Translations under genes and position numbers: made by a program
Source: Ligustrum vulgare
Taxonomy: Eukaryota > Streptophyta > Magnoliopsida > Lamiales > Oleaceae
Direction of reading: 5' to 3'
Length of the DNA: 64,000 bases
NCBI GenBank assembly: GCA_963555705.1
Contig: CAUVWQ010000018.1
Location: forward strand, 62,001-126,000
Shown here: positions 1 through 64,000 of the stretch, one piece after another
Numbering within the stretch: position 1 is the stretch's first letter
How the letters are laid out: every line of letters begins with the position of its first letter
Notes under the pieces: model-generated
What the model was told of the DNA's origin: nothing
Seen by the model: only the letters and a program-made list of their open reading frames with translations
Database searches by the model: none

Positions 1-191
1 TGGTGAGCGAGTATGAGTTATAGTGAAGAGCATTGGGCATATCAATATTTAATACATAAGTTAATGGAGTTTATGACCACCAAAAATCAAAAAGTGGTGC
101 ATCGCGGAGGGTCTTAGAAATATTGCACGACAAGAGTGGTAAATCACTTTCTGTACTTTTATATTTATTCCCTTCGTAATTGTAACTACCA

Positions 192-197
192 CACGTG
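192..197. promoter_or_regulatory. G-box palindrome CACGTG, one per satellite monomer (representative)
   Basis: The segment around CACACGTGCGATGTACGTGA contains a perfect CACGTG and a second ACGT core 10 bp on. It recurs in almost every monomer (next at 989-994). A few units carry CACAAGTG instead (near 35714, 60934, 61733). CACGTG is a known bHLH/bZIP site in plants; whether anything binds here is not shown by sequence. Confidence 0.35.
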
Positions 198-330
198 CGA
201 TGTACGTGAATATGTCTAGGATTTTTTTAAAAAAAATTAAATACAAAACATTATTGAATTGAAAACCTTGAAAAACTCAAAAACTACTCAAAATATGAAA
301 TCCAACACGAGCCCAAAACAAAGAATAAGG

Positions 331-353
331 AAATCCTGATCCGTATAGGATTT
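331..353. repeat. Short hairpin followed by a T-rich tract, one per satellite monomer (representative)
   Basis: AAATCCT at 331-337 and AGGATTT at 347-353 are perfect inverted repeats around a 9-nt loop. A long T-rich tract follows directly. The arms are kept in nearly all monomers while the loop varies (CCGTAT, TTCGTAT). Function unknown; it could be a transcription stop, a recombination site or chance conservation by array homogenisation. Confidence 0.5.
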
Positions 354-1209
354 TTAGCTTTTATTTCTCTTTTTTAATTTTTTTTTTCTCCTTACATTCC
401 CAAGTCTACCCAAGTGCTACATACAATGGTCTTCGAAACACCACTGAAAGATGCATGGAAGCTAAATTTTGCTGCTTGTGCCCCTAATGTGCTAACGCTT
501 GGGGAGCAGGATACGTCCTTCGTGAGCATCATGGCTAATTTAATGATGCTCGTACGTTCCCTTACCAAATCACTTCAGCGACATCTAATTTATAATAGTG
601 ACTCTTGAGTTGGGTCTACGAGAATCCATTGTACAAGTCGTCAAAGGAAAATTTCTTCAAATTAAAGATCTATTCCAACTTAAAAACCGAATCAAAAGCA
701 TGAATACAACGTCTGGATAAGAATGCACTAAATATGTAACAAATCTTACCGCTATTTGGCTATGTACGGATTTGGGGTAACTATGATGATCAAAGATTGG
801 TGAGCGAGTATGAGTTATAGTGAAGAGCATTGGGCATATCAATATTTAATACATAAGTTAATGGAGTTTATGACCACCAAAAATCAAAAAGTGGTGCATC
901 GCAGAGGGTCTTAGAAATATTGCACGACAAGAGTGGTAAATCACTTTCTGTACTTTTATATTTATTCCCTTCGTAATTGTAACTAGCACACGTGCGATGT
1001 ACGTGAATATGTCTATGATTTTTTTAAAAAAATTAAATACAAAACATTATTGAATTGAAAACCTTGAAAAACTCAAAAACTACTCAAAATATGAAATCCA
1101 ACACGAGCCCAAAACAAAGAATAAGGAAATCCTGATCCGTATAGGATTTTTAGTTTTTATTTCTCTTTTTTAATTTTTTTTTTCTCTTTACAATCCCAAG
1201 TCTACTCAA

Positions 1210-4200
1210 GTGCTACATACAATGGTCTTCGAAACACCACTGAAAGATGCATGGAAGCTAAATTTCGCTGCTTGTGCCCCTAATGTGCTAACGCTTGGGG
1301 AGCAGGATACGTCCTTCGTGAGCATCATGGCTAATTTAATGATGCTCGTAAGTTCCGTTACCAAATCATTTCAGCGACATCTAATTTTTAATAGTGACTC
1401 TTGAGTTGGGTCTACGAGAATCCATTGTACAAGTCGTCAAAGGAAAATTTCTTCAAATTAAAGATCTATTCCAACTTAAAAAGCGAATCAAAAGCATGAA
1501 TACAACGTCTGGATAAGAATGCACTAAATATGTAACAAATCTTACCGCTATTTGGCTATGTACGGATTTGTGGTAACGATGATGATCAAAGATTGGTGAG
1601 TGAGTATGAGTTATAGTGAAGAGCATTGGGCATATCAATATTTAATACATAAGTTAATGGAGTTTATGACCACCAAAAATCAAAAAGTGGTGCATCGCGG
1701 AGGGTCTTAGAAATATTGCACGACAAGAGTGGTAAATCACTTTCTTTATTTTTATATTTATTCCCTTCTTAATTGTAACTAGCACACGTGCGATGTACGT
1801 GAATATGTCTATGATTTTTCAAAAAAATTTAAATACAAAACATTATTGAATTGAAAACCTTGAAATACTCAAAAACTACTCAAAATATGAAATCCAACAC
1901 GAGCCCAAAACAAAGAATTAGGAAATCCTGATCCGTATAGGATTTTTAGTTTTTATTTCTCTTTTTTAATTTTTTTTTCTCTTTACAATCCCAAGTCTAC
2001 TCAAGTGCTACATACAATTGTCTTCGAAACACCACTGAAAGATGCATGGAAGCTAAATTTTGCTGCTTGTGCCCCTAATGTGCTAACGCTTGGGGAGCAG
2101 GATACGTCCTTCGTGAGCATCATGGCTAATTTAATGATGCTCGTACGTTCCATTACCAAATCATTTCGGCAAAATCTAATTTATAACAGTGACTCTTGAG
2201 TTGGGTCTACGAGAATCCATTGTACAAGTCGTCAAAGGAAAATTTCTTCAAATTAAAGATCTATTCCAACTTAAAAAGCGAATAAAAAGCATGAATACAA
2301 CGTCTGGATAAGAATGCACTAAATATGTAACAAATCTTACCGCTATTTGGCTATGTACGGATTTGGGGTAACTATGATGATCAAAGATTGGTGAGCGAGT
2401 ATGAGTTATAGTGAAGATCATTGGGCATATCAATATTTAATACATAAGTTAATGGAGTTTATGACCACCAAAAATCAAAAAGTGGTGCATCGCAGAGGGT
2501 CTTAGAAATATTGCACGACAAGAGTGGTAAATCACTTTCTGTATTTTTATATTTATTCCCTTCGTAATTGTAACTAGCACACGTGCGACGTACGTGAATA
2601 TGTCTATGATTTTTTAAAAAAAATTAAATACAAAACATTATTGAATTGAAAACCTGGAGAAACTCAAAAACTACTCAAAATATGAAATCCAACACGAGCC
2701 CAAAACAAAGAATTAGGAAATCCTGATCCGTATAGGATTTTTAGTTTTTATTTCTCTTTTTTAAATTTTTTTTTCTCTTTACAATCCCAAGTCTACTCAA
2801 GTGCTACATACAATGGTCTTCGAAACACCACTGAAAGATGCATGAAAGCTAAATTTCGCTGCTTGTGCCCCTAATGTGCTAACGCTTGGGGAGCAGGATA
2901 CGTCCTTCGTGAGCATCATGGCTAATTTAATGATGCTCGTACGTTCCGTTACCAAATCATTTCAGTGACATCTAATTTATAATAGTGACTCTTGAGTTGG
3001 GTCTACGAGAATCCATTGTACAAGTCGTCAAAGGAAAATTTCTTCAAATTAAAGATCTATTCCAACTTAAAAACCGAATCAAAAGCATGAATACAACGTC
3101 TGGATAAGAATGCACTAAATATGTAACAAATCTTACCGCTATTTGGCTATGTACGGATTTGGGGTAACTATGATGATCAAAGATTGGTGAGCGAGTATGA
3201 GTTATAGTGAAGAGCATTGGGCATATCAATATTTAATACATAAGTTAATGGAGTTTATGACCACCAAAAATCAAAAAGTGGTGCATCGCAGAGGGTCTTA
3301 GAAATATTGCACGACAAGAGTGGTAAATCACTTTCTGTACTTTTATATTTATTCCCTTCGTAATTGTAACTAGCACACGTGCGATGTACGTGAATATGTC
3401 TATGATTTTTTAAAAAAAATTAAATACAAAACATTATTGAATTGAAAACCTTGAAAAACTCAAAAACTACTCAAAATATGAAATCCAACACGAGCCCAAA
3501 ACAAAGAATAAGGAAATCCTGATCCGTATAGGATTTTTAGTTTTTATTTCTCTTTTTTAATTTTTTTTTTCTCTTTACAATCCCAAGTCTACTCAAGTGC
3601 TACATACAATGGTCTTCGAAACACCACTGAAAGATGCATGGAAGCTAAATTTCGCTGCTTGTGCCCCTAATGTGCTAACGCTTGGGGAGCAGGATACGTC
3701 CTTCGTGAGCATCATGGCTAATTTAATGATGCTCGTACGTTCCGTTACCAAATCATTTCAGTGACATCTAATTTATAATAGTGACTCTTGAGTTGGGTCT
3801 ACGAGAATCCATTGTACAAGTCGTCAAAGGAAAATTTCTTCAAATTAAAGATCTATTCCAACTTAAAAACCGAATCAAAAGCATGAATACAACGTCTGGA
3901 TAAGAATGCACTAAATATGTAACAAATCTTACCGCTATTTGGCTATGTACGGATTTGGGGTAACTATGATGATCAAAGATTGGTGAGCGAGTATGAGTTA
4001 TAGTGAAGAGCATTGGGCATATCAATATTTAATACATAAGTTAATGGAGTTTATGACCACCAAAAATCAAAAAGTGGTGCATCGCAGAGGGTCTTAGAAA
4101 TATTGCACAACAAGAGTGGTAAATCACTTTCTGTACTTTTATATTTATTCCCTTCGTAATTGTAACTAGCACACGTGCGATGTACGTGAATATGTCTATG

Positions 4201-5984
4201 ATTTTTTTAAAAAAATTAAATACAAAACATTATTGAATTGAAAACCTTGAAAAACTCAAAAACTACTCAAAATATGAAATCCAACACGAGCCCAAAACAA
4301 AGAATAAGGAAATCCTGATCCGTATAGGATTTTTAGTTTTTATTTCTCTTTTTTAATTTTTTTTTTCTCTTTACAATCCCAAGTCTACTCAAGTGCTACA
4401 TACAATGGTCTTCGAAACACCACTGAAAGATGCATGGAAGCTAAATTTCGCTGCTTGTGCCCCTAATGTGCTAACGCTTGGGGAGCAGGATACGTCCTTC
4501 GTGAGCATCATGGCTAATTTAATGATGCTCGTAAGTTCCGTTACCAAATCATTTCAGCGACATCTAATTTATAATAGTGACTCTTGAGTTGGGTCTACGA
4601 GAATCCATTGTACAAGTCGTCAAAGGAAAATTTCTTCAAATTAAAGATCTATTCCAACTTAAAAAGCGAATCAAAAGCATGAATACAACGTCTGGATAAG
4701 AATGCACTAAATATGTAACAAATCTTACCGCTATTTGGCTATGTACGGATTTGTGGTAACGATGATGATCAAAGATTGGTGAGCGAGTATGAGTTATAGT
4801 GAAGAGCATTGGGCATATCAATATTTAATACATAAGTTAATGGAGTTTATGACCACCAAAAATCAAAAAGTGGTGCATCGCGGAGGGTCTTAGAAATATT
4901 GCACGACAAGAGTGGTAAATCACTTTCTTTATTTTTATATTTATTCCCTTCTTAATTGTAACTAGCACACGTGCGATGTACGTGAATATGTCTATGATTT
5001 TTCAAAAAAATTTAAATACAAAACATTATTGAATTGAAAACCTTGAAATACTCAAAAACTACTCAAAATATGAAATCCAACACGAGCCCAAAACAAAGAA
5101 TTAGGAAATCCTGATCCGTATAGGATTTTTAGTTTTTATTTCTCTTTTTTAATTTTTTTTTTCTCTTTACAATCCTAAGTCTACTCAAGTGCTACATACA
5201 ATTGTCTTCGAAACACCACTGAAAGATGCATGGAAGCTAAATTTTGCTGCTTGTGCCCCTAATGTGCTAACGCTTGGGGAGCAGGATACGTCCTTCGTGA
5301 GCATCATGGCTAATTTAATGATGCTCGTACGTTCCATTACCAAATCATTTCAGCAAAATCTAATTTATAATAGTGACTCTTGAGTTGGGTCTACGAGAAT
5401 CCATTGTACAAGTCGTCAAAGGAAAATTTCTTCAAATTAAAGATCTATTCCAACTTAAAAAGCGAATCAAAAGCATGAATACAACGTCTGGATAAGAATG
5501 CACTAAATATGTAACAAATCTTACCGCTATTTGGCTATGTACGGATTTGGGGTAACTATGATGATCAAAGATTGGTGAGCGAGTATGAGTTATAGTGAAG
5601 AGCATTGGGCATATCAATATTTAATACATAAGTTAATGGAGTTTATGACCACCAAAAATCAAAAAGTGGTGCATCGTAGAGGGTCTTAGAAATATTGCAC
5701 GACAAGAGTGGTAAATCACTTTCTGTACTTTTATATTTATTCCCTTCGTAATTGTAACTAGCACACGTGCGATGTACGTGAATATGTCTATAATTTTTTA
5801 AAAAAAATTAAATTCAAAACATTATTGAATTGAAAAACTTGAAAAACTCAAAAACTACTCAAAATATGAAATCCAACACGAGCCCAAAACAAAGAATAAG
5901 GAAATCCTGATCCGTATAGGATTTTTAGTTTTTATTTCTCTTTTTTAAATTTTTTTTTCTCTTTACAATCCCAAGTCTACTCAA
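1210..5984. repeat. Higher-order repetition with a four-monomer spacing (about 3183 bp)
   Basis: The pair of monomers starting near 1210 and 2005 shares private variants with the pair near 4393 and 5189: GTAAGTTCCG followed by the CAATTGTC variant, a TTTCAAAAAAATTT tract, and CTTTATTTTTAT in place of CTGTA. The spacing is 3183-3184 bp. The two intervening monomers (near 2801 and 3597) are almost identical to each other. Confidence 0.7.
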
Positions 5985-8371
5985 GTGCTACATACAATGG
6001 TCTTCGAAACACCACTGAAAGATGCATGGAAGCTAAATTTCGCTGCTTGTGCCCCTAATGTGCTAACGCTTGGGGAGCAGGATACGTCCTTCGTGAGCAT
6101 CATGGCTAATTTAATGATGCTCGTACGTTCTGTTACCAAATCATTTCAGCGACATCTAATTTATAATAGTGACTCTTGAGTTGGGTCTACGAGAATCCAT
6201 TGTACAAGTCGTCAAAGGAAAATTTCTTCAAATTAAAGATCTATTCCAACTTAAAAAGCGAATCAAAAGCATGAATACAACGTCTGGATAAGAATGCACT
6301 AAATATGTAACAAATCTTACCGCTATTTAGCTATGTACGGATTTGGGGTAACTATGATGATCAATGATTGGTGAGCGAGTATGAGTTATAGTGAAGAGCA
6401 TTGGGCATATCAATATTTAATACATAAGTTAATGGAGTTTATGACCACCAAAAATCAAAAAGTGGTGCATCGCGGAGGGTCTTAGAAATATTGCACGACA
6501 AGAGTGGTAAATCACTTTCTGTATTTTTATATTTATTCCCTTCGTAATTGTAACTAGCACACGTGCGATGTACGTGAATATGTCTATGAGTTTTTAAAAA
6601 AATTTAAATACAAAACATTATTGAATTGAAAACCTGGAGAAACTCAAAAACTACTCAAAATATGAAATCCAACACGAGCCCAAAACAAAGAATAAGGAAA
6701 TCCTGATCCGTATAGGATTTTTAGTTTTTATTTCTCTTTTTTAAATTTTTTTTTCTCTTTACAATCCCAAGTCTACTCAAGTGCTACATACAATGGTCTT
6801 CGAAACACCACTGAAAGATGCATGGAAGCTAAATTTCGCTGCTTGTGCCCCTAATGTGCTAACGCTTGGGGAGCAGGATACGTCCTTCGTGAGCATCATG
6901 GCTAATTTAATGATGCTCGTACGTTCTGTTACCAAATCATTTCAGCGACATCTAATTTATAATAGTGACTCTTGAGTTGGGTCTACGAGAATCCATTGTA
7001 CAAGTCGTCAAAGGAAAATTTCTTCAAATTAAAGATCTATTCCAACTTAAAAAGCGAATCAAAAGCATGAATACAACGTCTGGATAAGAATGCACTAAAT
7101 ATGTAACAAATCTTACCGCTATTTAGCTATGTACGGATTTGGGGTAACTATGATGATCAATGATTGGTGAGCGAGTATGAGTTATAGTGAAGAGCATTGG
7201 GCATATCAATATTTAATACATAAGTTAATGGAGTTTATGACCACCAAAAATCAAAAAGTGGTGCATCGCGGAGGGTCTTAGAAATATTGCACGACAAGAG
7301 TGGTAAATCACTTTCTGTATTTTTATATTTATTCCCTTCGTAATTGTAACTAGCACACGTGCGATGTACGTGAATATGTCTATGAGTTTTTAAAAAAATT
7401 TAAATACAAAACATTATTGAATTGAAAACCTGGAGAAACTCAAAAACTACTCAAAATATGAAATCCAACACGAGCCCAAAACAAAGAATTAGGAAATCCT
7501 GATCCGTATAGGATTTTTAGTTTTTATTTCTCTTTTTTAAATTTTTTTTTCTCTTTACAATCCCAAGTCTACTCAAGTGCTACATACAATGGTCTTCGAA
7601 ACACCACTGAAAGATGCATGGAAGCTAAATTTCGCTGCTTGTGCCCCTAATGTGCTAACGCTTGGGGAGCAGGATACGTCCTTCGTGAGCATCATGGCTA
7701 ATTTAATGATGCTCGTACGTTCTGTTACCAAATCATTTCAGCGACATCTAATTTATAATAGTGACTCTTGAGTTGGGTCTACGAGAATCCATTGTACAAG
7801 TCGTCAAAGGAAAATTTCTTCAAATTAAAGATCTATTCCAACTTAAAAAGCGAATCAAAAGCATGAATACAACGTCTGGATAAGAATGCACTAAATATGT
7901 AACAAATCTTACCGCTATTTGGCTATGTACGGATTTGGGGTAACTATGATGATCAAAGATTGGTGAGCGAGTATGAGTTATAGTGAAGAGCATTGGGCAT
8001 ATCAATATTTAATACATAAGTTAATGGAGTTTATGACCACCAAAAATCAAAAAGTGGTGCATCGCAGAGGGTCTTAGAAATATTGCACGACAAGAGTGGT
8101 AAATCACTTTCTGTACTTTTATATTTATTCCCTTCGTAATTGTAACTAGCACACGTGCGATGTACGTGAATATGTCTATAATTTTTTAAAAAAAATTAAA
8201 TACAAAACATTATTAATTGAAAAACTTGAAAAACTCAAAAACTACTCAAAATATGAAATCCAACACGAGCCCAAAACAAAGAATAAGGAAATCCTGATCC
8301 GTATAGGATTTTTAGTTTTTATTTCTCTTTTTTAAATTTTTTTTTCTCTTTACAATCCCAAGTCTACTCAA
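5985..8371. repeat. Triplicated near-identical monomer
   Basis: Three consecutive 796-bp units beginning near 5985, 6781 and 7577. The first two share the private variants CTATTTAGCTATG and GATCAATGATTGG, which marks a very recent single-unit expansion. Confidence 0.65.
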
Positions 8372-11300
8372 GTGCTACATACAATGGTCTTCGAAACACC
8401 ACTGAAAGATGCATGGAAGCTAAATTTCGCTGCTTGTGCCCCTAATGTGCTAACGTTTGGGGAGCAGGATACGTCCTTCGTGAGCATCATGGCTAATTTA
8501 ATGATGCTCGTACGTTCCCTTACCAAATCATTTCAGCGACATCTAATTTATAATAGTGACTCTTGAGTTGGGTCTACGAGAATCCATTGTACAAGTCGTC
8601 AAAGGAAAATTTCTTCAAATTAAAGATCTATTCCAACTTAAAAAGCGAATCAAAAGCATGAATACAACGTCTGGATAAGAATGCACTAAATATGTAACAA
8701 ATCTTACCGCTATTTGGCTATGTACGGATTTGGGGTAACTATGATGATCAAAGATTGGTGAGCGAGTATGAGTTATAGTGAAGAGCATTGGGCATATCAA
8801 TATTTAATACATAAGTTAATGGAGTTTATGACCACCAAAAATCAAAAAGTGGTGCATCGCAGAGGGTCTTAGAAATATTGCACGACAAGAGTGGTAAATC
8901 ACTTTCTGTACTTTTATATTTATTCCCTTCGTAATTGTAACTAGCACACGTGCGATGTACGTGAATATGTCTATAATTTTTAAAAAAAAATTAAATACAA
9001 AACATTATTAATTGAAAAACTTGAAAAACTCAAAAACTACTCAAAATATGAAATCCAACACGAGCCCAAAACAAAGAATAAGGAAATCCTGATCCGTATA
9101 GGATTTTTAGTTTTTATTTCTCTTTTTTAAATTTTTTTTTCTCTTTACAATCCCAAGTCTACTCAAGTGCTACATACAATGGTCTTCGAAACACCACTGA
9201 AAGATGCATGGAAGCTAAATTTCGCTGCTTGTGCCCCTAATGTGCTAACGCTTGGGGAGCAGGATACGTCCTTCGTGAGCATCATGGCTAATTTAATGAT
9301 GCTCGTACGTTCTGTTACCAAATCATTTAAGCGACATCTAATTTATAATAGTGACTCTTGAGTTGGGTCTACGAGAATCCATTGTACAAGTCGTCAAAGG
9401 AAAATTTCTTCAAATTAAAGATCTATTCCAACTTAAAAAGCGAATCAAAAGCATGAATACAACGTCTGGATAAGAATGCACTAAATATGTAACAAATCTT
9501 ACCGCTATTTGGCTATGTACGGATTTGGGGTAACTATGATGATCAATGATTGGTGAGCGAGTATGAGTTATAGTGAAGAGCATTGGGCATATCAATATTT
9601 AATACATAAGTTAATGGAGTTTATGACCACCAAAAATCAAAAAGTGGTGCATCGCGGAGGGTCTTAGAAATATTGCACGACAAGAGTGGTAAATCACTTT
9701 CTGTATTTTTATATTTATTCCCTTCGTAATTGTAACTAGCACACGTGCGATGTACGTGAATATGTCTATGAGTTTTTAAAAAAATTTAAATACAAAACAT
9801 TATTGAATTGAAAACCTGGAGAAACTCAAAAACTACTCAAAATATGAAATCCAACACGAGCCCAAAACAAAGAATTAGGAAATCCTGATCCGTATAGGAT
9901 TTTTAGTTTTTATTTCTCTTTTTTAAATTTTTTTTTCTCTTTACAATCCCAAGTCTACTCAAGTGCTACATACAATGGTCTTCGAAACACCACTGAAAGA
10001 TGCATGGAAGCTAAATTTCGCTGCTTGTGCCCCTAATGTGCTAACGCTTGGGGAGCAGGATACGTCCTTCGTGAGCATCATGGCTAATTTAATGATGCTC
10101 GTACGTTCTGTTACCAAATCATTTCAGCGACATCTAATTTATAATAGTGACTCTTGAGTTGGGTCTACGAGAATCCATTGTACAAGTCGTCAAAGGAAAA
10201 TTTCTTCAAATTAAAGATCTATTCCAACTTAAAAAGCGAATCAAAAGCATGAATACAACGTCTGGATAAGAATGCACTAAATATGTAACAAATCTTACCG
10301 CTATTTGGCTATGTACGGATTTGGGGTAACTATGATGATCAAAGATTGGTGAGCGAGTATGAGTTATAGTGAAGAGCATTGGGCATATCAATATTTAATA
10401 CATAAGTTAATGGAGTTTATGACCACCAAAAATCAAAAAGTGGTGCATCGCAGAGGGTCTTAGAAATATTGCACGACAAGAGTGGTAAATCACTTTCTGT
10501 ACTTTTATATTTATTCCCTTCGTAATTGTAACTAGCACACGTGCGATGTACGTGAATATGTCTATAATTTTTAAAAAAAAATTAAATACAAAACATTATT
10601 AATTGAAAAACTTGAAAAACTCAAAAACTACTCAAAATATGAAATCCAACACGAGCCCAAAACAAAGAATAAGGAAATCCTGATCCGTATAGGATTTTTA
10701 GTTTTTATTTCTCTTTTTTAAATTTTTTTTTCTCTTTACAATCCCAAGTCTACTCAAGTGCTACATACAATGGTCTTCGAAACACCACTGAAAGATGCAT
10801 GGAAGCTAAATTTCGCTGCTTGTGCCCCTAATGTGCTAACGTTTGGGGAGCAGGATACGTCCTTCGTGAGCATCATGGCTAATTTAATGATGCTCGTACG
10901 TTCCCTTACCAAATCATTTCAGCGACATCTAATTTATAATAGTGACTCTTGAGTTGGGTCTACGAGAATCCATTGTACAAGTCGTCAAAGGAAAATTTCT
11001 TCAAATTAAAGATCTATTCCAACTTAAAAAGCGAATCAAAAGCATGAATACAACGTCTGGATAAGAATGCACTAAATATGTAACAAATCTTACCGCTATT
11101 TGGCTATGTACGGATTTGGGGTAACTATGATGATCAAAGATTGGTGAGCGAGTATGAGTTATAGTGAAGAGCATTGGGCATATCAATATTTAATACATAA
11201 GTTAATGGAGTTTATGACCACCAAAAATCAAAAAGTGGTGCATCGCAGAGGGTCTTAGAAATATTGCACGACAAGAGTGGTAAATCACTTTCTGTACTTT

Positions 11301-12346
11301 TATATTTATTCCCTTCGTAATTGTAACTAGCACACGTGCGATGTACGTGAATATGTCTATAATTTTTAAAAAAAAATTAAATACAAAACATTATTAATTG
11401 AAAAACTTGAAAAACTCAAAAACTACTCAAAATATGAAATCCAACACGAGCCCAAAACAAAGAATAAGGAAATCCTGATCCGTATAGGATTTTTAGTTTT
11501 TATTTCTCTTTTTTAAATTTTTTTTCTCTTTACAATCCCAAGTCTACTCAAGTGCTACATACAATGGTCTTCGAAACACCACTGAAAGATGCATGGAAGC
11601 TAAATTTCGCTGCTTGTGCCCCTAATGTGCTAACGCTTGGGGAGCAGGATACGTCCTTCGTGAGCATCATGGCTAATTTAATGATGCTCGTACGTTCTGT
11701 TACCAAATCATTTCAGCGACATCTAATTATAATAGTGACTCTTGAGTTGGGTCTACGAGAATCCATTGTACAAGTCGTCAAAGGAAAATTTCTTCAAATT
11801 AAAGATCTATTCCAACTTAAAAAGCGAATCAAAAGCATGAATACAACGTCTGGATAAGAATGCACTAAATATGTAACAAATCTTACCGTTATTTGGCTAT
11901 GTACGGATTTGGGGTAACTATGATGATCAATGATTGGTGAGCGAGTATGAGTTATAGTGAAGAGCATTGGGCATATCAATATTTAATACATAAGTTAATG
12001 GAGTTTATGACCACCAAAAATCAAAAAGTGGTGCATCGCGGAGGGTCTTAGAAATATTGCACGACAAGAGTGGTAAATCACTTTCTGTATTTTTATATTT
12101 ATTCCCTTCGTAATTGTAACTAGCACACGTGCGATGTACGTGAATATGTCTATGATTTTTTAAAAAAATTTAAATACAAAACATTATTGAATTGAAAACC
12201 TGGAGAAACTCAAAAACTACTCAAAATATGAAATCCAACACGAGCCCAAAACAAAGAATTAGGAAATCCTGATCCGTATAGGATTTTTAGTTTATATTTC
12301 TCTTTTTTAAATTTTTTTTTCTCTTTACAATCCCAAGTCTACTCAA
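7577..12346. repeat. Higher-order trimer, 2386 bp, two copies
   Basis: Units near 7577, 8372 and 9167 correspond to units near 9963, 10758 and 11552 at offsets of 2385-2386 bp. The diagnostic change AACGTTTGGGG (in place of AACGCTTGGGG) occurs only in the middle unit of each trimer. The third unit is mixed: 9167 has TTTAAGCG, which reappears at 13143 rather than in 11552. Confidence 0.7.
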
Positions 12347-14150
12347 GTGCTACATACAATGGTCTTCGAAACACCACTGAAAGATGCATGGAAGCTAAAT
12401 TTCGCTGCTTGTGCCCCTAATGTGCTAACGCTTGGGGAGCAGGATACGTCCTTCGTGAGCATCATGGCTAATTTAATGATGCTCGTACGTTCCGTTACCA
12501 AATCATTTCAGCGACATCTAATTTATAATAGTGACTCTTGAGTTGGGTCTACGAGAATCCATTGTACAAGTCGTCAAAGGAAAATTTCTTCAAATTAAAG
12601 ATCTATTCCAACTTAAAAAGCGAATCAAAAGCATGAATACAACGTCTGGATAAGAATGCACTAAATATGTAACAAATCTTACCGCTATTTGGCTATGTAC
12701 GGATTTGGGGTAACTATGATGATCAAAGATTGGTGAGCGAGTATGAGTTATAGTGAAGAGCATTGGGCATATCAATATTTAATACATAAGTTAATGGAGT
12801 TTATGACCACCAAAAATCAAAAAGTGGTGCATCGCAGAGGGTCTTAGAAATATTGCACGACAAGAGTGGTAAATCACTTTCTGTACTTTTATATTTATTC
12901 CCTTCGTAATTGTAACTAGCACACGTGCGATGTACGTGAATATGTCTATAATTTTTAAAAAAAAATTAAATACAAAACATTATTGAATTGAAAAACTTGA
13001 AAAACTCAAAAACTACTCAAAATATGAAATCCAACACGAGCCCAAAACAAAGAATAAGGAAATCCTGATCCGTATAGGATTTTTAGTTTTTATTTCTCTT
13101 TTTTAAATTTTTTTTTCTCTTTACAATCCCAAGTCTACTCAAGTGCTACATACAATGGTCTTCGAAACACCACTGAAAGATGCATGGAAGCTAAATTTCG
13201 CTGCTTGTGCCCCTAATGTGCTAACGCTTGGGGAGCAGGATACGTCCTTCGTGAGCATCATGGCTAATTTAATGATGCTCGTACGTTCTGTTACCAAATC
13301 ATTTAAGCGACATCTAATTTATAATAGTGACTCTTGAGTTGGGTCTACGAGAATCCATTGTACAAGTCGTCAAAGGAAAATTTCTTCAAATTAAAGATCT
13401 ATTCCAACTTAAAAAGCGAATCAAAAGCATGAATACAACGTCTGGATAAGAATGCACTAAATATGTAACAAATCTTACCGCTATTTGGCTATGTACGGAT
13501 TTGGGGTAACTATGATGATCAATGATTGGTGAGCGAGTATGAGTTATAGTGAAGAGCATTGGGCATATCAATATTTAATACATAAGTTAATGGAGTTTAT
13601 GACCACCAAAAATCAAAAAGTGGTGCATCGCGGAGGGTCTTAGAAATATTGCACGACAAGAGTGGTAAATCACTTTCTGTATTTTTATATTTATTCCCTT
13701 CGTAATTGTAACTAGCACACGTGCGATGTACATGAATATGTCTATGATTTTTTAAAAAAAATTAAATACAAAACATTATTGAATTGAAAACCTGGAGAAA
13801 CTCAAAAACTACTCAAAATATGAAATCCAACACGAGCCCAAAACAAAGAATTAGGAAATCCTGATCCGTATAGGATTTTTAGTATTTATTTCTCTTTTTA
13901 AAATTTTTTTTTCTCTTTACAATCCCAAGTCTACTCAAGTGCTACATACAATGGTCTTCGAAACACCACTGAAAGATGCATGGAAGCTAAATTTCGCTGC
14001 TTGTGCCCCTAATGTGCTAACGCTTGGGGAGCAGGATACGTCCTTCGTGAGCATCATGGCTAATTTAATGATGCTCGTACGTTCCGTTACCAAATCATTT
14101 CAGCGACATCTAATTTATAATAGTGACTCTTGAGTTGGGTCTACGAGAAT

Positions 14151-17100
14151 CCATTGTACCAGTCGTCAAAGGAAAATTTCTTCAAATTAAAGATCTATTC
14201 CAACTTAAAAAGCGAATCAAAAGCATGAATACAACGTCTGGATAAGAATGCACTAAATATGTAACAAATCTTACCGCTATTTGGCTATGTACGGATTTGG
14301 GGTAACGATGATGATCAAAGATTGGTGGCGAGTATGAGTTATAGTGAAGAGCATTGGGCATATCAATATTTAATACATAAGTTAATGGAGTATATGACCA
14401 CCAAAAATCAAAAAGTGGTGCATCGCGGAGGGTCATAGAAATATTGCACGACAAGAGTGGTAAATTACTTTCTGTATTTTTATATTTATTCCCTTCATAA
14501 TTGTAACTAGCACACGTGCGATGTACGTGAATATGTCTATGATTTTTAAAAAACATTTAAATAAAAAACATTATTGAATTGAAAACCTTGAGAAACACAA
14601 AAACTACTCAAAATATGAAATCCAACCCGAGCCCAAAACTAAGAATTAGGAAATCCTGATTCGTATAGGATTTTTTTTATTTTTCTTTTTTGAATTGTTC
14701 TTCTCTTTACAGTCACAAGTCTACTCAAGTGCTACATACAATGGTCTTCAAAACACCACTGGAAGATGCATGGAAGCTAAATTTCGCTGCTTGTGCCCCT
14801 AATGTGCTAACGCTTGGGGAGCAGGATACGTCCTTCGTGAGCATCATGGCTAATTTAATGATGCTCGTACGTTCCGTTACCAAATCATTTCAGCGACCTC
14901 TAATTTATAATAGTGACTCTTGAGTTGGGTCTACGAGAATCCATTGTACCAGTCGTCAAAGGAAAATTTCTTCAAATTAAAGATCTATTCCAACTTAAAA
15001 AGCGAATCAAAAGCATGAATACAACGTCTGGATAAGAATGCACTAAATATGTAACAAATCTTACCGCTATTTGGCTATGTACGGATTTGGGGTAACGATG
15101 ATGATCAAAGATTGGTGGCGAGTATGAGTTATAGTGAAGAGCATTGGGCATATCAATATTTAATACATAAGTTAATGGAGTATATGACCACCAAAAATCA
15201 AAAAGTGGTGCATCGCGGAGGGTCATAGAAATATTGCACGACAAGAGTGGTAAATTACTTTCTGTATTTTTATATTTATTCCCTTCATAATTGTAACTAG
15301 CACACGTGCGATGTACGTGAATATGTCTATGATTTTTAAAAAACATTTAAATAAAAAACATTATTGAATTGAAAACCTTGAGAAACACAAAAACTACTCA
15401 AAATATGAAATCCAACCCGAGCCCAAAACTAAGAATTAGGAAATCCTGATTCGTATAGGATTTTTTTTATTTTTCTTTTTTGAATTGTTCTTCTCTTTAC
15501 AGTCACAAGTCTACTCAAGTGCTACATACAATGGTATTCAAAACACCACTGGAAGATGCATGGAAGCTAAATTTCCCTGCTTGTGCCCCTAATGTGTTAA
15601 CGCTTGGGGAGCAGGATACGTCCTTCGTGAGCATAATGGCTAATTTAATGATGTTTGTAAGTTCCGTTACCAAATAATTTCAGCGACGTCCAATTTATAA
15701 TAGTGACTCTTGAGTTGGGTCTACGAGAATCCATTGTACAAGTCGTCAAAGGAAATTTTTTTCAAATTAGAGATCTATTCCAACTTAAAAAGCGAATCAA
15801 AAGCATGAATACAACGTCTGGATAAGAATGCACTAAATATGTAACAAATCTTACCGCTATTTGGCTATGTACGGATTTGGGGTAACTATGATGATCAATG
15901 ATTGGTGAGCGAGTATGAGTTATAGTGAAGAGCATTGGGCATATCAATATTTAATACATAAGTTAATGGAGTTTATGACCACCAAAAATCAAAAAGTGGT
16001 GCATCGCAGAGGGTCATAGAAATATTGCACGACAAGAGTGGTAAATTACTTTCTGTATTTTTATATTTATTCCCTTCATAATTGTAACTAGAACACGTGC
16101 GATGTACGTGAATATGTCTATGATTTTTAAAAAACATTTAAATAAAAAACATTATTGAATTGAAAACCTTGAGAAACACAAAAACTACTCAAAATATGAA
16201 ATCCAACCCGAGCCCAAAACTAAGAATTAGGAAATCCTGATTCGTATAGGATTTTTTTTATTTTTCTTTTTTGAATTGCTCTTCTCTTTACAGTCACAAG
16301 TCTACTCAAGTGCTACATACAATGGTCTTCAAAACACCACTGGAAGATGCATGGAAGCTAAATTTCGCTGCTTGTGCCCCTAATGTGCTAACGCTTGGGG
16401 AGCAGGATACGTCATTCGTGAGCATAATGGCTAATTTAATGATGTTCGTAAGTTCCGTTACCAAATAATTTCAGCGACGTCCAATTTATAATAGTGACTC
16501 TTGAGTTGGGTCTACGAGAATCCATTGTACAAGTCGTCAAAGGAAAATTTTTTCAAATTAAAGATCTATTCCAACTTAAAAAGCGAATCAAAAGCATGAA
16601 TACAACGTCTGGATAAGAATGCACTAAATATGTAACAAATCTTACCGCTATTTGGCTATGTACGGATTTGGGGTAACGATGATGATCAAAGATTGGTGGC
16701 GAGTATGAGTTATAGTGAAGAGCATTGGGCATATCAATATTTAATACATAAGTTAATGGAGTATATGACCACCAAAAATCAAAAAGTGGTGCATCGCGGA
16801 GGGTCATAGAAATATTGCACGACAAGAGTGGTAAATTACTTTCTGTATTTTTATATTTATTCCCTTCATAATTGTAACTAGCACACGTGCGATGTACGTG
16901 AATATGTCTATGATTTTTAAAAAACATTTAAATAAAAAACATTATTGAATTGAAAACCTTGAGAAACACAAAAACTACTCAAAATATGAAATCCAACCCG
17001 AGCCCAAAACTAAGAATTAGGAAATCCTGATTCGTATAGGATTTTTTTTATTTTTCTTTTTTGAATTGTTCTTCTCTTTACAGTCACAAGTCTACTCAAG

Positions 17101-20100
17101 TGCTACATACAATGGTCTTCAAAACACCACTGGAAGATGCATGGAAGCTAAATTTCGCTGCTTGTGCCCCTAATGTGCTAACGCTTGGGGAGCAGGATAA
17201 GTCCTTCGTGAGCATAATGGCTAATTTAATGATGTTCGTAAGTTCCGTTACCAAATAATTTCAGCGACGTCCTATTTATAATAGTGACTCTTGAGTTGGG
17301 TCTACGAGAATCCATTGTACAAGTCGTCAAAGGAAAATTTTTTCAAATTAGAGATCTATTCCAACTTAAAAAGCGAATCAAAAGCATGAATACAACGTCT
17401 GGATAAGAATGCACTAAATATGTAACAAATCTTACCGCTATTTTGCTATGTACAAATTTGGGGTAACGATGATGATCAAAGATTGGTGAGCGAGTATGAG
17501 TTATAGTGAAGAGCATTGGGCATATCAATATTTAATACATAAGTTAATGGAGTATATGACCACCAAAAATCAAAAAGTGGTGCATCGCGGAGGGTCATAG
17601 AAATATTGCACGACAAGAGTGGTAAATTACTTTCTGTATTTTTATATTTATTCCCTTCATAATTGTAACTAGCACACGTGCGATGTACGTGAATATGTCT
17701 ATGATTTTTAAAAAACATTTAAATAAAAAACATTATTGAATTGAAAACCTTGAGAAACACAAAAACTACTCAAAATATGAAATCCAACCCGAGCCCAAAA
17801 CTAAGAATTAGGAAATCCTGATTCGTATAGGATTTTTTTTATTTTTCTTTTTTGAATTGTTCTTCTCTTTACAGTCACAAGTCTACTCAAGTGCTACATA
17901 CAATGGTCTTCAAAACACCACTGGAAGATGCATGGAAGCTAAATTTCCCTGCTTGTGCCCCTAATGTGTTAACGCTTGGGGAGCAGGATACGTCCTTCGT
18001 GAGCATAATGGCTAATTTAATGATGTTCGTAAGTTCCGTTACCAAATAATTTCAGCGACGTCCAATTTATAATAGTGGCTCTTGAGTTGGGTCTACGAGA
18101 ATCCATTGTACAAGTCGTCAAAGGAAAATTTTTTCAAATTAAAGATCTATTCCAACTTAAAAAGCGAATCAAAAGCATGAATACAACGTCTGGATAAGAA
18201 TGCACTAAATATGTAACAAATCTTACCGCTATTTGGCTATGTACGGATTTGGGGTAACGATGATGATCAAAGATTGGTGGCGAGTATGAGTTATAGTGAA
18301 GAGCATTGGGCATATCAATATTTAATACATAAGTTAATGGAGTATATGACCACCAAAAATCAAAAAGTGGTGCATCGCGGAGGGTCATAGAAATATTGCA
18401 CGACAAGAGTGGTAAATTACTTTCTGTATTTTTATATTTATTCCCTTCATAATTGTAACTAGCACACGTGCGATGTACGTGAATATGTCTATGATTTTTA
18501 AAAAACATTTAAATAAAAAACATTATTGAATTGAAAACCTTGAGAAACACAAAAACTACTCAAAATATGAAATCCAACCCGAGCCCAAAACTAAGAATTA
18601 GGAAATCCTGATTCGTATAGGATTTTTTTTATTTTTCTTTTTTGAATTGTTCTTCTCTTTACAGTCACAAGTCTACTCAAGTGCTACATACAATGGTCTT
18701 CAAAACACCACTGGAAGATGCATGGAAGCTAAATTTCGCTGCTTGTGCCCCTAATGTGCTAACGCTTGGGGAGCAGGATAAGTCCTTCGTGAGCATAATG
18801 GCTAATTTAATGATGTTCGTAAGTTCCGTTACCAAATAATTTCAGCGACGTCCTATTTATAATAGTGACTCTTGAGTTGGGTCTACGAGAATCCATTGTA
18901 CAAGTCGTCAAAGGAAAATTTTTTCAAATTAGAGATCTATTCCAACTTAAAAAGCGAATCAAAAGCATGAATACAACGTCTGGATAAGAATGCACTAAAT
19001 ATGTAACAAATCTTACCGCTATTTTGCTATGTACAAATTTGGGGTAACGATGATGATCAAAGATTGGTGAGCGAGTATGAGTTATAGTGAAGAGCATTGG
19101 GCATATCAATATTTAATACATAAGTTAATGGAGTATATGACCACCAAAAATCAAAAAGTGGTGCATCGCGGAGGGTCATAGAAATATTGCACGACAAGAG
19201 TGGTAAATTACTTTCTGTATTTTTATATTTATTCCCTTCATAATTGTAACTAGCACACGTGCGATGTACGTGAATATGTCTATGATTTTTAAAAAACATT
19301 TAAATAAAAAACATTATTGAATTGAAAACCTTGAGAAACACAAAAACTACTCAAAATATGAAATCCAACCCGAGCCCAAAACTAAGAATTAGGAAATCCT
19401 GATTCGTATAGGATTTTTTTTATTTTTCTTTTTTGAATTGTTCTTCTCTTTACAGTCACAAGTCTACTCAAGTGCTACATACAATGGTCTTCAAAACACC
19501 ACTGGAAGATGCATGGAAGCTAAATTTCCCTGCTTGTGCCCCTAATGTGTTAACGCTTGGGGAGCAGGATACGTCCTTCGTGAGCATAATGGCTAATTTA
19601 ATGATGTTCGTAAGTTCCGTTACCAAATAATTTCAGCGACGTCCAATTTATAATAGTGGCTCTTGAGTTGGGTCTACGAGAATCCATTGTACAAGTCGTC
19701 AAAGGAAATTTTTTTCAAATTAGAGATCTATTCCAACTTAAAAAGCGAATCAAAAGCATGAATACAACGTCTGGATAAGAATGTACTAAATATGTAACAA
19801 ATCTTACCGCTATTTTGCTATGTACAAATTTGGGGTAACGATGATGATCAAAGATTGGTGAGCGAGTATGAGTTATAGTGAAGAGCATTGGGCATATCAA
19901 TATTTAATACATAAGTTAATGGAGTTTATTACCACCAAAAATCAAAAAGTAGTGCATCGCGGAGGGTCATAGAAATATTGCACGACAAGAGTGGTAAATT
20001 ACTTTCTCTATTTTTATATTTATTCCCTTCATAATTGTAACTAGCACACGTGCGATGTACGTGAATATGTCTATGATTTTTAAAAAACATTCAAATAAAA

Positions 20101-20190
20101 AACATTATTGAATTGAAAACCTTGAGAAAAACAAAAACTACTGAAAATATGAAATCCAACCAGAGCCCAAAACTAAGAATTAGGAAATCC
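14151..20190. repeat. Satellite array, subfamily B (790-791-bp monomers)
   Basis: The array continues in phase, but the units shorten to 790-791 bp and carry another set of variants: ATTCGTATAGG in the hairpin loop, TTGAATTGTTCTTCTC after the T tract, AGTCACAAG, CCAACCCGAGCC and AAAACACCACTGGAAG. A two-base deletion gives GATTGGTGGCGAG in several units. The switch occurs inside the monomer around 14150-14330, where GTACCAGTCG appears in two successive units. Later units carry a TAA that shortens the apparent frame, showing no coding constraint. Confidence 0.9.
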
Positions 20191-20222
20191 TGATTTGTAT
20201 TGGATTTTTTTTTATTTTTCTT
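17061..20222. repeat. Higher-order dimer, 1581 bp, two copies
   Basis: Units near 17061 and 17852 match units near 18642 and 19433 at exactly 1581 bp. Diagnostic variants include GGATAAGTCC and TACAAATTTGGG in the first unit, and TTTCCCTGC and AGTGGCTC in the second. Confidence 0.8.
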
Positions 20223-21525
20223 TTTTGAATTGTTCTTCTCTTTATAGTCGCAAGTCTACTCAAGTGCTACATACAATGGTCTTCAAAACACCACTGGATG
20301 ATGTATGGAAGCTAAATTTCGCTGCTTGTGCCCCTAATGTGGTAACGCTTGGGGAGCAGGATACGTCCTTCGTGACCATCATGGCCAATTTAATGATGCT
20401 CGTACGTTCTGTTACCAAATAATTTCAGCGACATGGAATTTATACTAGTGACTATTGAGTTGGGTCCATGAGAATCCATAGTACAAGTCGTCAAAAGAAA
20501 TTTTCTACAAATCAAGGAGCTATTCCAACTTAAAAAACAAATCAAAATCATGAAAACAAAGTCTGCATAAGAATGAACTAAATACGTAACAAATCTTACC
20601 GCTATTTGGCTATGTACGGATTTGGGGTAACGATGATGATCAAAGATTGATGAGCGAGTATGAGTTATAGTGAAGAGCATTGGGCATATCAAAATTTAAT
20701 ACATAAGTTAATGGAGTTTATGACCACCAAAAATCAAAAAGTGGTGCATCGCGGAGGGTCATAGATATAGTGCACGACAATAGGGATAAATCACTTTCTG
20801 TATTTTTATATTTATTCCCTTCATAATTGTAACTAGCACACGTGCGATGTACGTCAATATGTCTATGATTTTTAAAAAACATTTAAATAAAAAACATTAT
20901 TGAATTGAAAACCTTGAGAAACACAAAAACTACTCAGAATATGAAATCCAACCCGATCCCAAAACTAAGAACTAGGAAATCTTGATTCGTATAGGATTTT
21001 TTTTTATTTTTCTTTTTTGAATTGTTCTTCTCTTTACAGTCGCAAGTCTACTCAAGTGCTACATACAATGGTCTTCAAAACACCACTGGAAGATGCATGG
21101 AAGCTAAATTTCGCTGCTTGTGCCCCTAATGTGCTAACGCTTGGGGAGCAGGATACGTCCTTCGTGAGCGTCATGGCTAATTTAATGGTGGTCGTACGTT
21201 CCGTTACCAAATCATTTCAGCGACATCGAATTTATACTAGTGACTATTGAGTTGGGTCCACGAGAATCCATAGTACAAGTCGTCAAAAGAAAATTTCTAC
21301 AAATCAAGGAGCTATTCCAACTTAAAAAACAAATCAAAATCATGAATAAAAAGTCTGGATAAGAATGAACTAAATAAGTAACAAATCTTACCGCTATTTG
21401 GCTATGTACGGATTTGGGGTAACGATGATGATCAAAGATTTGTGAGCGAGTATGAGTTATAGTGAAGAGCATTGGGCATATAAATATTTAATACATAAGT
21501 TAATGAAGTTTATGACCACCAAAAA
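20191..21525. repeat. Satellite array, subfamily C, left piece cut by a retrotransposon
   Basis: From about 20190 the units carry subfamily C markers: AGTCGCAAG, TATACTAGTGACTATTGAG, GGGTCCA and ATCAAGGAGC. The last unit is broken within CACCAAAAA at 21525 by the solo LTR; the missing continuation TCAAAAAGTGG resumes at 35611. Confidence 0.92.
21521..21525. repeat. Target site duplication, left (AAAAA), outer solo LTR
   Basis: AAAAA directly before the LTR start matches AAAAA at 35606-35610 directly after the LTR end. An empty site in other monomers reads CCACCAAAAATCAAAAAG, so the five bases are duplicated. Confidence 0.85.
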
Positions 21526-22053
21526 TATAGCGACCCAGAATTTTTACGCAATTTTATAATTATTTTAATATTTAGAAAATTGTGTCGCTACTATTTCACC
21601 TATTATTTTGAAGTTAACGCCGCGACGGATTCATCTAGCCAAGTCAAGAAATATCGAATTTGTTCGATTTTAAATTAAAATCCGAATTTCTAAAATTATG
21701 TTATTTTAATTATTTATTCAAAGTATTATTTTCAAAATCATTTTAAATTCCAAATTTATTAAAAATATCTCAATTTTCCTTATTCAAATTATTTCAAGTC
21801 CAAATACGTAATTCAATTTTTATCTCAATCATTACACCATTTTCTCTTCACTTTCCACTATCTTTATTATGTTTTTCCAACTTATACCATTTTCTTTATT
21901 CCTCTTTCCACCTCATTGCACTATCAACAAACACTATCATTATCATCACCAATTCCACCTAACACAAAACTTTCATCACCTACGCCACTCCCTCCCTCAT
22001 CATATTTTCTTTCCATTTCCCACAATAATCTAATCAATCATCCTATCTTTACA

Positions 22054-22058
22054 CTAAG
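22054..22058. repeat. Target site duplication, left (CTAAG), nested element
   Basis: CTAAG before the 5' LTR equals CTAAG at 32331-32335 after the 3' LTR. Confidence 0.92.
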
Positions 22059-22689
22059 TATAGCGACCCAGAATTTTTATGCAATAAATAATTATTTTAA
22101 TATTTAGAAAATTGTGTCACTACTATTTCATTTATTATTTTGAAGTTAACGCCGCGACGGATTCGTCTAGCCAAGTCAAGAAATATCGAATTTGTTCGAT
22201 TTTAAATTAAAATCCGAATTTCTAAAATTATATTATTTTAATTATTTATTTAAAGTATTATTTTCAAAATCATTTTTCAGTCCAAAATATATCAGTTTTA
22301 AATACTTTTCTTGATCGAAGTTAGTCCAATATTTATCAAAAATTGTATCATGAACCCACATATTTTTCTTCCTTCTTTATTTCTCTTTCCACCTCAATAT
22401 ACCATAATCAAAGCATCTTCATCATATCATTACACCTAACAAAGAACACCACTACCAATTAATCAAAGCTATCACAATTCAATCCTACCCCATGTGTATA
22501 CTAAACATAATGATGAATTACCCATATTCCACCCTTTTCATACCTAACTATTCATCATTTTTCCTAAATTTATACGTTCTCCATCTCCTCACAATACACA
22601 CAACAAACTACCAAACCACTGCAAAAGTCATCACACCCTAACCGTCCCTGCTTAACCAACACTGCCCTTCACTACACCATCTGTTCATG

Positions 22690-22975
22690 TGAAAGAGGGA
22701 AAGCACTTGCAGCATCCTATGCAATTCGAATTTTTAACAGCTAATGACCTGGTTCGGCAAGCTAATCCAAAAAAAAAAAAAAGACAGCATAAGAGCCTCC
22801 CCTGAGCAGACCCTACAACCAAATGAAGAAACCTTCCCAAGTATTTGAAAAGTAGCAGAACTGGTCGAATATTGCACAGGCCGGGAAGCACAACAGAGGC
22901 CGCACATGAGGAAAGTTTCGGCATTGATTCCAACATGAGCCTCCCTCACGCAGTTAACCTCACATAACCATCTCA
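22690..22975. other. Gene-like, GC-richer insert within the element 1 LTR (unidentified)
   Basis: This stretch lacks the CACC/CATCA composition of its surroundings, contains a run of 13 A, and is not evident in the solo LTR or in element 2. On the minus strand it reads in two overlapping open frames of about 80 residues that I do not recognise. It may be a captured host transcript fragment. The same segment is in the 3' LTR at 29570-29855. Confidence 0.3.
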
Positions 22976-23386
22976 ACATCACACAATTCTCAATTCCATC
23001 AAGTTTTCAGAAATCATTCTCATTATCAATAACCTCACCACTGCAAATCACCATTTATCATCATCACCAAATTGGCAAGCCATAACCAAGATCCACAGCC
23101 TGCATATACAATAACCAAATACAACCAATGCCACCTTCAACACCATTTCAGTATTATCTCCACCACCGGTAGCATCACCAGCCCTTTCACTGTCACCACC
23201 CCTGCCAGGTTGAACTCCAAACCAACCAGCACCACCACCACCAATCAATCAAGAACCGCCACTGCTTGAAACTCTGTTTTCCACAAACTAAATTCACAAC
23301 GTTCAGTTGAACCCAATTTCTCAACCTCTCCAAATCACCATCGATCAGATCAAAAAACTCAATGATAAATAAACCCAGTTACCTAC

Positions 23387-23650
23387 CTCAACTGTGGAAC
23401 CACTTCGCCGGAGCTATCACCGGAAATCGCAACCTTCGACCTAGGTTACACTTCGATTTCGCATCTAACCTCGCACCTGAAACCAAATCAGAACTCCCAC
23501 TCTTTTTGCCGTCGCTCGCCACACCTTACGCCTACGGTTCGCCGGCGTTCCACCGGCTGTAGCCCGGACTTCACCCTCCGTCGCCAGCTTCATCTCCCCT
23601 CTCGCCTGTCTCTCTCTGATCGAAATTGAAAATAGAGAGAGAGTAAAGTT
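23387..23650 (-). promoter_or_regulatory. Antisense leader-like exon with splice donor, element 1 5' LTR
   Basis: On the minus strand a GA/CT dinucleotide-rich stretch (around 23600-23645) is followed by a GC-richer exon-like segment and the donor GAG|GTAGGT, whose exon ends at 23387. This resembles a plant 5' leader plus first exon. From this LTR a transcript would run out of the element to the left. See the equivalent in the 3' LTR. Confidence 0.35.
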
Positions 23651-23669
23651 TTATTTAATATATTTGATT

Positions 23670-23965
23670 TTCGGAAATTTGCACTTTGGTCCCTGAAGTT
23701 TCAAAGGTTTTCAAATCAGTCCCCAAGTTTTAAAAAGGTTTTATTTCAGTCCTTTCAGCTTTTAAACTTATCATTTCAGTCCTTGCTGATTTACTTTATT
23801 TGATTTTAAGCCCAAGTTTCAAAGTATTCATTTTTAGTCCCTTAACTATCAAAAGTATTCATTTTAATCTCTCAACTTTCAAAATATCTATTTTAGTCCC
23901 TGAACTTTCAAAAGTATTCATTTTAGTCCCTCAACTTTCAAAACATCAATTTTAGTCCTCAAATT
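23670..23965 (+). repeat. LTR tandem repeats of TAGTCCCT-type units
   Basis: About ten degenerate units built on TTCATTTTAGTCCCTCAAC with TTTCAAAAG linkers. Copies lie at about 30550-30845, 33605-33955, 46380-46635 and 53170-53425. It explains the lack of any gene here. Confidence 0.75.
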
Positions 23966-23983
23966 ATAATTTATCATTTTGAA

Positions 23984-23992
23984 CTATATATT
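23984..23992 (+). promoter_or_regulatory. Probable LTR sense-strand TATA box, element 1 5' LTR
   Basis: CTATATATT lies in the block GAACTATATATTCGATA, which is kept in all five LTR copies (also 30864, 33977, 46650, 53439) although the sequence upstream diverges. It is placed about two thirds into the LTR, as expected for a U3/R boundary. The start site itself cannot be seen. Confidence 0.5.
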
Positions 23993-24394
23993 CGATATAC
24001 TAAAGTGACTTATTGGCTAAGACGAAGCGTACGGAGAATTTAAAGAAATTGAAGTCATTCCCGCTCAACTTTGCACTCGTCGGATTTGAGGTAGACTCGC
24101 ACTTATTAATTGATTTAAATTATGATTTCATATAAATGTCATGTGACTTGTGAAAGTCAATTTTTAAGAAAAACAAGTATGTTTTTATGAAAGGTAAATA
24201 TACCTTATGTTGTTATGAAAAGTAAGTATGTTTTTATGAAAAGAAAATATACTTTATGTTTTTACGAAAAGTAAGTATACCCTATGCTTCACGAAAATGT
24301 TTTTTTGGATCATTGCTATGAAATCAATCTACCAAGATTGTTTTGGGTCCCATATGATAAGTTATGATATGTTAAGGGGACCGGAGTTTTAGTA

Positions 24395-24790
24395 GCGCTA
24401 CACATAAGAATTCTTGCCACCTAAGTTCGGTAACATTCTTGTGTCTCCTATGTTTATGAGGATTTGCCACGAAGTTCGGTAAAATTCCTATCTTTCCATA
24501 TGTTTATGAGGATTTACCACCTAAGTTCGGTAAAATTCCTGTCGCATATGTTTATGAGGATTTCGATCCTATCTTATGTTATGATGCAATTGATCCCTAT
24601 GAATTTCAGAAAATTATGCTTGGTATACTTACTACATAAGAATTTTTACCACTTAAGTTCGGTAAAATTCTTATGTTTATGAGGATTTCGATTTTATCCT
24701 ATGTTATGATGAAAACTTACTGTTATTATGATTTTACTACATAAGAATTCTTACCACCTAAGTTCGGTAAAATTCTTATGTTTATGAGGA
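24395..24790 (+). repeat. Array of imperfect hairpins around TAAGTTCGGTAA, element 1 5' LTR
   Basis: Five units carry CATAAGAATT...ACC, then a loop with AAGTTC, then GGTAAAATTCTTATG, followed by TTTATGAGGATT. The clearest stems are 24635-24650 with 24661-24675, and 24739-24754 with 24766-24780, each nearly perfect over 15 bp. The palindrome GTAGCGCTAC at 24392-24401 precedes the array. All LTR copies have it (31275-31670, 34500-34945, 47060-47470, 53850-54255). If the TATA at 23984 is right, the array is in the transcribed leader. Confidence 0.75.
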
Positions 24791-25453
24791 TTTCAATCCT
24801 ATCTTATGTTATGCTTTCAAAAGAAATTATGCTTGGCATAATTAAAATGTTTTATAAGTATATGGTTTTCAAAGAACTGTTTTCAAAGAGATGTTTTCAA
24901 AGAGCATATGATTTGCAAAATATGTCCCGTGCTGTAATGCACAATATGAGTTTTATCAAGAACAGTTTTATAAAGAAGCTCTATCAATGCCCGTTTTATA
25001 AAGAGCCGGGATTTATGTGTTTAATCATCTTATAAATTAAATTAATTTGCGATGAGTCTACTGAGTATTTCCCCCATGAAATACTCACCCTACTTTTAAC
25101 AGTTTTGCAGATTTCGGAGACGGTGGCGAGCGATGAATGATGGTGGCAATAATCGTTGAACGGTTGAAAGTTTGACGTTAATGATTTCCGTATTTTCCAA
25201 ACAATCGAATATTTTAGAGAAGTTCATTTATTTGAGAAATTATGATATTGGCAATTTCTTTACAATATTAATGGTTCGATTTACTATTTCAAATGGTTTC
25301 ATAAATGTTTTCAATTTTAGCGGCCATTACAGTTTATTTAATGTTGCCAAAAAATGAATTTCAATTATTTCTTCCGCAAAAATATTATTCGAAAAAATTT
25401 AGACAGAAAATGACGTAGTGAATCGGGTATACGGAACTCGGGGCGCTACAAGT

Positions 25454-25465
25454 TGGTATCAGAGC
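25454..25465 (+). other. Primer binding site for tRNA-iMet, element 1
   Basis: TGGTATCAGAGC starts 3 bp after the 5' LTR and is complementary to the 3' end of plant initiator tRNA-Met. It primes minus-strand DNA synthesis and fixes the element's orientation as plus. Confidence 0.95.
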
Positions 25466-26417
25466 TAGTCTGCGTTTCTGTAGACTGGAAAAATTTTCAA
25501 AAAGAATTTTAAGAAATATTTTCCATTATAAGATTTTTATTGATGAAGATTGCCACTGCCATCATTCGTTCCACCAACTCCGAGGTAAAGAAGTTTATGA
25601 TGTTTAAAGTTATTTCAGTATTTCGAAAACTCATTTTATTGATTTATGAGAAAGAATGAAGAGTATTTCGGATACTTATGATTTATGAGAAATAAGAATG
25701 TATTTCTTCGAAAATAATGATGTTGTTATGCTTTGTCATAACTTATATGCTTTAATGTATGATTATGAGAAATTTTTTTTAAAGAAAACGAGTGTTGAGC
25801 ATAATGGGAATAATATGATTTTATTGAGAATTAAGTAATGGATATTATGTTGAGTTAATTTATTATGCCTCTATGTTGAAGAGAAATTTATTATGAAGTT
25901 TGGCTTTGTGAATAAATTTTGGGAATATGATTTATGGCATATATTTATAAGTATGAGTAACTTTTGAGCCAATTAAGGTATGGAAGGAAGTAATATTGTG
26001 ATATTGAAAAATATGATTTGAAATTTCTATGTTGAGGAATTATGAATTGAATTATGGGATATTTTGATGATATTGAAGTGTTGGAATCGTTTTCAATATT
26101 TTTAGATCGTTGTGATCAAATGTGGAGTTATTTATTATTGTGAGTTATGAAGTATGCTTTTGGTTTGGATAAGTCCAAATTACAAGGGAGACTCTATCCA
26201 GAATTTTATCATTTGGAATTAAGAGCATAAAATGATAAGCATCTACTAAAGGAATTAAGTTTAGACATGCAAGTTCATTTACATCAAACGAGATTTAGTA
26301 GATGATAACAGAGATTTTATTATTTTCTCATAAGGAGAACACACAAGAGTCACACTGGAAAGGAAATACATGAAACACATGAAAGCATAAGAGAAAAACA
26401 TGGAAAGATCCTCAGAA
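25466..26417. other. Element 1 interior, 5' part without a gene
   Basis: AT-rich sequence with many TTATGA and GAGAA words, no long ORF on either strand and no recognisable gag or pol remnant. The only structure noted is the perfect 10-bp inverted repeat ATCTACTAAA (26241-26250) / TTTAGTAGAT (26294-26303), also present in element 2 (48904-48913 / 48959-48968). It lies downstream of LOG on the minus strand. Confidence 0.7.
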
Positions 26418-26642
26418 TGAGAGATGTGTTTCCGGAGTAGCCGTATCCTACCACCTCTGATCTTTTGAGGAAATAGAGAAAACCTTCAAAGAGGTGTGTT
26501 TCGAGAGTAAGAATACTCCGTAATCTACCACCTGGAATCTTTGAAGTACACACAAGATTTAAACATTAAGGAAATCCTAGTAAATGGAGGGGTGTCTCGA
26601 GAGTGAGAATACTCCGTACTCTACCCCCACCTATTCTAAGAT
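26418..26642 (-). repeat. Three imperfect repeats downstream of LOG, element 1
   Basis: Three degenerate copies of a unit of about 45 bp (GTGTTTCGAGAGTAAGAATA, then CTCCGTAATCTACCACCT) at about 26420-26457, 26493-26535 and 26590-26632. Each has inverted halves such as AGAGT...ACTCT. They lie just after the LOG stop on the minus strand, so they would fall in a LOG 3' untranslated region. Confidence 0.6.
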
Positions 26643-27296
26643 TCAAAGAGTTAAATTTACATTAACCGGACTCCATTTTCGCTTGATTCCCCTTCCTTGC
26701 GACCAATCTATCTTAACCCCTGCTGGATCTTGTATTGAGATATATGACTGCAGCTTATCCAGTAGTTCATCAATAGTAGGAGCAGAAATAAGAAGCCTTC
26801 TGGAAAATGGAGAGATGAATCCCTGTTCCACAGCATAATCAAGAAAGGTTAACAAACCATCAAAGAAATTGTTAACATTCAGAAGCCCAATAGGCTTAGT
26901 ATGGAGATCTAGTTGAGCCCACGAGGTAATGTTAAAAATTTCTTCTAAGGTACCAAAACCTCCGGGCAGGGCTATAAAGGCATCAGAACCATATAGCATA
27001 CAAGTTATGCGTTCATGGATGGATAAGGTTTGAACTTCATGCCCTCGTGTTTTGCCTGCAACATCTACCAAAGGGACAGGTATGACACCGATTACTTTTG
27101 ATTTCTCTGCAAGAGCAGATTGGGAAACACAACCCATTAGACCACTGCTACCACCCCCATATACAAGAGTGATACCTTTTTCCCCCAGTTTCTTTCCAAG
27201 ATCTACAGCCGCTTCTAGATAACCGAAGCCTTTCCCTACTTTTGATCCACAAAATACACAAATAGTTTTGATCTGTCGAAGTTTTGGTGCTTCCAT
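26643..27296 (-). CDS. LOG: Cytokinin riboside 5'-monophosphate phosphoribohydrolase, LONELY GUY type (element 1)
   Basis: 217 residues, the usual length for plant LOG, complete from an ATG in good context (AAAGATGG) to TGA. Enzymes of this family release free cytokinin base from the nucleotide in one step and act in cytosol and nucleus. Visible: N-terminal CVFCGS (13-18), LVYGGGSSGLMG (44-55), the conserved Arg in IHER (93-96), the family signature PGGFGTLEE (111-119), and TKPIGLLNV (133-141). The Lys that normally follows the Arg in plant LOGs is Ile97, and the signature Tyr is Phe114, so activity is likely but not certain. Host LOG genes are split by several introns; this copy has none, which suggests capture through RNA. 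It is antisense to the retroelement, 329 bp downstream of the viral-like gene. The protein is identical to that in element 2. Confidence 0.96.
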   Translation of the reverse strand: MEAPKLRQIKTICVFCGSKVGKGFGYLEAAVDLGKKLGEKGITLVYGGGSSGLMGCVSQSALAEKSKVIGVIPVPLVDVAGKTRGHEVQTLSIHERITCMLYGSDAFIALPGGFGTLEEIFNITSWAQLDLHTKPIGLLNVNNFFDGLLTFLDYAVEQGFISPFSRRLLISAPTIDELLDKLQSYISIQDPAGVKIDWSQGRGIKRKWSPVNVNLTL

Positions 27297-27370
27297 CTTT
27301 GATATTAAAGAAGGGAAAACTTACGAAGAAGATGTGATTTTGGGATGCCTGAACTATGAAATATGTTTGG

Positions 27371-27380
27371 CTATTTAAAG
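27371..27380 (-). promoter_or_regulatory. Possible TATA box of LOG, element 1
   Basis: Minus-strand CTTTAAATAG about 75 nt upstream of the LOG ATG. The same TTTAAATAG core occurs upstream of the viral-like gene and is kept in element 2. Position fits a short-leader promoter, but nothing else supports it. Confidence 0.35.
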
Positions 27381-27484
27381 CCGGAAAAATTTACTGTTTT
27401 TGATTGATTCTGAAAAAGTAAAGATTCACTTTTTGACAAAATCGACCAACTTTTGACTATTTTATCAAAGATATCACCTTTCGG

Positions 27485-27583
27485 TGATTTATTTCCAGCT
27501 TTATCAAACTTCGAGAAAAGAAAAATATATTTATTTCCAGCTTTATCAAACCTCGAGAAAGGAAAATATATTTTATTTCCAAA
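27485..27583. repeat. Two-copy repeat between the two cargo genes, element 1
   Basis: TTTATTTCCAGCTTTATCAA with an adjoining CTCGAGAAA-type segment and ATATA occurs twice, about 48 bp apart. Element 2 has a single copy near 50160-50205, part of why the gap between the genes differs (329 against 300 bp). Confidence 0.7.
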
Positions 27584-27625
27584 ACGCGTGAAAGAAAGCA
27601 GCAAAATATTTTAAAAAGATTTACC

Positions 27626-28177
27626 TCATATCATTGATGAACTGCCAAAAGCCTCATTTTGTAAAACAGACTGGCAAACAGGATCTTTCGATATTATATT
27701 TTGGAGACTATAACGATCTTTGTCCTCGTTAAACTGAGCGTATAAGGAGAGAAGTTCACGTTGTACATAACCACTTGGGTGCGTCTCAAGAGTCAGTCGA
27801 ATATCATCCAAAGACTCCTTACTCAGTCCACCCTTTATGAATTCGATTTTATCATCCCGATTAGTAGAAGAATATCCTACTGATTTGCAAAGAGTATTAC
27901 AGTTCCAACGAGCACATTTGTAGCAACCACCCAGTCTTTTTGCTCTTCGTTTCTTTGCAAACGTGCTTTTGCCTAAACCAGGCATATGTTTTGGAAATGT
28001 TGATGGTAATTCACCAGATAGTCGAACCTTTGCTTCTATCAACCAGCGAACATCTTCTGGAATATCATGAGCCATTAGCAACCTCAATCTTTCGAGCCTT
28101 ATTTTATAGATCTTTCTCAGATCATTCATAGGAAGACTGGAATAATACTTGCGAATGTTAGAAAGGATGATATCCAT
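27626..28177 (-). CDS. Viral-like cysteine-rich nucleic-acid-binding protein (element 1)
   Basis: 183 residues from an ATG in ideal plant context (ACAATGG); a longer frame would need a TTG start and is not used. Visible: a charged N-terminal half with Arg/Leu-rich helix, the basic patch KKRRAKR (75-81), then cysteines at 85, 88, 93 and 97 (spacing 2, 4, 3), a GYSS segment and FIKGG, then about 60 residues of tail. Basic patch, cysteine cluster and following Gly-x-Ser...Ile-x-x-Gly resemble the 3'-proximal cysteine-rich proteins of carlaviruses and relatives (Betaflexiviridae), which bind nucleic acid and act in silencing suppression or as nuclear regulators. The cysteine spacing is tighter than in the viruses and the tail is extra, so this is a proposed relationship. 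It is intact, antisense to the retroelement and upstream of LOG. Confidence 0.6.
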   Translation of the reverse strand: MDIILSNIRKYYSSLPMNDLRKIYKIRLERLRLLMAHDIPEDVRWLIEAKVRLSGELPSTFPKHMPGLGKSTFAKKRRAKRLGGCYKCARWNCNTLCKSVGYSSTNRDDKIEFIKGGLSKESLDDIRLTLETHPSGYVQRELLSLYAQFNEDKDRYSLQNIISKDPVCQSVLQNEAFGSSSMI

Positions 28178-28902
28178 TGTTTGATGATTCAACCTCTTCC
28201 CAGCATGAACTATTTAAAAGCGCAAGGATATGAATGAATCCGCGTGATGTTGTGACCAGCAAGAAAGCGCAGGATTATTTTAATGAAAAGAGGAGACAAG
28301 AAGTAATGCGCTGTTAAATTTTATCGATAAAGGAGATTTGATTGGAGATTTGGAATATTTTCTTGGATTATGGGTACTGATATTTTGTTTTAATAATGAT
28401 AATCTTGGTATAGTGTGATGATACGTGGAAAGAGTACCGTATTGAATCAGAATTTATACGTATATACAAGTGAAAGAAATACTTTGCAGGAAATGTGGTG
28501 ACATTTAAATATAGAATCTTAGTTGGGAGATATTTGTTTACTGAATTTTGGGTTACAAATATTGGAAAGATAAGTTGATGATATTATGTTGATATGTTTG
28601 GGTATATTACGTAGAGAAAATATTCAGGTAATTCTTTGATTATTTTGGGAATTTTCGATGATAAGAAAGGAAAAATTATTATGATACGATATGTCAGTAA
28701 AGATTTGTTGAAATTTTAGAGATATATACGAATATTTGAGGTCACATGATACGATGATAAGTGACAAGTTACATGAATACTACAAGATATGATGAAATTT
28801 TTACATACGATTGGAAATTGTTTTGATTATTTTGAGAATATTCGATGATAAGAAGAAGAGATTCTGATTAAGTATTCAGAAATTATAAGATTAAGTAAGT
28901 TT
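28178..28902. other. Element 1 interior, 3' part without a gene
   Basis: AT-rich, no ORF of note. On the minus strand it would be the leader of the viral-like gene. It holds TTTAAATAG (28210-28218, only about 33 nt before the ATG) and possible splice acceptors such as TTTAACAG near 28310-28320, which could join to the antisense donor in the 3' LTR. These are inferences. Confidence 0.5.
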
Positions 28903-28938
28903 AATTTCGAGGACGAAATTATTTTAAGGAGGTAAGAT
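28903..28938 (+). other. Polypurine tract and Ty3/gypsy-like 3' signature, element 1
   Basis: AATTTCGAGGACGAAATT (28903-28920), itself an inverted repeat, is followed by the polypurine tract AAGGAGGTAAGAT (28926-28938) touching the 3' LTR. The tract primes plus-strand DNA synthesis. The signature is familiar from plant Ty3/gypsy elements. Confidence 0.85.
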
Positions 28939-31900
28939 TATAGCGACCCAGAATTTTTATGCAATAAATAATTATTTTAATATTTAGAAAATTGTGTCAC
29001 TACTATTTCATTTATTATTTTGAAGTTAACGCCGCGACGGATTCGTCTAGCCAAGTCAAGAAATATCGAATTTGTTCGATTTTAAATTAAAATCCGAATT
29101 TCTAAAATTATATTATTTTAATTATTTATTTAAAGTATTATTTTCAAAATCATTTTTCAGTCCAAAATATATCAGTTTTAAATACTTTTCTTGATCGAAG
29201 TTAGTCCAATATTTATCAAAAATTGTATCATGAACCCACATATTTTTCTTCCTTCTTTATTTCTCTTTCCACCTCAATATACCATAATCAAAGCATCTTC
29301 ATCATATCATTACACCTAACAAAGAACACCACTACCAATTAATCAAAGCTATCACAATTCAATCCTACCCCATGTGTATACTAAACATAATGATGAATTA
29401 CCCATATTCCACCCTTTTCATACCTAACTATTCATCATTTTTCCTAAATTTATACGTTCTCCATCTCCTCACAATACACACAACAAACTACCAAACCACT
29501 GCAAAAGTCATCACACCCTAACCGTCCCTGCTTAACCAACACTGCCCTTCACTACACCATCTGTTCATGTGAAAGAGGGAAAGCACTTGCAGCATCCTAT
29601 GCAATTCGAATTTTTAACAGCTAATGACCTGGTTCGGCAAGCTAATCCAAAAAAAAAAAAAAGACAGCATAAGAGCCTCCCCTGAGCAGACCCTACAACC
29701 AAATGAAGAAACCTTCCCAAGTATTTGAAAAGTAGCAGAACTGGTCGAATATTGCACAGGCCGGGAAGCACAACAGAGGCCGCACATGAGGAAAGTTTCG
29801 GCATTGATTCCAACATGAGCCTCCCTCACGCAGTTAACCTCACATAACCATCTCAACATCACACAATTCTCAATTCCATCAAGTTTTCAGAAATCATTCT
29901 CATTATCAATAACCTCACCACTGCAAATCACCATTTATCATCATCACCAAATTGGCAAGCCATAACCAAGATCCACAGCCTGCATATACAATAACCAAAT
30001 ACAACCAATGCCACCTTCAACACCATTTCAGTATTATCTCCACCACCGGTAGCATCACCAGCCCTTTCACTGTCACCACCCCTGCCAGGTTGAACTCCAA
30101 ACCAACCAGCACCACCACCACCAATCAATCAAGAACCGCCACTGCTTGAAACTCTGTTTTCCACAAACTAAATTCACAACGTTCAGTTGAACCCAATTTC
30201 TCAACCTCTCCAAATCACCATCGATCAGATCAAAAAACTCAATGATAAATAAACCCAGTTACCTACCTCAACTGTGGAACCACTTCGCCGGAGCTATCAC
30301 CGGAAATCGCAACCTTCGACCTAGGTTACACTTCGATTTCGCATCTAACCTCGCACCTGAAACCAAATCAGAACTCCCACTCTTTTTGCCGTCGCTCGCC
30401 ACACCTTACGCCTACGGTTCGCCGGCGTTCCACCGGCTGTAGCCCGGACTTCACCCTCCGTCGCCAGCTTCATCTCCCCTCTCGCCTGTCTCTCTCTGAT
30501 CGAAATTGAAAATAGAGAGAGAGTAAAGTTTTATTTAATATATTTGATTTTCGGAAATTTGCACTTTGGTCCCTGAAGTTTCAAAGGTTTTCAAATCAGT
30601 CCCCAAGTTTTAAAAAGGTTTTATTTCAGTCCTTTCAGCTTTTAAACTTATCATTTCAGTCCTTGCTGATTTACTTTATTTGATTTTAAGCCCAAGTTTC
30701 AAAGTATTCATTTTTAGTCCCTTAACTATCAAAAGTATTCATTTTAATCTCTCAACTTTCAAAATATCTATTTTAGTCCCTGAACTTTCAAAAGTATTCA
30801 TTTTAGTCCCTCAACTTTCAAAACATCAATTTTAGTCCTCAAATTATAATTTATCATTTTGAACTATATATTCGATATACTAAAGTGACTTATTGGCTAA
30901 GACGAAGCGTACGGAGAATTTAAAGAAATTGAAGTCATTCCCGCTCAACTTTGCACTCGTCGGATTTGAGGTAGACTCGCACTTATTAATTGATTTAAAT
31001 TATGATTTCATATAAATGTCATGTGACTTGTGAAAGTCAATTTTTAAGAAAAACAAGTATGTTTTTATGAAAGGTAAATATACCTTATGTTGTTATGAAA
31101 AGTAAGTATGTTTTTATGAAAAGAAAATATACTTTATGTTTTTACGAAAAGTAAGTATACCCTATGCTTCACGAAAATGTTTTTTTGGATCATTGCTATG
31201 AAATCAATCTACCAAGATTGTTTTGGGTCCCATATGATAAGTTATGATATGTTAAGGGGACCGGAGTTTTAGTAGCGCTACACATAAGAATTCTTGCCAC
31301 CTAAGTTCGGTAACATTCTTGTGTCTCCTATGTTTATGAGGATTTGCCACGAAGTTCGGTAAAATTCCTATCTTTCCATATGTTTATGAGGATTTACCAC
31401 CTAAGTTCGGTAAAATTCCTGTCGCATATGTTTATGAGGATTTCGATCCTATCTTATGTTATGATGCAATTGATCCCTATGAATTTCAGAAAATTATGCT
31501 TGGTATACTTACTACATAAGAATTTTTACCACTTAAGTTCGGTAAAATTCTTATGTTTATGAGGATTTCGATTTTATCCTATGTTATGATGAAAACTTAC
31601 TGTTATTATGATTTTACTACATAAGAATTCTTACCACCTAAGTTCGGTAAAATTCTTATGTTTATGAGGATTTCAATCCTATCTTATGTTATGCTTTCAA
31701 AAGAAATTATGCTTGGCATAATTAAAATGTTTTATAAGTATATGGTTTTCAAAGAACTGTTTTCAAAGAGATGTTTTCAAAGAGCATATGATTTGCAAAA
31801 TATGTCCCGTGCTGTAATGCACAATATGAGTTTTATCAAGAACAGTTTTATAAAGAAGCTCTATCAATGCCCGTTTTATAAAGAGCCGGGATTTATGTGT

Positions 31901-32330
31901 TTAATCATCTTATAAATTAAATTAATTTGCGATGAGTCTACTGAGTATTTCCCCCATGAAATACTCACCCTACTTTTAACAGTTTTGCAGATTTCGGAGA
32001 CGGTGGCGAGCGATGAATGATGGTGGCAATAATCGTTGAACGGTTGAAAGTTTGACGTTAATGATTTCCGTATTTTCCAAACAATCGAATATTTTAGAGA
32101 AGTTCATTTATTTGAGAAATTATGATATTGGCAATTTCTTTACAATATTAATGGTTCGATTTACTATTTCAAATGGTTTCATAAATGTTTTCAATTTTAG
32201 CGGCCATTACAGTTTATTTAATGTTGCCAAAAAATGAATTTCAATTATTTCTTCCGCAAAAATATTATTCGAAAAAATTTAGACAGAAAATGACGTAGTG
32301 AATCGGGTATACGGAACTCGGGGCGCTACA
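28939..32330 (+). repeat. 3' LTR of element 1 (3392 bp)
   Basis: Same length as the 5' LTR and no difference noticed at an offset of 6880 bp. Contains the same TATA-like box (30864-30872), hairpin array (31275-31670), gene-like insert and C-rich zone. Confidence 0.95.
30267..30530 (-). promoter_or_regulatory. Antisense leader-like exon with splice donor, element 1 3' LTR
   Basis: Copy of the segment at 23387-23650. From here an antisense transcript would pass through the rest of the LTR into the interior and read the viral-like gene and then LOG in sense. Donor GAG|GTAGGT with the exon ending at 30267. Confidence 0.4.
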
Positions 32331-32335
32331 CTAAG
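32331..32335. repeat. Target site duplication, right (CTAAG), nested element
   Basis: Matches 22054-22058; the solo LTR sequence resumes after it. Confidence 0.92.
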
Positions 32336-35300
32336 CAACCACCATCCCATATCAACCAAATTTTGATAATTTCCACTCAATTAATATATCAAAGATTCCT
32401 CCAAATCATAATGTTTTCCACTAATCAATTTCCCTTTTCTTTTTCCTCCATCATTCCATCATTATAACACCATTACCAATCCTCCAAATTCTCTGCAAGA
32501 ACTCAACCATCAAGCCTGCAGAAACCATCCCTCACAACTGAACCTCAATACTCAACCATTTCCAAACCGGCCACTGTTATCATCATCAATGCAGTCACCA
32601 CTGTCAACCAACAATCCTCAATCCAGCTACCACAATTATCAGTTGCAGCCCCAAACCATAACCACGAAACTTATGTATCATCAGCATCATCACCTCATTC
32701 CAACTCACCTCCACCATTTCCTCTATAATTCATTATCAATTCCACTACCAATTGTCTCTTCATTCCTACTCCATTTAAACCACCAGTCTACTGCATAAGC
32801 TCCACCTTCATCACTATGAATCAACCACCCAACAGCCAAATTCCGTTTGAGCCATCACCACAATGCCAACCTGCACCATCATCACCGAATCAAACAGCAA
32901 CCATGACCATCTCCATCATCAAGTCGCCACTCAGCCTCCCCTAAACCACCATGATTCAACCACATCGCCACTGTAATCACTACGGATCAGCCACCTCCAT
33001 GACTTCCAATTCACAGAGTCACTGCACTACCATTTTCATCACTACCAATTCAATCCACCATATTCAGCTACACACAGATCACAACCAAAACCGGCAATCA
33101 TCAGTCCAACCACCAGCCTGCCTCTGCCATTTCCAATTTCTGCTATCATCATTTCAACCACCAAATCACTGCCCGCCGAACCACTGCAGAACTTCAATTT
33201 TCATCACCATAAATCATCACCCCAATAACCGGTCAGTCTCACTACTTTCTTCACCATCAGCCACATCAACAGAGTCATCCACAACCACAATACACAAACC
33301 AAGAACTCTTCACCACCCAAAACCGCCCCTGCACCCAAGCTCCATTTAACCTCAGTACACTGCCCAAGTCAAATTTAAAGCCCAAAACCAAGAAATAAGA
33401 CCAGCCCAGAACCTTACCTGAACCTCGACCCATTGATGGCTGGATTTCTGCCGGCACATCGCCGACTGGAAGATCGGATTTCACTCCTTTTCCCTCACGA
33501 TTTCGCACGCCATCTCTCTATCTCTCGCTTTGCTCTCCCTCTGTCTCTTCTCTCGATCTGAAATGAAGAGAGAAATGATATTTTTAATATTAATATTTTG
33601 ATTTCGAGAATTTGCACTTTGGTCCCTGAAGTTTTAAAGTTATTTCAAATCAGTCCTTATGTTTTAAAAAGGTTTTATTTCAGTCCTTTCAGCTTTTAAA
33701 CTTATCAATTTCAGCCCTTAAGTTTTAAATGAGTTTAATCAGTCCCTCATTTTTAAAATCTATTATTCAGTCCCTGCTGATTTACTTTATTTTGATTTTA
33801 AATCCCAACTTTTGAAAATATTCATTTTAGTCCCTCAACTATCAAAAGTATTCATTTTAATCCCTCAACTTTCAAAGTATCTATTTTAGTCCCTGAACTT
33901 TCAAAAGTATTCATTTTAGTCCCTCAACTTTCAAAACATCAATTTCAGTCCTCAAATTATAATTTATCATTTTGAACTATATATTCGATAGACTAAAGTG
34001 ACTTATTGGCTAAGACGAAGCGTACGGAGAATTTAAAGAAATTGAAGTCATTCCCGCTCAACTTTGCACTCGTCGGATTTGAGGTAGACTCGCACTTATT
34101 AATTGATTTAAATTATGATTTCATATAAATGTCATGTGACTTGTGAAGAGTTATTTTTATGAAAGGAAATGAAAATGTATTTTCATGGAAAGAACAACGC
34201 GTAGACTCGCACTTATTAATTGATTTAAATTATGATTTCATATGAATGTCATGTGACTTGTGAAAGTCAATTTTTAAGAAAAGAAAGTATGTTTTTATGA
34301 AAGGTAAATATACCTTATGTTTTTATGAAGAGTAAGTATGTTTTTATGAAAAGAAAATATACTTTATGTTTTTACGAAAAGTAAGTATACCCTATGCTTC
34401 ACGAAAATGTTTTTTTGGATCATTGCTATGAAATCAATCTACCAAGATTGTTATGGGTCCCATATGATAAGTTATGATATGTTAAGGGGACCGGAGTTTT
34501 AGTAGCGCTACACATAAGAATTCTTGCCACGAAGTTCGGTAACATTCTTGTGTCTCCTATGTTTATGAGGATTTGCCACGAAGTTCGGTAAAATTCCTAT
34601 GTTTCCATATGTTTATGAGGATTTGCCACCTAAGTTCGGTAAAATTCCTGTCGCATATGTTTATGAGGATTTCGATCCTATCTTATGTTATGATGCAATT
34701 GATCCCTATGAATTTCAAAAATTATGCTTGGTATACTTACTACATAAGAATTCTTGCCACTGAAGTTCGGTAAAATTCTTATGTTTATGAGGATTTCGAT
34801 CTTATCTTATGTTATGATGGAAATGATCCCTATGAATTTCAAGAATTATGTTTTGGTATACTTACTGTTATTATGATTTTACTGCATAAGAATTCTTGCC
34901 ACCTAAGTTCGGTAAAGTTCTTGTGTCTCCCTATGTTTATGAGGATTTCAATCCTATCTTATGTTATGCTTTCAAAAGAAATTATGCTTGGCATAATTAA
35001 AATGTTTTTATAAGTATATGGTTTTCAAAGAGCTGTTTTCAAAGAGTTGTTTTCAAAGAGCCTATGATTTTCAAAATATGTCTCGTGCTGTAATGCACAA
35101 TATGAGTTTTATCAAGAGCCGTTTTATAAAGAAGCTCTATCAATGCCCGTTTTATAAAGAGCCGGGATTTATGTGTTTAATCATCTTATAAATTAAATTA
35201 ATCTGCGATGAGTCTACTGAGTATTTCCCCCATGAAATACTCACCCTACTTTTTAACAGTTTTGCAGATTTCGGAGACGGTGGCGAGCGATGAATGATGG

Positions 35301-35605
35301 TGGCAATAATCGTTAAACGGGTGAAAGTTTGACGTTAATGATTTCCGTATTTTTCCAAACAATCGAATAATTTAGAGAAGTTCATTTATTTGAGAAATTA
35401 TGACATTGTCAATTTCTTTACAAAATTAATGGTTCGATTTACTATTTCAAATGGTTTCATAAATGTTTCAATTTTATCGGCCATTACAGTTTATTTAATG
35501 TTGCCAAAAATGAATTTCAATTATTTCTTCCGCAAAAATATTATTCGAAAAATTTAGACAGAAAATGACGTAGTGAATCGGGTATACGGAACTCGGGGCG
35601 CTACA
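32336..35605 (+). repeat. Right part of the solo LTR
   Basis: Continues the LTR interrupted at 22058. It has the C-rich low-complexity zone (to about 33400), an antisense leader-like exon (33418-33580), the TAGTCCCT repeats, the TATA-like box (33977-33985), a 117-bp direct duplication beginning GTAGACTCGCACTT at 34084 and 34201, the hairpin array (34500-34945) and the terminal GGGGCGCTACA. The duplication is absent from the other LTRs. Confidence 0.9.
33418..33580 (-). promoter_or_regulatory. Antisense leader-like exon with splice donor, solo LTR
   Basis: Minus strand: GA-rich leader (around 33510-33565), an exon-like stretch with CCGGCAG, then the donor CAG|GTAAGG with the exon ending at 33418. 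The sequence has diverged from the other LTRs but the order of parts is the same. Confidence 0.35.
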
Positions 35606-38276
35606 AAAAATCAAAAAGTGGTGCATCGCGGAGGGTCATAGAAATATTGCACGACAAGAGTGGTAAATTACTTTCTGTGTTTTTATATTTATTCCCTTCA
35701 TAATTGTAACTAGCACAAGTGCGATGTACGTGAATATGTCTATGATTTTTTAAAAACTTTTAAATACAAAACATTATTGAATTGAAAACTTTGAGAAACA
35801 CAAAAACTACTCAAAATACGAAATCCAACACGGGCCCAAAACTAAGAATTAGGAAATCCTGCTCCGTATAGGATTATTATTTTTTTTTATTTTTCTTTTT
35901 TGAATTGTTTTTCTCTTCACAGTCGCAAGTCTACTCAAGTGCTACATACAATGGTCTTCAAAACACCACTGGAAGATGTATGGAAGCTAAATTTCGCTGC
36001 TTGTGCCCCTAATGTGGTAACGCTTGGGGAGCAGGATACGTCCTTCGTGACCATCATGGCCAATTTAATGATGCTCGTACTTTCTGTTACCAAATCATTT
36101 CAGCGACATGGAATTTATACTAGTGACTACTGAGTTGGGTCCACGAGAATCCATAGTACAAGTCGTCAAAAGAAATTTTCTACAAATCAAGGAGCTATTC
36201 CAACTTAAAAAACAAATCAAAATCATGAAAACAAAGTCTGCATAAGAATGAACTAAATACGTAACAAATCTTACCGCTATTTGGCTATGTACGGATTTGG
36301 GGTAACGATGATGATCAAAGATTGGTGAGCGAGTATGAGTTATAGTGAAGAGCATTGGGCATATCAAAATTTAATACATAAGTTAATGGAGTTTATGACC
36401 ACCAAAAATCAAAAAGTGGTGCCTCGCGGAGGGTCATAGATATAGTGCACGACAATAGTGATAAATCACTTTCTGTATTTTTATATTTATTCCCTTCATA
36501 ATTGTAACTAGCACACGTGCGATGTATGTGAGTATGTCTATGATTTTTAAAAAACTTTTAAATAAAAAACATTATTGAATTGAAAACCTTGAGAACACAA
36601 AAACTACTCAAAATATGAAATCCAACCCGATCCCAAAACTAAGAATTAGGAAATCTTGATTCGTATAGGATTTTTTTTTATTTTTCTTTTTTGAATTGTT
36701 CTTCTCTTTACAGTCGCAAGTCTACTCAAGTGCTACATACAATGGTCTTCAAAACACCACTGGAAGATGTATGGAAGCTAAATTTCGCTGCTTGTGCCCC
36801 TAATGTGGTAACGCTTGGGGAGCAGGATACGTCCTTCGTGACCATCATGGCCAATTTAATGATGCTCGTACGTTCTGTTACCAAATCATTTCAGCGACAT
36901 GGAATTTATACTAGTGACTATTGAGTTGGGTCCACGAGAATCCATAGTACAAGTCGTCAAAAGAAAATTTCTACAAATCAAGGAGCTATTCCAACTTAAA
37001 AAACAAATCAAAATCATGAATACTAAGTCTGGATGAGAATGAACTAAATATGTAACAAATCTTACCGCTATTTGGCTATGTACGGATTTGGGGTAACGAT
37101 GATGATCAAATATTGGTGAGTGAGTATGAGTTATAGTGAAGAGCATTGGGCATATAAATATTTAATACATAAGTTAATGGAGTTTATGACCACCAAAAAT
37201 CAAAAAGTGGTGCATAGCGGAGGGTCATAGAAATTTTGCACGACAAGAGTGGTAAATTACTTTCGGTATTTTTATATTTATTCCCTTCATAATTGTAACT
37301 AGCACACGTGCGGTGTACGTGAATATGTCTATGATTTTTAAAAAACATTTAAATAAAAAACATTATTGAATTGAAAACCTTGAGAAACACAAAAAATACT
37401 CAAAATATGAAATCCAACCCGAACCCAAAACTAAGAAAATTAGGAAATCCTGATTCGTATAGGATTTTTTTTATTTTTCTTTTTTGAATTGTTCTTCTCT
37501 TTACAGTCGCAAGTCTACTCAAGTGCTACATACAATGGTCTTCAAAACACCACTGGAAGATGCATGGAAGCTAAATTTCGCTGCTTGTGCCCCTAATGTG
37601 CTAACGCTTGGGGAGCAGGATACGTCCTTCGTGACCATCATGGCCAATTTAATGATTCTCGTACGTTCCGTTACCAAATCATTTCAGCGACATGGAATTT
37701 ATACTAGTGACTATTGAGTTGGGTCCACGAGAATCCATAGTACAAGTCGTCGAAAGAAAATTTCTACAAATCAAGGAGCTATTCCAACTTAAAAAACAAA
37801 TCAAAATGATGAAAACAAAGTCTGCATAAGAATGAACTAAATACGTAACAAATCTTACCGCTATTTGGCTATGTATGGATTTGGGGTAACGATGATGATC
37901 AAAGATTAGTGAGCGAGTATGAGTTATAGTGAAGAGCATTGGGCATATCAAAATTTAATACATAAGTTAATGGAGTTTATGACCACCAAAAATCAAAAAG
38001 TGGTGCATCGCGGAGGGTCATAGATATAGTGCACGACAATAGTGATAAATTACTTTCTGTATTTTTATATTTATTCCCTTCATAATTGTAACTAGCACAC
38101 GTGCGATGTACGTGAGTATGTCTATGATTTTTAAAAAAAATTTAAATAAAAAACATTATTGAATTGAAAACCTCGAGAAACACAAAAAATACTCAAAATA
38201 TGAAATCCAACCCGAACCCAAAACTAAGAAAATTAGGAAATCCTGATTCGTATAGGATTTTTTTTATTTTTCTTTT

Positions 38277-41200
38277 TTGAATTGTTCTTCTCTTTACAGT
38301 CGCAAGTCTACTCAAGTGCTACATACAATGGTCTTCAAAACACCACTGGAAGATGCATGGAAGCTAAATTTCGCTGCTTGTGCCCCTAATGTGCTAACGC
38401 TTGGGGAGCAGGATACCTCCTTCGTGAGCATCATGGCTAATTTAATGCTGCTCGTACGTTCCGTTACCAAATCATTTCAGCGACATGGAATTTATACTAG
38501 TGACTATTGAGTTCGGTCCACGAGAATCCATAGTACAAGTCGTCAAAAGAAAATTTCTACAAATCAAGGAGCTATTCCAACTTAAAAAACAAATCAAAAT
38601 CATGAATACTAAGTCTTGGTAAGAATGAACTAAATACGTAACAAATCTTACCGCTATTTGGCTATGTACGGATTTGGGGTAACGATGATGATCAAAGATT
38701 GGTGAGCGAGTATGAGTTATAGTGAAGAGCATTGGGCATATCAAAATTTAATACATAAGTTAATGGAGTTTATGACCACCAAAAATCAAAAAGTGGTGCA
38801 TCGCGGAGGGTCATAGATATAGTGCACGACAATAGTGATAAATCACTTTCTGTATTTTTATATTTATTCCCTTCATAATTGTAAATAGCACACGTGCGAT
38901 GTACGTGAGTATGTCTATGATTTTTAAAAATCATTTAAATAAAAAACATTATTGAATTGAAAACCTCGAGAAACACAAAAAATACTCAAAATATGAAATC
39001 CAACCCGAACCCAAAACTAAGAAAATTAGGAAATCCTGATTCGTATAGGATTTTTTTTATTTTTCTTTTTTGAATTGTTCTTCTCTTTACAGTCGCAAGT
39101 CTACTCAAGTGCTACATACAATGGTCTTCAAAACACCACTGGAAGATGCATGGAAGCTAAATTTCGCTGCTTGTGCCCCTAATGTGCTAACGCTTGGGGA
39201 GCAGGATACCTCCTTCGTGAGCACCATGGCTAAGTTAATGCTGCTCGTACGTTCCATTACCAAATCATTTCAGTGACATGGAATTTATACTAGTGACTAT
39301 TGAGTTGGGTCCACGAGAATCCATAGTACAAGTCGTCAAAAGAAAATTTCTACAAATCAAGGAGCTATTCCAACTTAAAAAACAAATCAAAATCATGAAT
39401 ACTAAGTCTGGGTAAGAATGAACTAAATATGTAACAAATCTTTCCGCTATTTGGCTATGTACGGATTTGGGGTAACGATGATGATCAAATATTGGTGAGT
39501 GAGTATGAGTTATAGTGAAGAGCATTGGGCATATAAATATTTAATACATAAGTTAATGGAGTTTATGACCACCAAAAATCAAAAAGTGGTGCATAGCGGA
39601 GGGTCATAGAAATTTTGCACGACAAGAGTGGTAAATTACTTTCGGTATTTTTATATTTATTCCCTTCATAATTGTAACTAGCACACGTGCGGTGTACGTG
39701 AATATGTCTATGATTTTTAAAAAACATTTAAATAAAAAACATTATTGAATTGAAAACCTCGAGAAACACAAAAAATACTCAAAATATGAAATCCAACCCG
39801 AACCCAAAACTAAGAAAATTAGGAAATCCTGATTCGTATAGGATTTTTTTTATTTTTCTTTTTTGAATTGTTCTTCTCTTTACAGTCGCAAGTCTACTCA
39901 AGTGCTACATACAATGGTCTTCAAAACACCACTGGAAGATGCATGGAAGCTAAATTTCGCTGCTTGTGCCCCTAATGTGCTAACGCTTGGGGAGCAGGAT
40001 ACCTCCTTCGTGAGCATCATGGCTAATTTAATGCTGCTCGTACGTTCCGTTACCAAATCATTTCAGCGACATGGAATTTATACTAGTGACTATTGAGTTC
40101 GGTCCACGAGAATCCATAGTACAAGTCGTCAAAAGAAAATTTCTACAAATCAAGGAGCTATTCCAACTTAAAAAACAAATCAAAATCATGAATACTAAGT
40201 CTTGGTAAGAATGAACTAAATACGTAACAAATCTTACCGCTATTTGGCTATGTACGGATTTGGGGTAACGATGATGATCAAAGATTGGTGAGCGAGTATG
40301 AGTTATAGTGAAGAGCATTGGGCATATCAAAATTTAATACATAAGTTAATGGAGTTTATGACCACCAAAAATCAAAAAGTGGTGCATCGCGGAGGGTCAT
40401 AGATATAGTGCACGACAATAGTGATAAATCACTTTCTGTATTTTTATATTTATTCCCTTCATAATTGTAAATAGCACACGTGCGATGTACGTGAGTATGT
40501 CTATGATTTTTAAAAATCATTTAAATAAAAAACATTATTGAATTGAAAACCTCGAGAAACACAAAAAATACTCAAAATATGAAATCCAACCCGAACCCAA
40601 AACTAAGAAAATTAGGAAATCCTGATTCGTATAGGATTTTTTTTATTTTTCTTTTTTGAATTGTTCTTCTCTTTACAGTCGCAAGTCTACTCAAGTGCTA
40701 CATACAATGGTCTTCAAAACACCACTGGAAGATGCATGGAAGCTAAATTTCGCTGCTTGTGCCCCTAATGTGCTAACGCTTGGGGAGCAGGATACCTCCT
40801 TCGTGAGCACCATGGCTAAGTTAATGCTGCTCGTACGTTCCATTACCAAATCATTTCAGTGACATGGAATTTATACTAGTGACTATTGAGTTGGGTCCAC
40901 GAGAATCCATAGTACAAGTCGTCAAAAGAAAATTTCTACAAATCAAGGAGCTATTCCAACTTAAAAAACAAATCAAAATCATGAATACTAAGTCTGGGTA
41001 AGAATGAACTAAATATGTAACAAATCTTTCCGCTATTTGGCTATGTACGGATTTGGGGTAACGATGATGATCAAATATTGGTGAGTGAGTATGAGTTATA
41101 GTGAAGAGCATTGGGCATATAAATATTTAATACATAAGTTAATGGAGTTTATGACCACCAAAAATCAAAAAGTGGTGCATAGCGGAGGGTCATAGAAATT

Positions 41201-41448
41201 TTGCACGACAAGAGTGGTAAATTACTTTCGGTATTTTTATATTTATTCCCTTCATAATTGTAACTAGCACACGTGCGGTGTACGTGAATATGTCTATGAT
41301 TTTTAAAAAACATTTAAATAAAAAACATTATTGAATTGAAAACCTTGAGAAACACAAAAAATACTCAAAATATGAAATCCAACCCGAACCCAAAACTAAG
41401 AAAATTAGGAAATCCTGATTCGTATAGGATTTTTTTTATTTTTCTTTT
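38277..41448. repeat. Higher-order dimer, 1586 bp, two copies
   Basis: Units near 38277 and 39070 recur near 39863 and 40656 with private variants such as GAGTTCGGTCC, AAGTCTTGGT and TCTTTCCGC in the same order. Confidence 0.8.
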
Positions 41449-44400
41449 TTGAATTGTTCTTCTCTTTACAGTCGCAAGTCTACTCAAGTGCTACATACAA
41501 TGGTCTTCAAAACACCACTGGAAGATGCATGGAAGCTAAATTTCGCTGCTTGTGCCCCTAATGTGCTAACGCTTGGGGAGCAGGATACCTCCTTCGTGAG
41601 CACCATGGCTAAGTTAATGCTGCTCGTACGTTCCATTACCAAATCATTTCAGTGACATGGAATTTATACTAGTGACTATTGAGTTGGGTCCACGAGAATC
41701 CATAGTACAAGTCGTCAAAAGAAAATTTCTACAAATCAAGGAGCTATTCCAACTTAAAAAACAAATCAAAATCATGAATACTAAGTCTGGGTAAGAATGA
41801 ACTAAATATGTAACAAATCTTTCCGCTATTTGGCTATGTACGGATTTGGGGTAACGATGATGATCAAAGATTGGTGAGCGAGTATGAGTTATAGTGATGA
41901 GCATTGGGCATATCAATATTTAATTCATAAGTTAATGGAGTTTATGACCACCAAAAATCAAAAAGTGGTGCATATGGGAGGATCATAGAAATATTGCACG
42001 ACAAGAGTGGTAAATAACTTTCTGTATTTTTATATTTATTCCCTTCATAATTGTAACTAGCACACGTGCGATGTACGTGAATATGTCTATGATTTTTAAA
42101 AAACATTTAAATAAAAAACATTATTGAATTGAAAACCTTCAGAAACACAAAAACTACTCAAAATACGAAATCCAACCCGAGCCCAAAACTAAGAATTAGG
42201 AAATCCTGATCCGTATAGGATTATTATTTTTTTTTATTTTTCTTTTTTGAATTGTTTTTCTCTTCATAGTCGCAAGTCTACTCAAGTGCTACATACAATG
42301 GTCTTCAAAACACCACTGGAAGATGTATGGAAGCTAAATTTCGCTGCTTGTGCCCCTAATGTGGTAACGCTTGGGGAGCAGGATACGTCCTTCGTGACCA
42401 TCATGGCCAATTTAATGATGCTCGTACGTTCTGTTACCAAATCATTTCAGCGACATGGAATTTATACTAGTGACTATTGAGTTGGGTCCACGAGAATCCA
42501 TAGTACAAGTCGTCAAAAGAAATTTTCTACAAATCAAGGAGCTATTCCAACTTAAAAAACAAATCAAAATCAAGAAAACAAAGTCTGCATAAGAATGAAC
42601 TAAATACGTAACAAATCTTACCGCTATTTGGCTATGTACGAATTTGGGGTAACGATGATGATCAAAGATTGGTGAGCGAGTATGAGTTATAGTGAAGAGC
42701 ATTGGGCATATCAAAATTTAATACATAAGTTAATGGAGTTTATGACCACCAAAAATCAAAAAGTGGTGCATCGCGGAGGGTCATAGATATAGTGCACGAC
42801 AATAGTGATAAATCACTTTCTGTATTTTTATATTTATTCCCTTCATAATTGTAAATAGCACACGTGCGATGTACGTGAGTATGTCTATGATTTTTAAAAA
42901 TCATTTAAATAAAAAACATTATTGAATTGAAAACCTCGAGAAACACAAAAAATACTCAAAATATGAAATCCAACCCGAACCCAAAACTAAGAAAATTAGG
43001 AAATCCTGATTCGTATAGGATTTTTTTTATTTTTCTTTTTTGAATTGTTCTTCTCTTTACAGTCGCAAGTCTACTCAAGTGCTACATACAATGGTCTTCA
43101 AAACACCACTGGAAGATGCATGGAAGCTAAATTTCGCTGCTTGTGCCCCTAATGTGCTAACGCTTGGGGAGCAGGATACCTCCTTCGTGAGCACCATGGC
43201 TAAGTTAATGCTGCTCGTACGTTCCGTTACCAAATCATTTCAGTGACATGGAATTTATACTAGTGACTATTGAGTTGGGTCCACGAGAATCCATAGTACA
43301 AGTCGTCAAAAGAAAATTTCTACAAATCAAGGAGCTATTCCAACTTAAAAAACAAATCAAAATCATGAATACTAAGTCTGGGTAAGAATGAACTAAATAT
43401 GTAACAAATCTTTCCGCTATTTGGCTATGTACGGATTTGGGGTAACGATGATGATCAAAGATTGGTGAGCGAGTATGAGTTATAGTGATGAGCATTGGGC
43501 ATATCAATATTTAATTCATAAGTTAATGGAGTTTATGACCACCAAAAATCAAAAAGTGGTGCATATGGGAGGATCATAGAAATATTGCACGACAAGAGTG
43601 GTAAATAACTTTCTGTATTTTTATATTTATTCCCTTCATAATTGTAACTAGCACACGTGCGATGTACGTGAATATGTCTATGATTTTTAAAAAACATTTA
43701 AATAAAAAACATTATTGAATTGAAAACCTTGAGAAACACAAAAACTACTCAAAATACGAAATCCAACCCGAGCCCAAAACTAAGAATTAGGAAATCCTGA
43801 TCCGTATAGGATTATTATTTTTTTTTATTTTTCTTTTTTGAATTGTTTTTCTCTTCATAGTCGCAAGTCTACTCAAGTGCTACATACAATGGTCTTCAAA
43901 ACACCACTGGAAGATGTATGGAAGCTAAATTTCGCTGCTTGTGCCCCTAATGTGGTAACGCTTGGGGAGCAGGATACGTCCTTCGTGACCATCATGGCCA
44001 ATTTAATGATGCTCGTACGTTCTGTTACCAAATCATTTCAGCGACATGGAATTTATACTAGTGACTATTGAGTTGGGTCCACGAGAATCCATAGTACAAG
44101 TCGTCAAAAGAAATTTTCTACAAATCAAGGAGCTATTCCAACTTAAAAAACAAATCAAAATCATGAAAACAAAGTCTGCATAAGAATGAACTAAATACGT
44201 AACAAATCTTACCGCTATTTGGCTATGTACGAATTTGGGGTAACGATGATGATCAAAGATTGGTGAGCGAGTATGAGTTATAGTGAAGAGCATTGGGCAT
44301 ATCAAAATTTAATACATAAGTTAATGGAGTTTATGACCACCAAAAATCAAAAAGTGGTGCATCGCGGAGGGTCATAGATATAGTGCACGACAATAGTGAT

Positions 44401-44630
44401 AAATCACTTTCTGTATTTTTATATTTATTCCCTTCATAATTGTAACTAGCACACGTGCGATGTACGTGAGTATGTCTATGATTTTTAAAAAACATTTAAA
44501 TAAAAAACATTATTGAATTGAAAACCTTGAGAACACAAAAACTACTCAAAATACGAAATCCAACCCGAGACCAAAACTAAGAATTAGGAAATCCGGATCC
44601 GTATAGGATTATTATTTTTTTTTATTTTTC
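41449..44630. repeat. Higher-order dimer, 1591 bp, two copies
   Basis: Units near 41449 and 42247 recur near 43040 and 43838. Shared variants include TTATAGTGATGAGC, TTAATTCATAAG and GGTGCATATGGGAGG. Confidence 0.75.
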
Positions 44631-44785
44631 TTTTTTGAATTTTTTTTCTCTTCACAGTCGCAAGTCTACTCAAGTGCTACATACAATGGTCTTCAAAACA
44701 CCACTGGAAGATGTATGGAAGCTAAATTTCGCTGCTTGTGCCCCTAATGTGGTAACGCTTGGGGAGCAGGATACGTCCTTCGTGA

Positions 44786-44790
44786 CCATC
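44786..44790. repeat. Target site duplication, left (CCATC), element 2
   Basis: CCATC matches 54902-54906; uninterrupted monomers read GTGACCATCATGGCC. Confidence 0.93.
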
Positions 44791-47700
44791 TATAGCGACC
44801 CAGAATTTTTATGCAATAAATAATTATTTTAATATTTAGAAAAATTGTGTCGCTACTATTTCATTTATTATTTTGAAATTAATGCCGCGACGGATTCGTC
44901 TAGCCAAGTCAAAAAAAAAAATATCGAATTTGCTCGATTTTAAATTAAATTTCCGAATTTCTAAAATTATATTACTTTAATTATTTATTCAAAGTATTAT
45001 TTTCAAAATCATTTTTCAGTCCAAAATATATCTGCTTTAAATACATTTTTAAATCGAAGTTAGTCAAATTTTAATTAATTATCTTAAATTAAACATTAGC
45101 CTAATTATCCTATAGCCGAAAGCATATTCCCTTAATCATGTTTCCTTTCTTTCTCTTTTTCTTTAAAACATCATCATTATCATCACTAATTTTCCATCAT
45201 CAGATTCCACTTAGCACATGGACCACAAACCTATCATCATCACCAGGCCACCTTCTTCTCCTTCATCTTCTTATTCATCACCAACAATCAACATACGAGG
45301 TAATGCTTCAATCTCTTGAACCATCATCTTCAAGGAACCAAGCCTCTAACTTCCATAGAAGAACCCCTGCCTCGGTTGAACTCCTCAAAACAGTCATCAC
45401 CTCCAAGATTGAAACCAGTCCACTGCCCCAATACCATCTTCTAGTGCCCAGATTCAACTCCAAACCAGTTTATGAATCATCACCTCCATCAATCACTGTA
45501 AAACATGCCAACAACCTACACATTAGCTCGGCTCAGAATCACCAGCTCAATTTCTCTGCAACACTCAGACCAAACGCCAATTGAATCATGAACCCACAGC
45601 CATCATCTCCATCTTAGCAACTACTGCACAAACCATTTACACTACAATCAGTATTATCACTGCCAAGTTACCACCTCCAACTCAACATTGTCCTTCCACC
45701 ACCAGCAACCAATCGACATTATCAAACCTAGTCCCAAAGCAATCATCCTCAGCACTGCTCCATCACACAACAAACTGGACAATTCACCACCACCGAATCA
45801 AACAGCAACCATCATCCACCAACGCTGCTATTGTCAATACCAATCCGCCCCTTTCACCATCAGAATCACCACCAATTCAGAAATCAAACCCAATTACTGC
45901 AACAGTTCAATACCTTCACCGAATTAAACACCATCACCGCCTCTACAAACATCACCACCATTTCAAATCATCATCCCTAAACCGTCACTGATTTCCATCA
46001 CTTCACCAAACGACCCAACAACTGCCCCTCACAAATCAAAACCCAAAACAAGAAATAAGTAAACTCAGTTACTTACCTCACCTCAGACCACCTATTCGCC
46101 GGAAGATCGCGATCTAAACCACGACCTTGAAGCCTCGGTTTCGCACATCAAAACACTCAAAACACCACAGAGACTCAATCCTAAACCCAAGTACTTACCT
46201 TAGCTGCAGATCGTTGTTCCGCCGGAATTATCACCGGATGTCGCAGCTAAGATCGATTTTCAAAATCTCGATTCAACCCTAATTTTCGTCTGAGCCTTCT
46301 GAGACAGTGAACGAATGAGAGAGAGAGAACGTTGAGAGATCTGATTAGGATATTTGATTTTAATATTTAAACTTTCAGAAATTTCACTTTAGTCCCTAGC
46401 CTAATTATGTTTTAAAGATTCAGTCCCTAAGTTTACAAAATGTTTTATGTCGGTCCTTTCAGCTTTAAATCTTTTTAATTCAGTCCCTTAAGTTTTAAAT
46501 GAGTTTTAATCAGCCCTTTCATTTTCAAAATCTATTATTTCAGTCACTGTTAATTTACTTTTAAGCCCAAGTTTCAAAAGTATTCATTTTAGTCCCTCAA
46601 CTTTCAAAACATCAATTTTAGTCCTCAAATTATAATTTATCATTTTGAACTATATATTCGATAGACTAAAGTGACTTATTGGCTAAGACGAAGCGTACGG
46701 AGAATTCAAAGAAATTGAAGTCATTCCCGCTCAACTTTGCACTCGTCGGATTTGAGGTAGACTCGCACTTATTAATTGATTTAAATTATGATTTCATATG
46801 AATGTCATGTGACTTGTGAAAGTCAATTTTTAAGAAAAGCAAGTATGTTGTTATGAAAGGTAAATATACCTTATGTTGTTATGAAAAGTAAGTATGTTTT
46901 TATGAAAAGAAAATATACTTTATGTTTTTAAGAAAAGTAAGTATACCCTATGCTTCACGAAAATGTTTTTTTGGATCATTGCTATGAAATCAATCTACCA
47001 AGATTGTTTTGGGTCCCATATGATAAGTTATGATATGTTAAGGGGACCGGAGTTTTAGTAGCGCTACACATAAGAATTCTTGCCACCTAAGTTCGGTAAC
47101 ATTCTTGTGTCTCCTATGTTTATGAGGATTTGCCACGAAGTTCGGTAAAATTCCTATCTTTCCATATGTTTATGAGGATTTACCACCTAAGTTCGGTAAA
47201 ATTCCTGTCGCATATGTTTATGAGGATTTCGATCCTATCTTATGTTATGATGCAATTGATCCCTATGAATTTCAGAAAATTATGCTTGGTATACTTACTA
47301 CATAAGAATTCTTACCACCTAAGTTCGGTAAAATTCTTATGTTTATGAGGATTTCGATTTTATCCTATGTTATGATGAAAACTTATTGTTATTATGATTT
47401 TACTGCATAAGAATTCTTGCCACCTAAGTTCGGTAAAGTTCTTGTGTCTCCCTATGTTTATGAGGATTTCAATCATATCTTATGTTATGCTTTCAAAAGA
47501 AATTATGCTTGGCATAATTAAAATGTTTTTATAAGTATATGGTTTTCAAAGAGCTATTTTCAAAGAGCCTATGATTTGCAAAATATGTCCCGTGCTGTAA
47601 TGCAAAATATGAGTTTTATCAAGAGCCGTTTTATAAAGAAGCTCTATCAATGCCCGTTTTATAAAGAGCCGGGATTTATGTGTTTAATCATCTTATAAAT

Positions 47701-48112
47701 TAAATTAATTTGCGATGAGTCTACTGAGTATTTCCCCCATGAAATACTCACCCTACTTTTTAACAGTTTTGCAGATTTCGGAGACGGTGGCGAGCGATGA
47801 ATGATGGTGGCAATAATCGTTGAACGGTTGAAAGTTTGACGTTAATGATTTCCGTATTTTCCAAACAATCGAATAATTTAGAGAAGTTCATTTATTTGAG
47901 AAATTATGATATTGGCAATTTCTTTACAATATTAATGGTTCGATTTACTATTTCAAATGGTTTCATAAATGTTTTCAAATTTAGCGGCCATTACAGTTTA
48001 TTTAATGTTGCCAAAAATGAATTTCAATTATTTCTTCCGCAAAAATATTATTCGAAAAATTTAGACAGAAAATGACGTAGTGAATCGGGTATACGGAACT
48101 CGGGGCGCTACA
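44791..48112 (+). repeat. 5' LTR of element 2 (3322 bp)
   Basis: Order of parts as in element 1: AT-rich start, C-rich low-complexity zone (about 45130-46070), leader-like zone, TAGTCCCT repeats, TATA-like box (46650-46658), hairpin array (47060-47470). Open frames of up to 148 residues in the C-rich zone are Ser/His/Pro/Thr-rich translations of CATCA/CACC sequence. Confidence 0.95.
46199..46350 (-). promoter_or_regulatory. Antisense leader-like exon with splice donor, element 2 5' LTR
   Basis: Minus strand: CT-repeat leader (around 46315-46335), a TTAGGGTT telobox (46275-46282), an exon-like segment, then the consensus donor AAG|GTAAGTA with the exon ending at 46199. A second donor-like GAG|GTAAGTA lies further on, near 46070-46080. 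Confidence 0.4.
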
Positions 48113-48115
48113 AGT

Positions 48116-48127
48116 TGGTATCAGAGC
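48116..48127 (+). other. Primer binding site for tRNA-iMet, element 2
   Basis: TGGTATCAGAGC three bases after the 5' LTR, as in element 1. Confidence 0.95.
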
Positions 48128-49075
48128 TAGTCTGCGTTTCTGTAGACTGGTAAAATTTTCAAAAAGAATTTTAAGAAATATTTTCCATTATAAGATTTTT
48201 ATTGATGAAGATTGCCACTGCCATCATTCGTTCCACCAACTCTGAGGTAAAGAAGTTTATGATGTTTAAAGTTATTTCAGTATTTCGAATACTCATTTTA
48301 TTGATTTATGAGAAAGAATGAAGAGTATTTCGGATACTTATGATTTATGAGAAATAAGAATGTATTTCTTCGAAAATAATGATGTTGTTATGCTTTGTCA
48401 TAACTTATATGCTTTAATGTATGATTATGAGAAATTTTTTTAAAGAAAACGAGTGTTGAGCATAATGGGAATAATATGATTTTATTGAGAATTAAGTAAT
48501 GGATATTATGTTGAGTTAATTTATTATGCCTCTATGTTGAAGAGAAATTTATTATGAAGTTTGGCTTTGTGAATAAATTTTGGGAATATGATTTATGGCA
48601 TATATTTATAAGTATGAGTAACTTTTGAGCCAATTAAGGTATGGAAGGAAGTAATATTGTGATATTGAAAAATATAATTTGAAATTGTTATGTTGAGGAA
48701 TTATGAATTGAATTATGGGATATTTTTGATGATATTGAAGTGTTGGAATCATTTTCAATATTTTTAGATCGTTGTGATCAAATGTGGAGTTATTTATTAT
48801 TGTGAGTTATGAAGTATGCTTATGGTCTGGAATAAGTCCAAATTACAAGGGAGACTCTGTCCAGAATTTTATCATTTGGAATTAAGAGCATAATATGATA
48901 AGCATCTACTAAAGGAATTAAGTTTAGACATGCAAGTTCATTTACATCACAAACGAGATTTAGTAGATGATAGCAGAGATTTTATTTTTTTTTTCTCATA
49001 AGGAGAACACACAAGAGTCACACTGGAAAGGAAATACAAGCATAAGAGAAAAACATGGAAAGATCCTCAGAATGA
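48128..49075. other. Element 2 interior, 5' part without a gene
   Basis: AT-rich, closely similar to the matching part of element 1 with small indels and substitutions. No gag or pol. Confidence 0.7.
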
Positions 49076-49300
49076 GAGATGTGTTTCCGGAGTAGCCGTA
49101 TCCTACCACCTCTGATCTTTTGAGGATATAAATAAAGAAACCTTCAAAGAGGTGTGTTTCGAGAGTAAGAATACTCCGTAATCTACCACCTGGAACCTTT
49201 GAGGTACACACAAGATTTAAACATTAAGGAAATCCTAGTAAATGGAGGGGTGTCTCGAGAGTGAGAATACTCCGTACTCTACCCCCACCTATTCTAAGAT
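49076..49300 (-). repeat. Three imperfect repeats downstream of LOG, element 2
   Basis: Counterpart of 26418-26642, with the same three units and a few base changes. Confidence 0.6.
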
Positions 49301-49954
49301 TCACAGAGTTAAATTTACATTAACCGGACTCCATTTTCGCTTGATTCCCCTTCCTTGCGACCAATCTATCTTAACTCCTGCTGGATCTTGTATTGAGATA
49401 TATGACTGCAGCTTATCCAGTAGTTCATCAATAGTAGGAGCGGAAATAAGAAGCCTTCTGGAAAATGGAGAGATGAATCCCTGTTCCACAGCATAATCAA
49501 GAAAGGTTAACAAACCATCAAAGAAATTGTTAACATTCAGAAGCCCAATAGGCTTAGTATGGAGATCTAGTTGAGCCCATGAGGTAATGTTAAAGATTTC
49601 TTCTAAGGTACCAAAACCTCCGGGCAGGGCTATAAAGGCATCAGAACCATATAGCATACAAGTTATGCGTTCATGGATGGATAAGGTTTGAACTTCATGC
49701 CCTCGTGTTTTGCCTGCAACATCTACCAAAGGGACAGGTATGACACCGATTACTTTTGATTTCTCTGCAAGAGCAGATTGGGAAACACAACCCATTAGAC
49801 CACTGCTACCACCCCCATATACAAGAGTGATACCTTTTTCCCCCAGTTTCTTTCCAAGATCTACAGCCGCTTCTAGATAACCGAAGCCTTTCCCTACTTT
49901 TGATCCACAAAATACACAAATAGTTTTGATCTGTCGAAGTTTTGGTGCTTCCAT
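49301..49954 (-). CDS. LOG: Cytokinin riboside 5'-monophosphate phosphoribohydrolase, LONELY GUY type (element 2)
   Basis: 217 residues, identical in protein to the copy in element 1, with the same CVFCGS, IHER and PGGFGTLEE motifs and the same Ile97 in place of the usual Lys. Comparing the two genes base by base I find five differences, all third-position or otherwise silent; both end in TGA. Flanking non-coding DNA of the two elements differs by many substitutions and indels. That pattern suggests selection on the protein since the two lineages split. Intronless, antisense to the element, 300 bp downstream of the viral-like gene. Confidence 0.96.
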   Translation of the reverse strand: MEAPKLRQIKTICVFCGSKVGKGFGYLEAAVDLGKKLGEKGITLVYGGGSSGLMGCVSQSALAEKSKVIGVIPVPLVDVAGKTRGHEVQTLSIHERITCMLYGSDAFIALPGGFGTLEEIFNITSWAQLDLHTKPIGLLNVNNFFDGLLTFLDYAVEQGFISPFSRRLLISAPTIDELLDKLQSYISIQDPAGVKIDWSQGRGIKRKWSPVNVNLTL

Positions 49955-50028
49955 CTTTGATAGTAAAGAAGGGAAAACTTACGAAGAAGATGTGATTTTG
50001 GGATGCCTGAACTATGAAATATGTTTGG

Positions 50029-50038
50029 CTATTTAAAG
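50029..50038 (-). promoter_or_regulatory. Possible TATA box of LOG, element 2
   Basis: Minus-strand CTTTAAATAG about 75 nt before the LOG ATG, conserved with element 1. Confidence 0.35.
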
Positions 50039-50254
50039 CCGGAAAAATTTACTGTTTTTGATTGATTCTGAAAAAGTAAAGATTTACTTTTGACAAAATC
50101 AGCCCACTTTTGAATATTTTTATCGTATAGAGGCTGTCACCTTTCGGCGATTTAATATTTTATTTCCAGCTTTATCAAAACTCGAGAAAAGGAAAATATA
50201 TTTTATTTTCAAAACGCGTGAAAGAAAGCAGCAAAATATTTTAAAAGATTTACC

Positions 50255-50806
50255 TTATAACATTGCTGAACTGCCAGAAGCCTCATTTTGTAAAACAGAC
50301 TGGCAAACAGGATCTTTTGCTATTATATTTTGGAGACTATAACGATTTTTGTCCTCGTTAAATTGAGCGTATAAGGAGAGAAGTTCACGTTGCACATAAC
50401 CACTTGGGTGCGTCTCAAGAGTCAGTCGAATATCATCCAAAGACTCCTTACTCAGTCCACCCTTTATGAATTCGATTTTATCATCCCGATTAGTAGAAGA
50501 ATATCCTACTGATTTGCAACGTGTATTACAGTTCCAACGAGCACATTTGTAGCAACCACCCAGTCTTTTTGCTCTTCGTTTCTTTGCAAACGTGCTTTTG
50601 CCTAAACCAGGCATGTGCTTTGGAAATGTTGATGGTAATTCACCAGATAGTCGAACCTTTGCTTCTATCAACCAGCGAACATCTTCTGGAATATCATGAG
50701 CCATTAGCAACCTCAATCTTTCGAGCCTTATTCTATAGATCTTTCTCAGATCATTCATAGGAAGACTGGAATAATACTTGCGAATGTTAGAAAGGATGAT
50801 ATCCAT
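50255..50806 (-). CDS. Viral-like cysteine-rich nucleic-acid-binding protein (element 2)
   Basis: 183 residues from the same ACAATGG start as in element 1, ending in TAA rather than TGA. Seven residues differ: 25 (Lys/Arg), 96 (Leu/Arg), 154 (Asp/Asn), 163 (Ser/Ala), 177 (Phe/Ser), 181 (Ser/Ala) and 183 (Ile/Leu). The basic patch and all four cysteines are unchanged, and four of the changes lie in the last 30 residues. I count about six silent changes besides the stop codon, which suggests mild constraint. Relationship to carlavirus-type proteins is proposed from the motif order, as for the other copy. Confidence 0.6.
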   Translation of the reverse strand: MDIILSNIRKYYSSLPMNDLRKIYRIRLERLRLLMAHDIPEDVRWLIEAKVRLSGELPSTFPKHMPGLGKSTFAKKRRAKRLGGCYKCARWNCNTRCKSVGYSSTNRDDKIEFIKGGLSKESLDDIRLTLETHPSGYVQRELLSLYAQFNEDKNRYSLQNIIAKDPVCQSVLQNEASGSSAML

Positions 50807-51541
50807 TGTTTGATGATTCAACCTCTTCCCAGCATGAACTATTTAAAAGGGCAAAGGATCTGAGTGAATCCGCGTGATGTTGTGACCAGCAAGAAAGCGC
50901 AGGATTATTTTAATGAAAAGAGGAGACAAGAAGTAATGCGCTGTTAAATTTTATCGATAAAGGAGATTTGATTGGAGATTTGGAATATTTTCTTGGATTA
51001 TGGGTACTGATATTTTGTTTTAATAATGATAATCTTGGTATAATGTGATGATACGTGGAAAGTAAAATGAGTACCGTATTGAATCAGAATTCATACGTAT
51101 ATACAAGTGAAAGAAATACTTTGCAGGAAATATGGTGACATTTAAGTATAGAATCTTAGTTTTGGGAGATATTTGTTTACTGAATTTTGGGTTACAAATA
51201 TTGGAAAGATAAGTTGATGATATTATGTTGATATGTTTGGGTATATTACGTAGAGAAAATATTCAGGTAATTCTTTGATTATTTTGGGAATTTTCGATGA
51301 TAAGAAAGGAAAAATTATTATGATACGATATGTCAGTAAAGATTTGTTGAAATTTTAGAGATATATACGAATATTTGAGGTCACATGATACGATGATAAG
51401 TGACAAGTTACATGAATACTACAAGATATGATGAAATTTTTACATACGATTGGGAATTGTTTTGATTATTTTGAGAATATTCGATGATAAGAAGAAGAGA
51501 TTCTGATTAAGTATTCAAAAATTATAAGATTAAGTAAGTTT
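50807..51541. other. Element 2 interior, 3' part without a gene
   Basis: AT-rich, similar to 28178-28902, with TTTAAATAG on the minus strand at 50839-50847. No ORF supported. Confidence 0.5.
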
Positions 51542-51578
51542 AATTTCGAGGACGAAATTATTTTTAAGGAGGTAAGAT
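51542..51578 (+). other. Polypurine tract and Ty3/gypsy-like 3' signature, element 2
   Basis: AATTTCGAGGACGAAATT (51542-51559), then AAGGAGGTAAGAT (51566-51578) abutting the 3' LTR. Confidence 0.85.
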
Positions 51579-54500
51579 TATAGCGACCCAGAATTTTTAT
51601 GCAATAAATAATTATTTTAATATTTAGAAAAATTGTGTCGCTACTATTTCATTTATTATTTTGAAATTAATGCCGCGACGGATTCGTCTAGCCAAGTCAA
51701 AAAAAAAAAATATCGAATTTGTTCGATTTTAAATTAAATTTCCGAATTTCTAAAATTATATTACTTTAATTATTTATTCAAAGTATTATTTTCAAAATCA
51801 TTTTTCAGTCCAAAATATATCTGTTTTAAATACATTTTTAAATCGAAGTTAGTCAAATTTTAATTAATTATCTTAAATTAAACATTAGCCTAATTATCCT
51901 ATAGCCGAAAGCATATTCCCTTAATCATGTTTCCTTTCTTTCTCTTTTTCTTTAAAACATCATCATTATCATCACTAATTTTCCATCATCAGATTCCACT
52001 TAGCACATGGACCACAAACCTATCATCATCACCAGGCCACCTTCTTCTCCTTCATCTTCTTATTCATCACCAACAATCAACATACGAGGTAATGCTTCAA
52101 TCTCTTGAACCATCATCTTCAAGGAACCAAGCCTCTAACTTCCATAGCAGAACCCCTGCCTCGGTTGAACTCCTCAAAACAGTCATCACCTCCAAGATTG
52201 AAACCAGTCCACTGCCCCAATACCATCTTCTAGTGCCCAGATTCAACTCCAAACCAGTTTATGAATCATCACCTCCATCAATCACTGTAAAACATGCCAA
52301 CAACCTACACATTAGCTCGGCTCAGAATCACCAGCTCAATTTCTCTGCAACACTCAGACCAAACGCCAATTGAATCATGAACCCACAGCCATCATCTCCA
52401 TCTTAGCAACTACTGCACAAACCATTTACACTACAATCAGTATTATCACTGCCAAGTTACCACCTCCAACTCAACATTGTCCTTCCACCACCAGCAACCA
52501 ATCGACATTATCAAACCTAGTCCCAAAGCAATCATCCTCAGCACTGCTCCATCACACAACAAACTGGACAATTCACCACCACCGAATCAAACAGCAACCA
52601 TCATCCACCAACGCTGCTATTGTCAATACCAATCCGCCCCTTTCACCATCAGAATCACCACCAATTCAGAAATCAAACCCAATTACTGCAACAGTTCAAT
52701 ACCTTCACCGAATTAAACACCATCACCGCCTCTACAAACATCACCACCATTTCAAATCATCATCCCTAAACCGTCACTGATTTCCATCACTTCACCAAAC
52801 GACCCAACAACTGCCCCTCACAAATCAAAACCCAAAACAAGAAATAAGTAAACTCAGTTACTTACCTCACCTCAGACCACCTATTCGCCGGAAGATCGCG
52901 ATCTAAACCGCGACCTTGAAGCCTCGGTTTCGCACATCAAAACACTCAAAACACCACAGAGACTCAATCCTAAACCCAAGTACTTACCTTAGCTGCAGAT
53001 CGTTGTTCCGCCGGAATTATCACCGGATGTCGCAGCTAAGATCGATTTTCAAAATCTCGATTCAACCCTAATTTTCGTCTGAGCCTTCTGAGACAGTGAA
53101 CGAATGAGAGAGAGAGAACGTTGAGAGATCTGATTAGGATATTTGATTTTAATATTTAAACTTTCAGAAATTTCACTTTAGTCCCTAGCCTAATTATGTT
53201 TTAAAGATTCAGTCCCTAAGTTTACAAAATGTTTTATGTCGGTCCTTTCAGCTTTAAATCTTTTTAATTCAGTCCCTTAAGTTTTAAATGAGTTTTAATC
53301 AGCCCTTTCATTTTCAAAATCTATTATTTCAGTCACTGTTAATTTACTTTTAAGCCCAAGTTTCAAAAGTATTCATTTTAGTCCCTCAACTTTCAAAACA
53401 TCAATTTTAGTCCTCAAATTATAATTTATCATTTTGAACTATATATTCGATAGACTAAAGTGACTTATTGGCTAAGACGAAGCGTACGGAGAATTCAAAG
53501 AAATTGAAGTCATTCCCGCTCAACTTTGCACTCGTCGGATTTGAGGTAGACTCGCACTTATTAATTGATTTAAATTATGATTTCATATGAATGTCATGTG
53601 ACTTGTGAAAGTCAATTTTTAAGAAAAGCAAGTATGTTGTTATGAAAGGTAAATATACCTTATGTTGTTATGAAAAGTAAGTATGTTTTTATGAAAAGAA
53701 AATATACTTTATGTTTTTAAGAAAAGTAAGTATACCCTATGCTTCACGAAAATGTTTTTTTGGATCATTGCTATGAAATCAATCTACCAAGATTGTTTTG
53801 GGTCCCATATGATAAGTTATGATATGTTAAGGGGACCGGAGTTTTAGTAGCGCTACACATAAGAATTCTTGCCACCTAAGTTCGGTAACATTCTTGTGTC
53901 TCCTATGTTTATGAGGATTTGCCACGAAGTTCGGTAAAATTCCTATCTTTCCATATGTTTATGAGGATTTACCACCTAAGTTCGGTAAAATTCCTGTCGC
54001 ATATGTTTATGAGGATTTCGATCCTATCTTATGTTATGATGCAATTGATCCCTATGAATTTCAGAAAATTATGCTTGGTATACTTACTACATAAGAATTC
54101 TTACCACCTAAGTTCGGTAAAATTCTTATGTTTATGAGGATTTCGATTTTATCCTATGTTATGATGAAAACTTATTGTTATTATGATTTTACTGCATAAG
54201 AATTCTTGCCACCTAAGTTCGGTAAAGTTCTTGTGTCTCCCTATGTTTATGAGGATTTCAATCATATCTTATGTTATGCTTTCAAAAGAAATTATGCTTG
54301 GCATAATTAAAATGTTTTTATAAGTATATGGTTTTCAAAGAGCTATTTTCAAAGAGCCTATGATTTGCAAAATATGTCCCGTGCTGTAATGCAAAATATG
54401 AGTTTTATCAAGAGTCGTTTTATAAAGAAGCTCTATCAATGCCCGTTTTATAAAGAGCCGGGATTTATGTGTTTAATCATCTTATAAATTAAATTAATTT

Positions 54501-54901
54501 GCGATGAGTCTACTGAGTATTTCCCCCATGAAATACTCACCCTACTTTTTAACAGTTTTGCAGATTTCGGAGACGGTGGCGAGCGATGAATGATGGTGGC
54601 AATAATCGTTGAACGGTTGAAAGTTTGACGTTAATGATTTCCGTATTTTCCAAACAATCGAATAATTTAGAGAAGTTCATTTATTTGAGAAATTATGATA
54701 TTGGCAATTTCTTTACAATATTAATGGTTCGATTTACTATTTCAAATGGTTTCATAAATGTTTTCAAATTTAGCGGCCATTACAGTTTATTTAATGTTGC
54801 CAAAAATGAATTTCAATTATTTCTTCCGCAAAAATATTATTCGAAAAATTTAGACAGAAAATGACGTAGTGAATCGGGTATACGGAACTCGGGGCGCTAC
54901 A
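51579..54901 (+). repeat. 3' LTR of element 2 (3323 bp)
   Basis: Matches the 5' LTR at an offset of 6788-6789 bp with five substitutions and one extra A in the A run near 51698-51710. TATA-like box at 53439-53447, hairpin array about 53850-54255. Confidence 0.95.
52988..53139 (-). promoter_or_regulatory. Antisense leader-like exon with splice donor, element 2 3' LTR
   Basis: Copy of 46199-46350, including the telobox (53064-53071) and the donor AAG|GTAAGTA (exon end 52988). This one points into the element, towards the viral-like gene and LOG, so it is the best candidate for driving the cargo. Confidence 0.45.
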
Positions 54902-57900
54902 CCATCATGGCCAATTTAATGATTTTCGTACGTTCTGTTACCAAATCATTTCAGCGACATGGAATTTATACTAGTGACTATTGAGTTGGGTCCACGAGAA
55001 TCCATAGTACAAGTCGTCAAAAGAAAATTTCTACAAATCAAGGAGCTATTCCAACTTAAAAAACAAATCAAAATCATGAATAAAAAGTCTGGATAAGAAT
55101 GAACTAAATAAGTAACAAATCTTACCGCTATTTGGCTATGTACGGATTTGGGGTAACGATGATGATCAAAGATTGGTGAGCGAGTATGAGTTATAGTGAA
55201 GAGCATTGGGCATATAAATATTTAATACATAAGTTAATGATGTTTATGACCACCAAAAATCAAAAAGTGGTGCATCGCGGAGGTCATAGAAATATTGCAC
55301 GACAAGAGTGGTAAATTACTTTTTGTGTTTTTATATTTATTCCCTTCATAATTGTAACTAGCACACGTGCGATGTACGTGAGTATGTCTATGATTTTTAA
55401 AAAAAATTTAAATAAAAAACATTATTGAATTGAAAACCTCGAGAAACACAAAAAATACTCAAAATATGAAATCCAACCCGAACCCAAAACTAAGAAAATT
55501 AGGAAATCCTGATTCGTATAGGATTTTTTTTATTTTTCTTTTTTGAATTGTTCTTCTCTTTACAGTCGCAAGTCTACTCAAGTGCTACATACAATGGTCT
55601 TCAAAACACCACTGGAAGATGCATGGAAGCTAAATTTCGCTGCTTGTGCCCCTAATGTGCTAACGCTTGGGGAGCAGGATACCTCCTTCGTGAGCATCAT
55701 GGCTAATTTAATGCTGCTCGTACGTTCCGTTACCAAATCATTTCAGCGACATGGAATTTATACTAGTGACTATTGAGTTGGGTCCACGAGAATCCATAGT
55801 ACAAGTCGTCAAAAGAAAATTTCTACAAATCAAGGAGCTATTCCAACTTAAAAAACAAATCAAAATCATGAATACTAAGTCTCGGTAAGAATGAACTAAA
55901 TATGTAACAAATCTTACCGCTATTTGGCTATGTACGGATTTGGGGTAACGATGATGATCAAAGATTGGTGAGCGAGTATGAGTTATAGTGATGAGCATTG
56001 GGCATATCAATATTTAATTCATAAGTTAATGGAGTTTATGACCACCAAAAATCAAAAAGTGGTGCATCGCGGAGGATCATAGAAATATTGCACGACAAGA
56101 GTGGTAAATAACTTTTTGTATTTTTATATTTATTCCCTTCATAATTGTAACTAGCACACGTGCGATGTACGTGAATATGTCTATGATTTTTAAAAAACAT
56201 TTAAATAAAAAACATTATTGAATTGAAAACCTTGAGAAACACAAAAACTACTCAAAATACGAAATCCAACCCGAGCCCAAAACTAAGAATTAGGAAATCC
56301 TGATCCGTATAGGATTATTATTTTTATTTATTTTTCTTTTTTGAATTGTTTTTCTCTTCACAGTCGCAAGTCTACTCAAGTGCTACATACAATGGTCTTC
56401 AAAACACCACTGGAAGATGTATGGAAGCTAAATTTCGCTGCTTGTGCCCCTAACGTGGTAACGCTTGGGGAGCAGGATACGTCCTTCGTGACCATCATGG
56501 CCAATTTAATGATGCTCGTACGTTCTGTTACCAAATCATTTCAGCGACATGGAATTTATACTAGTGACTATTGAGTTGGGTCCACGAGAATCCATAGTAC
56601 AAGTCGTCAAAAGAAATTTTCTACAAATCAAGGAGCTATTCCAACTTAAAAAACAAATCAAAATCATGAAAACAGAGTCTGCATAAGAATGAACTAAATA
56701 CGTAACAAATCTTACCGCTATTTGGCTATGTACGGATTTGGGGTAACGATGATGATCAAAGATTGGTGAGCGAGTATGAGTTATAGTGAAGAGCATTGGG
56801 CATATCAAAATTTAATACATAAGTTAATGGAGTTTATGACCACCAAAAATCAAAAAGTGGTGCATCGCGGAGGGTAATAGATATAGTGCACGACAATAGT
56901 GATAAATCACTTTCTGTATTTTTATATTTATTCCCTTCATAATTGTAACTAGCACACGTGCGATGTACGTGAGTATGTCTATGATTTTTAAAAAACATTT
57001 AAATAAAAAACATTATTGAATTGAAAACCTTGACAAACACAAAAACTACTCAAAATACGAAATCCAACCCGAGCCCAAAACTAAGAATTAGGAAATCCTG
57101 ATCCGTATAGGATTATTATTTTTTTTTTATTTTTCTTTTTTGAATTGTTTTTCTCTTCACAGTCGCAAGTCTACTCAAGTGCCACATACAATGGTCTTCA
57201 AAACACCACTGGAAGATGTATGGAAGCTAAATTTCGCTGCTTGTGCCCCTAATGTGGTAACGCTTGGGGAGCAGGATACGTCCTTCGTGACCATCATGGC
57301 CAATTTAATGATGCTCGTACGTTCTGTTACCAAATCATTTCAGCGACATGGAATTTATACTCGTGACTATTGAGTTGGGTCCACGAGAATCCATAGTACA
57401 AGTCGTCAAAAGAAATTTTCTACAAATCAAGGAGCTATTCCAACTTAAAAAACAAATCAAAATCATGAAAACAAAGTCTGCATAAGAATGAAATAAATAC
57501 GTAACAAATCTTACCGCTATTTGGCTATGTACGGATTTGGGGTAACGATGATGATCAAAGATTGGTGAGCGAGTATGAGTTATAGTGAAGAGCATTGGGC
57601 ATATAAATATTTAATACATAAGTTAATGATGTTTATGACCACCAAAAATCAAAAAGTGGTGCATCGCGGAGGTCATAGAAATATTGCACGACAAGAGTGG
57701 TAAATTACTTTTTGTGTTTTTATATTTATTCCCTTCATAATTGTAACTAGCACACGTGCGATGTACGTGAGTATGTCTATGATTTTTAAAAAAAATTTAA
57801 ATAAAAAACATTATTGAATTGAAAACCTCGAGAAACACAAAAAATACTCAAAATATGAAATCCAACCCGAACCCAAAACTAAGAAAATTAGGAAATCCTG

Positions 57901-60900
57901 ATTCGTATAGGATTTTTTTTATTTTTCTTTTTTGAATTGTTCTTCTCTTTACAGTCGCAAGTCTACTCAAGTGCTACATACAATGGTCTTCAAAACACCA
58001 CTGGAAGATGCATGGAAGCTAAATTTCGCTGCTTGTGCCCCTAATGTGCTAACGCTTGGGGAGCAGGATACCTCCTTCGTGAGCATCATGGCTAATTTAA
58101 TGCTGCTCGTACGTTCCGTTACCAAATCATTTCAGCGACATGGAATTTATACTAGTGACTATTGAGTTGGGTCCACGAGAATCCATAGTACAAGTCGTCA
58201 AAAGAAAATTTCTACAAATCAAGGAGCTATTCCAACTTAAAAAACAAATCAAAATCATGAATACTAAGTCTCGGTAAGAATGAACTAAATATGTAACAAA
58301 TCTTACCGCTATTTGGCTATGTACGGATTTGGGGTAACGATGATGATCAAAGATTGGTGAGCGAGTATGAGTTATAGTGATGAGCATTGGGCATATCAAT
58401 ATTTAATTCATAAGTTAATGGAGTTTATGACCACCAAAAATCAAAAAGTGGTGCATCGCGGAGGATCATAGAAATATTGCACGACAAGAGTGGTAAATAA
58501 CTTTTTGTATTTTTATATTTATTCCCTTCATAATTGTAACTAGCACACGTGCGATGTACGTGAATATGTCTATGATTTTTAAAAAACATTTAAATAAAAA
58601 ACATTATTGAATTGAAAACCTTGAGAAACACAAAAACTACTCAAAATACGAAATCCAACCCGAGCCCAAAACTAAGAATTAGGAAATCCTGATCCGTATA
58701 GGATTATTATTTTTTTTTATTTTTCTTTTTTGAATTGTTTTTCTCTTCACAGTCGCAAGTCTACTCAAGTGCTACATACAATGGTCTTCAAAACACCACT
58801 GGAAGATGTATGGAAGCTAAATTTCGCTGCTTGTGCCCCTAACGTGGTAACGCTTGGGGAGCAGGATACGTCCTTCGTGACCATCATGGCCAATTTAATG
58901 ATGCTCGTACGTTCTGTTACCAAATCATTTCAGCGACATGGAATTTATACTAGTGACTATTGAGTTGGGTCCACGAGAATCCATAGTACAAGTCGTCAAA
59001 AGAAATTTTCTACAAATCAAGGAGCTATTCCAACTTAAAAAACAAATCAAAATCATGAAAACAGAGTCTGCATAAGAATGAACTAAATACGTAACAAATC
59101 TTACCGCTATTTGGCTATGTACGGATTTGGGGTAACGATGATGATCAAAGATTGGTGAGCGAGTATGAGTTATAGTGAAGAGCATTGGGCATATCAAAAT
59201 TTAATACATAAGTTAATGGAGTTTATGACCACCAAAAATCAAAAAGTGGTGCATCGCGGAGGGTAATAGATATAGTGCACGACAATAGTGATAAATCACT
59301 TTCTGTATTTTTATATTTATTCCCTTCATAATTGTAACTAGCACACGTGCGATGTACGTGAGTATGTCTATGATTTTTAAAAAACATTTAAATAAAAAAC
59401 ATTATTGAATTGAAAACCTTGACAAACACAAAAACTACTCAAAATACGAAATCCAACCCGAGCCCAAAACTAAGAATTAGGAAATCCTGATCCGTATAGG
59501 ATTATTATTTTTTTTTTATTTTTCTTTTTTGAATTGTTTTTCTCTTCACAGTCGCAAGTCTACTCAAGTGCCACATACAATGGTCTTCAAAACACCACTG
59601 GAAGATGTATGGAAGCTAAATTTCGCTGCTTGTGCCCCTAATGTGGTAACGCTTGGGGAGCAGGATACGTCCTTCGTGACCATCATGGCCAATTTAATGA
59701 TGCTCGTACGTTCTGTTACCAAATCATTTCAGCGACATGGAATTTATACTCGTGACTATTGAGTTGGGTCCACGAGAATCCATAGTACAAGTCGTCAAAA
59801 GAAATTTTCTACAAATCAAGGAGCTATTCCAACTTAAAAAACAAATCAAAATCATGAAAACAAAGTCTGCATAAGAATGAACTAAATACGTAACAAATCT
59901 TACCGCTATTTGGCTATGTACGGATTTGGGGTAACGATGATGATCAAAGATTGGTGAGCGAGTATGAGTTATAGTGAAGAGCATTGGGCATATCAAAATT
60001 TAATACATAAGTTAATGGAGTTTATGACCACCAAAAATCAAAAAGTGGTGCATCGTGGAGGGTCATAGATATAGTGCACGACAATAGTGATAAATCACTT
60101 TCTGTATTTTTATATTTATTCCCTTCATAATTGTAACTAGCACACGTGCGATGTACGTGAGTATGTCTATGATTTTTAAAAAACATTTAAATAAAAAACA
60201 TTATTGAATTGAAAACCTTGAGAACACAAAAACTACTCAAAATATGAAATCCAACCCGATCCCAAAACTAAGAATTAGGAAATCTTGATACGTATAGGAT
60301 TTTTTTTTATTTTTCTTTTTTGAATTTTTCTTCTCTTTACAGTCGCAAGTCTACTCAAGTGCTACATACAATGGTCTTCAAAACACCACTGGAAGATGCA
60401 TGGAAGCTAAATTTCGCTGCTTGTGCCCCTAATGTGCTAACGCTTGGGGAGCAGGATACGTCCTTCGTGAGCCTCATGGCTAATTTAATGGTGGTCGTAC
60501 GTTCCGTTACCAAATCATTTCAGCGACATCGATTTTATACTAGTGACTATTGAGTTGGGTCCACGAGAATCCATAGTACAAGTCGTCAAAAGAAAATTTC
60601 TACAAATCAAGGAGCTATTCCAACTTAAAAAATAAATCAAAATCATGAATAAAAAGTCTAGATAAGAATGAACTAATTAAGTAACAAATCTTACCGCTAT
60701 TTGGCTATGTACGGATTTGGGGTAACGATGATGATCAAAGATTGGTGAGCGAGTATGAGTTATAGTGAAGAGCATTGGGCATATAAATATTTAATACATA
60801 AGTTAATGGAGTTTATGACCACCAAGAATCAAAAAGTGGTGCATCGCGGAGGTTCATTGAAAAATTGCACGACAAGAGTGGTAAATCACTTTCTGTATTT

Positions 60901-63900
60901 TTATATTTATTCCCTTCATAATTGTAACTAGCACAAGTGCGATGTACGTGAATATGTCTATGATTTTTTAAAAACTTTTAAATACAAAACATTATTGAAT
61001 TGAAATCTTTGAGAAACACAAAAACTACTCAAAATACGAAATCCAACACGGGCCCAAAACTAAGAATTAGGAAATCCTGATCCGTATAGGATTATTATTA
61101 TTTTTTTTTTTCTTTTTTGAATTGTTTTTCTCTTCACAGTCGCAAGTCTACTCAATTGCTACATACAATGGTCTTAAAAACACCACTGGAAGATGCATAG
61201 AAGCTAAATTTCGCTGCTTGTGCCCCTAATGTGCTAACGCTTGGGGAGCAGGTTACGTCCTTCGTGAGCCTCATGGCTAATTTAATGGTGGTCGTACGTT
61301 CCGTTACCAAATCATTTCAGCGACATCGAATTTATACTAGTGAATATTGAGTTGGGTCCACGAGAATCCATAGTACAAGTCGTCAAAAGAAAATTTCTAC
61401 AAATCAAGGAGCTATTCCAACTTAAAAAATGAATCAAAATCATGAATAAAAAGTCTAGATAAGAATGAACTAATTAAGTAACAAATCTTACCGCTATTTG
61501 GCTATGTACGGATTTGGGGTAACGATGATGATCAAAGATTGGTGAGCGAGTATGAGTTATAGTGAAGAGCATTGGGCATATAAATATTTAATACATAAGT
61601 TAATGGAGTTTATGACCACCAAGAATCAAAAAGTGGTGCATCGCGGAGGTTCATTGAAAAATTGCACGACAAGAGTGGTAAATCACTTTCTGTATTTTTA
61701 TATTTATTCCCTTCATAATTGTAACTAGCACAAGTGCGATGTACGTGAATATGTCTATGATTTTTTAAAAACTTTTAAATACAAAACATTATTGAATTGA
61801 AATCTTTGAGAAACACAAAAACTACTCAAAATACGAAATCCAACACGGGCCCAAAACTAAGAATTAGGAAATCCTGATCCATATAGGATTATTATTTTTT
61901 TTTTATTTTTCTTTTTTGAATTGTTTTTCTCTTCACAGTCGCAAGTCTACTCAATTGCTACATACAATGGTCTTAAAAACACCACTGTAAGATGCATAGA
62001 AGCTAAATTTCGCTGCTTGTGCCCCTAATGTGCTAACGCTTGGGGAGCAGGTTACGTCCTTCGTGAGCATCATGGCTAATTTAATGATGGTCGTACGTTC
62101 CGTTATCAAATCATTTCAGCGACATCGAATTTATACTAGTGACTATTGAGTTGGGTCCACGAGAATCCATAGTACAAGTCGTCAAAAGAAAATTTCTACA
62201 AATCAAGGAGCTATTCCAACTTAAAAAACAAATCAAAATCATGAATAAAAAGTCTGGATAAGAATGAACTAAATAAGTAACAAATCTTACCGCTATTTGG
62301 CTATGTACGGATTTGGGGTAACGATGATGATCAAAGATTGGTGAGCGAGTATGAGTTATAGTGAAGAGCATTGGGCATATAAATATTTAATACATAAGTT
62401 AATGATGTTTATGACCACCAAAAATCAAAAAGTGGTGCATCGCGGAGGTCATAGAAATATTGCACGACAAGAGTGGTAAATTACTTTTTGTGTTTTTATA
62501 TTTATTCCCTTCATAATTGTAACTAGCACACGTGCGATGTACGTGAATATGTCTATGATTTTTAAAAAACATTTAAATAAGAAACATTATTGAATTGAAA
62601 ACCTTAAGAAACACAAAAACTACTCAAAATATTAAATCAAACACGAGCCCAAAACTAAGAATTAGGAAATCCTGATCCGTATAGGATTTTAAGTTTTTAT
62701 TTCTCTTTTTTGAATTTTTTTTTCTCTTTACAATCGCAAGTCTACTCAAGTGCTACATACAATGGTCTTCAAAACACCACTGATAGATGCATGGAAGCTA
62801 AATTTAGCTGCTTGTGCCCCTAATGTGCTAACGCTTGGGGAGCAGGATACGTCCTTCGTGAGCATCATGGCTAATTTAATGATGCTCGTACGTTCCGTTA
62901 CCAAATCATTTCAGCGACATGGAATTTATACTAGTGACTATTGAGTTGGGTCCACGAGAATCCATAGTTCAAGTCGTCAAAAGAAAATTTCTACAAATCA
63001 AGGAGCTATTCCAACTTAAAAAACAAATCAAAATCATGAATAAAAAGTCTGGATAAGAATGAACTAAATAAGTAACAAATCTTACCGCTATTTGGCTATG
63101 TACGGATTTGGGGTAACGATGATGATCAAAGATTGGTGAGCGAGTATGAGTTATAGTGAAGAGCATTGGGCATATAAATATTTAATACATAAGTTAATGA
63201 TGTTTATGACCACCAAAAATCAAAAAGTGGTGCATCGCGGAGGTCATAGAAATATTGCACGACAAGAGTGGTAAATTACTTTTTGTGTTTTTATATTTAT
63301 TCCCTTCATAATTGTAACTAGCACACGTGCGATGTACGTGAATATGTCTATGATTTTTAAAAAACATTTAAATAAGAAACATTATTGAATTGAAAACCTT
63401 AAGAAACACAAAAACTACTCAAAATATTAAATCAAACACGAGCCCAAAACTAAGAATTGGGAAATCCTGATCCGTATAGGATTTTAAGTTTTTATTTCTC
63501 TTTTTTGAATTTTTTTTTCTCTTTACAATCGCAAGTCTACTCAAGTGCTACATACAATGGTCTTCAAAACACCACTGATAGATGCATGGAAGCTAAATTT
63601 AGCTGCTTGTGCCCCTAATGTGCTAACGCTTGGGGAGCAGGATACGTCCTTCGTGAGCATCATGGCTAATTTAATGATGCTCGTACGTTCCGTTACCAAA
63701 TCATTTCAGCGACATGGAATTTATACTAGTGACTATTGAGTTGGGTCCACGAGAATCCATAGTTCAAGTCGTCAAAAGAAAATTTCTACAAATCAAGGAG
63801 CTATTCCAACTTAAAAAACAAATCAAAATCATGAATACTAAGTCTGGATAAGAATGAACTAAATAAGTAACAAATCTTACCGCTATTTGTCTATGTACGG

Positions 63901-64000
63901 ATTTGGGGTAACGATGATGATCAAATATTGGTGAGTGAGTATGAGTTATAGTGAAGAGCATTGGGCATATAAATATTTAATACATAAGTTAATGGAGTTT
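54902..64000. repeat. Satellite array, subfamily C, right block
   Basis: About 11.5 monomers of 791-799 bp, beginning with the right CCATC duplication and completing the monomer cut at 44790. Units near 60841 and 61634 share the private CCAAGAATC and GGTTCATTG. The last two units (from about 62650) are intermediate between subfamilies A and C: AGTTTTTATTTCTC and CAATCGCAAG together. The array runs off the right edge. Confidence 0.95.
55543..60320. repeat. Higher-order trimer, 2389 bp, two copies
   Basis: Units near 55543, 56341 and 57140 recur near 57932, 58730 and 59529 at exactly 2389 bp, with diagnostic variants such as AAGTCTCGG, CCTAACGTGG, GAGGGTAATAG and GTGCCACATAC in the same order. 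A base difference in the T tract (TATTTTTATTTA against TATTTTTTTTTA) is among the few changes. Confidence 0.8.

Follow-up and report, generated by a model that had tools for sequence, protein, structure and literature searches.

An antisense pair of LOG-type and virus-type ORFs in a non-autonomous LTR retrotransposon family of Ligustrum vulgare

Why would a retrotransposon that has neither gag nor pol keep two intact genes in antisense, one related to the LOG family and the other to a plant-virus protein? The question is raised by a stretch of 64,000 nucleotides from Ligustrum vulgare, hereafter the window. An earlier note on this DNA had described two structurally complete LTR elements with the same two intact antisense ORFs and no gag or pol; the LTRs, 5-bp duplications, primer-binding sites and reading frames that we found agree with that description.

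Anatomy of the elements and their family

In element 1, the 5' LTR (22059–25450, plus strand; 3392 bp, TATAGCG...CGCTACA) is 100% identical over its 3392 bp to its mate, the 3' LTR (28939–32330, plus strand), and the pair is flanked by the target duplication CTAAG (22054–22058 and 32331–32335, plus strand). The internal region spans 25451–28938. Read from the sequence, a primer-binding site TGGTATCAGAGC (25454–25465, plus strand), which we take to be of the initiator-Met tRNA type, adjoins the LTR end, and a polypurine tract AAGGAGG (28926–28932, plus strand) precedes the 3' LTR. Element 2 has the same primer-binding site, a purine tract, LTRs that are 99.82% identical (44791–48112 and 51579–54901, plus strand) and a 5-bp target duplication, CCATC. 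With near-identical LTRs, a duplication, both priming sites and no gag-pol, each is a non-autonomous LTR retrotransposon. The style of the primer-binding site and purine tract hints at what may be the chromovirus (Tekay/Del) lineage, in an element that has no pol.

The window contains just four ATG-started ORFs of at least 150 aa, all open and all antisense to the elements. In element 1 these are a LOG-family ORF (26643–27296, minus strand; 217 aa; Pfam PF03641, E 1.3e-33) with the C-terminal tail KRKWSPVNVNLTL, and an ORF for a nucleic-acid-binding protein (NABP) type (27626–28177, minus strand; 183 aa) with a basic KKRRAKR stretch and a Cx2Cx4Cx3C cluster. Element 2 carries an open LOG ORF (49301–49954, minus strand), whose protein is identical to that of element 1, and an open NABP ORF (50255–50806, minus strand). 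No gag- or pol-sized frame touches element 1, where the longest stop-to-stop frame besides LOG and NABP is 114 aa. Each gene is preceded by a TATA-like box that may serve as an antisense promoter, CTTTAAATAG upstream of LOG (27371–27380, minus strand) and CTTTTAAATAG upstream of NABP (28210–28220, minus strand), both found in 17/17 aligned copies. Together they make up a two-gene antisense module (26309–28281, minus strand), its limits read from blast breakpoints that fall close to internal positions 858 and 2832 in the copies lacking it. Conserved antisense ORFs between LTRs place these elements with the antisense-ORF LTR retrotransposons.

The host genome holds 2,643 LTR/primer junctions of such elements. 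We picked 20 copies by junction, independently of their ORFs; the sample uses exact junctions on one chromosome and so favours young copies. The module was present in 14 of the 20, and both ORFs were open, start and stop included, in 11 of these 14 (11/20 overall), with LOG open in 12 of the 14. Further host elements with both ORFs, for which the earlier note had proposed to search, do exist, and the ORFs are not missing or broken in most copies, which was part of the outcome it had named as refuting its proposal. The remaining six copies form an ORF-less subfamily: they lack both ORFs and have an unrelated non-coding stretch of ~860 bp at the equivalent of 26309–28281. One of the six (L032) has an additional deletion. 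Since these copies spread without the module, transposition does not always require it in cis.

A second set of 15 copies, drawn from the 150 best NABP matches and hence biased towards youth and intactness, had the layout of the window elements in every case. Their LTR pairs are 99.4–100% identical (partial pairs for 10 of them), and a matching target duplication was read in three of the five whose complete 5' LTR was in view. The LOG ORF is 217 aa long in 19/19 copies. By its sequences, the family appears to be large and recently active. A gag search that scored 150 of 27688 candidates yielded no loci, and no autonomous partner emerged from it; in a by-eye comparison, a weak one because both lists are capped, none of the 10 listed gag places on C1 lay within 3 kb of a listed C1 junction. 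The family is presumably moved by proteins of another gag-pol element.

The two proteins

Nine named genera of eudicots contain relatives, and relatives of both ORFs are kept in distant eudicots. In a LOG tree, the window protein and 31 relatives (32 rows) fall on one side of a branch with 99/93 support that is present in 100% of 200 bootstrap trees; the rows other than the window were picked by similarity, their membership in LTR elements being presumed at most. On these sequences, the tested relatives form one clade that split once from canonical LOG1/3. In this tree, whose rows did not include canonical LOG genes of the host itself, the window LOG sits among the relatives from other plants, apart from canonical LOG1/3 and from LOG8; on that ground, we rejected an origin by recent capture of such a host LOG in the Ligustrum vulgare genome.

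The window copy retains the PGGxGTxxE loop, catalytic Arg and Glu of type Ia LOGs, and among 120 relatives the Arg is kept in 112 and the Glu in 118. The prenyl/adenine pocket has departed from the canonical one. At Met96, His97, Lys100, Glu125 and Trp129 (CgLOG numbering; positions as given in PMC4979012) the window copy reads I, H, I, N and W, so that His97 and Trp129 are retained and the other three are altered. Lys100 is changed in 112/120 relatives (kept in 8) and Glu125 in 113/120 (kept in 7), whereas both are invariant in 120/120 canonical LOGs, a control set of LOG1/LOG3-like proteins only. These changes need not abolish activity, as the M. marinum LOG likewise differs in its prenyl pocket (PMC4979012).

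These residues bear directly on the function proposed in the earlier note, namely that the LOG ORF supplies active cytokinin and, jointly with the NABP, would raise division of meristem or germ-line-precursor cells and weaken silencing, favouring the inheritance of new copies. The retained loop, Arg and Glu would fit, as would the strong constraint on LOG described below and the hyperplasia caused by chrysanthemum virus B p12 (PMC12172455). Plain cytokinin supply becomes less credible, however, with Met96, Lys100 and Glu125 changed in the window copy and the latter two in most relatives. A diffusible hormone would, moreover, benefit all copies, so that those keeping the ORFs would not be favoured by that alone. 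We therefore consider the proposal unlikely, if the best placed of the alternatives.

The LOG relatives also differ from canonical LOGs at their C-terminus, a feature absent from the earlier note. A basic tail with LxLxL, counted within the last 12 residues, is present in 92/120 relatives versus 0/120 canonical proteins, resembling in sequence a nuclear signal followed by a TOPLESS-binding EAR motif. The window tail, VNVNLTL, has Val instead of the first Leu and is thus a degenerate form rather than an EAR motif; it is the same in 32/32 copies. The pathogen effector HaRxL21 binds TOPLESS via a C-terminal EAR motif and loses binding when its Leu residues are substituted, while ten other LxLxL effectors tested beside it did not bind TOPLESS, so the motif is not sufficient (PMC7446885). 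Most LOG relatives share with HaRxL21-type effectors a C-terminal LxLxL on a putatively nuclear protein; they differ in that the protein is LOG-fold and retrotransposon-encoded, the window tail is degenerate and TOPLESS binding is putative.

Carlavirus NABPs have longer Cys spacing and are smaller than the second protein of the module. The window NABP exceeds the curated Pfam cut-offs for Betaflexivirus NABP / Carla_C4 (PF05515, E 2.1e-7, 31.6 bits versus 23; PF01623, E 3.5e-6, 27.3 bits versus 20.9), and each family is matched by 21/22 aligned NABP sequences. Its similarity to the chrysanthemum virus B p12 type covers the basic and Cys-rich core; it differs in being DNA-borne in retrotransposons, at 183 aa and with short Cys spacing. 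A nucleic-acid-binding or silencing-suppressor role is predicted. As the earlier note had it, carlavirus-type proteins can suppress silencing and one from chrysanthemum virus B acts as a transcription factor; PMC12172455 states both, and describes this protein, p12, as a weak suppressor that causes hyperplasia. A pattern search of IMG/VR for carlavirus or other NABP relatives gave 20 matching stretches, 0 of them confirmed, and the PDB gave two chance-level matches alone (E 0.99 and 1). From their basic residues, we would guess that both proteins are nuclear.

Selection on the two ORFs

The ORFs could be open merely through the youth of the copies, as passengers without function. This reading has in its favour the near-identical LTR pairs of the 15 copies above and the 6/20 copies without the module. 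In 32 copies, however, LOG changes common to several copies were 16 silent to 1 replacement (p 1.7e-9 versus neutral), as against 17 silent to 15 replacement among singletons, one of the 15 being a stop (Fisher p 0.0039). The junction sample alone (13 copies) gave 11:0 for shared changes versus 15:13 for singletons (Fisher p 0.0067). This contrast indicates that LOG is selected along transposing lines, and it already disfavours passive cargo, as does the retention of relatives of both ORFs in distant eudicots; we regard that reading as improbable. LOG singletons too are below the neutral expectation (ratio 0.28, p 5e-4), and simple post-insertion decay therefore does not describe these copies. 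For NABP, the silent to replacement counts were 11:11 for shared changes and 14:7 for singletons, both below neutral, with modest selection and no contrast between the two classes. This count covers 28/39 loci, leaving out six without the module, L026, three cut by the fetched stretch and L042, a frameshifted copy that spoils the singleton count if included. Purifying selection thus acts on LOG in transposing lines and more weakly on NABP. Near-unchanged in the lines that spread, the LOG relative probably serves the element in some way.

That the antisense transcript and not a protein counts, by forming dsRNA or by interfering with sense RNA, would follow a proposal of antisense regulatory RNA for other plant LTR elements (PMC7264820). 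Against it stand the constraint on LOG at the protein level and the pattern between the two window copies, whose 5 LOG differences all fall on third codon positions, against a spacer divergence of 5.8% (17/293); we give this reading little weight. Least probable of all, a mostly host-serving, domesticated LOG-type protein amplified in the element by chance would suit the LOGL10 annotation that relatives bear in Populus and Diospyros, but the high copy number behind LTR/primer junctions and database protein clusters of relatives with tens to hundreds of members fit a mobile element.

A possible counter-defence module

The LOG-domain carriers of Steinbauerova et al. 2011 were reportedly two Athila-like elements. 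That earlier report is cited by PMC9289625, which itself describes plant LTR retrotransposons with a LOG-family domain. The Citrus and Populus elements there likewise have a YgdH/LOG domain in their LTR-retrotransposon consensus; a viral partner ORF, the tail and the pocket change go unmentioned in the excerpted account. These elements and those of Ligustrum vulgare may share one cassette lineage. The earlier note knew of no described element with the pair; likewise, no report with both ORFs in one element was apparent from titles and abstract openings. Grande gene23, RIRE2, Retand TRP28 and PvRetro13 similarly have conserved antisense ORFs, there between pol and the 3' LTR; the Grande ORF has its own promoter, some proteins of such elements are nuclear and a regulatory role has been proposed (PMC7264820; PMC11963269). 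As described there, those elements carry gag and pol, although domains are missing from some Retand elements, and most of their ORFs have no clear relatives. The Ligustrum vulgare elements, by contrast, have no gag-pol, and each ORF has recognisable relatives, viral in one case and LOG in the other. In orchids, Ty3/gypsy elements that carry a 2-ODD/AlkB-type (m6A demethylase) domain also retain a captured enzyme domain, with a different enzyme and with gag-pol present (PMC9289625).

Our best explanation, a tentative one, is a non-autonomous LTR family whose antisense two-gene module encodes two nuclear proteins acting for the element rather than in plain hormone supply. The module of ~2 kb would be self-contained, each gene with its own TATA-like box. 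The NABP, of betaflexivirus/carlavirus type, would bind nucleic acid and blunt silencing, and the LOG-derived protein would be a nuclear nucleotide-binding or nucleotide-hydrolysing regulator whose tail, in most lineages, may recruit the TOPLESS co-repressor as some pathogen effectors do. Elements expressing the module would then be less silenced, or the host response to them altered. We favour such a nuclear counter-silencing or transcription-control module. More speculative is the possibility that it is an ancient counter-defence module, in which a former hormone enzyme became a nuclear TOPLESS-recruiting effector beside an RNA-virus-derived silencing suppressor, both expressed in antisense from their own promoters and selected in transposing lines even without gag-pol.

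Antisense ORFs of plant LTR retrotransposons mostly lack clear similarity to known proteins and have no known function, according to PMC7264820. Here both ORFs can be tied to relatives, in a broad lineage, and a young, abundant family offers many copies from which selection can be gauged, so the role of an antisense accessory gene becomes directly testable. Should the tail work as an EAR motif in those relatives that have it, the co-repressor route of pathogen effectors would be in use by a transposon.

Two complete elements with an antisense gene pair

The window holds two complete LTR retrotransposons, element 1 (22059-32330; LTR pair 100% identical, target duplication CTAAG) and element 2 (44791-54901; LTR pair 99.82% identical, target duplication CCATC), both with TGGTATCAGAGC as primer site and with a purine tract. 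The minus strand of each encodes NABP, a 183-aa protein of the betaflexivirus/carlavirus nucleic-acid-binding type, and then LOG, a 217-aa LOG-family protein, and a scan of ORFs and frames found no gag- or pol-sized frame in either element. The earlier description of two complete elements carrying both ORFs in antisense, with no gag or pol, was thus borne out. The module formed by the pair, delimited by breakpoints seen in ORF-less copies, spans ~26309-28281 on the minus strand and takes in both ORFs and both TATA-like boxes. The two elements differ at 5 LOG sites, each a third codon position, at 14 NABP sites (4, 4 and 6 by codon position) and by 5.8% in the spacer.

A ~790-798-bp satellite tandem array houses both elements (1-21525, 35611-44790 and 54907-64000); one 300-nt stretch of it occurs in 50 copies in the window, and one monomer has a GC content of ~34%. 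Element 1 inserted into a solo LTR that belongs to its own family but is older (21526-22058 and 32336-35605) and has AAAAA on either side.

Antisense ORFs are already known, and unexplained, in plant LTR elements (PMC7264820; PMC11963269), and the window elements likewise carry them. A LOG/YgdH domain was reported in Citrus and Populus LTR elements (PMC9289625, where an earlier report by Steinbauerova et al. 2011 is cited), and a LOG-family domain is common to those and the window elements. Among the top open-licence matches, judged by title and abstract start, no publication was found on the NABP-LOG pair, the LOG tail or the pocket change described below.

The module in the host genome

We searched the host genome (1.385 Gb, 51 contigs) with a 28-nt pattern across the LTR end and primer site, allowing up to 3 mismatches, which occurred at 2643 places; the reversed pattern occurred at 0. 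Fetching every fifth of 100 places listed of the 2643 gave a junction sample of 20 copies, all exact, which biases toward younger copies, and all on one chromosome (C1). The module was present in 14 of the 20, counting L026, where only LOG residues 136-217 were seen, and absent in 6. LOG was full length without a stop in 12 of the 14, with one stop in L030. NABP was seen in 13 copies: 12 have it open, three of them with part of it beyond the fetched stretch, and L042 carries a frameshift in it. Both ORFs were open in 11 of the 14, with start Met and stop codon intact wherever the ends fall inside the fetched stretch. Loss or breakage of the ORFs in most copies, which would have spoken against the earlier note, is thus not what this sample shows: both ORFs are open in 11 of its 20 copies. 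The ORF-less copies (L028, L032, L033, L034, L036 and L038) form a subfamily whose LTR end and primer site match those of the others; where the module would lie they have ~860 bp of common non-coding sequence (365 bp in L032), 95.6-98.6% alike.

Fifteen further copies, a biased set drawn from the 150 best NABP matches, all showed the LTR-module-LTR layout, and their LTR pairs (5 complete, 10 partial) were 99.4-100% identical. Three of the five complete pairs showed a matching duplication; the other two are L017, which runs on into further internal region, and L016. The 217-aa LOG was found in 19/19 copies (these 15, the two in the window and two short loci), and the boxes CTTTTAAATAG and CTTTAAATAG upstream of NABP and LOG in 17/17. 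Both LTR ends are well kept in the 15 fetched copies, with little or no match to element 1 at LTR positions ~230-1580. Same-strand neighbours recur ~6.2-7.0 kb apart in the C1 junction list and the NABP match list, and the 3' LTR of L017 passes directly into another internal region; these are tandem arrays with LTRs in common.

Changes in LOG were counted in 32 copies with an ungapped LOG from 39 loci, leaving out the 6 without module and L026. Those common to at least two copies comprised 16 silent and 1 replacement; of the single-copy changes, 17 were silent, 14 were replacements and 1 created a stop (Fisher p 0.0039). The junction sample alone (13 LOG copies) gave 11:0 shared and 15:13 singleton silent:replacement changes (p 0.0067). 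Singletons likewise lie under the neutral expectation (ratio 0.28), and we read the pattern as selection on copies founding new copies, later relaxed yet not absent. Pairwise pN/pS over 17 copies was 0.029 for LOG and 0.278 for NABP, and NABP counts over 28 copies were 11:11 shared and 14:7 singleton. NABP is constrained, more weakly than LOG and without the shared-versus-singleton contrast. Its residue 96, beside the last Cys of the cluster, is polymorphic (Arg/Leu); element 1 is among the 8 copies with Leu in a set of 29 partly picked for similarity to element 1.

Protein features and descent

At E <= 1e-3, LOG has 7231 relatives, with names among the 120 listed from Diospyros, Populus, Reevesia, Diplodiscus, Xanthoceras, Primulina and Parasponia. 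In these 120, catalytic Arg99 is kept in 112 and Glu122 in 118 (CgLOG numbering, PMC4979012), whereas the pocket residues Lys100 and Glu125, invariant in 120/120 canonical LOG1/LOG3-like proteins, are changed in 112 and 113. The window LOG has I at Lys100, N at Glu125 and I at Met96. That the ORF encodes a cytokinin-activating enzyme is a less likely but possible reading, given the retained catalytic residues and the variation of pockets among LOGs. An LxLxL motif lies in the last 12 residues of 92 of the 120 listed relatives, mostly after KKRK-like residues, and of 0/120 canonical LOGs. The window tail KRKWSPVNVNLTL, with Val for the first Leu, is identical in 32/32 copies.

In a 51-row LOG tree, a branch (support 99/93, recovered in 100% of 200 bootstrap trees) separates the window and 31 relatives from 16 canonical LOG1/3 and LOG8 rows. 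Under midpoint rooting, the Xanthoceras relative P0212 branches first in its clade; it keeps HERK and the Glu125-type residue, has no LxLxL end, and may point to the order of the LOG changes.

At E <= 0.01, the only Pfam families matched by NABP and the relatives aligned with it are two viral ones (PF05515 and PF01623), each in 21/22; Cys93 never varies, and Cys85, Cys88, Cys97 and the basic stretch hardly do. Names among 120 matches listed of its 352 relatives (E <= 1e-3) come from Orobanche, Populus, Acer and Xanthoceras. In Orobanche, three gene models (P0016, P0019 and P0023) each fuse NABP to LOG-family sequence, and contigs of 8723, 4511, 2128 and 1558 bp, with matching source, recur in both relative lists, which suggests NABP-LOG linkage there as far as the two lists tell. 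The NABP tree places the window close to Orobanche, pairs Xanthoceras with Acer and groups the Populus rows with one another. An ancient, largely vertical inheritance of both genes within eudicots would fit these patterns, the position inside LTRs having been seen for the host's own copies only.

A putative nuclear unit working for the element

Our best reading is that the module is a nuclear two-protein unit working for the element, a mechanism of which we infer every step. NABP would bind nucleic acid and suppress silencing; carlavirus proteins of its type function as suppressors, and chrysanthemum virus B p12 is additionally a transcription factor (PMC12172455). The LOG-type protein would be a nuclear regulator, able to recruit TOPLESS in most lineages. 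A downy mildew effector employs an EAR tail, although the motif alone is insufficient (both PMC7446885); by comparison, most LOG relatives listed end in LxLxL, and the window copy has Val for the first Leu. If the product helped all copies equally, selection would not keep the ORFs intact in each individual copy; a preference for the producing copy, or few source copies, would hence be implied. Such a preference would not be absolute, because six ORF-less copies exist.
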